Assembly: GCF_036670015.1 (NCBI RefSeq)
Contig: NZ_CP137636.1
Location: 1,652,501-1,716,500, forward strand
DNA: 64,000 nucleotides
Direction of reading: 5' to 3'
Source of the DNA: Niallia sp. XMNu-256
GTDB taxonomy: Bacteria > Bacillota > Bacilli > Bacillales > Cytobacillaceae
In this document: positions 1 through 64,000 of the stretch, in pieces
Position numbering within the stretch: position 1 is the stretch's first letter
Layout of the letters: each line of letters starts with the position of its first letter
Position numbers and translations under genes: made by a program
Notes under the pieces: generated by a model
The model's database searches: none
Told to the model about the DNA's origin: nothing
The model's input: the letters and a program-made list of their open reading frames with translations, nothing else

Positions 1-364
1 TCACCGTTGCCATGTTGGAGGATTAAATGTAAGCTTAGTTATTCCAAGAGAAGTGTTTAAGTCTGCCATCTTAAATAACTCTGCATCCATTATTTTGAGC
101 CATCAGCATCCAAGCGGGGATACATATCCAAGCAGAGAAGATATAGATGTAACTAAAAGATTAGTAGAATGCGGAAAGATCCTAGTGATTGATGTATTGG
201 ATCACTCTGCGCTGTGGTTAATCCTTGTTCCCTTTTGTAGCCCAATACCAAGACAGCAAAACGAAATCATTAATGAGGGTAATGAAGCGAATGAGCGGAA
301 TTATTGGAGGAAAGAAGAAATAAAGAAGTTTCTTACAATAACAAAACAGGATGAAGAAACCTAA
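1..364 (+). pseudogene. Chimeric remnant: radC fragment joined to integrase-like fragment
   Basis: The first ~205 bases are nearly identical to the 3' half of the intact radC-type gene at 21689-22132, including the JAMM-like HQHPSGD motif, but carry substitutions and diverge at about position 205. Downstream the frame continues into a Lys/Glu-rich stretch ([13 protein letters not shown]) that resembles the linker between the arm-binding and catalytic domains of phage-type tyrosine integrases. The 5' part of radC lies outside the window. The fusion has no catalytic integrase domain, so this is recombination debris. The integrase assignment rests on one short motif and is tentative. Confidence 0.65.
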
Positions 365-512
365 GCTAATAAGAGAACAAAAACCCCCTGGTATGTCCAA
401 AAGGGTATAATTCCATCAGGAAGCTACTAAACTTTCCCCTATATCATTATAATGGGGTTATACTTTTTAGTCTTATTTGGGACTATTTTACTATAAACCT
501 TCTACTCTAATA

Positions 513-663
513 TCAAGGTGTTTCAATTTTCCTTTTGTACTCTGATAACAATTCATCTATTGATGTATCACTAACAATAGAAAACAAATCTTCAGTTGTT
601 TTTTTCCGCTTCTTCCCTAATTAATTTTTCAGCCTCATCGTATAATTTGTATTCAAAATGAAA
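513..663 (-). pseudogene. Possible decayed gene fragment
   Basis: On the minus strand two overlapping frames read as acidic/basic helical protein (YDEAEKLIREEAEKN, then EDLFSIVSDTSIDELL) and join if one base is removed from a run of A. No start codon or ribosome binding site is visible and the family is not recognised. This is the only content I can see between the radC remnant and the terminator at 728. Confidence 0.3.
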
Positions 664-727
664 GGACTTTTAACTTGGTTAAACAAAAGGCCAGTATTTA
701 GCTTTATAGTACCTAACCATTTCATGA

Positions 728-800
728 TTTCAAAAAACTAAGACCCTGCGTTTGGGTTTTAGTTTTTTATTCCAATATTTTAATCGAATGGGTATAAAAT
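728..800 (+). repeat. Terminator-plus-motif repeat, copy 1
   Basis: This holds a rho-independent terminator (arms AAGACCC and GGGTTTT, followed by a T run) and then the block TAATCGAATGGGTATAAAAT at 781-800. The whole ~75 bp unit recurs almost unchanged at 5706-5780, so the two copies bracket the lanthipeptide locus. The terminator end probably insulates the locus from upstream transcription. TATAAAAT could serve as a -10 element, but I see no convincing -35. Confidence 0.7.
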
Positions 801-869
801 CCTTTTTTTTGGCGACATTATACCTGCAGATTGTGATTGTATTGAGTTAGATAAAGAGGAGGGGCAGTG

Positions 870-2054
870 ATGCATAATAATGCCTTTACAAATTTGGAAA
901 GGTCGATCTTCCGAGCGAATCCTGACTATGAGTTGGTATCGCTTGAAACTTTGCCGCCGGAAGAGAGAAAGAATCTCGAGTTCCTCACCAGTGACCCTAG
1001 TCACTACGGAATACTCAAACCACGCTCATCCGGACTAACTCCCAAGTCCATTAGCAAAGAGACCGCAAAATTATTGAACATACTCCAACAGCCTAATCAC
1101 CTGCCCAACTTTGTCAAAGAAACGCTTCATGAACAATGCAATCAGTTGATTGCCAAGTTTGTATTGGATGGTATCCTGGAGGTTCTGATCGGTGAGTCTT
1201 TCGTATGCGGCGTGAATGCTTATGAGTTGCTCTATGGTGAAAATCAATTATCAGAGACTGTGGATAGCAGGATCCAACAACTCTCAAGGCATGCGCTCCA
1301 GTATGCACAGTTCCTAGAGATTGATGATGTGAATCAACTAACAGCACGCCTATATTCCTACAACCGAATTCCATTATCCTCCGAGTGGATGCGAATATAT
1401 CCGACAACTGATGCGGTCTTTGAGCGGTTGGTTGCCCAATCAGGTCCCAACTTTAAAAAAATGTTGGACACAAATTGGACAAAAATCTCGGACGGAATCA
1501 ATGGAGGATGGTTGAGCTGGAGTTTGAAGCAGTCAGGCCGAATAGACCGGTCCGCTTTTAATTATAAACTTTATATCAGCCCCAGACCCGAGCCTGAGGT
1601 TATGTGTGCGGCATTTCAAGAATGTACAGCCGTTTTTACCGATCTACAGGTACGGCATTTCAAAGTTGGAAAGGATGCTGTTGGCCTGTTGCGTCCTGAT
1701 AAGATGGTTGCGTACTTTACCACTTTTGAAGAATGTGAGGAAACGGCCCGCCGTCTCCAACAAACACTGCAGGGTTGCCCGGCACAAGGAACACCATTTA
1801 CAGCCGAATTTACAAAAGATGGTCTGCTCTCTTGGGGAATGGACCCTCCGCACTACACGCACCGGTCCGGCTGGCAGGATACTTCCAGCTGGCGCATCTG
1901 GGTGAGTTCCCGTTTAGCTACTGCCCTGCATGTGGCCAAAGCCACATCCTATAGCCGGATTGAACCGTGGCGATTCGCGTTGCAACGCCTCGATCTGGAG
2001 GGGGTAGACACCGACACATGGGCACCGAATAAAAAAATCTGGCAAAAATTGTAA
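870..2054 (+). CDS. HopA1-like phospho-Ser/Thr lyase of lanthipeptide locus
   Basis: This 394-aa protein resembles the HopA1 type III effector family. In class V lanthipeptide clusters a HopA1-like protein (LxmY) eliminates phosphate from phospho-Ser/Thr in the precursor to give dehydroamino acids. The family pattern is visible in the C-terminal half: FNYKLYISPRPE, FKVG, RPDKMVAYF, PFTAEF, DGLLSWGMDPP. The first ~120 residues look like a separate helical region. ATG 870 sits 6-8 bases after GAGGAGGGG; a GTG at 867 is also possible. Only 13 bases separate it from the synthetase gene, implying one operon. The neighbouring synthetase has no lyase domain of its own, which supports a trans-acting role. 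Chemistry on this particular precursor is inferred. Confidence 0.75.
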   Translation: MHNNAFTNLERSIFRANPDYELVSLETLPPEERKNLEFLTSDPSHYGILKPRSSGLTPKSISKETAKLLNILQQPNHLPNFVKETLHEQCNQLIAKFVLDGILEVLIGESFVCGVNAYELLYGENQLSETVDSRIQQLSRHALQYAQFLEIDDVNQLTARLYSYNRIPLSSEWMRIYPTTDAVFERLVAQSGPNFKKMLDTNWTKISDGINGGWLSWSLKQSGRIDRSAFNYKLYISPRPEPEVMCAAFQECTAVFTDLQVRHFKVGKDAVGLLRPDKMVAYFTTFEECEETARRLQQTLQGCPAQGTPFTAEFTKDGLLSWGMDPPHYTHRSGWQDTSSWRIWVSSRLATALHVAKATSYSRIEPWRFALQRLDLEGVDTDTWAPNKKIWQKL

Positions 2055-2067
2055 GGAGGATTAACCG

Positions 2068-4515
2068 ATGTCCAATCAAGATGCTTTCATTCTTCCAGAA
2101 GATGTGGTTTTAATCCCTGTAAGAGATATGCCCAAGCATATCCTGAAACAGGTGGAGTATGAGGAAACTGACTATGTAATCTCTCGCGTGTCGTCACGTC
2201 ATAGATCCAGAATCATCGACGCAGAATTTGCGGACTTGATTCGCGAGTTCAAAACTGCCAAGACCATTGTTCAAGCGATTATCGGCTTTAGCAAGGCAAA
2301 AAAAATGGACCCGGAACAGACATTGGAAAACGGATTTCCAATGCTCCAGCGTTTTATTCATGCGGATATACTGGTACCGAAAAACTCTGAAAAATCCAAA
2401 ACCATCACTTCTTCCTTTAAACCGGGTGTCCACATCGCGGAATATGAAGTGGTACAATGTATTAGCTATACGGAAGACACGGAGCTCTACCAAGTCAAGG
2501 ATGTAAACGGTCATTTGGCCGCCCTGAAGATCGCCCGTCCCGAACGCAACGAGGAAATGAAAAACCTCTTGGTACGGGAGGCTGCTATCTTGAAACACTT
2601 GGATGGTCAGCATGTCCCGAAATTGTTGGATTCTGGAACTTTCCAAAATGCAGACTATCTCGTACTTGAATGGTTCGACGGTGCTACTCTGGCCGTATTT
2701 GTTCAAAATTTGCGGAATCTACGTGAAGGGAAAGATTGTAAAACACGCTTTCGCTTGTGTCGAAACATCCTTGTGGCATACGCTTACCTTCACAAGAAAG
2801 GTATCATTCATGGAGATATTCACGACAAGAACATCTTGGTAGATGATAATACAAACGTCAAAATCATTGATTTTGGCATTTCGTTAATGGATAGGAACGA
2901 TTCCGATCTAACGGAAGCACATCGAGCAGGGTTTGCTTTTTATTTTGAACCAGAATTTGTAGAATCCTATTTGACCCGACAGTTGCCTCCCCGTGCAAAC
3001 TATTTGTCAGATCAGTATTCGTTGGCTGCACTGCTGTATTACATCTTGACAGATTCTTATTACCTGGACTTATCTTATGACAAAAATGAATTGTTCAGAC
3101 AAATAGCAAAGGATGACCCGCTGCCTTTCTCCAATCATGGTATCGAATGGCCCGAGGTAGAAAATGTGCTCAGAAAAGCTTTAAGCAAGACACCAGCCCA
3201 ACGCTTTCCGTCTGTTTCCGAATTTTTGAAATGCTTCAGCAAAATTACAACGGAGCCGGTAATTACGCGGATGCAACCTGAAGAAACGGCAGAACCTGTC
3301 GACTTGAGCAATGCCCAGCGCTTGTTGGACGATGTGTTGGAAAGAATGGGTCATTTGTCAAGCCCTTTGCTGTCGGAAGATTATCCAACGGCTCCTACAT
3401 GCTCTGTTAACTATGGAATGGCAGGCATTGCATATGGGTTGTATCGAATAGCTATGAATCGTAAGGATGCTGAATTACTTTCGGTTGCGGATGTTTGGTT
3501 GAGCAAAGCCGTTGCGCAAACCGAAGCCAAAGCTGAGCGGGCCTTTACCAATGTGCAGCTAGAGCTGACCGCGGAAACTGTAGGGCGTATCTCTCCGTAC
3601 CACACGGCAAGCGGAGTTTATCTAGTGCAAGCCTTGATTAGCCGTGCACGGGGGGATTTCTTCGAACAACATTCGGCGATTGAAAAATTTATGGCTGCAA
3701 CAAATGCATCATGTGAAAACTTAGACTTTAAAATTGACAAGTCGAGTGTACTACCTTGTGACAACTTAGACCTTACACTTGGCAAGTCGAGTGTACTTCT
3801 TGCATGTTCCATTTTGCTTGATTCCATCACTGACAACGAATTGGCGGACAAGAATTCGTTGCTTGCACTAGGGAATGAGTTGATGACAAGCATTTGGAAT
3901 CAACTCAACCTGTTACCAACAATTCAAGAATGCCGGGGGCTTCCCCTTCTTGGCATTGCCCATGGCTGGGGCGGATTGCTGTATGCGGCCATGCGATGGT
4001 GTGAATCTTCAAGCCTCCCGATTCCGTCCCACATTGTCAATCGTCTGTACCAACTGGCTGAACTAGGCGATATAAAAGGAAATGGAATCGGTTGGCGAAG
4101 AGAGTATTCCAAGTACAAGCAACCTGATTATTTACCAGGCTGGTGCAATGGAAGTGCGGGTATGGTCTTCCTCTGGACTCTAGCTCATCAAATACTGAAG
4201 GATGAAAAATTCTTGGTTCTCGCCGAAAAAACAGCATGGAACGTTTGGGAAGAGCCTATATTCTCAGGTAACCTGTGCTGTGGGCTGGCAGGGCAAGCTT
4301 ATGGAATGTTGCATCTGTACAAACACGCAGGGGATACCAATTGGTTGTACCGTGCACAAGAATTTGCTAAGCGGGCGTCAGTCAATATTAAGTCAAATCC
4401 GATAAACATATCGAACAGTCTCTACAAGGGAGAGGTTGGAGTAGCTGTATTACTTTCTGATTTGGCCAAACCTGAAGCCTCCTGCCTCCCACTGTTTGAA
4501 AAAGAGATGTTTTAA
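2068..4515 (+). CDS. Lanthipeptide synthetase: PqqD-like + kinase + LanC-like cyclase
   Basis: This 815-aa protein would phosphorylate Ser/Thr of the precursor and then close thioether rings. Residues 1-105 look like a PqqD-type RiPP recognition domain. Residues ~120-400 are a Ser/Thr kinase with Lys154 (ALKIA), catalytic HGDIHDKN (248-255) and DFG (268-270). Residues ~430-815 form a LanC-like cyclase with His632 in AHGWGG, Cys693 in GWCNGS and Cys737-Cys738 in LCCGLAG. Canonical LanC proteins have Cys-His-Gly at the last site; Cys-Cys-Gly gives an all-Cys zinc site like the ProcM group of LanM enzymes. The N-terminus is too short for the OspF-like lyase of class III/IV enzymes, so the upstream HopA1-like protein probably supplies that step. 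AAGGAGG precedes ATG 2068. Confidence 0.85.
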   Translation: MSNQDAFILPEDVVLIPVRDMPKHILKQVEYEETDYVISRVSSRHRSRIIDAEFADLIREFKTAKTIVQAIIGFSKAKKMDPEQTLENGFPMLQRFIHADILVPKNSEKSKTITSSFKPGVHIAEYEVVQCISYTEDTELYQVKDVNGHLAALKIARPERNEEMKNLLVREAAILKHLDGQHVPKLLDSGTFQNADYLVLEWFDGATLAVFVQNLRNLREGKDCKTRFRLCRNILVAYAYLHKKGIIHGDIHDKNILVDDNTNVKIIDFGISLMDRNDSDLTEAHRAGFAFYFEPEFVESYLTRQLPPRANYLSDQYSLAALLYYILTDSYYLDLSYDKNELFRQIAKDDPLPFSNHGIEWPEVENVLRKALSKTPAQRFPSVSEFLKCFSKITTEPVITRMQPEETAEPVDLSNAQRLLDDVLERMGHLSSPLLSEDYPTAPTCSVNYGMAGIAYGLYRIAMNRKDAELLSVADVWLSKAVAQTEAKAERAFTNVQLELTAETVGRISPYHTASGVYLVQALISRARGDFFEQHSAIEKFMAATNASCENLDFKIDKSSVLPCDNLDLTLGKSSVLLACSILLDSITDNELADKNSLLALGNELMTSIWNQLNLLPTIQECRGLPLLGIAHGWGGLLYAAMRWCESSSLPIPSHIVNRLYQLAELGDIKGNGIGWRREYSKYKQPDYLPGWCNGSAGMVFLWTLAHQILKDEKFLVLAEKTAWNVWEEPIFSGNLCCGLAGQAYGMLHLYKHAGDTNWLYRAQEFAKRASVNIKSNPINISNSLYKGEVGVAVLLSDLAKPEASCLPLFEKEMF

Positions 4516-4619
4516 TATTGTGATTGGCTTATTACCTTGAAGGAAACAACCATTCAGAATTGACCATTTTTATATTGTTTGGTTGTGAAGCATAATATCT
4601 CATATCTTTTCAAATAGTA

Positions 4620-4635
4620 TAATCGAATAGGGAAT
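4620..4635 (+). promoter_or_regulatory. TAATCGAATAGG motif before precursor gene
   Basis: TATAAT at 4618-4623 overlaps the block TAATCGAATAGG, which matches the blocks at 781 and 5761 (TAATCGAATGGG). The site lies about 45 bases before the precursor start, so it may be a separate promoter or operator that lets the precursor be made in excess over the enzymes. No good -35 is visible. Confidence 0.4.
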
Positions 4636-4678
4636 CAATATTCTACTGCCATATCAATACAGAAAGGTTGCTGGTAAA

Positions 4679-5662
4679 ATGTCTGACATCCAGTCACAGC
4701 TTAAACTTACTAGGATGAAACTTGAGTTACTAAACGCGTTAGCCAAAGTGGAGGCACAGGAGTCGGCCCATTCACAAAGAGACATGTTTAGGGCGGTGGA
4801 CTTGGCGACAAACGTAGCATCCCCTAATAACATTGGTGCTGAAGGAGAATGCACATATACTTGTGGATCGACATGCTCAAGAACAGGTGCTGAACAGGTG
4901 GCGGGATATGCATCACCGGATTTACTTGCCGCAATGAAGGCAGAGTTGAAGAACGCGTTAGCCAAAGTGGAGGCACAGGAGTCGGCCCATCCACAAAGAG
5001 ACATGTTTAGGACGGTGGACTTGGCGACAAACGTAGCATCCCGTAACGATTGTGATGATAGAACATGCGGATTCACATGTACAAGTACATGCCCACGAAC
5101 AGTGGGTGACGAACAGGCGCGAAATGCATCACCAGATTTACTTGCCGCAATGAAGGCAGAGTTGAAGAACGCGTTGGCCAAAGTAGAGGCACAGGAGTCG
5201 GCTCATTCACAAAGAGACATGTTTAGGGCGGTGGACTTGGCGACAAACGTAGCATCCCCTAATAACATTGGTGCTGAAGGAGAATGCACATATACTTGTC
5301 AATCGACATGCTCAAGAACAGGTGCTGAACAGGTGGCGGGAAATGCATCACCGGATTTACTTGCCGCAATGAAGGCAGAGTTGAAGAACGCGTTAGCCAA
5401 AGTGGAGGCACAGGAGTCGACCCATGCACAAAGAGACATGTTTAGGACGGTGGACTTGGCGACAAACGTAGCATCCCGTAACGATTGTGATGATAGAACA
5501 TGCGGATTCACATGTACAAGCACATGCCCACGAACAGTGGGTGACGAACAGGCGCGAAATGCATCACCAGATTTACTTGCCTCAATGAAGGCAGAGTTGA
5601 AGAACGCGTTGGCCAAAGTAGAGGCACAGGAGTCGGCTCTTCGAAAAGAAGACAAGGCTTAA
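4679..5662 (+). CDS. Multi-core lanthipeptide precursor (four leader-core units)
   Basis: This 327-aa polypeptide repeats a helical leader (KNALAKVEAQESAH, then RDMFR, then VDLATNVAS) five times and places a Cys/Thr-rich core after each of the first four. Cores alternate. Type A (units 1 and 3) contains GECTYTC-G/Q-STCSRT. Type B (units 2 and 4) contains DDRTCGFTCTSTCPRT. The fifth leader copy ends in a Lys-rich tail with no core. Each core has three Cys at four-residue spacing, with Thr/Ser between them, suited to lanthionine or methyllanthionine rings. Each is followed by a spacer (NASPDLLAAMKAEL) that may hold a cleavage site. AAAGG lies about 11 bases before ATG 4679, a weak site. The start codon and in-register repeats make coding certain; modification is inferred from the adjacent lyase and synthetase. 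Confidence 0.85.
   Translation: MSDIQSQLKLTRMKLELLNALAKVEAQESAHSQRDMFRAVDLATNVASPNNIGAEGECTYTCGSTCSRTGAEQVAGYASPDLLAAMKAELKNALAKVEAQESAHPQRDMFRTVDLATNVASRNDCDDRTCGFTCTSTCPRTVGDEQARNASPDLLAAMKAELKNALAKVEAQESAHSQRDMFRAVDLATNVASPNNIGAEGECTYTCQSTCSRTGAEQVAGNASPDLLAAMKAELKNALAKVEAQESTHAQRDMFRTVDLATNVASRNDCDDRTCGFTCTSTCPRTVGDEQARNASPDLLASMKAELKNALAKVEAQESALRKEDKA
4733..5662 (+). repeat. Tandem coding repeat, 219/216 bp alternating
   Basis: Equivalent AAC codons of the leader lie at 4733, 4952, 5168, 5387 and 5603, giving periods of 219, 216, 219 and 216 bp, or a 435 bp A+B superunit repeated twice. The superunits are nearly identical at the base level, which points to recent duplication of an already duplicated A-B pair. 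Confidence 0.9.
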
Positions 5663-5705
5663 GGTGAAAGACACAGAGGTGGGTTAATCTAACACACCAT
5701 TTAAT

Positions 5706-5780
5706 AATCCAAAAAATCTAAGACCCTGCGTTTGGGTTTTAGTTTTTTATTCCAATGTTTTAATCGAATGGGTATAAAAT
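5706..5780 (+). repeat. Terminator-plus-motif repeat, copy 2
   Basis: This is a near-identical copy of the 728-800 unit and comes ~45 bases after the precursor stop. It acts as the terminator of the lanthipeptide operon and again carries the TAATCGAATGGGTATAAAAT block at 5761-5780. Confidence 0.75.
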
Positions 5781-5804
5781 TCATTTTTTGACATGCTTAT
5801 AAAA

Positions 5805-5848
5805 TCAATTGTCAGAGACTGTGGATAGTTGGATCTCACAACTCTCAT
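5805..5848 (+). pseudogene. Fragment copy of the HopA1-like lyase gene
   Basis: About 40 bases (TCAGAGACTGTGGATAG, then a diverged CAACTCTCA) match 1250-1285 inside the lyase gene. The fragment follows the second terminator repeat and runs directly into the metallopeptidase frame. It suggests that a second copy of the lyase region once lay here and was deleted. Confidence 0.6.
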
Positions 5849-6836
5849 TATAATTCAATCTATAAGGGGATATAAAATATCGGAATTTTTAGATTATGGA
5901 GCAAGGGAAAGAGGGACTTGGTTTCTCATTTATCCACAAAATAAAAAGATAGAAGGGTTTGCACAACCTGAAGTAGTTTATTTAAACGTACCACCGGGTT
6001 CAATTAAAGCTGGACCAGAGGATGATAGAATGTATGTAGTCGATGCAAAAAATAAGAAACCCTATAGTTTTAAAGGTGAAGGTCCTGGTTATGTAGGTTC
6101 CCGTTTCCCGCCTGTACAACCCAATGCCCAAGGACATTTTGATCATATTAAACCCGATGAGCGTGCGTTTTCCTCTATGACTATGTTTGCCATGGTTAGA
6201 CGTACCTTAGATATTTGGGAAGATTATTTCGGACATCGCATTAAGTGGCCTTTCAGTTTTCCTAAACTAGAGCTAATTCCTCGGGTAGAATGGGATAATG
6301 CACATTCGGGACCAGGGTTTATTGAATTTGGTTTTCCATGTGTAGAAAGGGAAAGAAAGTCTTTTAATTGTAAGACTTTAGACTATAGTAACCCTTATTG
6401 TGAGAACTTTGATGTTCTTGCCCATGAAATTGGTCATATAATCAAAAACGCTGTTATTAAACAGCCAGACTCAGAAGCCAAAGAAACCGAGGAGTATCAA
6501 GGACATCATGAAGCATTTGGGGATATAGTGGCTATTGTCGCTTCCTTGCACTTTAATTCAATAGTTGATCATCTCCTTAAAAATACAAAAGGAAATCTGT
6601 TTTCTGTTCATGAGTTATCGCGAGTGGGTGAATTAGATAAGACTCGTACAATTCGTATTGCTTTCAATGATAAAAAATTATCTGATATTAAGCCGATATT
6701 CGATGAGCGTCGAGGAAAGTGGGTAAGAGAGGAGCATCAACTCTCTGAGCCATTTACTGGCGGAGCTTTTGATGTGTTGGTGGAAGTTTTTCAACATAAT
6801 CTAATTGAAAAAGGCCTTATCTCTGAAGAATTGTGA
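5829..6836 (+). CDS. M4-like zinc metallopeptidase, N-terminal part (ends at in-frame TGA)
   Basis: A gluzincin-type metallopeptidase domain is clear: HEIGH at residues 199-203 gives two zinc ligands and the catalytic Glu, and Glu228 in HHEAFGD fits the third ligand of the thermolysin (M4) pattern. A late SEPFTGGAFDVLV motif also resembles M4 relatives. No signal peptide is visible, so action is probably cytoplasmic. TTG 5829 is only formal, since its first ~16 codons come from lyase debris; AAGGGG at 5864-5869 lies 7 bases before an in-frame ATA at 5877, which looks like the original start. The frame stops at TGA 6834-6836 but continues in phase to 7433. The role could be precursor processing or, because of its tail domain, a partner of the caspase-like gene downstream. 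Confidence 0.7.
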   Translation: MDLTTLIIIQSIRGYKISEFLDYGARERGTWFLIYPQNKKIEGFAQPEVVYLNVPPGSIKAGPEDDRMYVVDAKNKKPYSFKGEGPGYVGSRFPPVQPNAQGHFDHIKPDERAFSSMTMFAMVRRTLDIWEDYFGHRIKWPFSFPKLELIPRVEWDNAHSGPGFIEFGFPCVERERKSFNCKTLDYSNPYCENFDVLAHEIGHIIKNAVIKQPDSEAKETEEYQGHHEAFGDIVAIVASLHFNSIVDHLLKNTKGNLFSVHELSRVGELDKTRTIRIAFNDKKLSDIKPIFDERRGKWVREEHQLSEPFTGGAFDVLVEVFQHNLIEKGLISEEL

Positions 6837-7433
6837 AAGCGTTCCTATCATGTTAATAAACCCGAGGAAGTACGAGATATTCAAAGGGAGTTTGAACAGT
6901 GTTATCATGGAAAGGAAGGAGAGTTCAAAGATGCATTACTTAAGGCACGCGACTATTTCGGTCAACTAATGGCAAAAGCTTGGAGTAAAACCTCTCCTAA
7001 TGATTTATATTATTGGAAAGTATTGAACAATATGATTGTGGCTCACCAGGAATTAAGTAACGGCAAATATGAGCAAACAATCCGCGACAGCTTCAAATGG
7101 AGAGAAATTACTACCGATGTATTTTATAGACAAATTATCAAAACACACATTGTAGATGAATTAATTAATTTATCGACTGAAGATGAGATGGGATATATAA
7201 ATTTTCAGAATAGTATAGAGAATAATATAAGTACAATATCGATTTATCAGTTTGTATTAGCCATGAAAGCAATTGCGGAAAACGATCTTTGGGACGACCT
7301 TGTATACTATTTCGAAGAAAAGGGACAAGACAAAATATCGTTTTCTTCTAACCATGTTACTTTGCTAAAAGAAATATTCATTGAAAAGATTAAAGAGGGT
7401 AAGCCATTAATAAGCGTGGACTTCTATTTTTAA
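6837..7433 (+). pseudogene. C-terminal continuation of metallopeptidase with shared tail domain
   Basis: After TGA 6834 the same frame runs on without another stop through ATG 6969 to TAA 7433. If TGA is read through, one protein of ~520 aa results. If translation restarts at ATG 6969, a 154-aa tail protein is made, but no ribosome binding site is visible there. The last ~60 residues (FVLAMKAIAENDLWDDLVYY, then EEKGQDKISFSS) are almost identical to the C-terminus of the caspase-like protein at 7704-8897, also at DNA level. Compared with that copy, one base is missing near 7408, so the end is frameshifted (KPLISVDF instead of KPINKRGL). Confidence 0.65.
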
Positions 7434-7703
7434 GTAAGTGTAGCTGTGGTTGATTACAACAATAACTGGGTACTAACCGCGGTGAAGGTCTAACGATTTT
7501 TGGTCGACTTAGATGATAAAATATTTCTTCTAGCCTTTTACCATGTTGTAATACATCTAAAAAATGTTTCTAGTTTTATGTTTTTCTTATTTTTTTCTTT
7601 GGTGACAAGCACCCCCCTTTATATATTTCATTTGTACATATCTTTACTAAAAAACGCCTAAAATATTTAAAGATTTTGAAACAATTAGGAGGTTTAACTA
7701 AAA

Positions 7704-8897
7704 GTGCCTAAAGGATGCTCATTACATATTGGATTAAATTCAGTTGATCCACAACATTATTCAGGATGGAGTGGTGAATTAGGAGCCTGTGAAGCAGACG
7801 CAGAATCTATGGAATTAATTGCAAAATCATTAAATTATGAAAATATTTCTAAGCTCTTAACAAGCAATGCAACAATAGATAATGTGGTTAAAGAAATAAC
7901 GAACGCCGCATCTTCTTTAGAAAGCGGTGATATTTTTTTTCTTACTTATTCTGGACACGGTGGACAGATTCCTGATCAAGATAATGATGAATCCGATGGT
8001 TTAGATGAAACTTGGTGTTTATATGATGGGCAATTAACAGACGATGAATTATACTCACTTTGGCATCTTTTTAAGGAAGATGTACGAGTTATAGTTTTAT
8101 CAGATTCTTGTCATAGTGGAACAATAACTAGAGCTCATTATTACGGTTTAAGTGATTACTCGAATATTGATCCGTTTAATAATATATCATATAGATTTAT
8201 GCCAATCGGTATAATTAATAGAACGTTCGAAAAGAATAGAAAATTTTATACTGAAAAAAAGAGTCTGCTTATTGAAAAAAATACAAGTGAAATTAAATGC
8301 TCTGTTAAATTAATATCGGGTTGTCAAGACAATCAACTTGCCGCAGATGGATCTTATAACGGATTGTTCACTGCAACTTTATTATCAGTATGGAAAAATG
8401 GAGAATTTGTAGGGAACTATAAAAAATTTCTAAAACAAATTGAAAAGTTAATGCCTCCTAAACAAACTCCAAACCTTCTAGATATTGGAAAAGGAAATTC
8501 GACTTTTGATAATCAAAAACCATTTGTAATTAATTTGAATCCTCAAGAGGAACAACATCCTGAAGAGGAACAACATCCTGAAGAGGAACAAAATCCTCAA
8601 GAGGAACAAAGCCAGATTCGCTCCGTCCTTAACCCCAACCCTAAATTATGTACTATATCCATTTATCGGTTTGTTTTAGCAATGAAAGCTGTTGCAGAAA
8701 ATGATCTTTGGGACGACCTTGTATACTTTTTCGAAGAAAAGGGACAAGACAAAATATCGTTTTCTTCTGACCATGTTACTTTGCTAAAAGAAATATTCAT
8801 TGAGAAGATTAAAGAGGGTAAGCCTATTAATAAGCGTGGACTTCTATTTTTAAGTAAGTGCAGCAGTATTAATTACACCAATAACAATGGCGACTAA
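7704..8897 (+). CDS. Caspase-like (C14 metacaspase) protease with C-terminal adaptor-like domain
   Basis: Residues 1-260 form a caspase-hemoglobinase fold protease with the catalytic His85 in YSGHGG and Cys136 in SDSCHSG. Metacaspases cleave after basic residues and in bacteria often act in conflict or cell-death systems. Residues ~275-305 are a Glu/Gln/Pro-rich linker made of 6-aa repeats. The last ~90 residues carry a domain (ISIYRFVLAMKAVAENDLWD onward) shared with the metallopeptidase tail, comparable in arrangement to effector-associated domains that bring conflict proteins together by like-like binding. AGGAGG lies 14-19 bases before GTG 7704. No upstream sensor such as an NTPase is visible. 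The protease call is firm; the adaptor role is inferred. Confidence 0.85.
   Translation: MPKGCSLHIGLNSVDPQHYSGWSGELGACEADAESMELIAKSLNYENISKLLTSNATIDNVVKEITNAASSLESGDIFFLTYSGHGGQIPDQDNDESDGLDETWCLYDGQLTDDELYSLWHLFKEDVRVIVLSDSCHSGTITRAHYYGLSDYSNIDPFNNISYRFMPIGIINRTFEKNRKFYTEKKSLLIEKNTSEIKCSVKLISGCQDNQLAADGSYNGLFTATLLSVWKNGEFVGNYKKFLKQIEKLMPPKQTPNLLDIGKGNSTFDNQKPFVINLNPQEEQHPEEEQHPEEEQNPQEEQSQIRSVLNPNPKLCTISIYRFVLAMKAVAENDLWDDLVYFFEEKGQDKISFSSDHVTLLKEIFIEKIKEGKPINKRGLLFLSKCSSINYTNNNGD
8541..8609 (+). repeat. 18-bp tandem repeat encoding the caspase linker
   Basis: Almost four copies of an 18-bp unit encode P-Q/E-EEQH/N. The unit is a flexible acidic spacer between the protease and the C-terminal domain and is probably variable in length between strains. 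Confidence 0.9.
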
Positions 8898-8961
8898 GGC
8901 GGTTGAAGCCGCTACACTCCTCGTGCCCAAGAGATTTTATACAGCTTAATTTTAAGTAAGC

Positions 8962-9010
8962 AAAAATGCTATTCTTTCTAGCCTATAATTAGGAAGGGTG
9001 GCATTTTTTT
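8962..9010 (+). terminator. Terminator after caspase-like gene
   Basis: The arms AAAAATGC and GCATTTTTTT enclose a further short CTTTC/GAAGG pairing and end in a T run. The rest of the interval up to 9285 is very AT-rich and shows no gene. Confidence 0.6.
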
Positions 9011-9285
9011 AGTATCGAATCCTCTCCAAATAAAATGAAACAATTAGTTTGTCGTTTTTTGTCTAATATTGTAATTGTAAAAGCATTGGGATACAAAGTA
9101 CATTACTAATTTTTGATAATTATCTTTTTTTAATTGCAAAAAAACTATATATAAATGTGAAAAATATTATTTAAAAATGACGAACAGGCAATATTATACA
9201 AATAGTGTTTAATTTGGAAAAAATATAATGTAAAATTTAACTTATAAAATATAGATATTGCAGTATAGAGAGGGGATTTATTCTT

Positions 9286-11061
9286 ATGAATATTACACCA
9301 CGTGGAATGAGTGTAATGAATTTATATCAGCTTTATCGGAACAAGTGTTTATTAGTCAATAGGAAATATCAGAGGAAACTTGTTTGGACCCGTGCTGAAA
9401 AAGAAGCACTAATTGATAGCGTCCTACAACAATACCCTATTCCGTTAATCTTACTTGCAGAGAAAGGTATTAATTTTGAAGGACAAACTACATTCGAAAT
9501 AATAGATGGTATGCAAAGATTAAACGCCTTATTTAGTTTTATTGAAAATGAATTCACTGTTAATGGCTTTTATTTTGATGTTACTCAGCATCCCACAGCT
9601 AACACGCTGGCAAAGGATGGAGTATTTACTCCTGTTGAAGGAGAAGGAATTAAATTTCTTGATCAAAAAAAATGTGCTGCATTTTTAGAGTATCAACTTC
9701 CTATATCGACATTCCAAGGTTCAGAAAAAGAAGTTATAGAGGTATTTGGACGGATTAATTCCAATGGTAAGCATTTATCTCCTCAAGAGGTTAGACAAGC
9801 AGGTACAACTACTGTGTTTTCTGATTTGGTTAGGGAATTAAGTTCTGAAATTCGTGGGGATGTATCTAAAGAAGTATTATCATTAACCGAGATGCCAGAG
9901 ATTAGTATTGATTCTAAAAATATTGCATTAGGGTATGGGGTAACAGCTGATGAAACATTCTGGTGTAATCAAGGGATTCTAAGGGTTTCTCATGTAAGGG
10001 ACAGTGAGGATGAGCAACTAATTGCTGACATTATATTATCTGTTGCTTTAAAAGAGCCATTTTCTGCAAGTAAGGAAAACTTTGATAATTATTATCAAAA
10101 TGATAAAAAGAAATTGGAGATAGAATCAGCCATAGCAACTTATGGTAGAGAAAATTTAAAAAACGATATTAAATTAGTGTTGGATAAAATACATAATTTA
10201 ATTTCTTTTGGGTTTTCAGAAAGAAATTATTTGAAAAATATTTTAAACCCTAATGCTGGTAGTAATGCTGTAAAAGAACCTTTTTACACACTTTTTATGG
10301 CAATGTATCAGTTAGTGGTTGTTGAAAATAAGGAGCCATTTAATATTGAAAGTATTTTAGAAAGTTTAAAGGGACTTGCCTCTAGGTTAAAGTCAGCCAA
10401 AAGTATTTCTATTTCTAACAGAATTTCAAATATTAATTTGACCATTGGACTTATACAAAATTACTTCAAACAATCATCAAAATCACTTAGAAGTTTAGGA
10501 TTATTAGCAATTGATTTCGAGAATTATCTACGGTTATCAAAGGTTGAGCCACCTTATTATGATTTTAAACAGGGTTTTTACACACTTGATGATAAAAGCA
10601 GGTTATTTGATGAGAATAGTTTTGAAAAAATTATTCACAATATTACTGCAATGGCTAATCTCGGAAAAGGAAAAAAAGGATGGCTCTTTATAGGTGTAAC
10701 TGATCGTGAAGCCCATACAATACGAGTAGAAGATTTAGATGGAATCACTGCTCCAAGAGTTGGGGATTACGGTGTTGTAGGTCTTGAGAGAGAGGCTGTA
10801 TTAAAAGGTGTAAGTTTAGACCAATATATAGCATTCATTACAACAAAAATAAATGATTCTGCACTCCCTGATAAGATTAAGGCTGATATCACATCAACAA
10901 TGACCCCAATTAATTATAAAGGGAAAACTGTATTGATGCTGGAAATTGCATGTGGGGATGAACCGTGTTGGTATGGTGAGGAGATGTATATTAGGGATGG
11001 AGGAAGATGCAAAAAAATTAATGGGTCTGATGTAGCTCTGGTTTATTCTAGGTTTAGGTAA
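9286..11061 (+). CDS. DUF262 (GmrS/DndB-like) fused to AlbA_2/Schlafen-like domain
   Basis: Residues 1-~150 form a DUF262 domain with the NRKYQRKLVWTRAEKEALID segment and the hallmark IDGMQRLNAL (DGxxR) motif, which in GmrSD-type enzymes belongs to the nucleotide-dependent nuclease half. A helical middle follows. Residues ~430-591 match the AlbA_2 or Schlafen-type ATP-binding/nuclease domain (DFKQGFY, ITAMANLGKGKKGWLFIGV, YIRDGG). Both domains are common in anti-phage and other conflict proteins, so a defence role is likely but inferred. AGAGGGG lies ~12 bases before ATG 9286. The gene is preceded by ~380 AT-rich bases and stands alone, ending at the hairpin at 11197. Confidence 0.75.
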   Translation: MNITPRGMSVMNLYQLYRNKCLLVNRKYQRKLVWTRAEKEALIDSVLQQYPIPLILLAEKGINFEGQTTFEIIDGMQRLNALFSFIENEFTVNGFYFDVTQHPTANTLAKDGVFTPVEGEGIKFLDQKKCAAFLEYQLPISTFQGSEKEVIEVFGRINSNGKHLSPQEVRQAGTTTVFSDLVRELSSEIRGDVSKEVLSLTEMPEISIDSKNIALGYGVTADETFWCNQGILRVSHVRDSEDEQLIADIILSVALKEPFSASKENFDNYYQNDKKKLEIESAIATYGRENLKNDIKLVLDKIHNLISFGFSERNYLKNILNPNAGSNAVKEPFYTLFMAMYQLVVVENKEPFNIESILESLKGLASRLKSAKSISISNRISNINLTIGLIQNYFKQSSKSLRSLGLLAIDFENYLRLSKVEPPYYDFKQGFYTLDDKSRLFDENSFEKIIHNITAMANLGKGKKGWLFIGVTDREAHTIRVEDLDGITAPRVGDYGVVGLEREAVLKGVSLDQYIAFITTKINDSALPDKIKADITSTMTPINYKGKTVLMLEIACGDEPCWYGEEMYIRDGGRCKKINGSDVALVYSRFR

Positions 11062-11196
11062 TATAAATTTAGCCTACTGTTCATCTATGTCTCAACTCAT
11101 GTATAAATCTGTACGTTGTTGACAAATGGGAATCGGAACATATAATTGGGTTACCAAACGAGCATTGGATCACCGTATAACAAAAAAACCATATTG

Positions 11197-11229
11197 TTCC
11201 CTACTCTTTATGCAGTAGGGAATTTTTTA
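11197..11229 (+). terminator. Terminator after DUF262-AlbA gene
   Basis: TTCCCTACT and AGTAGGGAA form a 9-bp stem with an 8-base loop, followed by a run of T. Confidence 0.8.
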
Positions 11230-11325
11230 TGAAAAAGATTAATTTGTTTATAAAGGTATATTTTCAAAAGTGCAGAAATTCTGCAAGAAAATCTGCAAAG
11301 CTATGAAATACCGAAAGTTAAGAGA

Positions 11326-11727
11326 TTGGATTGGGATATTCTCCCTGTTGGAAGTATGCCGTGGGAACATTTTAAACCAAAACTCACTCCACTTTTGGAA
11401 AAAGCATCAAAGGGTAAGAAAACGATTATCACGGAAAGATTAGAAACGGTTTCAAAGTATAAGCCTGACTTTCACGCTATCGGAACGAATGGATATCGAG
11501 GATATATTATTTTCGGATTTACTAAATTAAATCTATATATCTTCGAAACGGCTGAATACGGAAATGCAACTTATGTTTTTGAAGGAAATTGGGAAACCCT
11601 TTCTCAGATGACTAAAGCAGAAATTATTTCTGACAACTTGTACAAGCAACGATTTATTCATCTAGATGGATGGGCTAATCAAATAGACAGTCTTTTTCCA
11701 AGTAATTACAAAAAGATGATTTCTTAG
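11326..11727 (+). CDS. Hypothetical protein, probably 5'-truncated
   Basis: The frame encodes 133 aa from a TTG but is open further upstream to a stop near 11257 without any ATG or GTG. The upstream residues (AEILQENLQSYEIPKVKRLD) look like real coding, so the true start is probably missing. The protein is a mixed alpha/beta sequence with GYRGYIIFGF and a Trp-rich N-terminus. I do not recognise the family. Weak initiation and lack of neighbours suggest a relic. Confidence 0.45.
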   Translation: MDWDILPVGSMPWEHFKPKLTPLLEKASKGKKTIITERLETVSKYKPDFHAIGTNGYRGYIIFGFTKLNLYIFETAEYGNATYVFEGNWETLSQMTKAEIISDNLYKQRFIHLDGWANQIDSLFPSNYKKMIS

Positions 11728-11857
11728 TAACCAAAAAAGCAGTGGTAAACATTACTACTGCTTTTACTTCCTCAATACCATTTTCTAAAGTTAAAGTGGG
11801 ACTTCAAACTCAATGAAATAGTAATTATAATTAAAAAATAGAATAGGAGAATGGAAT

Positions 11858-12154
11858 ATGCCTTATGTTGGAGCACGTGTATCAGAGGAAAATAAACTCG
11901 TAGAATGGTATAACTTAAAGCGATTAGGGATAATGTTATTAAATGGAATACATCATGTTGATGAATTACGTGCTCGTATATGGGAACATGAAGAATTACA
12001 GGGCATTGCAGATGAAATTCTTGCTTCAGGAACTTACAGTTTTGATTTTGAATTCTATGACGAAAGTAGTCCTGAACAAATTCTAAGATTGGATTATGTT
12101 TATCGAGGGGTTCAAAAAAGCATTAGTTATATATGGAAAGCAAAAAAAGACTGA
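11858..12154 (+). CDS. Small hypothetical protein (98 aa)
   Basis: ATAGGAGA lies 8 bases before ATG 11858. The product is acidic and soluble, with a helical first half (WEHEELQGIADEILASG) and a strand-rich second half. No known motif is seen. It ends just before a strong terminator and is probably transcribed alone. Confidence 0.6.
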   Translation: MPYVGARVSEENKLVEWYNLKRLGIMLLNGIHHVDELRARIWEHEELQGIADEILASGTYSFDFEFYDESSPEQILRLDYVYRGVQKSISYIWKAKKD

Positions 12155-12173
12155 TAAAATCAGTCTTTTTTTA
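12142..12173 (+). terminator. Terminator after 98-aa gene
   Basis: A GACTGAT/ATCAGTC stem with an A-rich 5' side and T7 3' side overlaps the last codons of the gene and could work in both directions. Confidence 0.85.
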
Positions 12174-12332
12174 TTGGCTGCTTTTCATATACATAGAGGT
12201 TCTTCATGTTGTCCGAAGGAAGTATTTGTTGATATTAAAGGAGATTAGTAAAAGGAAAAGTGAGTATATGGTATAGTTTGATTATTAAAAACTATGAATC
12301 TAGAAGTTTTCGTAATCATAGGAGGATAAGCC

Positions 12333-12986
12333 ATGGGGGCTAAAGTGTGGACAGCAATAGTAGCATTTTTTACCAATTCTTGGATAGTCAGTATCATAAC
12401 AGGGCTTTTCGTATATGTAGTAACTAAATGCTGGGAATCTTTTAGAAATAAAAGACAGTATATGCAGTCTGTTCAGCTAGCGAATAAAGAAGTTTTTGAC
12501 ACTTTTAAATTATGTGTAACAGAGGATAATCTGCCTGATATGTATATTTTTTGGGCTCTACATATATCTACAGCCAAAAAATTTGGTGTAAAACAAGAGG
12601 ATATGGACAGCCTTAGGTTAATTATTTTTGATTTAATTAAGGAGATTATGGATTCAACCTTTCTTCCTTATGAAGTAAAAATCAAATATTGTAATCAACT
12701 CCTTGACTCTGCTGTATCTGAGCAGACGCTAGAAGCTCTTCTTGAAGAAGAAAAAGCGATGATTGAAACGCACAAATCAACTTTGGCTCCACTTAAGACA
12801 ATGACAAGTTATCTATTAGCTTTTGCAGCTGCAATAATTACATTTGGTTTTTTAAATAGTAACAGCGTAGAGGCTCTGTTAAATGCATGGGATATGCTCA
12901 AATTAATGGATTTTGTATCAATAGCTGGGCTTTCTGTGATTTTAGTTGCTATTTTAGTTAGATACGATGAAAAGAAGAAAAAATAA
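12333..12986 (+). CDS. Membrane protein of unknown function (217 aa)
   Basis: AGGAGG precedes ATG 12333 by 8 bases. One membrane segment lies at residues ~15-32, a long helical cytoplasmic region follows (~33-150), and two hydrophobic segments lie at ~155-173 and ~190-208, ending in a Lys-rich tail. I do not recognise the family. Such proteins are common in defence islands, and its position between a DUF262 protein and a PLD-like protein fits, but no function can be assigned. Confidence 0.65.
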   Translation: MGAKVWTAIVAFFTNSWIVSIITGLFVYVVTKCWESFRNKRQYMQSVQLANKEVFDTFKLCVTEDNLPDMYIFWALHISTAKKFGVKQEDMDSLRLIIFDLIKEIMDSTFLPYEVKIKYCNQLLDSAVSEQTLEALLEEEKAMIETHKSTLAPLKTMTSYLLAFAAAIITFGFLNSNSVEALLNAWDMLKLMDFVSIAGLSVILVAILVRYDEKKKK

Positions 12987-13032
12987 GCTATTTTATATGT
13001 TTACTTTATTGTCAACAGGGATTAACTACATA

Positions 13033-13070
13033 GATAAAAAACGACCGTCAAATGAAGGTCGTTTTTTATC
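13033..13070. terminator. Bidirectional terminator
   Basis: GATAAAAAACGACC and GGTCGTTTTTTATC pair perfectly around a 10-base loop. It serves the plus-strand membrane gene and the small minus-strand frame next to it. Confidence 0.85.
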
Positions 13071-13074
13071 TATC

Positions 13075-13188
13075 TTATTCGCTCATATACTCAGCACTTA
13101 CAGCGATACCAGCAAGACCAGTCCAAGTTGTTTCTGTTAACACGGATATAAGGAATTTTGGTTTTAGAAGACTAGGTAATTTTTTCAT
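13075..13188 (-). CDS. Small peptide gene (37 aa), minus strand
   Basis: GGGAGAGATG lies just before the minus-strand ATG at 13188. The peptide begins MKKLPSLLKPKF and ends SAEYMSE. The frame is open further upstream and there includes a hydrophobic LGLLLLAIVL stretch, so a longer form of ~70 aa is possible. A candidate promoter on the minus strand (TGGACT, 17-base spacer, extended -10 TGATATAAT) sits near 13340-13368. An inverted repeat (GCTCATATACT-C/G-AGCACTTACA at 13081 and ~13305) frames the unit. A small toxin-type peptide is conceivable; no family is recognised. Confidence 0.35.
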   Translation of the reverse strand: MKKLPSLLKPKFLISVLTETTWTGLAGIAVSAEYMSE

Positions 13189-13431
13189 GGACATCTCTCC
13201 CGTCATTATTTTTAAGCTGATAATTCTTAATACAATTGCTAACAGGAGTAAGCCTAGTGCTACTGGTATAGATGGGGCTGCAGTTACACTTGTAAGTGCT
13301 CAGTATATGAGCTGTTTAATTGTAATTATTATATCACAAATATTCAGAAAAGTCCAGGTTGGTCAAATTACACTTTTAAATCTCACTAAAAAGAGAAGAT
13401 TGTTTTATCAATCTTCCCCTGTTTTCCTTTA

Positions 13432-13690
13432 TTAGCGATCCAATAAACGGTCTATAAATCCCTTTTTCTATTGTGCTTCTTTATCATCCTGGATAATTTT
13501 GAACATAATTTCATTTTTTTCTGTAAGGAACGCATTTTCTTCTCGTAATTTTTTTAGCTCTTCCATGATTTCTTTCATAGATGAAGCCGTTTTTTCAGAA
13601 GTTTTCCTGAATGTTTTTATCAAGTTTTTCATTAAATACTTGCTTTTCCTCCTGTTCCTTTTTCATTCTTCAGGCGTGTGGTGATTTGTA
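13432..13690 (-). pseudogene. Decayed coiled-coil plasmid protein (DUF3967-like tail)
   Basis: Successive minus-strand frames read KKEQEEKQVFNEKLDKN, then MKEIMEELKKLREENAFL, then after a TAG stop KKGFIDRLLDR. Together they resemble the C-terminal coiled coil and aromatic/basic end of DUF3967-type proteins on Bacillus plasmids, broken by a frameshift and a nonsense codon. The N-terminal HTH part is missing. The hairpin GAAGATTG/CAATCTTC at ~13392-13414 is probably its terminator. Confidence 0.5.
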
Positions 13691-13831
13691 TGATTTCATC
13701 CTAAACAAATAAAAATGCCTTAGATTCGATTCTCGTCCGTTAAATAAGCATGAACCAATTTTTTATTTATTTTTATGTTATTTCGTTATATATAAGGAAT
13801 AACACGCTAATCACACCTAGCGTTATCTACG

Positions 13832-14887
13832 TTATTTATTCTCCAATTCTTTTTGTCCATTAATATGTTTTAATAGAAAGTTCTTTACCTCTACTATATC
13901 TTTCATCCTCATATCAAGTAGTTCGAACAAGCTACTAAAATAACTGTATGTATCCTTTTTGAATATTTCAAAATAAGGAACAGAAGGAGTTTTGAACAAC
14001 TGAAAGATATTTCGAATTATGCTTTGACTCTCATAAAAGGGGTTGTAACCATCATATTCACCATCGAATTTAGGTTCAAAACCAAACCGTATAAGGTAAG
14101 AAACTAAATCATCTACATCTGTCACTTCTTGATGTTCATCATCATACAGATTTTTAAGTAAATCGTCTAAATGTTCTATGCAATGTATTAAAAACAAAGC
14201 ATCAAGCTCGAAGTCATCCTTAAATGCCTGTATATAATCTTCTCCTTTTACTTCTCCTTGAACTATCAATTCAGTATGACGAGAAAATAAGTCTTCATAT
14301 AACTTCTTTATAGATTCAATGGTATTCTCTAGGTCCGTATATAAATTAATAAAATATTCCCCAATCATAATCATCCTACTATCAATAGCAATTGACTTCT
14401 CATGATTAGTTAGTAATGGAATTAATTCATTAAAGATTTTCGCTACATATTCAGGGTTCTTTATAAGAACTCCTGCTTCAATACTTTCTTTACCATAGAA
14501 ATTTCCTGAACCGATATAAGCTATATTTTCAGTCATAACAATTTTTAGATGAGCATTAAGATTAATATAATGAGCAATATTGTCTTTATCTTTTTTAAAA
14601 AGCTCCATATATTTTTGAATATTTCTTTGTGCTTTTTTAATTTCTTCATTAGATAATTTAGAGCGATGTTCTTCCTTAAAAACATTAGGTACACTTGTAA
14701 TTAGAGTTACTTTTGCTTTAGCGTTCTTTATATGTTTAAGAAGTTCGTCTTTATATGTAATGCTGTAAGTAGTGATAAAGATTTCATTAGCGTTAGGAAA
14801 ATCATTAAGTACATCTTGAAAATTATAATCTCCTTCTGAACAAATAAATTCAAAATCCCCTAGTGGAATCCTTGCTATCACTCCCAT
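13832..14887 (-). CDS. Phospholipase D-like domain protein
   Basis: This 351-aa protein has one PLD-type motif near residues 113-130 (HLKIVMTENIAYIGSGNFYG: His-x-Lys followed by a GSGN). The N-terminal strand-rich region (EIFITTYSIT) fits the PLDc_2 fold. The C-terminal ~200 residues are helical and unassigned. A single HKD motif suggests a homodimer forming one active site, as in small PLD nucleases. It stands alone, with a hairpin (CACGCTA/TAGCGTT) at ~13801-13826 as terminator. Location in this accessory block suggests a defence nuclease, which is inference. Confidence 0.7.
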   Translation of the reverse strand: MGVIARIPLGDFEFICSEGDYNFQDVLNDFPNANEIFITTYSITYKDELLKHIKNAKAKVTLITSVPNVFKEEHRSKLSNEEIKKAQRNIQKYMELFKKDKDNIAHYINLNAHLKIVMTENIAYIGSGNFYGKESIEAGVLIKNPEYVAKIFNELIPLLTNHEKSIAIDSRMIMIGEYFINLYTDLENTIESIKKLYEDLFSRHTELIVQGEVKGEDYIQAFKDDFELDALFLIHCIEHLDDLLKNLYDDEHQEVTDVDDLVSYLIRFGFEPKFDGEYDGYNPFYESQSIIRNIFQLFKTPSVPYFEIFKKDTYSYFSSLFELLDMRMKDIVEVKNFLLKHINGQKELENK

Positions 14888-15137
14888 ATTTTAAACCCCT
14901 TTCGTTTTATGATTTTAATTTTAATTGTAGTAGACTTTTTCTAAAAGATTTATATCAATAGTAATTTACAAATTAATCAAAAAGGGACGGAAAAAAGGAC
15001 TAAAAAATAGCTTTGAAATCTGTACTATCAAGGGTTTAGAGCATCAAACTATCTTTATGTTATTTATTTTATATAATAGTACAAATTACTCGAATACCTT
15101 ATAGTAAAAATAGAAGAATCAAAGGACGGTTAATATT

Positions 15138-15374
15138 ATGAGTAAAAATACTGGAAGAAATAAATCATATGAAACAGTTCATTACGATAAAATTTGGTTT
15201 AAAAGTAAAGTAAAATTCCCTAATTCGGACTGTACCTATGTATTTAAAATTGTAGAAATCCAAAGTAAGTTTTACATTTACATAAACGAAAAAGAAGAAA
15301 TATTTCTATACAACGGCAGAACCGGTCCCTTTAATTCATATGAAGAAGCTTTACAAGTGCTACAAGAGATTTAG
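15138..15374 (+). CDS. Small hypothetical protein (78 aa)
   Basis: The frame starts at ATG 15138 after a weak GGACGG site. The product is basic, strand-rich, rich in Tyr/Phe, and ends in a helix (FNSYEEALQVLQEI). No family is recognised. A further open frame overlaps its 3' end in another phase. Confidence 0.5.
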   Translation: MSKNTGRNKSYETVHYDKIWFKSKVKFPNSDCTYVFKIVEIQSKFYIYINEKEEIFLYNGRTGPFNSYEEALQVLQEI

Positions 15375-15625
15375 GTAACAATTTTCCAACTTTCAAAAAT
15401 AAATTCAAAAATACATTTTTAAACACTGATAGTCCAAGTGGCTGTTTGTTAGGTTGGTTATTTTATATAGTTTATCTAATTGTTAACATAGTTTGTTTTC
15501 TATTTATAAAAGGCGGACTAGAAGCAATAGGAATAGAAGATAAAAACTACACAGTAACTATAATCCTGATAGGCATTATAAACATCATAGCTATAAGTAA
15601 GATATCAAACAGAAAGGGAAAATAA
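15344..15625 (+). pseudogene. Small membrane-protein frame lacking a start codon
   Basis: This open frame reads as a two-helix membrane protein (LLGWLFYIVYLIVNIVCFL, then TIILIGIINIIAIS) with a basic tail, but has no ATG or GTG. The only usual start is an in-frame TTG deep in the frame without a ribosome binding site. It is probably a 5'-truncated gene. Confidence 0.35.
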
Positions 15626-15815
15626 ACCACAGATAGCTGGCAAAGCCAAAATTAGAAGGGTATCTTGAGAGGTTTAACTAAACCAGCTAATAGTTTGTCA
15701 ACATTTTTCAATAAATAGATTGATAATCTCGTGATATACTAAAAATACTCATGATAAATAACCTTCCTCTATATTGTAATTGGAAGGTTTTGTTGTATTT
15801 AGTTGGATATAGTTT

Positions 15816-15953
15816 TTAAGCTATATCTTGGAAAGTAGTTCTGTTTTTTAGTAAGGCGTAAATCCAATGTAAGGGCTTATTAACACATGCAATGACTGCG
15901 ACTCTGAAGGGTTTTCCTTCTTCTCGTTTCTTATCATAAAACTCTCTTAGTCA
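15816..15953 (-). mobile_element. IS110-family transposase 3' remnant
   Basis: The minus strand reads REFYDKKREEGKPFRVAVIA, then CVNKPLHWIYALLKN, ending in a stop at 15816, which matches the C-terminal end of IS110-type (transposase_20) proteins. The rest is gone: at 15953 it abuts unrelated plus-strand sequence (GEELVAGVIDNEFLEI) that looks like another short relic. Upstream at 15760-15798 the arms AACCTTCC/GGAAGGTT form a terminator-like hairpin. Confidence 0.6.
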
Positions 15954-16178
15954 CGGTGAAGAATTAGTTGCGGGGGTAATTGATAACGAGTTCTTAGAAA
16001 TATGTACAGAAAAAAGTTTAGGTACTTATCCAAAAGAGAATGGGTATAGATTGCGATAGATTCAAACTACTATGGTTTATGGGAAATCCTATAAAAATTT
16101 AAAGGTAAGGAAGGTGAACAAGAGGGAACCTTAGAATTTATTGAATTTAATAAACTCTTTTGTTTTATCGGCATACAT

Positions 16179-16213
16179 AGTTAAAGTCTTCTCGATTAGA
16201 GAAGACTTTAACT
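16179..16213. terminator. Strong bidirectional terminator
   Basis: A perfect 15-bp stem (AGTTAAAGTCTTCTC and its complement) encloses a 5-base loop. It ends the minus-strand small gene at 16222. The stretch from 15954 to 16178 shows only short broken frames. Confidence 0.8.
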
Positions 16214-16221
16214 ATTTGTAG

Positions 16222-16380
16222 TTATTTGAAACGTTGTTTGCCATTTGATTGACTCATCATCCCAGCCAAGGGAATCATTTTTTCAAGTTGGCCACCACGA
16301 CCAGTCATCATACTATAGACGGCAGTACCAATTCCAATAGAAGCAATAAGGGGTAAAAATTGAATGTTACCTTTTGGCAT
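16222..16380 (-). CDS. Small DUF3918-like protein (52 aa)
   Basis: The peptide begins MPKGNIQFLPLIASIGIGTA and contains a short Gly-rich hydrophobic helix followed by MMTGRGGQLEKM. It resembles the small membrane-associated DUF3918/YrzQ group of bacilli. GGGAGGTGA lies 7 bases before the start. It is divergent from the ligase gene. Confidence 0.55.
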   Translation of the reverse strand: MPKGNIQFLPLIASIGIGTAVYSMMTGRGGQLEKMIPLAGMMSQSNGKQRFK

Positions 16381-16604
16381 AAGTAATCACCTCCCTATGA
16401 CTATTTTTAGAATCCACATGAATCCTTTATTTAAACCTAACAAAATAAACCTTCTTGGTAATGAATAGTTAAGGATACTTGAATAAAACCAGAGGCGAGA
16501 AAACAAAAAATACAATAACTTTTTATCCTCGCTTGCTAAAATGGCAATAAAATACTAATACTTCGAGTTATTTTGTGATTTAGAATTAACTTGAGGTGGT
16601 ATGC

Positions 16605-17432
16605 ATGTTTGTCTCACCAATGCTTTTACAAAAATCAGATCGTCCATTTACGGATGATGAATATATAACAGAATTAAAGTTGGATGGAATTAGACTCATC
16701 CTGTCTAAGTTTAACGGAACCATTAGGCTATACACACGACATCATAACGAGGTTACTTCTAAATTCCCGGAATTGTTACAGCTAGATATCCCTGATGGAA
16801 CTGTCCTGGATGGTGAGATTATCGTAACGGATTTACAAGGAAAACCCGACTTTGAGGCGATGATGGAGAGGTTTCAATCTAGCAGGTCCGAACATAACAT
16901 TCAATATTGCGTGTTTGATATTGTCTACTATGAAGGGGAAAAGATACGACTGTCGTTAGTCGAGAGAAAAAAAATACTCGATTTGGTTCTCCAAGTTACG
17001 GAAACTGTTGTAAAGGTTCAATGGCTATACGGAAATGGAGAAGCGTATTTTGATCTCTTACAGAAAAACAGTCTTGAGGGAATTGTTCTTAAGAAGGCTG
17101 ATTCCATATATAAACCTGGAACTCGTTCACAGGATTGGTTGAAGGTGATTAACTATCAATATGCGGATGTTCTTGTCACCGGATTAAGAAAAGACAAATT
17201 CGGTCTGCTACTAGCAGTCGAAGAGCACGGGAAATTGAGGCCCGGCGGTGTTATGGAGTTTATGGGGCCGGATGCTAGGGAAGAATTTTACGAGCAATAT
17301 CGAGATTACATTGTAGAGGAAGATAAGAAGTTTATCTTTCTAGCTCCGAAAATTAAGTGTCGGGTTAAATTTAGGAACTATACTAAAGCCGGGTTGTTGA
17401 GAATTCCCTCTTTCGTTGAATATATTTCTTAA
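16605..17432 (+). CDS. ATP-dependent DNA ligase (LigD ligase-domain type)
   Basis: This 275-aa protein holds the nucleotidyltransferase core of ATP-dependent DNA ligases: the adenylated lysine lies in ELKLDGIR (motif I, KxDGxR), DGEIIV is motif III, GIVLKK is motif IV and DWLKV motif V. A short OB-fold region follows. It lacks the polymerase and phosphoesterase domains of full LigD, so it is a stand-alone ligase of the NHEJ type. No intact ku is visible nearby. ATG 16605 follows GAGGTGG; a GTG at 16596 is less likely. A broken copy of the same gene lies at 47505-47635. Confidence 0.85.
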   Translation: MFVSPMLLQKSDRPFTDDEYITELKLDGIRLILSKFNGTIRLYTRHHNEVTSKFPELLQLDIPDGTVLDGEIIVTDLQGKPDFEAMMERFQSSRSEHNIQYCVFDIVYYEGEKIRLSLVERKKILDLVLQVTETVVKVQWLYGNGEAYFDLLQKNSLEGIVLKKADSIYKPGTRSQDWLKVINYQYADVLVTGLRKDKFGLLLAVEEHGKLRPGGVMEFMGPDAREEFYEQYRDYIVEEDKKFIFLAPKIKCRVKFRNYTKAGLLRIPSFVEYIS

Positions 17433-17596
17433 TTCTATCATTTATGCGGATAGGCTTTTTTATTTGATTATCTTTAGTAAAGATCGGGATTAGCTTATGA
17501 TCAGTCAGAGAAATCTGGGTGACTATTTTTTTATATAATATAGAGTTAGAGTTAGGATAATGCGGATTTACAACAGTAAAGAGCAAAAATAAACAA

Positions 17597-17630
17597 TTAC
17601 TACGTAAAATCGGACTTTTACGTAATATTG
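17597..17630. repeat. Dispersed palindrome, copy 1
   Basis: ACTACGTAAAA and TTTTACGTAAT flank the 6-base centre TCGGAC. Similar sites lie at 19120 and 20186. The remaining 17433-17890 interval is AT-rich and shows no gene. Confidence 0.7.
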
Positions 17631-17890
17631 GTTGATTTTTTATATTGGGTAATAAAATATATTGTAAATTTAAAAAAATTGAATTTTTATAACTTAAAAC
17701 AAAACCTAATTATAGCTTTTCATTTGCCGTATTTCGAATTTTAACCCAATAGTCACATATAGGGATTAAAATGATTTTCCGAGGTGAATAAACAGTGTTA
17801 TAAGGGGTTTAAAAGCTATATTGACATCGTTGTTTTTGTGTTTTAATCTTGTTTGTGCCGGCAAATAAGATATGGTAAAGGAATGTTGTA

Positions 17891-19042
17891 ATGGAGTTTA
17901 TTTTATATTTGGTTTTAATTCTTTTTCTAACAAAAATAGCAGGGGACATATCTGTCCGATTAGGACAACCGTCTGTATTAGGTAAACTTATCATTGGTAT
18001 CATACTTGGTCCGGCAGTTCTAGGTTGGGTCAATCATAATGAATTTATTTATTATTTTTCTGAGATTGGTGTTCTTTTGTTAATGTTCTTAGCTGGATTA
18101 GAGACAGATTTAGAACAATTAAAAAAGAATTGGAAATCAGCATTTGCTGTAGCTGTTTTAGGAATTATCCTTCCACTTATTGGTGGATTTGGTATAGGAG
18201 AGTTGTTCGGACTAGGCACTACTTACTCATTATTTATTGGTGTTCTTTTGTCTGCAACTTCGGTCAGTATTACAGTTCAAGTGTTAAAGGATATGAAGAA
18301 GCTAAATTCCCCAGAGGGAAGCACGATACTTGGTGCAGCTGTAGTTGATGATGTACTAGTAGTGGTGTTATTAGCTGTTATGATCAGCTTTCTTGGAACA
18401 GGTGAAGACATTTCAATTGGACTACTAGTTGGTAAAAAAATCTTGTTCTTTATTGGTGTTTTCTTAGCTGGAATATTCCTAGTTCCTTTTTTAATGAAGT
18501 CACTTTCTAAACTAAAAGTAACAGAACCTGTTGTTTCCATAGCATTAGTGATCTGTTTCGTTTTTGTTTATTTTGCGGATTGGTTAGGAATGGCAGGCAT
18601 TATTGGAGCTTTCGCAGCAGGATTAGCTATCTCTCAGACAGAGTTTAAACATAAAGTTGAAAGTAAAATAGAGCCTATTGCTTATGCTGTTTTTGTTCCA
18701 GTATTTTTTGTCAGTATCGGATTAAATGTTTCTTTTGATGGAATCGGAAATCAAATCCTGTTTATTGTTGCTTTATCGATCCTTGCTGTTCTCTCGAAAT
18801 TATTAGGTGGTGCGCTAGGAGCAAAGTTTACAGGCTTTTCTTCACGTTCCTCATTTATTATAGGAGCTGGGATGGTATCAAGAGGAGAAGTAGCCTTAAT
18901 TATCGCAGCAACTGGACTGCAAGAAGCTTTATTGCTTCCAGAATATTTCACTTCAGTGATTATTGTAATTATCGTTACAACCTTGATTGCACCTCCAATG
19001 TTAAAGTATTTAATACAAGGGGAATTAAAGAAGAGCAATTAA
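17891..19042 (+). CDS. CPA2-type cation/proton antiporter
   Basis: This 383-aa integral membrane protein has about 11-12 hydrophobic helices and no cytoplasmic regulatory domain. The pattern matches NapA/KefB-type antiporters of the CPA2 family: the first helix leads into AGDISVRLGQPSVLGKLI, LAGLETD ends the third, and GAAVVDDVLVVVLL carries the Asp-Asp pair of the ion-binding site. It would exchange Na+ or K+ for H+ at the membrane. A weak AAAGGA lies before ATG 17891. It is transcribed alone and ends at a terminator. It is flanked by two of the dispersed palindromes (17597, 19120). Confidence 0.85.
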   Translation: MEFILYLVLILFLTKIAGDISVRLGQPSVLGKLIIGIILGPAVLGWVNHNEFIYYFSEIGVLLLMFLAGLETDLEQLKKNWKSAFAVAVLGIILPLIGGFGIGELFGLGTTYSLFIGVLLSATSVSITVQVLKDMKKLNSPEGSTILGAAVVDDVLVVVLLAVMISFLGTGEDISIGLLVGKKILFFIGVFLAGIFLVPFLMKSLSKLKVTEPVVSIALVICFVFVYFADWLGMAGIIGAFAAGLAISQTEFKHKVESKIEPIAYAVFVPVFFVSIGLNVSFDGIGNQILFIVALSILAVLSKLLGGALGAKFTGFSSRSSFIIGAGMVSRGEVALIIAATGLQEALLLPEYFTSVIIVIIVTTLIAPPMLKYLIQGELKKSN

Positions 19043-19060
19043 TTATGTTCAATAGCAATC

Positions 19061-19104
19061 AAACAGCCTCATTTCTTGGTATCAAAGGAGAAATGAGGCT
19101 GTTT
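19061..19104 (+). terminator. Terminator after antiporter gene
   Basis: AAACAGCCTCATTTC pairs perfectly with GAAATGAGGCTGTTT around a 14-base loop. Confidence 0.85.
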
Positions 19105-19119
19105 ATATTTATACAACCA

Positions 19120-19148
19120 TTACTACGTAAATGGGACTTTTACGTAAT
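19120..19148. repeat. Dispersed palindrome, copy 2
   Basis: ACTACGTAAAT and TTTTACGTAAT flank a 5-base centre (GGGAC). It shares the preceding ATTTATACAA with copy 3 and directly follows a terminator. Confidence 0.7.
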
Positions 19149-19231
19149 TAAGACCCTTCGATTTAGGGAAATCAAGGGTCTTACCTAATACATAAAAATT
19201 ATCTAATTATGAGCCTTTTCAAGAAATAGTT

Positions 19232-19834
19232 TTATACCAAAACGACCAGTATTGTTCCTGTGATACCTTCAATAATATTTTGTGTTTTAGGCTTCTTCAT
19301 AAAAGCACTAATATAATTAATTAAATAGACATAAACGATCGACCACATGGCAGTCATAATTGTATAGGTGGTACCCATTATAAGAAACGACAAAAATGTC
19401 TTACTTTCAGGGGCAACGAATTGAGGGAAAAAGGTTAAGAAAAGAAGAGCAACCTTGGGGTTTAGGATACTTGTTAAGAATCCCTGTTTAAAACAAGATG
19501 AGCTTGCAAACTTGCCTCTTGTGTTCATCTCAACGCTTGCAGCTTCTTCCTTTTTCTTCAAAGCCCATATTGTCTTAACACCCAGATAAATTAAGTAAAT
19601 AGCGCCCACATATTTGATGACAGAAAACAATAACGCAGATTTCAAAATGATGGCTGAAAGTCCTAATATAGCAGCAGAAGTATGGATAAGAAGGGCACAA
19701 CAAACACCTAAAACCGTTTTAAGACCCCCTACTTTCCCAGACGTAATAGTATTTTTTGTAATGATTGCAATATCGGGACCAGGTAAAATAACGAAAAAAA
19801 TAGACATAAGGACAAATAGATAAAAATTCTCCAT
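19232..19834 (-). CDS. LysE/RhtB-family amino-acid exporter
   Basis: This 200-aa protein has about six membrane helices and starts MENFYLFVLMSIFFVILPGP, with the LPGPD signature in the first helix. GKVGGLKTVLGVCCALLIH, SILNPKVALLFLTFFPQFV and the overall length fit LysE exporters, which remove basic or neutral amino acids or homoserine lactones. GGAGGG lies ~8 bases before the minus-strand ATG 19834. It is a single gene; the substrate cannot be told from sequence. Confidence 0.85.
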   Translation of the reverse strand: MENFYLFVLMSIFFVILPGPDIAIITKNTITSGKVGGLKTVLGVCCALLIHTSAAILGLSAIILKSALLFSVIKYVGAIYLIYLGVKTIWALKKKEEAASVEMNTRGKFASSSCFKQGFLTSILNPKVALLFLTFFPQFVAPESKTFLSFLIMGTTYTIMTAMWSIVYVYLINYISAFMKKPKTQNIIEGITGTILVVLV

Positions 19835-20026
19835 ACAATACCCTCCTTTTTATTAAGCTAAGTTTATTAATTTGAACTCTCTAATCACCAAATAAATTGC
19901 AAAGGTATCACCTAATTTTGCTCAGAAGTTTATCATAAGGCATGACAATCGCAAATGCTATAATAGAATAATAAAAAAGCTACCACTACATAAACAAGAG
20001 TATGTCAAATATAAGGAGGAAGAACA

Positions 20027-20143
20027 ATGTCATATGAAAATGTCAGGAAATATTTTGAAGAAGTCGGATTAGGAGAACGCGTCAAAGTGTTGGAGAATTC
20101 TAGTGCAACGGTTGAAATGGCTTCCCTTAAAAAAATTGTATAG
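20027..20143 (+). pseudogene. YbaK/ProX-type deacylase N-terminal remnant
   Basis: A 38-aa frame (MSYENVRKYFEEVGLGERVK, then VLENSSATVE) matches the beginning of YbaK-family aminoacyl-tRNA deacylases, normally ~160 aa. After SSATVE it jumps to five unrelated residues and a stop, so about 75 % of the gene is deleted. AAGGAGGAAGAAC before ATG shows the original translation signal. Confidence 0.7.
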
Positions 20144-20174
20144 ACTGTCTAGCCAGCTATGACAGTCTTTTATA
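20142..20174 (+). terminator. Terminator after ybaK remnant
   Basis: AGACTGTC and GACAGTCT form the stem, followed by TTTTAT. The stop codon of the remnant overlaps the stem. Confidence 0.8.
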
Positions 20175-20185
20175 TTTATACAAAA

Positions 20186-20219
20186 TTACTACGTAAAAGC
20201 TTGTTTTTGCGTAGTATTA
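20186..20219. repeat. Dispersed palindrome, copy 3
   Basis: ACTACGTAAAA and TTTTGCGTAGT flank a 6-base centre (GCTTGT). It follows a terminator, as copy 2 does. The interval from here to 20490 has only an unrecognised minus-strand frame (20236-20454) without a ribosome binding site. Confidence 0.7.
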
Positions 20220-20494
20220 ACGATTCAAAACCCTATTAAACTAGGATTTTGAATCCTTTGAAAATGATTTTGATATACTCAATTTTATACATGGTTGCTG
20301 GATCAAGATTTAGGAGGGCATCCGGATTAGTTCGCACCGTTTGACTTGTATAAAATCCTGTATATTTTTCTTCCTTATCATTGTAATCCGCATTTTCCTG
20401 ACGATATTCCCATATATAGATTGATAGTAGCCAGGGGATAAAGGACGCAGCCATTGGACTGAATTTCGATAAAACGATCGATATATTTCTAGCA

Positions 20495-20545
20495 CCTCGG
20501 GGAAACGAAGGCTAGAAAGCCTTAATAAAGTTGAGCCAAGCGAGG
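20495..20545 (+). ncRNA. Structured leader of 93-aa gene
   Basis: CCTCG and CGAGG close a domain containing the perfect hairpin AAGGCT-AGAA-AGCCTT. It lies ~150 bases before the 93-aa gene and may be the first domain of the structured region described at 20995. Function is unknown. Confidence 0.35.
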
Positions 20546-20693
20546 AACATTTATTCGAGTAACAGAGGGAGATAACAAATAAGCAAAGGTATAACGGAAA
20601 GGCTGGAGATATTTAACAGGTCTATCATATATGTAACGTATAGTGAAAACGTTTCCATAGTACGATTAAGTTAAAATCTTAGGAGTTGAAGCT

Positions 20694-20975
20694 GTGAACC
20701 AAAAAGTGCCCCTTATGTTAAAAAACGATTTTCTCGCGGACAATCAAATCGAAATAAATTTGATGTATGCTTACAACTATTCAGAGTCGATTTTAATTAC
20801 TAGCCCCAAAAATGGGCGAAGGGATATTTCGTTATCATTTTATCGGCTTACATACGATCCAAATAAGCGTGCTTGTTTTATAGATTACAAGATTAGGGAG
20901 GTAAAGTTTACTAACCGTAGGGAGGTAGCACGTTTCATTCGGACAATGCACAAGGTCATTAAGTCCGGTACATAG
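20694..20975 (+). CDS. Conserved plasmid protein of unknown function (93 aa)
   Basis: TAGGAG lies ~10 bases before GTG 20694. The protein is basic, with strand-rich middle (SESILITSPKNGRRDISLSF) and a helical C-terminus (TNRREVARFIRTMHKVIKSG). A broken copy of its 3' end lies at 53253-53360, each time directly before the hairpin-rich element, so gene and element travel together. No family is recognised. The basic surface would suit nucleic-acid binding, which is speculation. Confidence 0.6.
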   Translation: MNQKVPLMLKNDFLADNQIEINLMYAYNYSESILITSPKNGRRDISLSFYRLTYDPNKRACFIDYKIREVKFTNRREVARFIRTMHKVIKSGT

Positions 20976-20994
20976 GAAAAGAATCGACATATTT

Positions 20995-21590
20995 GGGCGG
21001 CAGCACTACAGATTGATCAGAAAGCAAAGGACGCTTTCTTTCATTCTGTACGTGTCGCTTCGGTATTAAATGGGCCGATAACCACGGTCTGTACGGCTAA
21101 CGCCTACATTCCGTAGGTTCCTGTCCATTTACGGCAAGTCGCCATACCGAACGAGACGAAAACCTTTAAGATCAAAGGCAAGGAAGACGGGTTTATAGGA
21201 GCATTGAACCCCCATAAACCCGACTGTATACGGCTTCGCCTTAATACAGTTCGCTTTCTAATTCTAAATCTGCTTAAGGCAGGTTTAGAATTATTTGCTT
21301 TATTATAACGGCTTTAGGGCATCGAGCCCTTTGCCGTTAGGCGTCTACATCCCTTGCGGTCTGTTCCTAGCCGCCGGGGGTGTGGTGGATTATCTCCTTC
21401 CTTCGTTCTCCTCATTGTAACAATTTCGCTTATGACAGTGAGAAGGGCGGGCAATCGGGGAAAGAAATCGGCAAAGCCAAGTAGGCTAAATTAGAGTAAC
21501 CTTGCAAAAAAACGCAAGCTAACTCTAACTAAGTCATTGGGCTTCACTCGATTTCTAACGACAAAGCCCGTGGGTCTTGGGCTTTGTCTA
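20995..21590 (+). ncRNA. Hairpin-rich element, copy A (candidate large structured RNA)
   Basis: About 600 non-coding bases contain a series of stems: GAAAGC/GCTTTC (21020-21038), TTCGGTAT/ATACCGAA (21059/21144) enclosing TAAATGG/CCATTTA (21067/21125) and CCTAC/GTAGG (21103-21117), CCTTT/AAAGG (21163-21178), GGGTTTAT/ATAAACCC (21189-21221), CTGTAT/ATACAG (21224-21249), a 10-bp TAATTCTAAA stem (21259-21293), AACGGC+AGGGC nested (21307-21338), TTAGAGT+CTTGC nested (21491-21528) and a 10-bp GACAAAGCCC stem (21560-21588). The first ~340 bases recur at 53377 and ~190 of them at 43263. It is GC-richer than its surroundings and ends ~100 bases before radC. A structured RNA is the best reading; no known class is recognised. 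Confidence 0.55.
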
Positions 21591-21688
21591 CCCCTCTCTG
21601 GCAAGTTCGCTTCTTCGTTAGCGAACCCTTCTCACTGTTTGCGCGAATTGTTCAGTCTCTCCCGAACAAAGAAAGGAGAGAGGAAAAG

Positions 21689-22132
21689 ATGAAAACAATT
21701 TATGAAATTTTAAAAATCAAACAGGTAATCAAAGAGGTAGAAGGGGACGAAAGGTTTATCATTCGTTCACCGGAGGATGCGGCAAAAATTGCAGCAGAGT
21801 TTATTGGCGATGAGGACAGAGAGGTATTTTTTGTGATGTGTCTGAATACCAAAAATAAAGTAGTTGCCGTTCACCGTTGCCATGTTGGGGGATTAAATGT
21901 GAGCTTAGTTATTCCAAGAGAAGTGTTTGAGTCTGCAATCTTAAATAACTCCGCATCCATTATTTTAAGCCATCAACATCCAAGTGGGGATACATATCCA
22001 AGCAGAGAAGATATAGATGTAACTAAAAGATTAGTAGAATGCGGAAAGATCCTAGGGATTGATGTATTGGATCACGTCATTGTTAATGCAGAGGCTGAAT
22101 ATTACAGCATGAAAGAAAAGGGATATATTTGA
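21689..22132 (+). CDS. radC: Short RadC-like JAB/MPN domain protein
   Basis: This 147-aa protein is the MPN(JAB) domain of RadC without the N-terminal HhH part: the metal-binding pattern is seen as SHQHPSGD, with VHRCHVGG before it. Such short RadC proteins are typical of plasmids and genomic islands, and their role is unsettled. ATG 21689 follows GAAAGGAGAGAGG; a longer in-frame reading from TTG 21584 would run through the hairpin element and is rejected. Fragments of the same gene lie at 1-205 and 46836-46975. Confidence 0.85.
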   Translation: MKTIYEILKIKQVIKEVEGDERFIIRSPEDAAKIAAEFIGDEDREVFFVMCLNTKNKVVAVHRCHVGGLNVSLVIPREVFESAILNNSASIILSHQHPSGDTYPSREDIDVTKRLVECGKILGIDVLDHVIVNAEAEYYSMKEKGYI

Positions 22133-22233
22133 ACTAGAGAGGGAGAGCAATCTCCCTATTTTTATTTTTAATTTAGAATGCGCTATCCAGAAAGGTATTA
22201 CCAACTTTTTTTATTAAAATACTTCAATACCAT

Positions 22234-22256
22234 TGACAATGATAATCATTATCATT
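22234..22256. promoter_or_regulatory. Fur box
   Basis: TGACAATGATAATCATTATC matches the 19-bp Fur consensus almost perfectly. It lies ~130 bases before a small Cys-rich gene and the DUF2325 gene, which should therefore be iron-repressed. Confidence 0.85.
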
Positions 22257-22384
22257 TATTATGTTAATGGATAATGACTATTATTTATATTTGGATAATT
22301 AAGAACAAAAGCCCTCTATTATAAAGTATAGAATTTTCTATATAAAGTATTTGATAATACGAAAATATACGCGGAGGGAAGGAA

Positions 22385-22510
22385 ATGATTAAAATTATAA
22401 TTTGTGATTGGTGTGGCTTTACTGATGAGATGGATGTTATTAAGGAGCATTATAGCAACTATCATTGTATATGTTGTGGGGTTGATGACATAGAAATGAC
22501 TGAAAATTAA
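22385..22510 (+). CDS. Small zinc-ribbon-like protein (41 aa)
   Basis: AGGGAAGG precedes ATG 22385. The peptide has two Cys pairs (CDWC and CICC) plus His residues in between, a typical metal-binding knuckle. It lies between the Fur box and the DUF2325 gene and is probably in the same transcript. Function is unknown. Confidence 0.6.
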   Translation: MIKIIICDWCGFTDEMDVIKEHYSNYHCICCGVDDIEMTEN

Positions 22511-22536
22511 CTATTTTAGGCAAGGAGGGAATATTG

Positions 22537-22818
22537 GTGGGTTCGTTACTTATCGTAGGGGCAGATCATTTAGGTGTTATTCCAGATAAATTATCAACTG
22601 TAGGATTTGATGAAGTTTTACATATTAACGGAAGAAAGGTACAAATGGTTAAAAAAGATTTACCAGAAAATATAAGTTACATTCTTATATTAACGGATTA
22701 CGTAAACCATAATTTGTCTTCGGTTATAAAGAAGCGAGCCAAAAATCGATCGATTCCAATTTACTATGCAAAGCGGTCTTGGTGTTCTATTTATAAAGCG
22801 CTTAAAGGGGTTCTATAG
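22537..22818 (+). CDS. DUF2325 domain protein
   Basis: This 93-aa protein has the DUF2325 pattern: GADHLGVIPDKL, a GF and HINGR segment, a TDYVNHNLS motif and a KRS-type C-terminus. Family members are small and of unknown role, often near iron or redox genes. AAGGAGG lies before GTG 22537 (a TTG at 22534 is also possible). The upstream Fur box suggests iron control. Confidence 0.7.
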   Translation: MGSLLIVGADHLGVIPDKLSTVGFDEVLHINGRKVQMVKKDLPENISYILILTDYVNHNLSSVIKKRAKNRSIPIYYAKRSWCSIYKALKGVL

Positions 22819-22897
22819 CTATTAGTCTTTTAAATTAAAGTAAGAATAATTCTATTTTGTATGGGAATCAATGGAAAACCTAATTTTAATATATTAG

Positions 22898-23193
22898 CTT
22901 GAGTGGTAATACAGAAATCATGACAGAAGCCGTTTTGGATGGTGTGCAAAAAGGAAAGAGAGGACTGGACTTATAAGTAACGGCCTTATGGATGTATCAA
23001 AAGCGGTAAATTAGAAGATTATGATGGGATTTTGTTAGGAGCTTATACATGGGAGATGGTGAACCTTATTAGATTTTTATGATGAAATGGAGAGCATTCA
23101 TTTAACTGGAAGAAAGGCAACCGCAAACGGGTTGTGTGATTCAGCTTATCCACAAATCGGTGCAGCAGTAGACATTTTGATAGAAAAGCCTTA
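22898..23193 (+). pseudogene. Flavodoxin remnant
   Basis: Pieces in different frames read LSGNTEIMTEAVLDGVQKG (FMN phosphate loop), EDYDGILLGAYTWG and YDEMESIHLTGRKATANGLC, matching a short-chain flavodoxin of ~150 aa. The start is missing and at least two frameshifts break it. Flavodoxins are often Fur-controlled and replace ferredoxin under iron limitation, so it fits the neighbourhood. Confidence 0.7.
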
Positions 23194-23232
23194 AAGTCAC
23201 CGATTCGTTAAAGAAAAAGGAGGATTAACGAA

Positions 23233-24021
23233 ATGACAAGTAGCCATCCAGTAATTTCTGTGAAAACGATGACTGATTATCACTTAGAGTCTTTTCTACG
23301 GTGTCCTTATAAATTTTATTATCAACATATTTTATCGATAAATTCCAACCAAGTAAAATGGAGACAGGCGGTCCAACTGATCATTAATCAGGTGGTCCAA
23401 CGCTTTTATCAACTTCCACCGAATGCACAACACAAATTAAATTTATTAAAATTGATCGATAGGTCTTGGAAGAACGTGAGTCTACAGTTATTCGAATCGA
23501 AGGTAGACTACTACATGATCTTAGCAAAGACAACAGATCACTTACTTCAATTTTTATCGCCGAGGCAAGAACAGAAGCCCCCATTATTTTTAAAACAAAA
23601 ATTGAATACTTACATTGAAGAATTGGAAACTCAGCTTTCATTAACATTTGAATTAGCAGAATGGTCAACCCATTCCTTTACTGTAAAAAAGTTCCTTGTA
23701 GAAGCAGACGAAGAAATGATCCAACTATATAATCACTTAATGGTTGTCTTCTCAAGTGAAGCATTTGGTAAGCTTCCTGACAGAATTGAAATTATCACTC
23801 TATTGGAAGGTGAAAAATATACTTTTTCACCGACAATGAACAATGTTACACAAGGAATTATGTATCTAAAGGATATGAAGAACCTGCTACAACATCCTAA
23901 TGACTATTCAAAAACAAATTCACTGACAGAATGTAGGAGTTGTTCTTTTACACACAAATGTAAAGGTGGTCAAAACAATTTTATAGAGAATACTAGACCA
24001 AACAATGAATTTTTACACTGA
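23233..24021 (+). CDS. PD-(D/E)XK nuclease-like protein with C-terminal Cys cluster
   Basis: This 262-aa protein begins with MTDYHLESFLRCPYKFYYQH, the SxxxxFLxCPxKFYY pattern of RecB/AddB/Cas4-type nucleases, and ends with CRSCSFTHKC, which together with the first Cys could bind a 4Fe-4S cluster. The central nuclease motif is weak (PDRIEIITLLEGEKY), so activity is uncertain. AAAAAGGAGG precedes ATG 23233. It sits in the iron region, but no link to iron handling is visible beyond the possible cluster. Confidence 0.6.
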   Translation: MTSSHPVISVKTMTDYHLESFLRCPYKFYYQHILSINSNQVKWRQAVQLIINQVVQRFYQLPPNAQHKLNLLKLIDRSWKNVSLQLFESKVDYYMILAKTTDHLLQFLSPRQEQKPPLFLKQKLNTYIEELETQLSLTFELAEWSTHSFTVKKFLVEADEEMIQLYNHLMVVFSSEAFGKLPDRIEIITLLEGEKYTFSPTMNNVTQGIMYLKDMKNLLQHPNDYSKTNSLTECRSCSFTHKCKGGQNNFIENTRPNNEFLH

Positions 24022-24295
24022 TCGTATAATAAACAGTATCCAGTGATTTTATTAAGAGGTCAAAATAGCATTGGTTTAATATGATACCGATAATGGGAAA
24101 GAAGATAATAATGACTTTTCCGTTCTATAATTTATCTTTGGGACGGTTTGTGAATTGACTAGGGTGATGTATTTTTTAAGAAACGGAAGATCATATGATC
24201 ATATATCTCTTCATTAAGCAGTTCTAAGTAGGTTGTATAATGTAAGAAAACACAATGAGAGTTACGAATGTGTGAAAAAGAAAGGTGGCTTTAAC

Positions 24296-24883
24296 ATGGA
24301 TTTATTTGAGGCAATATTCAAGAGAAGAACAATCGGAAAGGTGAAACCAGATCCAATCGAAAAAGAAAAAGTTGAAAAATTACTGGAAGCGGCTATTTGG
24401 GCTCCGAATCATCATCATACAGAACCTTGGAAATTTTTTGTCTTAACTGGAGAAGGGAGACGCCCTTTAGGTAGAACATTAGCTGAAATTGCAAAAGAGA
24501 ATATGGTTGATCCAGAGACAGAGGAAAATCAAGAGAAGTTAAAAAAAGAGGAGGAAAAACCATTTCGGGCCCCTGTTATCATTACAGTAGCAGTAACTCC
24601 TTCTGATAACCCGAAAGTCATAGAGATAGAAGAGGTAGGGGCAGTTAATGCTGCAATTCAAAATATGCTTTTAGCTGCTCATGCTCTCGGACTTGGTGCT
24701 GTTTGGCGTACAGGAAAGCCTGCCTACCATGCAAAAATGAAACAATTATTTGGATTAAGAGAAAGGGATGAGGTGTTGGGCTTTATTTACATCGGTTATC
24801 CAGACATGCCTCAACGGGAGGGAAAGAGAATTTCTTTTACAGAAAAGACCAAGTGGATTGAAGTAGATACAACAGAATATTAA
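24296..24883 (+). CDS. Nitroreductase-family flavoprotein
   Basis: This 195-aa FMN-dependent oxidoreductase has the family's start (LFEAIFKRRTIG), APNHHHTEPWKFFVL for FMN contact, and the GAVNAAIQNMLLAAHALGLG helix followed by GAVWRTG. The substrate is unknown; relatives reduce nitro compounds, quinones or flavins. AAAGGTGG precedes ATG 24296; an earlier frame opening at 24233 lacks a good site. It ends at a strong terminator. It may supply reduced flavin for ferric reduction near the siderophore genes, which is only a suggestion. Confidence 0.85.
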   Translation: MDLFEAIFKRRTIGKVKPDPIEKEKVEKLLEAAIWAPNHHHTEPWKFFVLTGEGRRPLGRTLAEIAKENMVDPETEENQEKLKKEEEKPFRAPVIITVAVTPSDNPKVIEIEEVGAVNAAIQNMLLAAHALGLGAVWRTGKPAYHAKMKQLFGLRERDEVLGFIYIGYPDMPQREGKRISFTEKTKWIEVDTTEY

Positions 24884-24897
24884 AGGACAACCATCAC

Positions 24898-24936
24898 CCA
24901 TAGTAACCTCTCTAGAGAGTTACTATGGTTTTTTTA
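24898..24936 (+). terminator. Terminator after nitroreductase gene
   Basis: CCATAGTAAC pairs with GTTACTATGG, with CTCT/AGAG closing the stem, then T7. From here to 25377 I see only short frames; around 25062-25155 a frame reads PIKASANTGLIGSNIIKGLR, a possible unidentified relic. Confidence 0.9.
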
Positions 24937-25377
24937 ATTGGCTACCGGCTTTCTCATAGTTAATTATTTTAAGGTAAAAAGGTTTAAAGAAGAGCTAGTA
25001 AAGAAGTTTATAAGTCTTTTGCAATCTTAATATTTTTATTTAATAGTACAGTTAAAGTTCAGTAAGGATCCAGTTGATTCCCATAAAAGCTAGTGCAAAT
25101 ACAGGGCTGATCGGGTCTAACATTATTAAGGGGCTAAGAGAAAGCAGCCCTGGATCCATCAATGATTATTATTCCGTAAGATGACTAGGGATAATTTTTA
25201 GAATAACCTAAAGTTATTAATGGTATTGAAAATAATAATGGTTTGAAATACCTCATAAATTATGGGTATAACATTATGAATATTCTATTTAAAAGAATCC
25301 TTTAATACTAGAATGCGTTTATTAACTCCAATAAATGGATATAAATGAGGTAATGAATATTTAAAGGGGGGAATAGC

Positions 25378-25968
25378 ATGGAAGTGACTTTTAAGGAAAT
25401 AGATACCATTTTTAATCGAACAAAAAATGCATTAATGGAATTTATGGAGATTATAACACCGGTCATTGAAAATGCGAAGGATGACCACGAGCGCCTTTAT
25501 TGGCATCATATTTATGAAGAAGAAGAACATCGTTCCGATCGTTTGGATATTTTGCTACCAAAGATTCAAGCATTCCTAAAAGATGAACATAGTATAGCTA
25601 GTAACCAGCTTGAATTTATACACCTTTTACAAGACATAAGTTTAGAGAAGTTTGGCCTACATAATTTTTTAGAACACTTAGATTTATCTCTTTTTCAATT
25701 TAAAGGAACCGAACTTGAAGGAAAAATCCAAACATTAAGGGACTTTACTTATGATGATTATCAACAAATGAAAACTATCTTGGAAAAATTGAATCAAGAA
25801 TTTCAAGGTGGTATTCAATTGGATACATCTATTCCAACCGATGAAAAAGAAGGAAAGAGTTCGAATGTAAAAATTGAGGCTTATTCACATGATCATTCAC
25901 ATGAGCGTAATCAATCAAAACAAACTTTGAGAAAAACGTTAACCGTTGGCAGTCTAAAACAAAGATAA
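25378..25968 (+). CDS. IMEF encapsulin cargo protein (iron-mineralising)
   Basis: This 196-aa helical protein matches the iron-mineralising encapsulin-associated firmicute (IMEF) cargo, a ferritin-like four-helix protein that oxidises Fe2+ inside the shell. Glu/His-rich helices are visible (HIYEEEEHRSDRLDILLP, and HNFLEHLDLSLF). The C-terminus ends TLTVGSLKQR, the targeting peptide that docks cargo to the shell interior. A variable His/Ser-rich linker precedes it. AAGGGGGG lies before ATG 25378, and the shell gene follows after 22 bases in the same operon. No Fur box is seen directly upstream. Confidence 0.85.
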   Translation: MEVTFKEIDTIFNRTKNALMEFMEIITPVIENAKDDHERLYWHHIYEEEEHRSDRLDILLPKIQAFLKDEHSIASNQLEFIHLLQDISLEKFGLHNFLEHLDLSLFQFKGTELEGKIQTLRDFTYDDYQQMKTILEKLNQEFQGGIQLDTSIPTDEKEGKSSNVKIEAYSHDHSHERNQSKQTLRKTLTVGSLKQR

Positions 25969-25990
25969 AATAAAGGGAGAAGTGATAATT

Positions 25991-26843
25991 ATGGATAAAT
26001 CGGCTCAATTTCCTGAGTCTTCCTTAACAAGAGAGGAATGGCAGGAACTCGATCTAACTGTGTTTGAGAGTGTAAAAAAGCAGCTCATTGGTAGAAGATT
26101 TATAGACATATATGGACCACTTGGCGAAGGGGTTCAATCAGTGACAAATGATATATATGAAAATCCTGAACGAGGAGCCATCAGTTTTCATGGTGAAGAC
26201 TTAGGACTATCTGTACCCTCAAAGAGAGTAACCCTTACAATTCCTATGTTATATAAAGATTTCATTTTATATTGGCGGGATATTCAGCAAGCTAAAACGC
26301 TTGGCAATCCAATTGACTTCTCAGCTTCAGCCAATGCGGCTCAGCAGTGTGCCTTATTAGAGGATGATCTCATTTTTAACGGATCAAAGGAATTTGATAT
26401 CCAGGGAATCATGAATGTGAAAGGTAAATTATCACATATCCGCAGTGATTGGATGGAATCTGGAAATGCTTTTAGTGATGTAGTTGAAGCTAGAAATAAA
26501 CTCCTAAGAATGGGTCATACAGGACCGTATGCTCTTGTTCTGTCTCCTGAATTGTATGCACTCGTACACCGTGTTCATCAAGGAACGCACGTATTGGAGA
26601 TTGAACATATTCGAGAATTGATGACAGCCGGCGTTTTTCAATCCCCAATGATAAAAAGCGGTACAGGTAGGTGTTGTGCTAGATGCAGGGAAACAAAATA
26701 TAGATTTGGCTATAGCCAGTGATTTTGACACGACATTTTTGGATCAAGATAATATGAATTATTATTTCCGTGTTTACGAAACTATTGTTCCGAGAGTTAA
26801 ACGTCCTACAGCTATCTGTACATTAGAAGATTTCTCTGAATAA
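25991..26843 (+). pseudogene. Encapsulin shell protein, frameshifted near C-terminus
   Basis: The HK97-fold shell protein reads intact from ATG 25991 (MDKSAQFPESSLTREEWQEL) through ~225 residues, including FIDIYGPLGEGVQ and the P-domain. A tandem AGGT-AGGT at 26665-26672 then shifts the frame, ending at 26722 after junk. In the +1 frame the natural end follows directly (VVLDAGKQNIDLAI to LEDFSE, stop 26843). Removing one AGGT restores 282 aa, a normal length for IMEF-type shells. The missing part forms core strands of the A and P domains, so the product as written should not assemble. A sequencing error is possible, but a 4-bp duplication is unusual for one. Confidence 0.8.
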
Positions 26844-26896
26844 ATTGCTGCTAAATTCGGTTAAAACAGTAGAATGATATCATCCTGCTGTTTAAA

Positions 26897-27361
26897 TTAA
26901 GCAATGGAAAAGATTTTATTTTCCGAGTAGATCAGTCCGGTATTTATTTCTTTTGTGGCTGCATGGAGGCCAATATCTTCAATGATCAATTTTGCCTCAT
27001 CATGGAAGATTGAATTGAAGCTGTCTTTATTGACTTCAAATAATCTTTTTAAGTATTTTATTTTTTGTTCAGTTTTAGTTTTTTTGTATGCTTTATTGTT
27101 TAATTCAACTATTTTTTTATGTTTAGGTTCTAGTAGTAAACTAAGTTCAGAGATATTAATAATAATGTTTTGATGATCTTCTGTCATGAATCCGATTGAA
27201 TAAATAGAAGATCCTAATAAATCGATATGGGTGATTACAGCATTTGGATAAACTTCTCCAGTGCAAAGGCGGAGGGTGTTTACTTCAATCGCACCGCCAA
27301 TTGTTCTTTCGTTGATTAGTAATTTATGGATATCCTTAAGACCTTTGATTTGATGTTTCAT
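26897..27361 (-). CDS. Hypothetical protein between encapsulin and ferredoxin genes (154 aa)
   Basis: The minus-strand start follows AAGGAGG by 9 bases. The first ~90 residues are strand-rich (VITHIDLLGSSIYSIGFM), the rest helical. A Fur box lies directly upstream and is shared with the divergent ferredoxin gene, so an iron-linked role is likely. The family is not recognised. Confidence 0.6.
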   Translation of the reverse strand: MKHQIKGLKDIHKLLINERTIGGAIEVNTLRLCTGEVYPNAVITHIDLLGSSIYSIGFMTEDHQNIIINISELSLLLEPKHKKIVELNNKAYKKTKTEQKIKYLKRLFEVNKDSFNSIFHDEAKLIIEDIGLHAATKEINTGLIYSENKIFSIA

Positions 27362-27398
27362 GTTGTAGCCTCCTTTGTAGTTAGAAGGAAAAAATCAT

Positions 27399-27424
27399 TG
27401 AGAACAATTATCATTATCATCATT
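27399..27424. promoter_or_regulatory. Fur box between divergent genes
   Basis: ACAATTATCATTATCATCAT gives two overlapping GATAAT-type hexamer runs on the minus strand. It lies ~40 bases from the minus-strand start at 27361 and ~80 from the ferredoxin start. Confidence 0.75.
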
Positions 27425-27506
27425 ATACAAAGCAAATAGGCGGGCGGTCAAGATAATTTTCAATAAAATATTCAAAAAATTTGTTTTTTAAAAGGGGATA
27501 CAATTG

Positions 27507-27866
27507 ATGAAAAAATTAACAATAGGCTCCTTAAAGTATAATCACATGAAGCAAACGATTACGATAGATCAACCTATTTATATGAATAAACTGCCTGTCA
27601 ATCAACCAAATAGGGTATTAGAAATTAAACAAAATCAACGTTATTTTCAAGTAGAAGTGAAAAAAGGCCAATCTATATTAGATGCAGCCCTCGAACAAAA
27701 TGTATTTTTAGATTATAAATGTAAAAAGGGCACCTGCGGTAAATGTAGGGTGGAATTATTGAATGGGAGCACTTATCTCCAACCAGCAAATTATCTTGAG
27801 GAGAAGAAATTAAACGACTTAATACATAGAAGATTTCGTCTAGCCTGTCAGGCTATAGCCAGGTGA
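27507..27866 (+). CDS. Encapsulin-targeted 2Fe-2S ferredoxin
   Basis: Residues 1-10 (MKKLTIGSLK) repeat the TVGSLK-type targeting peptide of the IMEF cargo at the other end of the protein, so this ferredoxin should be packed into the shell. Residues ~50-119 form a plant-type 2Fe-2S domain with CKKGTCGKC and a last Cys in RLACQA. In related encapsulin loci such ferredoxins are proposed to reduce and release stored iron. AAAGGGG lies before ATG 27507. The Fur box upstream fits expression under iron starvation, when release is needed. Confidence 0.85.
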   Translation: MKKLTIGSLKYNHMKQTITIDQPIYMNKLPVNQPNRVLEIKQNQRYFQVEVKKGQSILDAALEQNVFLDYKCKKGTCGKCRVELLNGSTYLQPANYLEEKKLNDLIHRRFRLACQAIAR

Positions 27867-28222
27867 TGATTGGTTGTAGTAATCTAGTTTACATCGATTC
27901 TATCTTCTTTTTCTTTAAAATATTATTTATGATGAGAGAAGAATATACCAACTATTATTAAGGTATTGTTTCGTTTTGCAAGTTAAGGTGTTGAGTAAAG
28001 ATGTGTATAATTAAACCGCGTGTAAAAAGCAATAATATGTTTTCTTCCGAAATCCCTTATAATAACAATAAATTATTATGTAAACTATTAAAATATGTAA
28101 GTATAGTGTTTAAAAATGATTCCAATTCATTTTGAATAACAATTGCTTCAATAAAATATGGTAAAGAAGTTAGAGCTTCATTACCATATGAACTAATAAC
28201 AGGAAATTTATAAAAAATAATT

Positions 28223-28262
28223 AAAAGCATCGATCCACTAGTGTAAGGAATCGATGCTTCTT
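28223..28262. terminator. Terminator after siderophore-binding protein gene
   Basis: AAAAGCATCGATCC and GGAATCGATGCTTC form a long stem with T/A runs on both sides. It ends the minus-strand SBP gene. The rest of 27867-28222 is AT-rich without a credible gene. Confidence 0.8.
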
Positions 28263-28293
28263 TTTCCATATTTTACTTAAGGTATTTATCCTC

Positions 28294-29262
28294 TTACTTT
28301 AGAAATATTTTTTCAATGTCATCTAACATTAAGTGGGCAGCTTTTATACCGCCTGCTGTATTCCAAATGACGTCATCTACTTTGTGTACTTCGCCTTTTT
28401 TTGCTACTTCAAGGTTTTGGAATATAGGGTCCTCTAACCATTCTTTTTCAAGCTGAGAAGCAGTACCATCCCCAGTTTCATATGTAAAGTAGAAGAGAAT
28501 ATCTCCATCCATTAGAGGAATTTGTTCTTTCGTAGCTCCTTTTATCGCAAACTCGTCTACATTTTGACTTTCTGGTCTAGCAAATCCAAGCTGATCTAGA
28601 ATTACTCCAGAAAAAGAATCTTTTTGATAAATACGAACATCTCCTGCCATAAAGCGAACCATAGAGATCGTCATATTTAATTTATCCCCAAGTTGTTCTT
28701 TTAGATTGGCGATACGAGCATCGTATTCCTCTATTACTTCTTTTCCTTTGTCTTCTTTATTAAGTGCTTTTGCATAAAGTTCAAAGTTGTGTTTCCAATT
28801 GCCTCGTAAGTCTTCTGCAAATACAGTAGGAGCAATAGCGCTTAGCTGCTCGTAAATAGCTTCTTGACGCATTTTATTTCCAATAATTAAGTCTGGCTGC
28901 AAGGCAGCAATGGCTTCTACATTTACTTCACTTTCTAATCCAACTACCTCAACGTCTTTCATTTCATCGGCAATATGATCATACCAAGGATCTCCTGTAA
29001 AAGATTGGACAGCACCAACAGGCGTGACACCAAGAGCTAAAAGGGCTTCCGTTCCTTCATTTGTTAGAATGACGACTTTTTCAGGTGTTTTTTCGATTGT
29101 CGTTGTGCCCATGGCATGCTCAACTGTATAGCTTGTATCTTCTGTTTTAGGACTGTTCCCTTTCTCTTCGGCATTGTTCACTTTATCATTGCCTCCGCAT
29201 GCAGCTAAGATAAAGATCAGCATGATGGATAGAATGGATAATATGGTTCTCATAGATTTCAT
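28294..29262 (-). CDS. Iron-siderophore ABC transporter substrate-binding lipoprotein
   Basis: This 322-aa protein has a lipoprotein signal (IMLIFILAACGGN; lipidated Cys21) and the class III/FecB-type fold: TTTIEKTPEKVVILTNEGTE at the start, AVQSFTGDPW, and LQPDLIIGNKM in the first lobe. It would bind ferric siderophore outside the membrane and deliver it to the divergently encoded FecCD permeases. Two Fur boxes lie between the divergent units. The siderophore is not determined by sequence; the adjacent NIS operon suggests its carboxylate product. Confidence 0.9.
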   Translation of the reverse strand: MKSMRTILSILSIMLIFILAACGGNDKVNNAEEKGNSPKTEDTSYTVEHAMGTTTIEKTPEKVVILTNEGTEALLALGVTPVGAVQSFTGDPWYDHIADEMKDVEVVGLESEVNVEAIAALQPDLIIGNKMRQEAIYEQLSAIAPTVFAEDLRGNWKHNFELYAKALNKEDKGKEVIEEYDARIANLKEQLGDKLNMTISMVRFMAGDVRIYQKDSFSGVILDQLGFARPESQNVDEFAIKGATKEQIPLMDGDILFYFTYETGDGTASQLEKEWLEDPIFQNLEVAKKGEVHKVDDVIWNTAGGIKAAHLMLDDIEKIFLK

Positions 29263-29289
29263 TTTTGTATTCTCCCCCTAAGTATAAGT

Positions 29290-29309
29290 GTAAATGATTA
29301 TCATTTTCA
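29290..29309. promoter_or_regulatory. Fur box for SBP gene
   Basis: TAAATGATTATCATTTTCA contains an ATGATTATCAT core and lies ~30 bases before the minus-strand SBP start. Confidence 0.75.
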
Positions 29310-29356
29310 GTTACTAGATATATTAAAACGATTCCATATCTTCTGTCAATAACTAA

Positions 29357-29386
29357 ATGAAAATAATTATCATTATCATTGACAGA
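29357..29386. promoter_or_regulatory. Fur box for permease-ATPase operon
   Basis: AATAATTATCATTATCATTG matches overlapping Fur hexamers. It lies ~65 bases before the first permease gene. Confidence 0.8.
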
Positions 29387-29450
29387 TTTATAGTATTTAA
29401 AATAGACTAAATTTATTAATTAAATAAATAGTATCGGAAGGGTAATAGAT

Positions 29451-30455
29451 ATGTTTTTAAAGAATAATAGACAGAGATTAATAGCTCTTTTCATAACAAT
29501 TATCTTATTAATATTGTTAATGTGTGCCAGCATTGTATATGGTTACACAGATACAAATTGGAAAATAGCATGGGATGCTTTTCAAAGTAATAATGGAACA
29601 AACGAACACCTCGTTATCACAACTGTTCGATTACCTAGGGCGCTCATAGCTGCAGCTGTAGGTAGCAGTTTAGCTATTGCGGGTGTACTTATGCAAACAT
29701 TAACGAAAAATCCTCTTGCATCTCCGGATATCTTTGGTGTAAATGCTGGTGCGGGTTTCGCTGTTGTCATCGGGGTGACTGTATTCTCGATGGGAAATCT
29801 GCAAGCTATCACATGGGTAGCGTTTTTAGGTGCAGCCTTTGCCGCCATTGGAGTTTATCTAATAGGCTCTGTTGGAAGAGAAGGGTTGACACCGATCAAG
29901 CTTACACTGGCGGGGGCTGCGATGGCTGCTATGTTTTCAGCTTTTACCCAGGGATTTCTCGTAATAGATGAAGTGGCCCTTGAGCAGGTTTTGTTTTGGT
30001 TAGCAGGGTCTGTTCAGGGCAGGAAGCTCGAAATATTAACTTCCGTACTGCCCTATTTACTAGTTGGTTGGATAGGAGCGATAATTCTCTCTTCTAAGAT
30101 GAATGTTTTATCAATGGGGGAGGATGTAGCAAAGGGATTAGGACTATATACAGGATTTCTAAAAATAGGAGCAGCAATAGTCATTATTCTTTTATCAGGT
30201 GGTTCGGTAGCCATTGCTGGACCGATTGGATTTATCGGAATTGTAGTTCCACACATCGCACGATCAATTATAGGAATCGACCATCGCTGGGTCATTCCAT
30301 TTTCAGGTCTGCTCGGGGGCATTCTTCTACTAGCGGCGGATATTTTGGCACGCTATGTGATCATGCCGGAGGAAGTTCCTGTAGGAGTTATGACGGCCAT
30401 TATTGGTACGCCATTCTTTATCTATATTGCAAGAAAGGGGTTTAATTCAAAATGA
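29451..30455 (+). CDS. FecCD-type siderophore permease, subunit 1
   Basis: This 334-aa membrane protein has ~9-10 helices and FecCD/BtuC family marks: TTVRLPRALIAAAVGSSLAI, LMQTLTKNPLASPDIFGVNA and the coupling region AGPIGFIGIVVPHIARSIIG. It overlaps the next permease gene by four bases (ATGA), so they are translationally coupled and form a heterodimeric channel. Confidence 0.9.
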   Translation: MFLKNNRQRLIALFITIILLILLMCASIVYGYTDTNWKIAWDAFQSNNGTNEHLVITTVRLPRALIAAAVGSSLAIAGVLMQTLTKNPLASPDIFGVNAGAGFAVVIGVTVFSMGNLQAITWVAFLGAAFAAIGVYLIGSVGREGLTPIKLTLAGAAMAAMFSAFTQGFLVIDEVALEQVLFWLAGSVQGRKLEILTSVLPYLLVGWIGAIILSSKMNVLSMGEDVAKGLGLYTGFLKIGAAIVIILLSGGSVAIAGPIGFIGIVVPHIARSIIGIDHRWVIPFSGLLGGILLLAADILARYVIMPEEVPVGVMTAIIGTPFFIYIARKGFNSK

Positions 30456-31507
30456 GTCCTTATAAAAGTGTCAGATGGTTTAAAGGAAAAATCTCCTTTC
30501 TTTTGGATAAACGGGCCGCAAAAGTATTAACCATTATGGTCATGGTGGCTGCATTCATTTTTATTATCAGTACGGGAATTGGTGAGATGAACATTAGCCC
30601 TCTCACGGTTTTACTAGTCTTTTTTGGTGGGGGTACGGAGATGGAACAACTCGTTGTAACGTCCTTTCGCTTACCAAGAATTATTATTGCACTTATGGTA
30701 GGGATTTCATTGGCTGTTGCAGGTGGAATCTTGCAAGGAATGATTCGAAACCCGTTAGCCTCTCCTGATATTTTAGGAATTACTGGCGGGGCAGCAGTAG
30801 CTGTTGTTGGGTTTTTGGCCTTTTTCAGTGATGAGAATAACGCTTTAACCGTAAGTATTAAATGGATGCCATTAGCTGCCTTTATAGGTGCTGGTGTCAT
30901 TGCGATCCTAGTTTATTTGTTAGCATGGAAAAATGGAATAGCACCTATACGCCTTGTATTAATAGGGATTGGGATATCAGCGCTTATGCAAGCCCTCACG
31001 ACTTTAATGATGATTTTAGGTCCGATTTATCGGGCAAGTCAGGCAAATATTTGGATTACCGGAACTGTACATGGGTCCACTTGGGATCATGTTAGTATTT
31101 TGCTTCCTTGTACGGTCATTCTTGTCACGGTCGCTTTGATGATGGTAAGAAACATGAATGTACAAGAACTTGGTGATGAGATTGCGACTGGGGTAGGGAG
31201 TCATGTTCAACGACAGCGTTTTTTCCTCATGATGATCAGTACGGCGCTCATAGGAAGTTCTGTTGCTTTTGCCGGGGGGATTGGGTTCGTTGGATTAATG
31301 GCACCGCATATGGCAAGAAGACTTGTAGGCTCTTCTTTTGGTGCTTTGTTACCTGTTTCAGCATTAATCGGAGGCATTCTTGTTATGCTGGCGGACTTGG
31401 TTGGTAGAACGTTATTTTCTCCATTAGAAATTCCTGCAGGGGTATTTACCTCGGCAATCGGAGCACCTTATTTTATATACTTATTGTTTAAAACTCGGAA
31501 TTCATAG
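30452..31507 (+). CDS. FecCD-type siderophore permease, subunit 2
   Basis: This 351-aa membrane protein is the partner of the preceding subunit, with the same marks: FRLPRIIIALMVGISLAVAG, LQGMIRNPLASPDILGITGG and GGIGFVGLMAPHMARRLVG. A short basic N-terminus precedes the first helix at ~residue 24. The ATPase gene follows after 38 bases. Confidence 0.9.
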   Translation: MSPYKSVRWFKGKISFLLDKRAAKVLTIMVMVAAFIFIISTGIGEMNISPLTVLLVFFGGGTEMEQLVVTSFRLPRIIIALMVGISLAVAGGILQGMIRNPLASPDILGITGGAAVAVVGFLAFFSDENNALTVSIKWMPLAAFIGAGVIAILVYLLAWKNGIAPIRLVLIGIGISALMQALTTLMMILGPIYRASQANIWITGTVHGSTWDHVSILLPCTVILVTVALMMVRNMNVQELGDEIATGVGSHVQRQRFFLMMISTALIGSSVAFAGGIGFVGLMAPHMARRLVGSSFGALLPVSALIGGILVMLADLVGRTLFSPLEIPAGVFTSAIGAPYFIYLLFKTRNS

Positions 31508-31545
31508 AAAAGTAGAATATAAAATTGCAAAAAGGAGTGAATCCA

Positions 31546-32355
31546 ATGGCACAGGCAATTGAAACGAAAGGTCTAACTCTTTCATATGGAGATACCATCA
31601 TTATTGATGAGTTAAATCTTAACATTCCAAAAGGTGAAATTACCGTTTTTATTGGCGGAAATGGCTGTGGAAAGTCTACGCTTCTTCGCTCAATAGCACG
31701 CTTATTAAAACCGAAAGCAGGGGCTGTTTTATTAGAAGGAAATGCAATTGCAAAAATGTCAACGAAGGAGGTTGCCAAGCAAATGGCTATTCTTCCTCAG
31801 TCATCCGTTGCACCCGAAGGTCTCAGTGTTCTACAGCTAGTTAAGCAAGGGCGCTATCCCCATCAAACATGGCTAAAGCAGTGGGCAAAGGAAGATGAGA
31901 AGAAAGTAAACAGGGCATTAGCTGCGACAGGAATAGAAGATTTAAAGGATCGGGCTGTTGATTCCTTATCTGGCGGGCAACGTCAAAGAGCATGGATTGC
32001 AATGACATTAGCACAGGATACGGATATTATCCTGCTTGATGAACCGACAACATACCTTGATATGACACATCAAATTGAAATATTGGATTTGTTATTTGAT
32101 TTAAATGAAAATGAACAAAGAACGATTGTCATGGTTCTTCATGATTTAAATTTGGCATGTCGTTATGCCCATAATATTGTTGCAATCAAAGACCAAAAAA
32201 TCTTTGCACAGGGAAAGCCGGAAAATGTTATTAATCGTAAACTAGTTAAGAGTGTATTTGGTATGGATTGTGAAATTACCTTTGACCCATTGTTTGGAAC
32301 TCCACTTTGTATTCCACACGGAAAAGGAAGATATATTTACAAAGGGGCCGTATGA
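31546..32355 (+). CDS. Siderophore ABC transporter ATPase (FecE-like)
   Basis: This 269-aa ATP-binding subunit has Walker [10 protein letters not shown], signature [10 protein letters not shown], Walker [14 protein letters not shown] and the His of VMVLHDLN. Length and order (SBP, two permeases, ATPase) fit a complete type II importer. AAAGGAG lies 7 bases before ATG 31546. It completes the Fur-controlled import operon. Confidence 0.9.
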
Positions 32356-32535
32356 ATGGAGAAGTATGTTCTCAAGAAGGTTAAATCAAAATTCAAAGTA
32401 AAAAGAAGAAAAATAAGCTAGTATGCATTCAATCGTAGATTTTTTTGAGGTATCATCATGTTTAAATCTTTTAAAACATAGAATTAGTTCTATATTTTAA
32501 GCATTCGGGCTGCCAAAAAACCATTATTTATATAA

Positions 32536-32585
32536 CTGCACTCAATTGTTAAACATACTATCAATTTGGGTGCAGTTTTTTTTAT
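32536..32585 (+). terminator. Terminator after siderophore import operon
   Basis: AACTGCACTCAATTG and CAATTTGGGTGCAGTT pair with one bulge and end in T8. Confidence 0.85.
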
Positions 32586-32687
32586 AACTTTAATCATAAA
32601 ATTTTATTCTATTAATAATTAAACGGTGTAGGCCTCTTATAAAGTTTCTTCTAAAAATCATCCAATATTTTTAGTACTTTAGTTAGA

Positions 32688-32756
32688 TGACAATGATAAT
32701 CATTATCACTTATTATAATATTCGTACAATATAATGATAATGATTATCATTGTCAT
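32688..32756. promoter_or_regulatory. Two Fur boxes before NIS siderophore operon
   Basis: GACAATGATAATCATTATC (about 32689-32707) and AATGATAATGATTATCATTG (from 32732) are near-perfect 19-bp Fur sites ~25 bases apart, 42 bases or more before the first synthetase start. Paired sites imply tight repression in iron. Confidence 0.9.
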
Positions 32757-32797
32757 AAAGGTGGTTTAAAAAAGTTTTTGGTAAAGGATGTGGAGAA

Positions 32798-34798
32798 ATG
32801 GGTTCAATACAAATCGAATGCACTCGAGTAATCGAAAAAGAGGATTTTGATGTGGAAGAGTTAAAAACGTTAGCTTACATCAGGAGTAAAGAGCCTGTTT
32901 TGGAAGAATCGTTCCTGGCAAATCTAGAGGCAGGACGAAGGGGGATCTTTCAACGTCTATTTCAGGCACTTATACGAGAAAAGCTAATTGAAGAAGAGAG
33001 AGTCTCATGGATAGAAGGAGATGGGACAAGTATCTGCATTCAGCTGTCTAGTGGAAAAATACTGCAAGTTGAAGTTAAGAAGCGACATTCACTTGGAAGA
33101 TTCGATGTGGGGGGTGATGCTGTAGTTTATGGTCATGAGTATTCTAGAGTACTTACACATCCTGTTGAACTTCTAGAGTTGCTGAGGCAAGAAGGATTAT
33201 TAAACGAAGTACCGGAAGAGCAATTTCAACGATTTAAAATGGAGATTCAAAATGGAGTGGCCAATCTAACCTTAGCACTGGTAGGTGCTGCCCGAAGAAA
33301 AAGGGACTTAATTACAATTGCCAAATCAATAAATATACAGACCTCACTCGACTGGGTGATTAAACAGAGTAAGGACAATGAGAAATTTAGTCCATTGGCT
33401 TTTTATGAACAATGGGTCGTAGAAGGTCATTCTTTACACCCTGGGGCAAAGACAAAGTTTGGTCTTGATGTAGCAGATGTCATCCGGTATTCACCAGAAT
33501 GGGGTGCCACTCCAGAAGTAGCTGTTGTGGCGGTTCTAAAAGATTACTGTCAAACCACTTCCATTGATGACTACACCGTAACCACTCGTCTATATCAAGA
33601 GTATGAAGGCTTACAATCATTTGTTGAAAATACATTACATAATCAGGGATTAAATCCTGCCCATTTCGAATTGATTCCTGTACATCCGTGGCAGTTTGAT
33701 CATGCCGTATACTCCCTATACAAAAAAGAAATCGAACAGAAAATCATAGTTCCTATTTCAGACTTCCGTATTGCGACACAGTCATTAGTTTCTTTTCGTT
33801 CGTTAGCTCCCCTCCAAAAACTTGGACAGGGAAGGCATCATATAAAAACAGCCGTCAATATACAAACCACTAGTGCTGTACGTATTGTATCACCTAATTC
33901 TGTGGTAAATGGGCCAATCCTTTCAAAAATATTAGGTAACATTCAAGAAAGGGAAAATCACTTTTGGGGAAGCTTTGTTGTTCTTCAAGAACGTGCAGGT
34001 GTTTATTTCCAACCAATAAAACCAACATTGTCGGAGGAGGAGCGCTGGACACTACAGGCTAATTTGGCATCAATTATGCGGGAGAATCCGGAGAACTATG
34101 TTAAAAACGAAAAAGAAATTCCAATGGCTGCCGCAGCGCTAATAGCAGAGTCACCAATAAGTGGCAAACCTATAGCAATTGAATTAATTGAGGAGTTAGC
34201 TGGTTACTATGGTTTATCTGATGTCAGAGAGGCGGCAGTTTTATTTATTCAAAGATATGCGCAAGCATCGTTACCGGGCTTTTTAACCCTGATGGTACGA
34301 TATGGAATTAGTTTAGAAGGTCACATGCAAAATAGTGTCTCTGTTTTTCGGAATGGAGAGTTAGTGCGTATTCTTTTGAGAGACTTCGGGGGTGCACGAA
34401 TTTTACCAGAAAGATTGCAAAAACAAGGATTTCAAGCAGAGTTTTATCCTAGATCCTCCATTGTAACAGATAAGGTAGTTGAATTAAGAAATATTATTTC
34501 ATACTCGGTTATGCAAAACCATTTTGCTGAATTGATCACATGCATTGTTCGTGCTCTAGGAATCGATGAAGAGAAGCTTTGGAAGCAGGTAGTTGCCGTA
34601 TGTAAAGTTGTGTTTGAAGAACTTAAAAAAGACCCATCTATTGCAGAACAAGCTATAGCCGATGAACAGGCTCTTTTTCAACCTATGATTAACCTAAAGG
34701 CTCTTACGACGATGCGACTGCGAGGAGATATTACTGACTATTCATTTATAGAGGTTCCGAATCCTATGATGGAATGGAAAGGAGAGACTCAGTCATGA
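32798..34798 (+). CDS. NIS siderophore synthetase (IucA/IucC family), first
   Basis: This 666-aa ATP-dependent ligase joins a carboxylate such as citrate to an amine or alcohol without an NRPS. Family marks are VVEGHSLHPGAKTKFGL, PVHPWQFDH, SFRSLAPL, KTAVNIQTTSAVRIVSPN and LEGHMQNSVSV plus LRDFGG in the C-terminal palm. AAGGTGG lies well upstream of ATG 32798, and GGATGTGGAG is closer. The next synthetase starts by ATGA overlap, so both are made together. Confidence 0.9.
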   Translation: MGSIQIECTRVIEKEDFDVEELKTLAYIRSKEPVLEESFLANLEAGRRGIFQRLFQALIREKLIEEERVSWIEGDGTSICIQLSSGKILQVEVKKRHSLGRFDVGGDAVVYGHEYSRVLTHPVELLELLRQEGLLNEVPEEQFQRFKMEIQNGVANLTLALVGAARRKRDLITIAKSINIQTSLDWVIKQSKDNEKFSPLAFYEQWVVEGHSLHPGAKTKFGLDVADVIRYSPEWGATPEVAVVAVLKDYCQTTSIDDYTVTTRLYQEYEGLQSFVENTLHNQGLNPAHFELIPVHPWQFDHAVYSLYKKEIEQKIIVPISDFRIATQSLVSFRSLAPLQKLGQGRHHIKTAVNIQTTSAVRIVSPNSVVNGPILSKILGNIQERENHFWGSFVVLQERAGVYFQPIKPTLSEEERWTLQANLASIMRENPENYVKNEKEIPMAAAALIAESPISGKPIAIELIEELAGYYGLSDVREAAVLFIQRYAQASLPGFLTLMVRYGISLEGHMQNSVSVFRNGELVRILLRDFGGARILPERLQKQGFQAEFYPRSSIVTDKVVELRNIISYSVMQNHFAELITCIVRALGIDEEKLWKQVVAVCKVVFEELKKDPSIAEQAIADEQALFQPMINLKALTTMRLRGDITDYSFIEVPNPMMEWKGETQS

Positions 34799-36903
34799 GG
34801 GCAAGTATACACCAACTTCTGGAGACCGATATTTTACGTACAGAATATACGAATTTCAGACAAGGGCTTATGTTGCAAGATGAAATAAAAATACTTACTT
34901 TTTTGAAAAATAATTACCCTGATATGGTATCTCCATATGTGTCAGCTCTCACAAAAGGGCGCCTTGGGATTTTACGTCGGTTAACAGAGTCCATGTTACG
35001 TGAGGATATTATGGGGCTTGCCACAAGTTCACATGATTTGTATGTTATTGACTCTATTCATGCTTTAAATGTTCAAGCCATTGATGAGTATTGGCAAATG
35101 ATTATTGGAACCCTCCATACATACGGCTTAGAGAGTGGAAAAATATATAAGTTATATTCTCTTTCTGTGAAAGAGTGTCTCGTAATTCCTATAAGTCGAA
35201 CCTATGCATTTAATCGAGTAGAAGTAAATGGAGCGATTTTACATGCTTCCAAAGATGGAGTTAGAACAATCGAACACTCGATTGAACTGCTCCAGTTGCT
35301 GCGTGAAAAGGAAGAGTTTCATCCTGAAAGGAAGGAAAGTGGTTGGGTGAAACTAGCGGAGGAATTAATAAATGGAAGTGCGAATTTGGCGCTTTCCTAT
35401 GCTTATTGGGACGAGAAGAAAAAGAAGCTTCAGCAAAAAGCAAAAGAACAAGGAATCACCACAGCGATCGATTGGGTACTGTCCCAAAAGAGAGAAAATC
35501 GTACGTTTGATTCAAGTTTGTTTTTTGAACAATTATCCGTAGAAGGACATAACCTTCATCCAGGTACAAAAACGAAAATAGGCATGGAACCGGAAGATGT
35601 ATTTCGTTACGCACCAGAATTCGATGGAGTAGCAGCTATAAAGTTTGTCGGAATTCGGAAGGATTATGCGGAGTGGAATGTTATCACCGAAAATAAAGAG
35701 GATGCCAATGCATTTCTTTTTAAACAGTATCCAGAATTACCAAAGGTGGTAGAACGAGAATTCACTGAACAAGGTCTTTGTATGAACGATTATTTGTTCG
35801 TTCCCGTGCATCCCTGGCAACTAGAAAAATCAATACCAGATATCTATGACTTAGAAATAAAGAATCAGATCGTGGTTCCTATACATGACTTCACCGTTTC
35901 AAGTGGGGCAACATCTTCTTTTAGAACTGTTGTACCTCTTGCGAAGGGGGAGATAACAAAATATGCCATCAAAGTAGCAGTAAACAGTCAGATGACTTCT
36001 ACTGTTCGCTCCATATCTCCAAACACTACAAACAACGCAACTGTTTTTACTCGACTCATTCGTTCCATTATGCAAGAAGAACAAGGTCTTTTGAAAACGT
36101 TTGTACCTGTTTGTGAGTGTGCAGGATTTAATTTCAAAATGAAAGCAACAGAAGTAAATGAGCTAAAATGCAGAAATCTATCTGCTGTGATACGTGAGAC
36201 TGTAGAAACATTTGTAGCTTTGGATGAAGTAGCGATCGTTGGAAGCTCACTTTTTGCTGAATCACCCATCACGGAGAAGCCTATTCTTATTGAATTAATT
36301 GAAAGGTCTGCTGAAAATAGGAAGGGAACGTCACTTCGTAAGGCGGCATTTCAGTTCTTCTCAGAATATGTTTCCATCGCACTTCCAGGTTTTCTTACCC
36401 TCATGGTAAAGTATGGGATTGGTTTAGAGGGTCACTTGCAAAACAGTGTGATGGTCTTTAAAGAGGGACGTCCTGTTCGTTTGCTGTTTCGTGATTGGGG
36501 AGGAACGAGAATTTATCGAAATAGGCTTCAAGCACATCAAGTTCAAGTACCATTTTATCCTGGTTCCGTTACGGTTACGGACAGTCTAAAGGAAATGCAT
36601 AATAAGGTATTTTATACGGTATTCCAGAATCATTGCGGGGAGTTGACACTGCAAATATCCAAGCATTTTGGTTTGGGAGAAGGAGAGCTATGGCAGGAGA
36701 TTTATCGGATTTGTGAAAAAGTATTTGATCAACTTGAATCCGACCCCCAATATGCAGAAAGTGTATGTTTAGACAGGGAAGCATTGTTCCAAGCTGAAGT
36801 CGATCACAAGGCACTGACTAAAATGCGCTTAGAACCTGAAGGGAAGGCATATTCCTATGCCATCGTCCCTAATCCTCTTCACGAATTTAGGAGGAAGGAA
36901 TAA
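34795..36903 (+). CDS. NIS siderophore synthetase (IucA/IucC family), second
   Basis: This 702-aa protein is a diverged paralogue of the first synthetase, with VEGHNLHPGTKTKIGM, PVHPWQLEKS, SSFRTVVPL, KVAVNSQMTSTVRSISPN and LEGHLQNSVMVF plus FRDWGG. ATG 34795 overlaps the upstream stop. Two NIS enzymes usually make two successive condensations on a citrate- or keto-acid-based scaffold. It is followed six bases later by an exporter gene. Confidence 0.9.
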   Translation: MRASIHQLLETDILRTEYTNFRQGLMLQDEIKILTFLKNNYPDMVSPYVSALTKGRLGILRRLTESMLREDIMGLATSSHDLYVIDSIHALNVQAIDEYWQMIIGTLHTYGLESGKIYKLYSLSVKECLVIPISRTYAFNRVEVNGAILHASKDGVRTIEHSIELLQLLREKEEFHPERKESGWVKLAEELINGSANLALSYAYWDEKKKKLQQKAKEQGITTAIDWVLSQKRENRTFDSSLFFEQLSVEGHNLHPGTKTKIGMEPEDVFRYAPEFDGVAAIKFVGIRKDYAEWNVITENKEDANAFLFKQYPELPKVVEREFTEQGLCMNDYLFVPVHPWQLEKSIPDIYDLEIKNQIVVPIHDFTVSSGATSSFRTVVPLAKGEITKYAIKVAVNSQMTSTVRSISPNTTNNATVFTRLIRSIMQEEQGLLKTFVPVCECAGFNFKMKATEVNELKCRNLSAVIRETVETFVALDEVAIVGSSLFAESPITEKPILIELIERSAENRKGTSLRKAAFQFFSEYVSIALPGFLTLMVKYGIGLEGHLQNSVMVFKEGRPVRLLFRDWGGTRIYRNRLQAHQVQVPFYPGSVTVTDSLKEMHNKVFYTVFQNHCGELTLQISKHFGLGEGELWQEIYRICEKVFDQLESDPQYAESVCLDREALFQAEVDHKALTKMRLEPEGKAYSYAIVPNPLHEFRRKE

Positions 36904-36909
36904 GAGGTC

Positions 36910-38133
36910 ATGGCACAAATAGATGTTCAGATTCAAAAGTCTCCAAGCTTTGCCCTTCACTCAAGAACATTCAGAATTTTTATGACTGGAAGTTTGGTAA
37001 CACGGGTAGGAGATTGGATGGATTTAGTCGCTTTAAATTGGGCGGTATTACAATTCACGAACTCACCAATTCATTTGGGGATTATCAATGCTTGCCGTTT
37101 AGTTCCTGCTTTTTTACTGAGTATACCGGCGGGTATTTTGGCTGATCGATATGATAGAAGAAAATTACTCATTTGGCTTCAGATAGGAATGATGTTGTTG
37201 ACGTTTTGCCTTGGCTATCTTGTCGAGGCAGGACCGCCCTTTTGGGTTTTTGCGTTCGTTGTTACACTCCGATCCATGCTCGCAGCGATGGACCCGCCTA
37301 TTCGGAATGCGTTAGTTCCCAATCTCGTGCCTCAAAGCTCTATGGCAAGTGCTATCGCAATTAATACGATGGTCATTAATCTTTCTCGTATTATTGGACC
37401 AGCGCTTGCAGGGGCATTAATTGCCATGATTGATATTGCTCAATTATTTTATATTAATGCGTGGGGGACGTTAGGTGTACTAGTCTCTTTACTGATGATT
37501 CGCACTTATAATTTTCCAATTTATGATAAAAAGAAAGGGAAGAAAACAACTCTTCGTGAGGCAGTAGATTATGTAAAAAGTCAGCCCTCTGTTCAATCCT
37601 TACTCATTTTAGCGATTGTTCCAATGGTATTTGGTTTTCCCTACACAACCATGTTACCGTTGTTTTCTAGAGATCTTTTAAACCTTGGACCTGGAGGTTT
37701 TGGAATACTTTTATCGGTTTCATCTGTCGGTGCAATAGTCGGTACGACATGGCTCTCTCTTGGTAAAGAGATCAAGGCAGCGGGAAAGTGGTTGATTTAT
37801 TCCATTATAGGTTTTGGAATTTCTTTACTTCTCTTCATAGGAACTAGAAATTTGTTCGTAGCAGGTGCCGCAATGTTTTTTGTTGGATTAACGAGTCAAA
37901 TCTACCGAACATTAAGCCGTATTACTTTACAGATGTATGTACCCGATCAACTACGTGGGAGGATTTTAAGCATTGCTTTAATGGATAGAGGTTTTATTCC
38001 TTTAGGAGCAATACTCATTGGGGTTGTTGCCACATGGGCTGGAACTCAATGGGCAGGTGTTGTAATGGGATTAGGTTGTATTGGCATAACCTTGGTTATT
38101 GTCATAATAAGGCGCCAGATTTTGAAATTGTAA
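36910..38133 (+). CDS. MFS siderophore exporter
   Basis: This 407-aa transporter has ~12 helices and the motif GILADRYDRRKLLIW between helices 2 and 3, typical of the DHA3/EntS-like exporters. It is placed between synthetase and decarboxylase genes in a Fur-controlled operon, as SfaA, SbnD and PvsC are in other NIS clusters, and so probably exports the siderophore. Confidence 0.85.
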   Translation: MAQIDVQIQKSPSFALHSRTFRIFMTGSLVTRVGDWMDLVALNWAVLQFTNSPIHLGIINACRLVPAFLLSIPAGILADRYDRRKLLIWLQIGMMLLTFCLGYLVEAGPPFWVFAFVVTLRSMLAAMDPPIRNALVPNLVPQSSMASAIAINTMVINLSRIIGPALAGALIAMIDIAQLFYINAWGTLGVLVSLLMIRTYNFPIYDKKKGKKTTLREAVDYVKSQPSVQSLLILAIVPMVFGFPYTTMLPLFSRDLLNLGPGGFGILLSVSSVGAIVGTTWLSLGKEIKAAGKWLIYSIIGFGISLLLFIGTRNLFVAGAAMFFVGLTSQIYRTLSRITLQMYVPDQLRGRILSIALMDRGFIPLGAILIGVVATWAGTQWAGVVMGLGCIGITLVIVIIRRQILKL

Positions 38134-38162
38134 TTGTCATATATATATGGGAGTGAAAGAAT

Positions 38163-39386
38163 ATGATAGAAAAAATCGTCCAATCTCTCAGAATGGAACG
38201 AGAGGATCCTTTTTGTGCTTATTTATATGACTTATCGAAACTACGTCATCATGTAAATAATTTAGTGACAACTCTTCCGCCAAGTTGTAGTTTATTTTAT
38301 GCCATTAAAGCAAACTCAGATGAAACTCTTCTTAAAACATTGGCTCCAATTGTACATGGGTTTGAAGTAGCTTCACTAGGAGAGATTGAGAAAGTTAGAA
38401 CGGTGGATAAGAAAATCCCCATCCTGTTCGGCGGACCAGGGAAAACACAAGAGGAGATTAAAGAGGCAATTCGTTACGGAGTTACTTTACTCCATGTCGA
38501 GAGTTTACATGAATTACAGTTGGTGAATCATATTGCCAGTCAAATAGGAACAACAGTTTCTATTTTGCTGCGTGTCAATCTGCGTCGTTCCGTTCCGAAC
38601 GCACAATTGAAAATGGCAGGCGTGCCGACACAATTTGGAATTGATGAGCAAGAAGTGCCCATTGCGATTGCTTTAGCAAAATCTTTCCCGAATGTGAAAC
38701 TCCTTGGTTTCCATTTTCATGCCATGTCCAATAATATGGTTTCCAAAGCCCATGCTTACTTTGTTGATCATTGTTTCGAACTAGCAAAAATATGGAAAAA
38801 AGAGTGGGGTATAGACATCTCTTATGTTAATGTAGGCGGAGGTATTGGAATTAACTATCAAAAGATAGAAGAGCAGTTTGATTGGGACGACTTTACAATG
38901 GGTTTAAATAGAGTATTAGAAAAGCACAAAGATGCGAAATGGCGGACGTTTTTTGAATGTGGTCGTTACATTACTTCTTCATGTGGCTACTATGCAGCAG
39001 AGGTATTGGATATCAAACAAAATCATGATCAGTATTTTTGTGTACTTCGTGGGGGAAGTCATCACTTAAGACTCCCAGCAGCATGGAAACAAAGTCATCC
39101 TTTTACAATCGTACCAGTAGAAAAGTGGCCATATCCTTTCGAACGTCCTGAAGTAAGCAAGGCTATGATTACTGTAGCAGGGGAACTATGCACTCCTAAC
39201 GATGTACTAGCAAGAGATGTATCTGTTTCACGGGTAAGAATTGGAGATATTCTTCTTTTCAGTTATGCAGGAGCCTATGGATGGGCAATTTCTCACCATG
39301 ATTTTCTCAGTCATTCGCATCCGGAGCACTTCTACATAGAATCTGGATCCATTATTGATGGACCTGTTCTGGTACAAAAAATCTAG
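38163..39386 (+). CDS. PLP-dependent fold-III decarboxylase of siderophore pathway
   Basis: This 407-aa enzyme has the PLP lysine in FYAIKANSDE, GFHFHAMSNN, the Gly-rich VNVGGGIG phosphate loop, ECGRYITSSCGYYAAEVLDI and the active-site Cys/Asp of GELCTPNDVLARD. This matches the diaminopimelate/ornithine decarboxylase group that includes SbnH, PvsE and AcsE. It would supply a diamine or decarboxylate an amino-acid-bearing intermediate. GGGAGTG lies before ATG 38163. It is the last gene of the operon. Confidence 0.85.
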   Translation: MIEKIVQSLRMEREDPFCAYLYDLSKLRHHVNNLVTTLPPSCSLFYAIKANSDETLLKTLAPIVHGFEVASLGEIEKVRTVDKKIPILFGGPGKTQEEIKEAIRYGVTLLHVESLHELQLVNHIASQIGTTVSILLRVNLRRSVPNAQLKMAGVPTQFGIDEQEVPIAIALAKSFPNVKLLGFHFHAMSNNMVSKAHAYFVDHCFELAKIWKKEWGIDISYVNVGGGIGINYQKIEEQFDWDDFTMGLNRVLEKHKDAKWRTFFECGRYITSSCGYYAAEVLDIKQNHDQYFCVLRGGSHHLRLPAAWKQSHPFTIVPVEKWPYPFERPEVSKAMITVAGELCTPNDVLARDVSVSRVRIGDILLFSYAGAYGWAISHHDFLSHSHPEHFYIESGSIIDGPVLVQKI

Positions 39387-39435
39387 CAAACTCGAACATT
39401 ATTTTTAAATTCTATTTTGTACTATCACTAAATAT

Positions 39436-39483
39436 AAAAAGCCTAATTACCCAACATTAAAATTAAGAAATTAGGCTTTTTTC
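39436..39483 (+). terminator. Terminator after NIS siderophore operon
   Basis: AAAAAGCCTAATT and AATTAGGCTTTTTT form a perfect stem. The remaining bases to 39782 hold no gene; an ACTTCC/GGAAGT hairpin near 39748-39778 may terminate the minus-strand zinc gene. Confidence 0.85.
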
Positions 39484-39782
39484 ATTGTTTAATTAAAACG
39501 GTCTATTATTAGATAAAAATTACTTTTCGCTATACATAATCATTAGCTATAATCCATTGTTTGTTAATATAATGTTATTCCTAAATTGCCTTCGCAACAT
39601 CTACAATAAACTTTAATTTTACCTGCACATTATTACAACCTGACTTTAGATACTCGTGGGAAGAATAATGAGTGTTTTCTAATAGTAGCCATTTCTATAT
39701 ATAAAACGTAGTTTATTTGATTATAAGTCAAATGTATTCATATAAGGGAAGGAAGTACCTGTTATGGGCACTTCCTTATCTG

Positions 39783-40823
39783 CTATTTTAAAGCCTTATT
39801 TAATGCTTCAAGGTTTTTTCTCATTAAGCTAAAATAATCTTCTCCATTTTGTCTATCTTCTTCTGTTAAAGATTCTAGGTTGTGTAAGTAAAGAGGTTCA
39901 GCATTAATTTCTTTTTGAATTATCTCAGCCACTCTTGGCGTTACATTTTGTTCAAAGAGAATGTATTTAATTTGTTTTTCATTTGCCATTTGAATAATTA
40001 TCTCAAGCTCTTTTTGAGATGGTTCAACCGAAGGGGAAAGACCAGTTACTGGAATTTGATGAATACCATAAACGTCTTCCCAATATCCATAAGCAGCATG
40101 AGAGACAATCATCTCAGGGTTATCCTTAGATTCTGCTAATTGATGAAACTCTTCGTCTAGCTTTTGCAGTTCAGTTTTTAATGATTCAAAATTTTTTTCA
40201 AACTCTTCTTTTGCATCAGGTTTTAACTCAACAAGAGTATTTTTAATGTTTTCAGCGAGAGTAATAGAACGATAAGGATCTAGCCATACATGAGGGTCAA
40301 AGTCCCCGTGGTCATGCCCGTGTGGATTACTTTCCGAATGTTGTTCTTCTTCGTGTTCATGCGCCTCTTCTGAATGTAGTTCTTTGTAAGCGTGCGCTGC
40401 TTCCTCTGAATGTTCTTCACCATGAGCAATGGTTTTAATACCGTGGGTAGCTTCTACCATTTTCACTTTTTCGTTAACGAGAGCCTCCGCCATTTTTTCA
40501 GCAAAAGGTTCCATTCCCAAGCCATTATAAATAAAGGCATCTGCTTCTGCTATTGTCATCATTTGTCTTGTTGTTGGTTCAAAAGTGTGAGCATCAGTTC
40601 CAGCAGGCATAATACTTTCAACATCTACATACTTGCCGCCAATCTTATTCGTAAAATCCTCCAACGGATAAAGCGTTGTGTAAACCTTTAATGTCTCTGC
40701 TGCGTCCCGTTGTTTAGTTTCTGTTTCGTTTTCATTAGATGTAGTAGTCTGTTTAGTGTTACAGCTTACTAGAAAGATAGATAGGACTAAAATAAATCCA
40801 AATGATATGTATTTTAATTTCAT
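39783..40823 (-). CDS. znuA: Zinc ABC transporter substrate-binding lipoprotein (ZnuA/AdcA)
   Basis: This 346-aa lipoprotein has Cys21 in the lipobox VSCN and the cluster A-I fold. PAGTDAHTFEPTTRQMM gives the first zinc His, a long Glu/His-rich loop (GEEHSEEAAHAYKELH and further His) is typical of zinc-specific members, FDPHVWLDP gives the second His, and VSHAAYGYW the third. It captures Zn2+ outside the membrane. No permease or ATPase is encoded next to it, so it probably works with a chromosomal transporter. A Zur box lies upstream. Confidence 0.9.
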   Translation of the reverse strand: MKLKYISFGFILVLSIFLVSCNTKQTTTSNENETETKQRDAAETLKVYTTLYPLEDFTNKIGGKYVDVESIMPAGTDAHTFEPTTRQMMTIAEADAFIYNGLGMEPFAEKMAEALVNEKVKMVEATHGIKTIAHGEEHSEEAAHAYKELHSEEAHEHEEEQHSESNPHGHDHGDFDPHVWLDPYRSITLAENIKNTLVELKPDAKEEFEKNFESLKTELQKLDEEFHQLAESKDNPEMIVSHAAYGYWEDVYGIHQIPVTGLSPSVEPSQKELEIIIQMANEKQIKYILFEQNVTPRVAEIIQKEINAEPLYLHNLESLTEEDRQNGEDYFSLMRKNLEALNKALK

Positions 40824-40869
40824 TTTGAGTTGACCTCTCCCTCTTAAATATTAACTGTTCTCCATAATA

Positions 40870-40911
40870 TCGTAATGATTACGAATTGTAAATAGTAATC
40901 ATTATGATTTG
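40870..40911. promoter_or_regulatory. Zur box before znuA
   Basis: TCGTAATGATTACGA at 40870-40884 is an exact match to the Bacillus Zur core (TCGTAATNATTACGA). A second, weaker TAATCATTATGATT follows at ~40895. Expression should rise under zinc limitation. Confidence 0.85.
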
Positions 40912-41170
40912 CAAACCGAAATATCGCTAACGTCAGTAATAAAAGTTCCTTGTTGTTCAGCTATAATTCGTGAATTGATTGAGGACGAAGCTAACTTCTA
41001 AATGAGATTTGCTCTAAAGGGTGCTTTAATAATAGTTCATTTAGATACCATCTCTCTTAATGTTATATGTCAAAAATCATAACCGAAGTTTTTTTAAGTA
41101 CTATTCCTCCAAAAATGAGAGTTTTTATTTTTGTATGATAAAATAATGGGCCCAATATAGGAATTTCTTG

Positions 41171-41225
41171 CTGACATAAAAATGGTGTTTTTATTACGTT
41201 GCTACTAACTAATTAAGGTATTAAA
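41171..41225. repeat. Palindrome plus flank repeat, copy 1
   Basis: ACATAAAAA and TTTTTATTACG flank TGGTG, followed by CTACTAACTAATTA. The same arrangement recurs at 49792-49845. It is an unknown dispersed element. Confidence 0.5.
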
Positions 41226-41342
41226 AGGTAGGGTACCCCTTATAAAAATTCTTCTTTATTTATACTTAAGGGGGAAGAATCCTGAAGGGAAGCTTCTAAT
41301 TTAATAGTTTTTCAGTTATACTTATGTAAAAATAAACGAAAT

Positions 41343-41425
41343 CACAAGGGGAGCTATTTGCTGAGAGTGAACAGTTTCGTTCTGACCCTTTGAACCTGTT
41401 AGATAATTCTAGAGCAGGGATGTGG
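41343..41425 (+). promoter_or_regulatory. TPP (THI-box) riboswitch
   Basis: The conserved blocks are in order: GGGGAGC, CTGAGAGTGA, GACCCTTTGAACCTGTTAGA, TAATTCTAGAGCAGGGA. These form the P1-P5 core that binds thiamine pyrophosphate. It lies ~80 bases before thiT and should shut it off when TPP is high. Confidence 0.95.
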
Positions 41426-41458
41426 AATACATGTGGATATTTTTCTATATGCGTATAT

Positions 41459-41502
41459 ACTCTCCTTGAGGTTTCTTATGTTAGAAAAGGGGAGATTTTT
41501 TT
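41459..41502 (+). terminator. Riboswitch-controlled terminator before thiT
   Basis: CTCTCCTT pairs with AAGGGGAG and is followed by T7 immediately before ATG 41503. The 3' arm is also the ribosome binding site of thiT, so the hairpin blocks both transcription and translation. Confidence 0.75.
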
Positions 41503-42102
41503 ATGAAAAAATTAGGGTTATTGGCCATGATAGAGGCTGCTTTTTTCGCAGTATTTGCATTTATACTTGATCTATTACCTTCCATCAAACTTTCACCGTG
41601 GATATCAATTTCGTTTGCGATGGTACCTATTTTTATTCTGGCTTTTCGTTGGGGCGTTAAGGTAAGCCTCCTTTCTGGTTTTTTATGGGGGTTATTGCAA
41701 GTTGCAATGGGCGATACTTACTTTCTTACACCCATGCAATTCATTATTGAATACTTTTTAGCCTTTGCTTTTGTCGGACTGGCTGGACTTTTTTATAAAA
41801 TTATTCAAAGACATTTTCAAAATGGTGATAAGAAAAAAGCAATATATTGGATAGTCTTAGCAACATTTGTAGGAAGTTTAGCTCGTTATTTTTGGCATTT
41901 TGTTGCAGGGGTTATTTTCTGGGGGGAATATGCACCAGAAGGAATGTCACCTGTTTTCTATTCACTTATCGTTAATGGAGGAACAATGTTAGGCGCCTTT
42001 ATCTTATGCTCGGTGGTACTAGTCCTTTTATTAGGTAGAGCACCTAGAATCATTCATCGAAAAGGCTCAGCTATTACAACTCAACAAAAAAGCGCATTAT
42101 AA
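41503..42102 (+). CDS. thiT: Thiamine ECF transporter S component ThiT
   Basis: This 199-aa membrane protein has six helices and matches ThiT/YuaJ: IEAAFFAVFAFILDLLP, the WGVKVSLLSGFLWGLLQVAMG region, and the thiamine-contacting EYFLAFAFVGLAGLF, ARYFWHFVAGVIFWGEYAP and YSLIVNGG. It binds thiamine and associates with a shared ECF energising module encoded elsewhere. The TPP riboswitch and its terminator control it. Confidence 0.93.
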   Translation: MKKLGLLAMIEAAFFAVFAFILDLLPSIKLSPWISISFAMVPIFILAFRWGVKVSLLSGFLWGLLQVAMGDTYFLTPMQFIIEYFLAFAFVGLAGLFYKIIQRHFQNGDKKKAIYWIVLATFVGSLARYFWHFVAGVIFWGEYAPEGMSPVFYSLIVNGGTMLGAFILCSVVLVLLLGRAPRIIHRKGSAITTQQKSAL

Positions 42103-42171
42103 AAGAAGAACAATATAATTTGGAAATTAGCAGTCCTTTTTTAATAAGGTCTACTAAGTTTTCATGCCATG

Positions 42172-42387
42172 CTAGTGTTTAAAGGGGTCTCGTTTCTTCG
42201 GTAGTTGCTCCGGCTTGGAACAATCAGAATTGATTATGAGAACAGGGATTCCAGCGTTACATTCACAGTAAAAGTCTGAGTCCCCTTTTCCAAAAAATAG
42301 GGTTAATCCCATTCCTGAAGCTCGTAAGCACGACAAGTGATTATCAATTGGATTATATTCAATTTGATTTACAAAGATAAACCACAA
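42172..42387 (-). CDS. Possible small Cys-containing protein, truncated
   Basis: A 71-aa minus-strand frame from TTG reads coherently (GLTLFFGKGDSDFYCECNAG, then IPVLIINSDCSKPEQLPKKR), suggesting real coding, but no ribosome binding site is seen. It is probably the 3' end of a lost gene. The rest of 42103-42928 has no credible gene. Confidence 0.35.
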   Translation of the reverse strand: MWFIFVNQIEYNPIDNHLSCLRASGMGLTLFFGKGDSDFYCECNAGIPVLIINSDCSKPEQLPKKRDPFKH

Positions 42388-42884
42388 TTACAAAGAAAGA
42401 GCATCTGTTTTGAATAAACAGTTGCTCTAAATGGGGAATACATTATTAGTTTTACCAGTTTAACAAATTTATATTCATATATTTCAATATTATTAATACT
42501 TTTAATCGAAACCCTTTTCGAAACTGACTTACTAATGGTTCTGAATGGGTTTTGAACCCTTTTTAAATAAAGTAGCAGTTTCATGGGTGATTTTACACTA
42601 GAGACCGTGTTAATTTATATGTTTCACCAATTAATTCCAGTTCAAAGGGTGATACTTCGTTACAAGGAAATAAGTTTGTTTTAATGACAGTTTTTCTAGA
42701 GGACAGGGATTTTAAATGAATTAAAGGTGTTTTAAAAAAGTTAGACGTATCATACCTTATCTAAGGGCATGTTTTTAGTTATTATTTTTATAGAACATGC
42801 CCTATCTATATGCCTTAAGGTAAGTTTGTTTCCTTTATTTTAATCTTCAGTAAAAAGTGATCAACGAAAATTTGTATCTTCTTC

Positions 42885-43182
42885 TGCATTAATACCTCCA
42901 CAATCATTTACTCTTTCAAGAAATATTTTTGACCTTACTTATCTCCAGTCAAAATAACTTTCAAAAGCTTAAAGAAATAAATAACATTAAAGAAGTTTTC
43001 TTTTGTATAGGACAAGTTCAAGGTCTGGGAAGGATGAAGATAAGGGGGCGATGTAAAATAGAAACTTACGAAGTATTATCTTTGATGATTAGCTTTGGTA
43101 TGTTTGTGATCGCCATTCTGAGTGTTAAGGATAAAGATAAAGATTCTTAAACACGTTAAAAAAATACGTGTTATTTTTTTGC
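42885..43182 (+). repeat. Holin-like toxin module, copy 1
   Basis: About 300 bases containing the toxin gene and the ACACGT/ACGTGT terminator recur, with internal loss, at 44290-44490. Confidence 0.65.
43058..43150 (+). CDS. Putative holin-like toxin (ATA at start position)
   Basis: The peptide ETYEVLSLMISFGMFVIAIL, then SVKDKDKDS, matches the small putative holin-like toxin family: a single membrane helix with a charged tail, usually beginning M-x-x-Y-E. AAGGGGG ends 9 bases before ATA 43058, where these genes normally have ATG. An upstream in-frame ATG at 43034 is possible but gives an atypical N-terminus. Such peptides act in type I toxin-antitoxin pairs. The terminator at ~43155-43182 follows. 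Confidence 0.6.
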   Translation: METYEVLSLMISFGMFVIAILSVKDKDKDS

Positions 43183-43262
43183 TGATAAATCTGACAGTTA
43201 AGTGTAAAGGAATAAATTAAATAAAATAACCATTTCAACATCTTCCGTTAAAAGGAATATTA

Positions 43263-43452
43263 GGGCGGCAGCACTACAGATTGATCAGAAAGCCAAGGAC
43301 GCTTTCTGTCATTCTGTACGTGTCGCTTCGGTATTAAATGGCCCGATAACCACGGTCTGTACAGCTGACGCCTACATTCCGTAGGTTTCTGTTCCATTTA
43401 CGGCAAGCCGCCATACCGAACGAGCCGAGAACCTTTAAGGTCAAAGGCTAGG
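43263..43452 (+). ncRNA. Hairpin-rich element, copy B (partial)
   Basis: This matches 20997-21180 of copy A at ~95 %, covering the GAAAGC hairpin and the TTCGGTAT/ATACCGAA domain, then diverges. No 93-aa gene precedes it and no radC follows. Confidence 0.6.
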
Positions 43453-43551
43453 AAACCTTTAGCTACGGCTCGAACCACTAAAACACTCACTGCTCCAACT
43501 ACTACGGCCCATCCAATAGTAATACTAAACCAACCTATTTATAAGTGTATC

Positions 43552-44223
43552 TTATCTCTTGTATCCAGGCTCGTGATATTTACTTTCTGGTTCTTTTTCT
43601 ATGTCATCCATAAAAGACGGTACGGATGTATGACCTATGGCGTACCATCCCTGTTCAGGGTTCCATAGGTTGTATGATTGTGCTGCTGCTTTTAAAAATG
43701 CTTCGAACTCTGGTTTGTATTTTTCATAAGCGATATCTGGACTATGTTCATCTTTGAATTGTAACTCTTTTAGGTAAAATCTAACATCCCTAACCTCTCC
43801 GGATTCATACATTTGCTGTAATGCTTCTCCTGTAGCAGCATGATCAGGATGCTCATCTAGATATGATAGAACTCTGAATTTAATATCAGGGAATCGATTT
43901 AAAAAACCCCTAGCTACTCGCTTAACATCAACAACCTGTAATTTACCATCAGTATAGTTATATAGATGTATGTTACTCTCTTTGACTCCTAAATTTGTTG
44001 TACTCTGCTTAAACTCACGTCTTCTCGCTTCAGAGAATTCCTTTCTACTTAAAGGAGTTGATAGTTTACTATTCACGGTTTCTATTGACCCATCTGCACT
44101 CCCGTCTGTAAGCAATACTACGTGAACATCATAGCCTTCCCAAAGATGGCTCAATATACTAACTCCATATATTAGCAATTCATCATCTTCATGGGGCACT
44201 AAATATAATACCTTGTCTTTCAT
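43552..44223 (-). CDS. PIG-L family deacetylase
   Basis: This 223-aa protein has the LmbE/PIG-L zinc motif PHEDDELL (normally PHPDDE) near the N-terminus, LTDGSADGS, and the distal metal ligand in YLDEHPDHAATGEAL. Family members remove N-acetyl groups from GlcNAc-type substrates, including BshB in bacillithiol synthesis and lincomycin-type pathways. The substrate is unknown here. The gene stands alone between two toxin-module copies. Confidence 0.8.
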   Translation of the reverse strand: MKDKVLYLVPHEDDELLIYGVSILSHLWEGYDVHVVLLTDGSADGSIETVNSKLSTPLSRKEFSEARRREFKQSTTNLGVKESNIHLYNYTDGKLQVVDVKRVARGFLNRFPDIKFRVLSYLDEHPDHAATGEALQQMYESGEVRDVRFYLKELQFKDEHSPDIAYEKYKPEFEAFLKAAAQSYNLWNPEQGWYAIGHTSVPSFMDDIEKEPESKYHEPGYKR

Positions 44224-44289
44224 TAATCTTCTACTGCCTCCTTCAATACTAAACCAGCTTCCTTATAAAAAGTTGTATTACTTCTACAT

Positions 44290-44490
44290 TAAATACATTC
44301 ATAATCTTTTACCCTATAAGAATATTTTTAACCTTACTTATCCACAGTTAAAAATTTCCAAAAGCTTAACAGAAATAAATAACATTAAAAAGCGTTCTTC
44401 TGTATAGGACTATGGTATGTTTGTGATCGCCATTCTGAGTTTTAAAGATAAAGATTCTTGAACACGTTTAAAAATACGTGTTATTTTTGT
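44290..44490 (+). pseudogene. Holin-like toxin module, copy 2 (toxin deleted in part)
   Basis: Upstream sequence and terminator match copy 1, but the toxin keeps only its second half (GMFVIAILSFKDKDS, ending at TGA 44461). The segment with the ribosome binding site and the first ~12 residues is deleted. At 44597-44632 a short piece of the hairpin-rich element follows. Confidence 0.65.
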
Positions 44491-44687
44491 TGCTAACAAA
44501 CCTGACAGTAAAATGTATTGGTATAATTTAAATTAACTTTAATTCAAATTCATGTGAATCCTAGCAATTTATCTTAATTAAAAGAGTGAGTGTTAAAGGC
44601 AAGGAAGACGGTTTTATAGGGGCATTCAACGTAATGAACTGGAAATAAGTAGAGTAATTACTTGCAGGTTGAAAGGGGGTCTCTATT

Positions 44688-45518
44688 TTGCGTTCAATTC
44701 GAAAGTTATTTCAATTATTTGTAGACAAACCCATTAAAAAAGGAGTAGTTCTGAAGGATCGCTATGAGGTATTGAGCGTTATAGGAACTGGAAGCTATGG
44801 GATTGTTTATCTGTGCAAAGATTTAAAAACAAACGAGAATAGAGTGGTCAAACAGCTTCGTCCAAGCAAGCGTCATAAAGAGGTGGAGATGTTTGAACAT
44901 GAAATCTCGGTTTTGCGTAAGCTTGACCACAAAAACATACCGAAGTTATTTGAATCCTTTTCAAATAACGGATCCTTATTTTATGTCATGAGTTTTATTG
45001 AAGGAGATAATCTAGAAGACCAAATCTTTTTTAGAAAAAATACTTTTAACGAGAAAGAGTCTTTACTAGTTGTTTCTCAACTGCTTGAATTAGTAAATTA
45101 TCTTCACAAAAAAGATATTTACCATCAAGATTTACGTATTCCAAACATGTTACTAAATAACAAGGACCTTTTTTTGATCGATTTTGGTTTGTCAAAGCAT
45201 AGAGTCACAGTTGATCCATTGCACTCACCTATTCATTCTTCACCTAACCAACAAGACGAAATTCTAGATATGAAACAGCAGGACTATTATGATTTAGGAG
45301 AAATCCTTTTATATTTACTTTATACGAACTACTCTTCCAAAAACAGAAAAGCCCTTCCTTGGACGGAAGAACTTTCTTTAGAAAATGAAACTGCTTATTT
45401 GTTAAAAAGACTACTACAAATTAAGGAACCTTACTCAAATACTAGTGAAATTTCAACTGACCTTCAGGCTGCCCTTAAAGCAACTGAAAAGTCAATTAAT
45501 AATAGAAAAGAGGATTAG
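44688..45518 (+). CDS. Serine/threonine protein kinase (YbdM-like)
   Basis: This 276-aa protein is a compact eukaryotic-type kinase: GTGSYGIVYL (Gly loop), VVKQL (Lys), HQDLRIPNML (catalytic loop, HQD in place of HRD) and IDFGLS. There is no membrane segment or extracellular domain, as in B. subtilis YbdM. TTG 44688 follows AAAGGGGG. Its stop overlaps by four bases the stop of the convergent Arg/Ser-rich gene. Confidence 0.85.
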   Translation: MRSIRKLFQLFVDKPIKKGVVLKDRYEVLSVIGTGSYGIVYLCKDLKTNENRVVKQLRPSKRHKEVEMFEHEISVLRKLDHKNIPKLFESFSNNGSLFYVMSFIEGDNLEDQIFFRKNTFNEKESLLVVSQLLELVNYLHKKDIYHQDLRIPNMLLNNKDLFLIDFGLSKHRVTVDPLHSPIHSSPNQQDEILDMKQQDYYDLGEILLYLLYTNYSSKNRKALPWTEELSLENETAYLLKRLLQIKEPYSNTSEISTDLQAALKATEKSINNRKED

Positions 45519-45718
45519 CTACTGCTTCGGCCTTTTCGTTTGTAGTAGTTACTTCCACTCATCGGAGATCGTTTATACCGTCGGTTACTACTACTACTGT
45601 CTCGGTGATAATAACGATTTCTTCTGTCACTACTGCTGCCTCTTCGATAACGGTCATGTCTTCGCTCGCTGCTACCTTGGGAAAGTTGCTTAATTTGTTT
45701 TATGATTTTTTTAAACAT
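45515..45718 (-). CDS. Arg/Ser-rich small protein (67 aa)
   Basis: GAGGT lies 6 bases before the minus-strand start. The peptide begins MFKKIIKQIKQL and then is almost wholly Arg, Ser, Tyr, Asn and His (SDRRNRYYHRDSSSSNRRYK). Such a sequence is disordered and full of possible phosphorylation sites. It converges on the kinase gene, so a kinase-substrate link is tempting but unproven. Confidence 0.6.
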   Translation of the reverse strand: MFKKIIKQIKQLSQGSSERRHDRYRRGSSSDRRNRYYHRDSSSSNRRYKRSPMSGSNYYKRKGRSSS

Positions 45719-45946
45719 TTTTTACCTCTTTTCATTTTTTTAGCTTTTTGTTTAGTCTGATAAAAAATTAAAAATTAGTACTAGACTTGGCAAAGTCTGG
45801 CCTAACTATACTTGTCCAAAGTCTCATGAATTAAATCAGTTATCCACATAGAATCCAAGTATATATTTTATACGGATGCACTAAATATAAGATTCATCGT
45901 TTTTAATTTAATGAATAAACTCAATTTGATAATCTAAAAAGGGAAA

Positions 45947-46336
45947 TTAGATAACTTGAATGATATCATGATCTGTACTTACTACTCCTTCGTTAAAAGT
46001 GAGCTTTGTTTTAAAATGGTAGGATATTTCTTGTGTTGAAGCTAGGGCATTAGCAGGTATCTGAAAGGAAAAAGGAATTTTTTTAAATTCTCCTGAATGA
46101 ATAAGTGTTGATGTTAAAATAGTTGTTGCATCGATTACTTTTTCTTCATTTGTAGTTTGATCACTAACAACCAAATCACAGTCAATTCTTTTTAATTGTT
46201 GTTTAATTACACCACCTTTGATCAGGAAATACCCATGAACGGGATCACCAGGCTTATAATACGTTTCCTTTTGCAAGATAAGATTGATTTGTGCGGAACC
46301 TACTCCTAAAAGAGACATGTATTTTCTCAGTATCAA
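45947..46336 (-). CDS. spo0M: Spo0M-family protein (short form)
   Basis: This 129-aa protein matches the N-terminal arrestin-like half of Spo0M (VGSAQINLILQKETYYKPGD, then VHGYFLIKGG). Spo0M of B. subtilis is ~258 aa and affects sporulation control. The reading ends cleanly at a stop, so it may be a short family member or a truncated copy. GGAGGG lies 6 bases before TTG 46336, preferred over ATG 46318. Confidence 0.75.
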   Translation of the reverse strand: MILRKYMSLLGVGSAQINLILQKETYYKPGDPVHGYFLIKGGVIKQQLKRIDCDLVVSDQTTNEEKVIDATTILTSTLIHSGEFKKIPFSFQIPANALASTQEISYHFKTKLTFNEGVVSTDHDIIQVI

Positions 46337-46491
46337 CAGATACCCTCCTGAATTATTTTTACCATTATTTAATACTTAATTTAGACTTTATAAATTATTC
46401 ATCAATAGGTTTTTCGATTCGTGCCTTATCTTTCAAAAATTAAATACTATCTATATTCCATACTTCCCTTCCTACCAAAATTGGCTAAATA

Positions 46492-46562
46492 AAAAAACCT
46501 TTACCAACAGGTAAAGGTTTTTTATACACATAAAGACCTTTATCTATTGGTAAAGGTCTTGC
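46492..46562. terminator. Two consecutive hairpins
   Basis: AAACCTTTACC/GGTAAAGGTTT with T runs and then AGACCTTTA/TAAAGGTCT are near-copies of each other. They could terminate the minus-strand Spo0M gene or plus-strand read-through. The interval to 46835 shows nothing else. Confidence 0.6.
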
Positions 46563-46835
46563 TAACAACGTTATGTTGCCAACAAAGCCGAGAGTGATAA
46601 CACTCTGTAATGACGACTTTATTGTAAAAGCTACTCCCCTTTAGGAGAACTATTCAACCAATTAAAGCTAATATAATATATTCTCTATAAACATGTCAAA
46701 TATTAACTTCAATTCTGGCAATTCGTGACCGCCTAAAATTATCGGAACGCTATCAAAAACAACCGTTTAAATTATTCTTCCCTATTAATATCAGATTTAC
46801 TTTCATTCTAACATAATTTGCCATTTCCCTTATTC

Positions 46836-46975
46836 AAGATAACGGTTCCATCCCAAGCAAAGAAGATACTGATGTAACAGAACGCGGAAAGATTTTAGGA
46901 ATAGAGGTACTAGATGTTATCGTTAATGCAGATGTTGGGTATTACTACAGCATGAAAGAAAAGGGATATATCTAA
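46836..46975 (+). pseudogene. radC: radC 3' remnant
   Basis: This corresponds to the last ~45 codons of the short radC ([29 protein letters not shown]) with a deletion inside. A HTH-type gene follows after 18 bases, so the two genes may once have been neighbours. Confidence 0.75.
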
Positions 46976-46993
46976 AACAGAAGGGGAGATTAA

Positions 46994-47488
46994 ATGAAAA
47001 ATACAACCAAGCGTATTGTTGAAAAGTTTTCGAGTTTAGAAGAAAAAGTGTTGGAGATGACTGGAAGTGGGCTAGTGGCAGGTGAAGATACACAATCTTT
47101 AGATTCGGTGGGGGGCGTCTTTTTACAATTAGCTTTGTTTTTTGAAGATCCAGATGAAGCTCATTTTGATTTAGCATGCCTTTATAAACATTTAGATAAT
47201 GATTGGTTAGAATGGGCTCTAGAGTTGATCACTCAATTCTTCCGGGAGGAGACGTTTTTAATTCAAAATCCTTCCTTTGCGATTATTAAAAATGGCTCTG
47301 ATTATCTGAATTTAACTCAATTTGCACAGTTTTTAACAGATCAAGGCTTAAGGTATGACAGGCAAAAGGTCAATTTATATTACGAGCGAGGAAAAATTCC
47401 TCAACCTGATTTGTTGATTGGTGGTACGAAATATTGGTCCCGAGCAACTGCTTTTAGATATATGGAACAGGAAAAAAGGCGTCTATAG
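46994..47488 (+). CDS. Plasmid-type protein with C-terminal HTH-like region (164 aa)
   Basis: GGGGAG lies 7 bases before ATG 46994. The first ~95 residues are acidic and helical. The last ~65 (LNLTQFAQFLTDQGLRYDRQ, then LLIGGTKYWSRATAFRYMEQ) resemble a winged or MerR-like DNA-binding segment. The family is not recognised further. Its place after a radC tail suggests a plasmid maintenance or regulatory role. Confidence 0.55.
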   Translation: MKNTTKRIVEKFSSLEEKVLEMTGSGLVAGEDTQSLDSVGGVFLQLALFFEDPDEAHFDLACLYKHLDNDWLEWALELITQFFREETFLIQNPSFAIIKNGSDYLNLTQFAQFLTDQGLRYDRQKVNLYYERGKIPQPDLLIGGTKYWSRATAFRYMEQEKRRL

Positions 47489-47504
47489 AAGTTGTATTCA
47501 GGAA

Positions 47505-47635
47505 TGAAGGGATTGTACTGAAGTGTAAGAATTCCTATTCTGAGGTAGGCAAGCTAAAGTCACTCATGGATTAAGGTTATTAATTATCAATATGATGGTG
47601 TGTTTATTACAGGTTTAAGAAAAGGGGTTTTCAAA
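47505..47635 (+). pseudogene. DNA ligase fragment
   Basis: IVLKCKNS, then VINYQYDGVFITGLRKG match motifs IV-V of the ligase at 16605-17432 (IVLKKADS, VINYQYADVLVTGLRKD), with stops between. It is a relic of a second ligase copy. Sequence from here to 48070 contains only broken frames of unknown origin. Confidence 0.65.
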
Positions 47636-48070
47636 CATTAGCCGAAGCTATCGTTCAGGGATTCAAGAGAAGGGCATTGAACTTGAAAACGTTCAATTCT
47701 TCGAAGCCATTCCAGGATGGTGTGCTAGCAACGATTTCCGGTCCAGCTGTTGTCTTTTGAACACATAAACTTATTCAACAATTTGGTATTTATATACAAT
47801 CCGTTCTCCCAGTGATGGAAGAAATACAGCGTAATGGCAAAACAGCGATGATTGCTGGATACCATTAAAGATACCTCTCGACAAGCTATTTGCCGTTTAC
47901 AAGATAGGAAGTTTAATTAATTTATCTTTAATATAATCATCCTCTTTATTAAGACCTACATCATAGCTGTTTTCTAAATCTAATAAGTTAAAATTAAAAT
48001 AGTAATTAACTTCATCACTTTATTTTTTTTCATAATAATGAGAAAGTGTTTTGCAAAATAAAAGTGCATA

Positions 48071-48255
48071 GTATTGCATAGAAAAAATTACACTGCAACT
48101 TTACATGGAGACGTGGGCATGCTAGCCTTTTTGGCATAGCTAAACCTTATGGCTACTGGCTTCTTGTCTAATAATGCATGCCTATGAGGCTCCATGTCAA
48201 GCGAAATTCTTCATTTGTAATTGCAACTTTGTGGATTTTTTCTCTGCAAAATACA
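48071..48255. repeat. Long imperfect inverted repeat (MITE-like)
   Basis: GTATTGCATAGAAAAAAT at the left end mirrors ATTTTTTCTCTGCAAAATAC at the right. Inside, ACATGGAG (48103) pairs with CTCCATGT (48190) and GCATGC (48117) with GCATGC (48176). There is no coding. It could be a miniature transposable element or a long hairpin transcript. Confidence 0.5.
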
Positions 48256-48329
48256 ACCCTATAGATGAAATGAGAATAGGCGGGTAATATGCCCTCGTTT
48301 TCAGTAGGCAAAAGCAGCACCTTGGGATA

Positions 48330-48623
48330 TTATTTCTTCTCCACTTTGACTACTGTTTTACCTAAACTATTTTTTTCTAAATACCCTATTACGTCATCAT
48401 GAACCTGTATATTATCACCCGAAAGGATGTTTTCATCAGAAAAACGAATCTCGGTCCCGTCCTCACTTTTTCCATAATAATGATCACCATCAATCTTGGT
48501 AATCGTGTATTCGATCATATTTTTATTAATTGTATTGTTGACAGGAGTAGCTGTATGACCTCTTACTAATAATAATAATAAAATGGATGACAGCGCCACA
48601 AGGATGATTATTCTTTTGAACAT
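48330..48623 (-). CDS. Small exported or membrane-anchored protein (97 aa)
   Basis: GAAGGAGG precedes the minus-strand ATG. An N-terminal hydrophobic segment (IIILVALSSILLLLLV) is followed by a strand-rich ~65-residue domain (YTITKIDGDHYYGKSEDGTE) resembling a small beta barrel of the OB type. The anchor suggests the domain lies outside the membrane. The family is not recognised. Confidence 0.65.
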   Translation of the reverse strand: MFKRIIILVALSSILLLLLVRGHTATPVNNTINKNMIEYTITKIDGDHYYGKSEDGTEIRFSDENILSGDNIQVHDDVIGYLEKNSLGKTVVKVEKK

Positions 48624-48845
48624 GTTTCTACCTCCTTCTTTTTATTGTAAAAGATAAAAGAGGAAAGTAAATACTTCTATTTTCCTTTTTCTTCACTACT
48701 ATGCACAATGGAAACATCTTAAGTATTGAATTTTGAGTTAATGAGTAATTTTATTCTTAGAAGAGGTGTTTTGTTAATTTGTATGTATAAAAGAATAGTA
48801 GTTTGGAAAGAATATATAACGAGGTTAGCAGGGAGGGGAAAATAG

Positions 48846-48965
48846 ATGTCTAAAGAAGGAAAATTAACTATATCAAATTTTGTTTGTAATGATCAATTTG
48901 AACTGAGTCCTTACCTATCCTATTTGTTTAATCAGTTATCTAATCAATCAGCATATAAAAGGTAG
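48846..48965 (+). CDS. Possible 39-aa peptide or gene remnant
   Basis: GGGAGGGG lies 8 bases before ATG 48846, an excellent site. The peptide (MSKEGKLTISNFVCNDQFEL, ending in SAYKR) is not recognised and may be the N-terminus of a lost gene. Nothing else is visible up to the HU gene except short frames. Confidence 0.4.
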   Translation: MSKEGKLTISNFVCNDQFELSPYLSYLFNQLSNQSAYKR

Positions 48966-49356
48966 CCAAAGATCCAACACTTAGATCGACAACATGATAA
49001 ATCCTTAATGACGTTCAAGTAACTATATTTGTAAATCCTGAAGTGTAATAAGAAGAGAGACTAACTTGTTTTCACAAAACGAAAAAGAGCCCTTAAAATT
49101 TCCAAGTTTTTATGTACATGTAAGGTTCATGAGAAGACGACTTTTACTTCGAATGGTTCTTACATGCCACCGAAGGTAGCCTGTAAATGGTTTTAACAAA
49201 CAATTGTTTTGTTAGGTGAGGGATTATCTGTTAGAAATTGTGGATAAAGATTTTTGGAGCATTTCATAGGGTATTGATTGAAACAGAATACTATTCTACT
49301 ATATGCTATATTTGTAGTTCTTACATATAAAAATAGAAAAATAGAGGTGTATAAGA

Positions 49357-49629
49357 ATTAATAAACCAGATTTAGTAAAAGCTGTGGCAACACAAGCTGA
49401 ACTGACACAGAAAGATGCAACAAAAGCAGTTGATGCGTTATTTGATACGATTTCTAACACACTTGCTCAAGAAGAAAAAATTCAATTAGTTGGATTTGGA
49501 ACGTTTGAAGTACGTGACCGTTCTGCTAGAAAAGGACGTAATCCACAAACCGGTGAAGAAATTGAGATTGCAGCTTCTAAAGTTCCGGCTTTTAAACCAG
49601 GAAAAGAATTAAAAGAAGCCGTTAAATAA
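49357..49629 (+). CDS. HU-type DNA-binding protein with ATT start
   Basis: Read from ATT 49357 the protein is 90 aa, the normal HU length, with the first helix ([20 protein letters not shown]), [20 protein letters not shown] arm region and [13 protein letters not shown] end. AGAGGTG lies 7 bases before ATT. The duplicate at 53826 has ATG in the same context. A GTG at 49384 would remove helix 1 start and has no ribosome binding site. Expression may be low if ATT is the real start. Confidence 0.8.
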
Positions 49630-49791
49630 AATTTTGTAAAGTGAAGAATACTCTGGATTGAAATTGAGTCCAGAGTATTTTTATTATAACTATTTATTTC
49701 ACTGATCCGAAAAGGTACAGGTTTTTATCCAATATATATTTTCGGCGTAATTTAACCAAAGAATTGAACAACCTAACAAAATATTTCTTGT

Positions 49792-49845
49792 AACAAAAAT
49801 GGTCGTTTTTGTTACGTCTCTACTAACTGATTAGAGGGATTAGAA
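49792..49845. repeat. Palindrome plus flank repeat, copy 2
   Basis: GTAACAAAAA and TTTTTGTTAC flank TGGTCG, followed by CTACTAACTGATTA. It lies downstream of HU and of the convergent gln operon and could act as a terminator for both. Confidence 0.55.
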
Positions 49846-49941
49846 AAATAGCAATCTGGTTGTAACAAAAATTTATGTTCTCACGGCTCTTTTTGTTCGC
49901 TTTTTGATCCCCAAAAAACCGGCAGAACCGTCTCCATGGCC

Positions 49942-50592
49942 CTACGCTTGCTTGCTTTCTAGTCTGCGTGCTACTAGGGACAGGCAGTAGTTGACGATGA
50001 AGTACATGAGTGCGACAAGAATAAAGACCGGAATAATAAAGTTAACGTTTTGTGCATAGATGATTTGGGCATTGTGCATTAATTCCGGTAAGGCAATGAT
50101 GACGCATAAGGAAGTGTCCTTCAATAACGAAATAAATTGGCTGACGATCGGAGGGATCATTCTCCGAAGGGCTTGTGGCATGACAATATGCCGTAATGTT
50201 TGGATGTAGGTCAATCCCGATGAACGTGCTGCTTCGATTTGACCTTTATCGATGGAATTCATGCCTCCCCGGACAATCTCCGCCAGCATCGCCGATTCAA
50301 ACACCGTCAAAGCCGTGATCGCTGCAGCCGTCACGCTAAGCTTGAGCCCTACTTCCGGGAGTGCAAAAAAGGTAAAGAAAATAATCAGCAAAAGCGGCAT
50401 ATTCCGAATCGCCTCAATAAAGACGGCCACAACCCACGAGACAATCGGAATCTTGGCATACCGTAATGTCCCTAATAGAATCCCAATAATAAAACTTAAT
50501 ACAATCGAAATAAATGCAATGTATAATGTCACCCAAAAACCATCGACGAGGAATGTTAAATGATCGACTGAAAGAGCTCCTGCAATATCCAT
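49942..50592 (-). CDS. glnP: Polar amino-acid ABC permease (GlnP-type)
   Basis: This 216-aa protein has five helices and the EAA motif EAARSSGLTYIQTLRHIVMP typical of HisMQ-type permeases. It pairs with the following upstream-encoded permease as a heterodimer. It is the last gene of a four-gene minus-strand operon (ATPase, SBP, permease, permease), and only 15 bases separate it from the partner. Confidence 0.88.
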   Translation of the reverse strand: MDIAGALSVDHLTFLVDGFWVTLYIAFISIVLSFIIGILLGTLRYAKIPIVSWVVAVFIEAIRNMPLLLIIFFTFFALPEVGLKLSVTAAAITALTVFESAMLAEIVRGGMNSIDKGQIEAARSSGLTYIQTLRHIVMPQALRRMIPPIVSQFISLLKDTSLCVIIALPELMHNAQIIYAQNVNFIIPVFILVALMYFIVNYCLSLVARRLESKQA

Positions 50593-50607
50593 AAATTCCC
50601 CTCCTTA

Positions 50608-51258
50608 CTAACTTCTCGCCAGGCGTTTTTCCAAATACCCAACGCCAAGACTTAATGGTATCGTCAACACAAGATAGAAGAGTCCGACAAAAATATACAC
50701 ATCAAATGTAACAAATGTTTGGGAGGAAACAATATCCCCAAAGTACATTAAATCCAACCCTGCAATGATTCCTAAGATAGATGAGTTTTTTACAAGATTA
50801 ATAAACTGGTTGCCAATCGGCGGAATCACGATTTTCATAGCCTGCGGCAAAATAATCGTCTTCATTGCCTGGAGATAGCTAAGACCCGATGATCTGGCTG
50901 CCTCCATTTGCCCTTTCGGAACAGATTGTATTCCAGCCCGTATCGCTTCGGCAATAAAGGAAGCGGTATAAATGGAAAGGGCAATCGTACCTGCGACGAA
51001 TCCGGTCAACGTGACTCCTACGGCAGGAAGACCAACATAGAAAAAGAAGGCGATGATAAGAAGAGGAATATTTCTAATAAACTCCACATATGCGGTACCA
51101 ATCCAATTTAACGGTTTAATCGGGGCAATTCTCATAACGGCCACAATCACACCAATGACAAAACTCCCAACCAGACCAATGAGGCTGGCAAATATCGTAT
51201 TTTTAAAACCTTCCAAATATGTATCGAGATTATCGATTAGTATTGAAAAATCAAGCAT
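50608..51258 (-). CDS. glnM: Polar amino-acid ABC permease (GlnM-type)
   Basis: This 216-aa protein has five helices and the EAA motif MEAARSSGLSYLQAMKTIIL. It is the partner of the adjacent permease. The gene order matches glnQHMP of B. subtilis. Codon use is visibly richer in G/C than in the flanking plasmid genes. Confidence 0.88.
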   Translation of the reverse strand: MLDFSILIDNLDTYLEGFKNTIFASLIGLVGSFVIGVIVAVMRIAPIKPLNWIGTAYVEFIRNIPLLIIAFFFYVGLPAVGVTLTGFVAGTIALSIYTASFIAEAIRAGIQSVPKGQMEAARSSGLSYLQAMKTIILPQAMKIVIPPIGNQFINLVKNSSILGIIAGLDLMYFGDIVSSQTFVTFDVYIFVGLFYLVLTIPLSLGVGYLEKRLARS

Positions 51259-51330
51259 ATAGATCTTCCCCTTTTTCGTAAGAAGTGGTCAGGATGAGCA
51301 CACTCGCGCTCATCCTAATATCAACCGATG

Positions 51331-52143
51331 TTAGTTGGCTTTGATCCATTTTTTATGGATTTCATCGTACTTTCCGTTGTCTTTCATCTTCTTTAACGCA
51401 TCATTGATGGCGTCGACTAATTCTTTATTTCCTTTTTTAACAGCAATTCCGTAAGGCTCGTCTGTAAAAGTTCCGCCAACCAATTGATAGTTAGAATCTT
51501 GATCTGCCATTCCGTAGAGGATGGAATCATCCGTTGTCAGGGCATCACCTTGACCGGATTTTAACGCAGTGAAAGCTTCTGTATAGTTTTCAAATTCCAA
51601 AACAGTTGTATCTGGCGCTTTTTCACGAATGTTCAGGGCAGAAGTGGAGCCTTTCACCGCAAGAACCTTAGTTCCCTTATTCAAATCCTCGATGCTTTTT
51701 ATTGGGCTTCCTTTTTTGACAAGAAGGGATTGGCCGGCATCAAAGTAAACATCAGAGAAATCAACCTCTTTTTTACGTTCCTCTGAAATCGTCATGGTGG
51801 CCACAATCATATCGATATCGCCATTATTTAACATTGGAATACGAGTTTTGGAGGTAACCTCTTTAAATTCAATCTTTTTCTCATCACCAAGGATTTCTTT
51901 TGCCAACTCTTTAGAAATATCAATATCAAAACCTTCGACTTCTCCAGTAGAAGGATTCTTAAGTCCAAATAATCGTGTATCATATTTGACGCCGACAACA
52001 ATTTTGTCTCTCTCTTTAATTTGGTCCAGCCCATTTGTGGCTGTACCTGACGTTTTTTCATCGCTTTTACCGCATGCCGCAAGCAGCATGGATGCCGATA
52101 ATAAAAGAACACCGGCAAGTTTACTTGCTTTACTCTTAAACAT
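51331..52143 (-). CDS. glnH: Glutamine-type ABC substrate-binding lipoprotein
   Basis: This 270-aa lipoprotein (LLSASMLLAACGKS; lipidated Cys24) has the SBP family 3 signature GFDIDISKELAKEIL and the ligand-contact region VATMTISEERKKEVDFSDVY. It binds glutamine or another polar amino acid outside the membrane. Confidence 0.9.
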   Translation of the reverse strand: MFKSKASKLAGVLLLSASMLLAACGKSDEKTSGTATNGLDQIKERDKIVVGVKYDTRLFGLKNPSTGEVEGFDIDISKELAKEILGDEKKIEFKEVTSKTRIPMLNNGDIDMIVATMTISEERKKEVDFSDVYFDAGQSLLVKKGSPIKSIEDLNKGTKVLAVKGSTSALNIREKAPDTTVLEFENYTEAFTALKSGQGDALTTDDSILYGMADQDSNYQLVGGTFTDEPYGIAVKKGNKELVDAINDALKKMKDNGKYDEIHKKWIKAN

Positions 52144-52161
52144 GTGAATCCCCCTTATTTT

Positions 52162-52890
52162 TTAATGATTTAAAATACGGCTAAGAAATACACGAGCTCT
52201 TTCTTCTTTTGGATTCGTGTAAAAATCAGCTGGTTTCCCTTCTTCCAAAATTCTCCCTTGGTCCATAAAAATAATGCGGTCCGCCACTTCTTTGGCAAAG
52301 CCCATTTCATGGGTAACGACGACCATCGTCATCCCTTCCATTGCCAAGGTTTTCATAACATCCAGTACTTCACCAATCATCTCTGGGTCAAGTGCCGATG
52401 TAGGCTCATCAAACAACATAATTTCAGGCTTCATGGCCAATCCCCTGGCAATGGCCACCCGTTGCTGCTGACCCCCTGATAGCTGCGATGGATATGAACC
52501 TGCTTTATCAGGGATTCCCACTTTTTCAAGATAGTATCTGGCTGTTTTTTCCGCGTCCTCTTTTGACTGTTTTAACACCATGGTCGGTGCAATGGTGATG
52601 TTATCCAGAACTGTTTTATGAGGATATAAATTAAAATGTTGGAATACCATTCCAATATTTCGCCTCAGCTCATTGATGTTTGTTTTTTTGTCATTGACTT
52701 TTACACCATCAACAGACAATTCTCCATCAGTGATGGTTTCCAGGTGATTAATACAGCGAAGCAACGTACTTTTCCCTGATCCAGATGGACCGATGACCAC
52801 GACCACTTCTCCCTTTTGAATTTCTAGATTAATATTTTTAAGAACATGAAAGTCTCCATAATACTTGTTTACGGAATCAAACTGAATCAT
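52162..52890 (-). CDS. glnQ: Polar amino-acid ABC ATPase (GlnQ-type)
   Basis: This 242-aa ATPase has Walker [10 protein letters not shown], signature [16 protein letters not shown], Walker [16 protein letters not shown] and VVTHEMGFA. It is the first gene of the minus-strand operon, with AGGAGG before its start. The interval to 53252 upstream shows no gene; its promoter should lie there. Confidence 0.92.
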
Positions 52891-53252
52891 GCCAAACCTC
52901 CTTCACGTTGTATTTACTATGTAAGAATCTGTCTAGATGTTGGAAAATGGAAATTATTAACTAAAATTAGAATATAAAAATAATTGACAAGATTATTAAT
53001 ATATTACAATTCATTCTTCATTAAGTAAATATCAAACTAGTTTTATTTTTATAATATTACCTTTATTCTATCAATTTCTTTGAGATCTGCCAGCGGTCCC
53101 GTTATCATGCTAACACCTTTTATATTTGCTTTTGAAGCCAAGCTTCTCTCTATCTATAACCTAATTCAAATCGGCCAACCAGATATATATTCTGGATGAA
53201 CTTATAATACGAAGGACGCGATTGTTGCACAAATCATCAATTTAAACGACAG

Positions 53253-53360
53253 CGCGCATGTTTTATAGATTACAAGATTAGAGAGGAAAAGTTTGCCAAC
53301 CGCAGGGAGGTCGCACGTTTCATTCGGTTAATGAATAGGGTTGTTAAGTCCAGTACATAG
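53253..53360 (+). pseudogene. 3' remnant of the 93-aa plasmid gene
   Basis: About 108 bases match the last third of the gene at 20694-20975 (CFIDYKIRE, NRREVARFIR) at ~85 %, ending at the equivalent TAG. Again it directly precedes the hairpin-rich element. Confidence 0.8.
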
Positions 53361-53376
53361 GAAAAGAATGGACATT

Positions 53377-53714
53377 GGGCGGCAGCACTACAGATTGATC
53401 AGAAAGCAAAGGACGCTTTCTGTCATTCTGTACGTGTCGCTTCGGTATTAAATGGCCCGATAACCACGGTCTGTACGGCTAACGCCTACATTCCGTAGGT
53501 TCCTGTTCCATTTACGGCAAGCCGCCATACCGAACGAGCCGAAAACCTTTAAGGTCAAAGGCAAGGAAGACGGGTTTATAGGGGCATTGAACCCCCATAA
53601 ACCCGACTGTATACGGCTTCGCCTTAATACAGTTCGCTTCTAATTCTAAACTTGCTTTTAGCAGATTTAGAATTATTTGCTTTATTATAACGGCTTCAGG
53701 GCATCGAGCCCTTT
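53377..53714 (+). ncRNA. Hairpin-rich element, copy C
   Basis: This matches 20995-21330 of copy A at ~95 %, including the TTCGGTAT/ATACCGAA domain, the GGGTTTAT and CTGTAT hairpins, the TAATTCTAAA stem and the AGGGC stem. The outer AACGGC/GCCGTT pairing is lost at its right end. It ends ~110 bases before an HU pseudogene instead of radC. Confidence 0.6.
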
Positions 53715-53825
53715 ACTTTAAACTACTCTAAAACCTCATTGTTTTGTTGGGGGTTATTAGAAGTTATGAATGAAAGTTTTCAGCCCTTTTGTTCTTACAT
53801 ATCAAAAAAATAGAGGTGTATAAGA

Positions 53826-54099
53826 ATGAATAAAATAGATTTAGTAAAAGCTGTGGCAACACAAGCTGAACTGACACAGAAAGATGCTACAAAAGCAGTT
53901 GAGGCATTATTTGATACGATTTCTAACACACTTGCTGAAGGAGAAAAAACTCCAATTAGTTGGATTTGGAACGTTTGAAGTACGTGAACCCTCAACTCGA
54001 AAAGGTCGTAATCCACAAACCGGTGAAGAAATTGAGATTGCTGCTTCTAAAGTTCCGGCTTTTAAACCAGGAAAAGAATTAAAAGAAGCCGTTAAATAA
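53826..54099 (+). pseudogene. HU-type gene, frameshifted
   Basis: The copy begins with ATG and AGAGGTG as expected, and the first ~40 residues match HU ([20 protein letters not shown]). One extra C near 53953 shifts the frame to an early stop at TGA 53976-53978; the rest of the gene is intact in the other frame. It mirrors the HU gene at 49357, which has an intact frame but ATT for ATG. Confidence 0.85.
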
Positions 54100-54513
54100 A
54101 AAAAAATAAATTAATAATATAAAATATTCTGGGGATTCAAAGCCAGGGTATTTTTATTTTTAATTTATTTAATATGACTTGTTCATAATTGTTTCAATCT
54201 GTTTGACTAAACGGAAATGCCGGGGAGGAAAAGACAGTTTTTTCTTTGTTGCAGGAATAGGGATTACAAGTAATCAAGAAATTAATAGATGATTCGATAT
54301 AGATAAGGAAGATTTGTACTTCGTATTGTAAAAAGGTTGTTTAATAAGTAACAATTGACTTTGGGATGCCTATATCTACTTTAAAAAGGGTAATAAAGTA
54401 ATGTTCATGTCGGGATTTTATTTAATAGTGATAAATCCTATAATGACTTGCATCGGATAAACCTAACGCATTTATTTTTCTCAATTAAAATTGCAGTAAG
54501 GAAGGTGATTTAT

Positions 54514-55005
54514 TTGAGTAAAGTAGACAACGAAGTAAAGATAGCAGAAAAAGTAAGGTTTTGGGAGGAACAAGATCAGATAAATAAAGAATTGATACCA
54601 AGGGTAGTTAAAAATCATGAATTGATTACAGACTTAACTTATCAATTTGAAAAAAATTTAACCACTATTGCCTCATTGCAATCAAATATGAATGCTATTT
54701 ATAAACATTTTGAAAATAATATTAATAATTTGAAACAACTTAATTCAAAGGTTGAGAAGAAAATAGATAATCTATATGAAGAAATTATTAAATACGAAAA
54801 ATATCAAAATTTGATTGGCGAGCAAGGCCATCAAATACAAGATGCAAAACTAAAGTTAAATAAGCTCCAGCGAGAAATCGAAGATACAAAAATTAAAATT
54901 GAAGAAGAGAACCATAACATAACTAAAAAAAGCAATAATAACTTATTAATTAGTATTGGAGTAGTAGGTGCAATTATCTTATCTATAATTGGAATCATAA
55001 TATGA
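54514..55005 (+). CDS. Coiled-coil protein with C-terminal membrane anchor
   Basis: TTG 54514 follows AAGGAAGGTGA. The 163-aa product is almost wholly helical coiled coil (heptads through residues ~20-135) and ends in one membrane segment (NLLISIGVVGAIILSIIGII). The bulk would face the cytoplasm. The next gene follows after nine bases with GAGGTGA, so the two form an operon. The preceding interval from 54100 shows no gene. Confidence 0.65.
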   Translation: MSKVDNEVKIAEKVRFWEEQDQINKELIPRVVKNHELITDLTYQFEKNLTTIASLQSNMNAIYKHFENNINNLKQLNSKVEKKIDNLYEEIIKYEKYQNLIGEQGHQIQDAKLKLNKLQREIEDTKIKIEEENHNITKKSNNNLLISIGVVGAIILSIIGIII

Positions 55006-55014
55006 GGTGAACCT

Positions 55015-56121
55015 ATGGAATCTTACAAAATGGTGGATTTCTTGAAACAAGTTCCTAAGTCAGAGTCTTATCAAAACAACATTTCTATTGAAGAAATGTT
55101 TTCAATGTTAGAGGAATTAAAGGACCGAGATGTAATGGTACAAGCCGGTATTTATTCATCAATTATTGGATACCAGATACTCGAAACAAGAAATATTCCA
55201 GATGAATTGTTTGAGGCCTATGCTTCTCAGTATCCACAAATGTTTAAAAGTGGGGTTTCATTATATGATAAGTATGCAGAGGTTTATAACAAGGGAGAAG
55301 GCTCTGTTTTAGGACTCGTGAACGGTGTTAAGGGTAAATTTTTTGAGTATCATGTTCAAGATAATTTAACTCAAAGATACCCAGATTATAACTTTACAAT
55401 CTCGGAAATAGCTAATCAACCAGTATGGGATATTAAAGGGATTAATCCTGAAACGGGGGAAGAAATATTAGTACAAGTAAAAATGATGGCTTCTACTCAA
55501 GCAAATAACCTATCAAAAACTATGCAAGATAATCCAAATGTATATTATGCTACAAGTACAGAAATAAGAGAAAAAATTCTTGCTGAAAAGCCTGAATTGA
55601 AAGAACAATTTATACCGATTGTCATTTCTGATTATGAATTTACACAAGGAGTAAAAGATGGACTGGAAACATTGAGAGAAAATCTTGGAATAGATGTACC
55701 AGATGAAATTTTTGCCTTAGCACCATATTCAACAGAAATAATTTTGGGAATAAGATTGCTATTAGATCTTGCCACGGTAAACAGAGATTTTAAAAAAGTA
55801 CAAACTACTGATAAGGCCCGTTTAGGTGCAGTAAAAGTGTTAATTCTATTTTCAAGATTTGGTGTAAATACTATTTTAGGTATAGCTGGGTCTTCGTTGG
55901 GAACGGCAGTTACCCCTGGGGTTGGTACAGCTATCGGGGGAATAAGTGGAGTAGTATTAGGAAGTATAATTAATAAGAAAATTGCACCTTACTCATTGAG
56001 TTTAGCATACAATCTACTAAGGCTTAGTGAAGAGGATATTTTCTATTTTAAAAATATGGAGAGAATCCATAACTTAGCTCTTGAATATAGAAAAGGCAAC
56101 TTATATTTACAACAACTATAA
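55015..56121 (+). CDS. PD-(D/E)XK nuclease-like protein with glycine-zipper membrane domain
   Basis: Residues ~95-190 of this 368-aa protein look like a restriction-endonuclease fold: KGKFFEYHVQDNLTQRYPDY, then PVWDIKGINPETGEEILVQV, with Asp and Q-x-K (VQVKM) as catalytic candidates, like Mrr/RE-like folds. Residues ~285-325 form a Gly-rich hydrophobic hairpin (LGIAGSSLGTAVTPGVGTAI, then GGISGVVLGSII) that could insert in membranes. Nuclease plus membrane segment beside a coiled-coil anchor protein suggests a two-gene defence or contact system, by inference. Confidence 0.6.
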   Translation: MESYKMVDFLKQVPKSESYQNNISIEEMFSMLEELKDRDVMVQAGIYSSIIGYQILETRNIPDELFEAYASQYPQMFKSGVSLYDKYAEVYNKGEGSVLGLVNGVKGKFFEYHVQDNLTQRYPDYNFTISEIANQPVWDIKGINPETGEEILVQVKMMASTQANNLSKTMQDNPNVYYATSTEIREKILAEKPELKEQFIPIVISDYEFTQGVKDGLETLRENLGIDVPDEIFALAPYSTEIILGIRLLLDLATVNRDFKKVQTTDKARLGAVKVLILFSRFGVNTILGIAGSSLGTAVTPGVGTAIGGISGVVLGSIINKKIAPYSLSLAYNLLRLSEEDIFYFKNMERIHNLALEYRKGNLYLQQL

Positions 56122-56397
56122 CCTTTTTCTATTAAGTCACTTTCGCAACTTAATTCTCGCTTTGTAATTCAATCTCAAACCTTCTTTAATAAGTAGGAAT
56201 CCGAAATCTAGGAGCAAATATATTAAAATACACGAAAAATCGAGGAAAAAATCGAGGGGAAAAGCTCTACGCTGCTAGAGTAGAGGGTAAGATTTCCTCT
56301 AGTTTTCAACATTGTCCGTAAATGCCTTTATATCAAGGATTAAAGCGGATTTTTGAAATTTAAATGAACTGTGGTTTCCGGTAGTTTTCGATAGTGT

Positions 56398-56425
56398 GTG
56401 ACCACGATGTGACCAGAGCGTGACC
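56398..56425. repeat. Three GTGACC direct repeats at 11-bp spacing
   Basis: GTGACC occurs at 56398, 56409 and 56420, one DNA turn apart, which is typical of protein-binding iterons. The surrounding 56122-56650 interval also has a CTCTA-rich inverted stretch near 56265-56310 but no gene. Confidence 0.5.
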
Positions 56426-56674
56426 GGTATTTTGAGAGAAATCAATCGGTGTAATTAATGTAAATTAGTAAGATTTGAGATGTGATAGTATGCCAAATTT
56501 AATATAACAAAAAATAAGATAATGTATTTACTTTCGAGGAAATCAATATACATGTTTCCACAAACTACGCATGTGGAGTGCCACCCCTATCATGCAGCTC
56601 TCTCTCGATTGAATTGGAGACTTTTCCCGAAAATTGTTAATATAGACATACCTAATAGAGAGGGGAAATAACAT

Positions 56675-57253
56675 ATTAAGAGCATTTTTACCGTTTTTAA
56701 GGAAGAGCAAAGACAATCTAAAGAAAAACTTATACCTGAATTAATAGGATTTTTTAACCCTTACTTTTCTTCAGAGAAAGACACAAAAAGTTTTGTCCTT
56801 GAATGTGAGGATCATCCGAATCCAACACCTAAACGTATTCTGCACCAGACCCATCGTCACATCTCATTAGCAGATGAAATGGTGAATCTGGAAATTGGCT
56901 CTGTTAAGGACAGCCTTCAGATTTTTCTTTGGCTAGTTTGTATTGAGTCTATTTTCAAGGCCTCTACTGCTTATACAAAGAAACAGAAAGTAGAGGTAGT
57001 TCGTGAATTTTTCTCAATTTATTTGGAACAAAAAGACCAAGAGAAACTTGTTAAAAGTATTAGTAAAGATGTAAGGCCGTTCCAACATATGAATATTGAG
57101 TTAGTAGCAAATATGTTTAATACTGTAAGGAATATGGTTGCTCACGAAGGGATTTACTGGATGTTTACTTTTCCAACAAAAAAAGGGGATAGCTTAATAA
57201 ATGTTATTCCAAAAGAAAAGACTTCATTTTTTATCAACTTATACAATGGGTGA
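56675..57253 (+). CDS. HEPN-like protein, ATT at start position
   Basis: Read from ATT 56675 (AGAGGGG 9 bases upstream) the product is 192 aa; from ATG 56879 only 124 aa without a ribosome binding site. The protein is helical and contains RNMVAHEGIYW near residue 155, an R-x4-H motif of HEPN ribonucleases. HEPN proteins commonly act as RNA-cutting toxins. No MNT-type nucleotidyltransferase antitoxin is next to it. The HEPN call rests on the motif and helical make-up. Confidence 0.55.
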   Translation: MKSIFTVFKEEQRQSKEKLIPELIGFFNPYFSSEKDTKSFVLECEDHPNPTPKRILHQTHRHISLADEMVNLEIGSVKDSLQIFLWLVCIESIFKASTAYTKKQKVEVVREFFSIYLEQKDQEKLVKSISKDVRPFQHMNIELVANMFNTVRNMVAHEGIYWMFTFPTKKGDSLINVIPKEKTSFFINLYNG

Positions 57254-57479
57254 AGAAAACCTTGATATTTAGAGACCCTCTAACAATCATTGTTCTTACT
57301 TCCTCTTTAGTAATTGATATTGTGTATGAGTAATTTGCACAACGTCCTCAAATTTATGCTGTTCCCAAGTGAAAGTAAAAAGAGCCAAGGAATGTATCTC
57401 CTCGACTCTTATAATCAAACATATTCTGTTTTAACTGGTTATTCTTCGTTTTCACAGTCACTTCAAAGCCATCACCAAG

Positions 57480-57698
57480 TTAACTATATTTTTGCTTGAT
57501 TTCAGCAATCCACTCTGGAAGTTTCTCAGTTAGTGTCATATTATGCTTTAACACATTGCCAGCTGATTGATTGGTTGCCTTACTAAAATCAACACTTCTA
57601 ATAAGATCAGTGATGTAAGGAACCACATCAGACTGTGAAGTAGAATATGAATTCACAGATTTTCGAAGCAATTCACTATCTAATGGGTCAATCACCAA
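57480..57698 (-). CDS. Hypothetical protein (72 aa), minus strand
   Basis: AGGAG lies 4-7 bases before TTG/GTG at 57698-57695 on the minus strand. The product is soluble and helical (DSELLRKSVNSYSTSQSDVV, ending WIAEIKQKYS). No family is recognised. From here to 58011 nothing else is visible. Confidence 0.45.
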   Translation of the reverse strand: MVIDPLDSELLRKSVNSYSTSQSDVVPYITDLIRSVDFSKATNQSAGNVLKHNMTLTEKLPEWIAEIKQKYS

Positions 57699-58011
57699 AC
57701 TCCTAAAACTATACAGACAATTCTAACGACCATATTTTAGCTCAAGGAAATGCTGATATGAAAAATGGACTTGTAGTATTATATTTCTTCTAATTCTTCA
57801 ATTACACTACTTATAGTTTGTGAGTGTCGTGTCCTCCAGAACGAACAAAATGATAATCAAGCTTCCTTCGTATCCCTTTTTATTTGTTAACTAAATTAAA
57901 AAGATATTCCATTTTTGTGAAAAATGTAATATTGTTATTTAGAAACCTCCTCTGTGCATAAATAAAAAGGGGATTTCATACACATTATAAAAGAGGATGC
58001 TTGGGGAAAAA

Positions 58012-58680
58012 ATGAAAAAAGTAAAAATTTGGTCATATACTGCATTAATATTTGTAATAATAGGCTTTAGTGTTTGGAGTACTTATTTTAATAAACCAGT
58101 ACACCATTCATCTACACCTCCGAGTGTGATTTCGGATAAAACTTCTAAAGCAATAACCAATCCAAAAACAGCTTCAAATCCGAGTACCAAAAGTGCCACT
58201 TCAAGTCCGAAGTCTGAAAATGCTGAAAAAACAACAGATCAAAAGTTCACTTGGACTGATTACGTTATTAAACCAATAGTATCTGATCCATTAAATCAAG
58301 TTTTCTTTAAAGTATTATTTTACCTTCTTGCTTTAGTTAGTTTATTTTTGGTTATACCTGCTGGATTAGCTTCACTAAAAAGATTTAAGCTATTCAATTT
58401 TGAATTTGAATTAGAAAAGCAAGAAGTAAAAGAAACTATTGCTGAATTGATTAATGAATCTGAAGCTAAAGCTAATTATATAAAAGAGTTAACCAAAGAT
58501 GACACATATCGGACGATTGCCAATCAATATGTCGATACAAGTGGCAATGTTGATTTTTTGGGGGCAATTAGTTGGTTTTTAAGTGATATGAAATTAAATT
58601 ATAAAGAAAACTTTGATCAAAACATTAATTGGATATTAGCAGAGGTTGACTCAAGTAACCAATTAACTATAATTAAATAA
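58012..58680 (+). CDS. Two-helix membrane protein (222 aa)
   Basis: ATG 58012 follows GGGG by 5 bases; ATG 57997 is less well placed. A first hydrophobic segment (SYTALIFVIIGFSVWSTYF) leads to a Ser/Thr/Lys-rich ~50-residue stretch likely outside the cell, a second segment lies at ~100-125 (VLFYLLALVSLFLVIPAGLA), and a ~90-residue cytoplasmic domain follows. No family is recognised. The next frame begins within 30 bases. Confidence 0.6.
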   Translation: MKKVKIWSYTALIFVIIGFSVWSTYFNKPVHHSSTPPSVISDKTSKAITNPKTASNPSTKSATSSPKSENAEKTTDQKFTWTDYVIKPIVSDPLNQVFFKVLFYLLALVSLFLVIPAGLASLKRFKLFNFEFELEKQEVKETIAELINESEAKANYIKELTKDDTYRTIANQYVDTSGNVDFLGAISWFLSDMKLNYKENFDQNINWILAEVDSSNQLTIIK

Positions 58681-58705
58681 GGAGGAAACAACAGGGGAAT
58701 TTAAA

Positions 58706-58996
58706 ATAAATAAAAATGGAAATCATTTAATTGAAAAAGCAATTTCTGAAAATAAAATTCAAAAGTACAATGATGATGCAAAATTTCGTAAGATTCATTA
58801 TTTAGTTTTACCTTTTAAATTTGACCAAAAAATTTACGTTATTGTTTTAAACGATTATCAAATTGGCTTTGTAAACCTCGATGAAATAATTTTGGAGAGC
58901 TTATTTAGAATAGTTGGGTTAAGCAAAGAATCGCTTGAATATTTCATACTATCCAGGAAGTTACAAGCAATTCTTAGGAGTCATGGTTTGATTTAA
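58706..58996 (+). CDS. Hypothetical protein with ATA at start position (96 aa)
   Basis: The frame has no ATG, GTG or TTG near its 5' end, yet reads as a coherent protein (NKNGNHLIEKAISENKIQKY, then HYLVLPFKFDQKIYVIVLND). AGGGG lies 8 bases before ATA 58706. It is probably translated with or after the upstream membrane protein. The family is unknown. Confidence 0.45.
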   Translation: MNKNGNHLIEKAISENKIQKYNDDAKFRKIHYLVLPFKFDQKIYVIVLNDYQIGFVNLDEIILESLFRIVGLSKESLEYFILSRKLQAILRSHGLI

Positions 58997-59048
58997 ATTT
59001 GTGTTTTGCATTACTTTTTCTTATAATAATTTAAAGGGGGTAATAATT

Positions 59049-59270
59049 ATGCCTCATGATAATGATAAAATTAAATTAACGGAGCATGATATTAAATTAC
59101 TAGCCAAGGCAGCAGACACGATTCTGATTAAAGATAATGGAGAACATCTGGTTGTAGAAGTAAAGCATCATGGCGGAGCCATTCAAAGAAAAAAACGAAA
59201 TTTAAAAACAGAGCAAACTAAAGAGGATAATCTTGAAATTAGGCGTGCCTATTCAAAATTAGGAATTTAA
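59049..59270 (+). CDS. Small hypothetical protein (73 aa)
   Basis: AAAGGGGG lies 8 bases before ATG 59049. The product (MPHDNDKIKLTEHDIKLLAK, then EVKHHGGAIQRKKRN) is charged and soluble. It ends at a terminator. No family is recognised. Confidence 0.6.
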   Translation: MPHDNDKIKLTEHDIKLLAKAADTILIKDNGEHLVVEVKHHGGAIQRKKRNLKTEQTKEDNLEIRRAYSKLGI

Positions 59271-59271
59271 C

Positions 59272-59302
59272 CATATCTCAAGGAGATATGGTTTTTTTTT
59301 AA
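59272..59302 (+). terminator. Terminator
   Basis: CCATATCTC-AAG-GAGATATGG followed by T9 is an ideal rho-independent terminator. Confidence 0.92.
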
Positions 59303-59351
59303 CAAATTCTTAAATTATACATAAATTATTCCAGGAGGTGCTGAAAAGATT

Positions 59352-59549
59352 ATGAGCCTTAAGGAAGTTTTGGACGATTACTTCAATGGTATTAGAACAG
59401 AACCGAAATTAAAAGTTAGGAACTTAATTAACCGCCCTAAAAATCTGGAGGATGTTAAAAATCAAACAATGGGATTTCCTATAATCAATAAAATACTCAC
59501 TGATTATTATCGTAGCTTATGGGAAAAGGACAATAATAGTAAAGAATGA
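59352..59549 (+). CDS. Small hypothetical protein (65 aa)
   Basis: CAGGAGGTG lies 11 bases before ATG 59352. The basic helical peptide (MSLKEVLDDYFNGIRTEPKL, ending RSLWEKDNNSKE) is not recognised. Confidence 0.55.
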   Translation: MSLKEVLDDYFNGIRTEPKLKVRNLINRPKNLEDVKNQTMGFPIINKILTDYYRSLWEKDNNSKE

Positions 59550-59947
59550 CATAGGTACGGTTGTAAAAATAAAAGAGAAAATCATTCAAACGATGGAATT
59601 GCTTAAATAAATATTGAATTTAGCTACCCTTTACGTAATCTGGCTTTTTATATTTTATTGCTTAACCTTTTGAATCCTAGACCGTCGTATTTACCATTAT
59701 ACAAATACATTTTTTGCAAATCTGCTTCATAGAACTAACTCAAGTTTTATCGAGTTGCATCTTTAGTGAAAAGGCCATTTAAATGCAAGTTATTCTTATC
59801 TGCAATTAGAAATAATGGTCATATTCTAGTCACGTAACAGATAGAATTAAATATAATTTGGTTTCCGTTTTGCTAATTAAATATATTCACCCCTTGCTAT
59901 TTCGGTAATATTTTATTTCCTATTACTTCTTATTTAAGTTGCAAATT

Positions 59948-60010
59948 AAAGGGCGTAAGAAATACGGCCTTAAAGCTGCCCGTCATGCACCAGAATTCTC
60001 AAAACGTTAA
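59948..60010 (+). pseudogene. rpsI: 3' tail of ribosomal protein S9 gene
   Basis: The frame GRKKYGLKAARHAPEFSKR ending at TAA 60010 matches the conserved C-terminus of ribosomal protein S9. Only ~20 codons remain and no start exists. The terminator of the operon follows. It is a chromosomal fragment, GC-richer than the flanks. Confidence 0.8.
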
Positions 60011-60019
60011 TTTGTGGGC

Positions 60020-60062
60020 ATTCAGAAGGCTCTCAACCATTTTTGTTGGGGGTCTTTTTTAT
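60020..60062 (+). terminator. Terminator carried with the rpsI tail
   Basis: AGGCTCTCAAC and GTTGGGGGTCT pair with G-T wobbles and end in T6. It fits the natural end of an rpsI transcript. Confidence 0.6.
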
Positions 60063-60181
60063 GCCTGAAAACTACTTTTGGCCAAATTTAAACCACCAAA
60101 AAACTTTTTGACCAACATCGTATTAGGCAGGCTGTTTCCACTTTTCTTGATAAGACATTTATCCATCTTTTTATATTTAAT

Positions 60182-61317
60182 TGGCTGTGTTAAAGGTATA
60201 TGTTGATAATTGAAACCTCCCTGATTCCCTTATATTATTAATATAAGAACAAGTAGTCGGGGAGGTTATAAGAATGGACAAGGCGTTTAGCAATTTAATA
60301 AAGCACATTGATAAATTAGCCCTTACAAAAAAAGAACAAGTCTATCAATGGGTAAAACGCTATGTTGATCCTTCTTCCTCTGTCGGCGGACGTTTAATCA
60401 ATGAAATGAGGGAAACTCGCTTTAAAGACGGGTTCGAGTGCCCTCACTTTAATTCAGAGCACGTTGTTCGATTCGGAAAATACAATGGTCGTCAACGTTA
60501 TCGTTGTACATCTTGCAGGAAGACTTTTACAGACACAACAAATACCGTTTTGTTCCGCACTCGAAAAGGCGACGAATGGATTACATTTGTTGATTGCTTG
60601 TTTAAAGGCTATTCTCTACGAAAATCGGCTGAAATCGTAGGGGTTACTTGGGTTACGCTTTTTTATTGGAGGCACAAACTCTTGAACGCTCTTAAACAAA
60701 TCGAATTTGAACAATTTGAGGGTATTGTTGAGGTCGATGAGACCTATTTCTTATACTCTCAAAAAGGTCAACGTGGCATTACTGACAGAAAACCCCGTAA
60801 ACGCGGTGGCAGCTCTAAACACAGAGGAATCAGCCACGAGCAGGTTTGTGTTCTTGTTGCCAGAGATCGTACAAAAGAGACTGTTTCAAAAATAGTTTGT
60901 ATGGGGCGTATTGTTAAGACGAAAGTTGAAAAAATGATTGGTTCAAAGTTGACACCCGAAAATGTACTTGTAACAGATGCTTGGAGAGCCTATAAAACGT
61001 ATGCAAAAGAAAAAGGCATTGAGCATTACAGAATTAAAGCGAATGATGGTAAACACGTTATTAAGGGCTTATATCATATTCAAAACGTTAATGGTCTCCA
61101 TTCCCGATTGAAACAATTTATAAACCGATTTAAAGGTGTAGCAACGAAGTACCTTGATAACTACCTAGCCTGGTTTTTGTTCGTTGATAGCCGCAGTAAC
61201 GAAAACACAAAGCCAATATTAAAGATTTTCTATTATCATCATTTGTCTTTGAAATGACAGATACTTACGATAGTTACGCTTATCAAAATTCGCTGTATAG
61301 TGCTTATTTAACTATCG
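60182..61317 (+). mobile_element. IS1595-family insertion sequence
   Basis: The single transposase gene is bracketed by sequences with weak inverted similarity (GGCTGTGTTAAA on the left, TTTAACTATCG on the right, and GTTGATAA/TTATCAAA inside). I could not define matching target duplications, so the ends are approximate. Confidence 0.55.
60274..61257 (+). CDS. IS1595-family (ISXO2-like) transposase
   Basis: This 327-aa protein has a zinc-ribbon start (ECPHF, then YRCTSCRKTF), a HTH segment (YSLRKSAEIVGVTWVTLFYW) and the ISXO2-like DDE catalytic domain: IVEVDETYF (first Asp), VLVTDAWRAY (second Asp), and GLHSRLKQFINRFKGVATKY. In the first zinc pair the second Cys is replaced by Phe (CPHF for CPHC), which may impair DNA binding. 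GGGGAGGTT lies 7 bases before ATG 60274. Length is normal for the family. Confidence 0.88.
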   Translation: MDKAFSNLIKHIDKLALTKKEQVYQWVKRYVDPSSSVGGRLINEMRETRFKDGFECPHFNSEHVVRFGKYNGRQRYRCTSCRKTFTDTTNTVLFRTRKGDEWITFVDCLFKGYSLRKSAEIVGVTWVTLFYWRHKLLNALKQIEFEQFEGIVEVDETYFLYSQKGQRGITDRKPRKRGGSSKHRGISHEQVCVLVARDRTKETVSKIVCMGRIVKTKVEKMIGSKLTPENVLVTDAWRAYKTYAKEKGIEHYRIKANDGKHVIKGLYHIQNVNGLHSRLKQFINRFKGVATKYLDNYLAWFLFVDSRSNENTKPILKIFYYHHLSLK

Positions 61318-61386
61318 TGGCAGGAATTTGCAATAAGTTAATTGAATAATTCTGGAAGAGTACTTGATCTCAAGGAGGTATTAGAT

Positions 61387-61826
61387 ATGAAGATCAATAG
61401 AATAGATCATGTGAGTATAAACGTAAATGATCTTTCAGAGGCTAAAGCGTTTTTTCTTGATTTAGGACTTGAAGTGCAAGCGGAATGGGAATTGGATGGA
61501 GAACAGTTGGACAGAATAGTTGGGCTTAATGATGTTAAAACGGCATGTGTAGGATTGGGGATGCCAGATGGTCAAGCATGGATAGAACAGAACTAGTCAA
61601 ATTTTATACGCCGTCAGATGAAAAAGATATTCAGCAACCTTTTGCAAATACGCTGGGTATTCGACATTGCTTTGCTGTTGAAGATATTGAAGCTATTATT
61701 GCAAAATTGAAAAAGAAGGGCACGGAAGTCTTTAGTGAGATACAGCAATATGAAGAAAGTTATAAGTTATGCTACGTTTGTGGTCCAGAGGGAATTATTT
61801 TAGAGTTGGCGGAGAAAATCAAATAA
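61387..61826 (+). pseudogene. VOC (glyoxalase-like) protein, frameshifted
   Basis: AAGGAGG precedes ATG 61387. The first ~70 residues (MKINRIDHVSINVNDLSEAK, to MPDGQAWIE) and the last ~78 in another frame (ELVKFYTPSDEKD to GPEGIILELAEKIK) are the two halves of one VOC-fold dioxygenase/glyoxalase-type protein. A shift near 61590 separates them and gives an early TAG. Confidence 0.8.
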
Positions 61827-61856
61827 ACAGACGATATTTTTACATCTATTGACGAA

Positions 61857-62717
61857 ATGGATCTGGCGGTTCGTGGGTTCTTATATAAATTCAAATCATC
61901 TCTATCAGAGGGGGTAATCAAAGTGTTGAATTTCCTGTGGAGATATTCAGTGAAAGTGGTTGGGGTGTCCTTTGCGAAATATGATACCATTGCAAACGAA
62001 ATCAGTTTGAGCTGCAGAACGGTCATTCGTGCGGTGAAGTTGTTAGAGGAACTTTCCTTTCTTAAAAAAATTCCGACGGCTCGAATGAATGGAAAGCAAG
62101 GAGTGAATCTATTAGTGATCCAGCCTTTTGAATCAATTGACTCCCTTTTACAACCTGTGTCACCCCATGATGTCACTCTACCTGTCACTCCTAATAAAGC
62201 AGAGAATAAACAAAGCTCACTCTGTGAGATTAATAAACAAAACCGTTTTGACGTAAAGGGGTCTAAAATTAATCAACAGTCCATGGAATCTACTAATTCT
62301 TCAAATACTTATACAGAGGAGAATCAGGATAGAAATTTAGAGGAGCACACTAACACTAATCAGAATCGTCATGCTGTAATCGATGCAACGGCATGGCATG
62401 AATTAGACTCAAGCTTCTTACCGGAATATGTTCATGAAGACTTTATAAAAGCAGCTAAGCCATTCTTTCCCGTTGACGGCATTTACAATCTTTGGTCCAA
62501 AGTCCATCTTGCTTGTCAAAAATTAAACCTATCCATCTCTTTAGATGGTGTGATCGAATCCATTGTCACGGACTTTAAACAAACCATCTTCAAGTATAAG
62601 AAGGGGAAAATTCATACAACCTTTGAAGGATACTTTTACAGAGTCGTGTATAGCAGGCTTTGGCATGTGAAAAAAAATGAACATATCCAGCATTGGTATA
62701 ACAATCTATTAAGCTAA
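61857..62717 (+). CDS. Plasmid replication/HTH protein
   Basis: This 286-aa protein has an N-terminal winged-HTH region (FAKYDTIANEISLSCRTVIR, AVKLLEELSFLKKI), a variable polar linker (~100-180) and a conserved C-terminal helical domain (AKPFFPVDGIYNLWSKVHLA to LWHVKKNEHIQHWYNNLL). I recognise this type from Bacillus plasmids, where it is linked to replication or plasmid gene control. ATG 61857 has no clear ribosome binding site; the same frame extends upstream through TDDIFTSIDE to the VOC stop, so the natural N-terminus may be lost at the junction. Confidence 0.65.
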   Translation: MDLAVRGFLYKFKSSLSEGVIKVLNFLWRYSVKVVGVSFAKYDTIANEISLSCRTVIRAVKLLEELSFLKKIPTARMNGKQGVNLLVIQPFESIDSLLQPVSPHDVTLPVTPNKAENKQSSLCEINKQNRFDVKGSKINQQSMESTNSSNTYTEENQDRNLEEHTNTNQNRHAVIDATAWHELDSSFLPEYVHEDFIKAAKPFFPVDGIYNLWSKVHLACQKLNLSISLDGVIESIVTDFKQTIFKYKKGKIHTTFEGYFYRVVYSRLWHVKKNEHIQHWYNNLLS

Positions 62718-63099
62718 TATTTTGGCTTAAGAATTCCAAAGAGTGAACACCTTCAAATCTTGGGTGATAATTTTGTTTAATGTGTTCCGCAGTAACTCCC
62801 TGTATTATAGCTACGATCATTTACTCAGCTTTACCGATCGTATAGTCTAAAATACCTAAAATGTTGAAAAGCAGACACACTTTAGAAAGAGTTCTTTTTA
62901 ATCGGCAAAAAGCAATATTCTTATAAAATAGGTAACAAAGGTTCAATTTTGTCCTTGTTTTTAAAGAAAAATTAGGCTCCTGAGTTGTTAATAAAATCTA
63001 AACAAAAGAAAGTTTTGCCCTAGACCAACTTTTGACTGATGGGTCACGTTTATTTATTTTCTTATAAATTATGTAATAGTCTTAAAAGGAGAAATTCTT
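62718..63099. other. Intergenic region without visible gene
   Basis: The interval after the replication-type gene is AT-rich. A minus-strand frame covers 62590-62820 but mostly mirrors the upstream gene. No iterons or clear origin were found by eye. Confidence 0.4.
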
Positions 63100-63351
63100 T
63101 TGATAGACTATAAAACTTTAGGAATAGGAACAGTAATTGAGAACTTAAGAAGGAGAAATGGACAGACGCAAGAGGAACTAGCAGATAATGCTAATCTTGA
63201 GCGCTCAACGATTAATTATATTGAAAGGGATCAAGGTATTCCAAATTTGTCGTCCATATTGAATATTGCGCTTGCCTTGAATATGACTCCCAGTGAGTTT
63301 TTTGCAGAAATTGAGAAACAAATCAAAATTCTAGATTATTATCAAGATTAG
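63100..63351 (+). CDS. XRE-family transcriptional regulator
   Basis: This 83-aa protein is a single Cro/CI-type HTH domain: IGTVIENLRRRNGQTQEELA, then DNANLERSTINYIERDQGIP, with a short C-terminal helix. AAAAGGAG lies 9 bases before TTG 63100. It could autoregulate or control the ComK-like gene downstream. Confidence 0.85.
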   Translation: MIDYKTLGIGTVIENLRRRNGQTQEELADNANLERSTINYIERDQGIPNLSSILNIALALNMTPSEFFAEIEKQIKILDYYQD

Positions 63352-63597
63352 AAGTGATAATCAGCAATTGAGACAATGAATATATTTATTAAGTATAATT
63401 CATTGTCCTCTTATAAAATGTAAGCAGTTACAAAATAAGGGCACAAGTGTGGAATAAATTTAAGGAGGTGAGCTATTTATGTATTATAAATTTATATGAT
63501 CTTTATCATATTAATATGTGAATAGTTACACAAATTTTTCTAAGAAAGAAGCGGCAAGTATGAATTTTATAACTTTACCGAAAATAGGAGGAACATA

Positions 63598-64000
63598 ATG
63601 AACAATAAATACATCATTAATTTAGCAACATCTGCATTGATTTCTTATTTTGACAATGGATGTGAGTATACACAAGTAATTGAAGGGAAAGAGGTCTTTA
63701 TCGTTCCCCAATCCCCTGAAGAAATTGTGAAAGACTCATTCTTACATTATGGAAAAAGTGTAGAGGGAGCTATCGAGGCGGCTCGATTAATCTTAAAAAA
63801 GAAATACATTCTGCCAATTGGATTGTCCATCCACCATAATATTTTCCTCATTCGATGCCACGCAAAAGGGAAAGCCGGAACTGTTTGGCTGGTCAGTTCT
63901 CATATCGCGGATATCATCGCAGATCCAACTAATGTAAAAAAGGCCATTATACATACGAAACATCGTCAATCGCTAACCATTGATATAAAATCAGCAATAC
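63598..64000 (+). CDS. comK: ComK-like competence regulator (partial at window end)
   Basis: From ATG 63598 (ATAGGAGG upstream) 134 codons are visible before the window ends. The segment AARLILKKKYILPIGLSIHH, then NIFLIRCHAKGKAGTVWLVS, follows the ComK pattern (basic helix, PI-V--N-IFLFPT, WIS-H). ComK activates DNA-uptake genes in bacilli. The match is at family level; residues that bind DNA cannot be checked fully because the C-terminus is missing. Confidence 0.65.
   Translation, partial: MNNKYIINLATSALISYFDNGCEYTQVIEGKEVFIVPQSPEEIVKDSFLHYGKSVEGAIEAARLILKKKYILPIGLSIHHNIFLIRCHAKGKAGTVWLVSSHIADIIADPTNVKKAIIHTKHRQSLTIDIKSAI

Follow-up and report, generated by a model that had tools for sequence, protein, structure and literature searches.

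What a bacterium makes from a single polypeptide in which leaders and cores alternate several times over is the question raised by a 327-aa open reading frame (positions 4679–5662, ATG start) of Niallia sp. XMNu-256. It lies in a stretch of 64,000 nt (contig NZ_CP137636.1, positions 1,652,501–1,716,500), hereafter the window, in which position 1 is the first nucleotide; all cluster features given below are on the forward strand. We consider it quite likely that this ORF and its neighbors form a lanthipeptide cluster with a multi-leader, multi-core precursor, which is the best reading of the sequence. The anatomy of the precursor, the co-occurrence of the genes in two genera, the selection acting on them and the pattern of catalytic residues are what the sequences show, whereas the reactions and the order in which they run, as well as cleavage and export, are what we infer.

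The precursor gene was delimited from the ORF list and its direct repeats, which comprise a 176-nt repeat in four copies (spacing 216/219/216) and a 300-nt pair, 435 bp apart and 95% identical. The recurrence of these 300 nt 435 bp further on marks a duplicated A-B pair. Sequence differences among the copies show that a single unit has not just been counted more than once. Division of the protein into units gives the order leader-A-leader-B-leader-A′-leader-B, followed by a fifth leader consisting only of the helix, with helices of the precursor predicted from sequence throughout. Leader 1 (4694–4822, aa 6–48), an N-terminal variant with SQLKL..RMK, precedes core A (4823–4912, aa 49–78); then come leader 2 (4913–5041, aa 79–121) and the first copy of core B (5042–5128, aa 122–150), leader 3 (5129–5257, aa 151–193) and core A′ (5258–5347, aa 194–223), leader 4 (5348–5476, aa 224–266) and the second copy of core B (5477–5563, aa 267–295), and finally the terminal helix-only leader with its tail (5564–5659, aa 296–327). 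With a multi-core precursor defined by at least two cores per ORF, the frame at 4679–5662 qualifies. A preliminary description of this DNA had counted five leaders and four cores (A, B, A′, B) in one polypeptide and had noted that the last leader has no core. Both observations were borne out: a plasmid of Paenibacillus peoriae carries the same three genes with a precursor of 250 aa in which the architecture recurs in three units, whose leaders are conserved and whose cores differ. The terminal helix and tail are kept there too, so that the last leader is not simply a broken unit. The region 5′ of the precursor (4575–4678) is also similar to its P. peoriae counterpart and is assumed to hold a promoter.

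The same anatomy could be parsed the other way round, as core-follower units in which the enzymes bind the helix C-terminal to each core and the first helix is the odd one. Five helices do bracket four cores, and the terminal helix and tail are conserved, but the first leader is complete (43 aa) and the last is helix only, and we regard this parsing as improbable. Taking the repeated segments as leaders, we find them strongly conserved, including the stretch MFRxVDLAxNVA. The class III/IV leader motif (L/I/V/M/T four times, at every third position, as defined in the available text of PMC12328550) occurs in only 1 of the 7 leaders, and leader amphipathicity did not exceed that of shuffled sequences.

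Core A reads PNNIGAEGECTYTC[G/Q]STCSRTGAEQVAG and core B RNDCDDRTCGFTCTSTCPRTVGDEQARN. The two A copies had been described as differing only at G/Q; the G/Q difference at the central residue stands, while the residue at the C-terminal edge differs too (Y77 in A, N222 in A′). The two B cores are identical as protein and one silent base apart. All seven aligned cores, four from the window and three from P. peoriae, contain C-x2-T-C-x3-C, and on this alignment cores A and B are variants of one such scaffold, B having an extra N-terminal Cys (four per B core against three per A core). The cores account for 118 of the 327 residues of the window precursor and hold 14/14 of its Cys (hypergeometric P = 3.8e-7), along with 24 of its 50 Ser/Thr. 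Weak Pfam matches of the precursor to nine families, among them DUF760 (21.3 bits against a whole-protein cut-off of 20.2, no single stretch passing), and PHROGs matches to five families, again with no stretch passing alone, were put down to summed repeat and helix composition.

The presence of two core types at 2:2, from which one translation might supply two peptides in equal measure, had suggested a two-component lantibiotic, in which A and B would act together. The P. peoriae cores are of one type, two identical and one variant, and the survey of homologues that had been proposed, for which P. peoriae is the one relative known, returned the expected change in unit number (4 versus 3) but no conservation of the A-B alternation. 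With A and B sharing one scaffold, and with alternation and unit number both unconserved, a genuine two-component system is not supported, and we think it very improbable. Comparisons among precursors, here and below, rest on two known examples, those of the window and of P. peoriae.

The enzymes encoded beside the precursor argue for lanthionine chemistry. The first is a protein of 394–395 aa (867–2054, starting at GTG 867 or ATG 870), for which searches of Pfam, PHROGs, PADLOC and the sequences of the PDB gave no match under the thresholds applied; a PDB search with the lyase profile gave no match at E 10. PF17914 (LanY) matched neither the window lyase nor its two relatives, and the control was matched in 4 of the 14 genomes of that search. 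Pfam matches to NdhM (0.0059) and CagY_M (0.15) each appeared in one of the three lyases, neither of them in that of the window, and were not used. All three proteins share an invariant K234-K266-R276-Y283, whose spacing of 32/10/7 is that of CaoY R187-K219-R229-Y236 (residues as given in the available part of PMC9486802); random placing of the invariant K, R and Y residues reproduced the pattern in 15 of 200,000 trials. A CaoY K219A variant left its peptide phosphorylated but not eliminated (PMC9486802). At position 234 the window protein shares Lys with SpvC, in contrast to the Arg of CaoY, and the position of SpvC His106 is occupied by Tyr. We read the 395-aa protein as a putative divergent LanY, that is, a LanY-like phospho-Ser/Thr lyase.

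The second enzyme (2068–4515, 815 aa) is a fused synthetase with an N-terminal domain, a Ser/Thr kinase and a LanC cyclase (Pkinase 8.8e-26, LANC_like 4.1e-31). Its kinase domain (2431–3237, aa 122–390) also passes the Pfam APH cut-off (1.8e-10), below its Pkinase score. Residues K154, HGD (248–250), N255 and DFG (268–270) of the kinase are invariant across the three relatives, as are H632, C693, C737 and C738 of the LanC domain (3403–4482, aa 446–805; WCNG / CCG), the three Cys presumably being the zinc ligands. In alignment, WCHG and (L/I)CHG of LANCL1/2 correspond to WCNG and LCCG; the CCG form is tied to low substrate specificity in ProcM-like enzymes, according to the accessible portion of a review (PMC12328550). 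An in-frame tandem duplication within the LanC domain (3712–3797; 41-nt copies, 45 nt apart, 88%) is absent from both relatives. The best NCBIfam matches, LanL (142.6, cut-off 650) and LanKC (95.8, cut-off 575), stay far below their cut-offs. The synthetase itself has no N-terminal lyase domain, the lyase-like protein being a separate gene. A LanC-type synthetase here adjoins a precursor whose cores contain both Cys and Ser/Thr, the combination by which we recognize a lanthipeptide locus.

Given these enzymes, the fused kinase would phosphorylate Ser/Thr of each core, the separate LanY-like lyase would remove the phosphate to form dehydroamino acids, and the LanC domain would add core Cys to them. 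Two related peptides, in two copies each, would then be released by cleavage close to the conserved NVA[S/P] and [N/Y]ASP boundaries. With an N-terminal leader in front of every core, the enzymes could proceed along one chain.

The gene at 5829 was considered as a leader protease and left out of the cluster: its M10 match (E 0.091) is under the cut-off, and no such gene was found by eye beside the P. peoriae genes. Relatives of this gene occur in 160 plasmid records, 127 of them from Rhizobium. No transporter or protease gene was seen in the cluster, either among the window ORFs and in a family scan of 9 proteins, or in the P. peoriae annotation, which is incomplete in PLSDB, and a scan of 5 proteins. 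The precursor might accordingly be modified and left uncut, its helices spacing lanthionine-ringed domains along a multivalent chain, comparable to multi-core graspetides. We hold this to be rather unlikely: the absence of a protease or exporter beside the genes in either species and the conserved terminal helix are in its favor, but a protease gene is also absent from many class III clusters, and the repeated segment is leader-like and so strongly conserved, MFRxVDLAxNVA included, that it looks like a recognition element and not a spacer.

The N-terminal domain of the synthetase (2068–2397, aa 1–110) is a candidate RRE-like precursor-recognition domain. A homologue is fused to a 2OG-Fe(II) oxygenase of Cupriavidus; the N-terminal part of this oxygenase matches the P. 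peoriae synthetase at E 1e-12, and 27 of 115 columns are invariant in an alignment of four rows. The same domain on two unrelated enzymes of the Cupriavidus cluster suggests precursor recognition. Comparison of the domain with PqqD by hhalign gave a score of 14.2, which 5 of 60 column shuffles matched (best 17.1) and which is therefore not significant, and the domain has no PF05402 match. Its topology in a single-sequence model of low confidence (mean pLDDT 49) is EEE-HHH, three strands and then three helices, the order expected of an RRE. A PDB search with the N-terminal profile returned six matches, all to eS17 ribosomal proteins with E of at least 0.017, which we took as chance. The accessible text of a 2023 paper (PMC10604976) states that no class II–V core enzyme has an identifiable RRE, a statement that would change if this domain is an RRE. 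Separately, the same genome encodes a PqqD-family protein of about 108 aa (contig 3880827–3881027; 7.4e-20), perhaps belonging to another RiPP cluster.

The linkage of the two enzymes extends beyond Niallia. Of 72,556 plasmid records, two matched the synthetase, and these two also matched the lyase: P. peoriae HS311 and Cupriavidus oxalaticus X32. Identities are 83.5% and 34.9%, respectively, for the lyase and 85.2% and 35.2% for the synthetase; a separate comparison of the synthetases gave 87% and 37%. This adjoining of kinase-LanC fusion and LanY-like lyase in two genera, together with leaders that are conserved and cores that vary, upholds the original proposal of a lanthipeptide poly-precursor. 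In C. oxalaticus, neighbors of the enzyme pair include LanB, a cupin and the 2OG-Fe(II) oxygenase; this locus (15001–24120) has a full-length LanB beside the kinase-LanC/LanY pair, the cupin and the domain-fused oxygenase, a possible hybrid pathway. One Cupriavidus ORF there (19511–19936) has a helix, but 69 of 1000 shuffles reach its leader score and we do not claim it as a precursor. Two precursor matches in C. metallidurans (27.6%) fell in a long coiled-coil ORF, with no LanC-like gene seen by eye among ORFs of at least 130 aa at that locus, and were attributed to chance, and a Gemmataceae locus with similarity in the kinase region (26%) was rejected.

Among sampled genomes, the synthetase was matched in 1/101, 1/398 and 0/394 and the lyase in 1/193, 1/398 and 0/394, the only genome matched being the window's own; these samples overlap, and both 0/394 results come from searches run without a positive control. 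In the sets of 398 and 394, at most two synthetase and four lyase candidates were scored per genome among the matches listed. On this sample, the system looks rare in the window's phylum. Genome contigs, in a scan able to pick up close relatives only, yielded no real relative; three scans of viral contigs gave none either, and phages gave no match with the lyase as sole query.

Selection was gauged by comparison with P. peoriae. The dN/dS values of 0.28 for the lyase and 0.23 for the synthetase place both enzymes under purifying selection. In 12 pairs of units taken across the two species, dN was 0.074–0.267 in leaders, where all values above 0.12 pair the first leader with an internal one, and 0.409–0.87 in cores. 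A conserved leader with a variable core is the usual pattern of RiPP precursors. Synonymous change is raised in the cores as well (dS 0.80–1.07 versus 0.32–0.50 in leaders; core dN/dS 0.43–1.04) and the core alignments are gapped, so the cores are either fast-evolving or replaced, and positive selection is not proven; the change may reflect replacement or loose alignment rather than selection. The first-leader variant SQLKL..RMK and the terminal tail are common to both precursors. The chain architecture therefore probably arose before the two species separated, with the number of units (4 or 3) and the type of core changing afterward.

Gene order has changed too. P. peoriae has precursor, hairpin, lyase and synthetase, while the window has hairpin, lyase, synthetase, precursor, hairpin and 47 bp of lyase sequence. 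The hairpins lie in two copies of a 94-bp repeat, 90% identical, one upstream (716–809; stem 732–746/754–768; −18.1 kcal/mol, z −5.1) and one downstream (5696–5789; stem 5718–5742; −14.4 kcal/mol, z −3.7); the hairpin is kept upstream of the lyase in P. peoriae, and all three copies fold better than shuffles (z −5.1, −3.7 and −3.4). The 47 bp (5801–5847) appear to be a relic of a second lyase copy, identical at 42/47 positions to window 1240–1286 (E 1e-13) and 85% identical to the P. peoriae lyase gene. In the simplest account, the arrangement looks like a tandem duplication of an ancestral precursor-hairpin-lyase-synthetase operon, from which the first precursor and the greater part of the second pair of enzymes were later lost. 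In the ancestral order, the hairpin may have been a leaky terminator between precursor and enzymes. A terminator scan gave 5 sites (5.3 in shuffles), the downstream copy being the only one of the hairpin copies listed, and promoter-like sites numbered 10 against 9.6 in shuffles.

This rearrangement by duplication and loss, the LanC insertion and the weak DUF760 match might be taken as signs of a decayed cluster, or of a repeat or structural protein that stays unmodified while the enzymes act elsewhere. The genes are linked in two genera whichever the gene order, the enzymes are under purifying selection, and Cys is confined to the variable cores. These points argue against this, the least probable of the explanations weighed here.

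A lanthipeptide in its logic, the locus appears to match none of the classes compared (III, IV and V) in precursor form and enzyme set. Class V (cacaoidin, lexapeptide, pristinin; LanK and LanY) has a separate LanY lyase beside the kinase; the putative LanY-type lyase here also stands beside a kinase and shows the catalytic spacing of CaoY. The LanK of class V is a lone APH-type protein, whereas the kinase here has its best score with Pkinase and forms a fusion with LanC; in addition, CaoY Arg187 is Lys in the window lyase, which lacks a PF17914 match, and no flavoprotein or reductase family was found among the 9 window proteins scanned. Class III/IV enzymes (LanKC/LanL) also place kinase before LanC in one protein, LanL being the best NCBIfam match, but they carry the lyase in that protein, whereas here it is a separate gene and the family cut-offs are missed. 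The enzyme set, a kinase-LanC fusion with a separate lyase, lies between classes III/IV and V. Class VI (LanKCb, streptococci) has a LanKC-like enzyme and is likened here by name only, from the accessible portion of a review. LanM cyclase domains of the ProcM type share the CCG motif with a different dehydratase. ProcM systems use many separate precursors, not one chain, and the multi-core RiPP precursors of microviridins, cyanobactins and graspetides generally have one leader, unlike the leader per core seen here. Those groups likewise carry several cores per polypeptide, whereas the enzymes here are of the lanthionine type.

Our literature search found no multi-core lanthipeptide, with partial coverage of subscription journals, so that an earlier description is possible. 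A 2026 paper (PMC13343206), in its available portion, calls multi-core lanthipeptide precursors unreported, and a 2024 survey notes that some predicted lanthipeptides contain tandem duplications, which slightly lowers the odds of the full proposition set out below. Gene pairs of the class V type have been described in Firmicutes (161) and, as distant forms, in Proteobacteria (PMC7794033, part of the text), so distribution alone is not the novelty; a 2025 review, in the part accessible, gives class V products as actinobacterial only. We place just short of an even chance the full proposition that this is the first natural multi-leader, multi-core lanthipeptide precursor, that its synthetase falls outside classes I–V (peptide-recognition domain, Ser/Thr kinase and three-Cys zinc LanC, with a separate LanY-type lyase), that the pair moved between Bacillota and Betaproteobacteria via plasmids, and that the recognition domain also sits on a tailoring oxygenase. 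The locus and its counterpart in a second species are direct candidates for a multi-core lanthipeptide, and, with a leader before every core, would allow a test of how a synthetase works along its substrate chain.

The GC content of 0.435–0.479 over 1001–6000, compared with 0.284–0.362 over 7001–21000, marks the cluster as a likely import. Two radC copies form a 1.09-kb direct repeat, 92% identical (window 1–205, reaching upstream to contig ~1651631, and 20989–22075; the first radC has a different C-terminus), that brackets about 22 kb with the lanthipeptide cluster and defense-like genes. Three proteins are encoded at 5829–8897: one resembling a metallopeptidase, with a HEIGH motif recognized by eye, one of 154 aa, and a C14 caspase (1.3e-19); among the three, PADLOC returned 'caspase' only. 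The 154-aa protein and the caspase share, by eye, a domain (FVLAMKA.AENDLWDDLVY.FEEKGQDKISFSS) and might make up an effector-associated-domain conflict module. At 9286–11061, a GmrSD_N and Schlafen AlbA_2 fusion (PADLOC NsnA 5e-26 and six others) is a candidate defense gene. Further along, positions 28294–39386 carry, by eye, iron ABC uptake genes and, after them, genes for siderophore synthetases of the IucA/IucC type, for an MFS exporter and for a decarboxylase.
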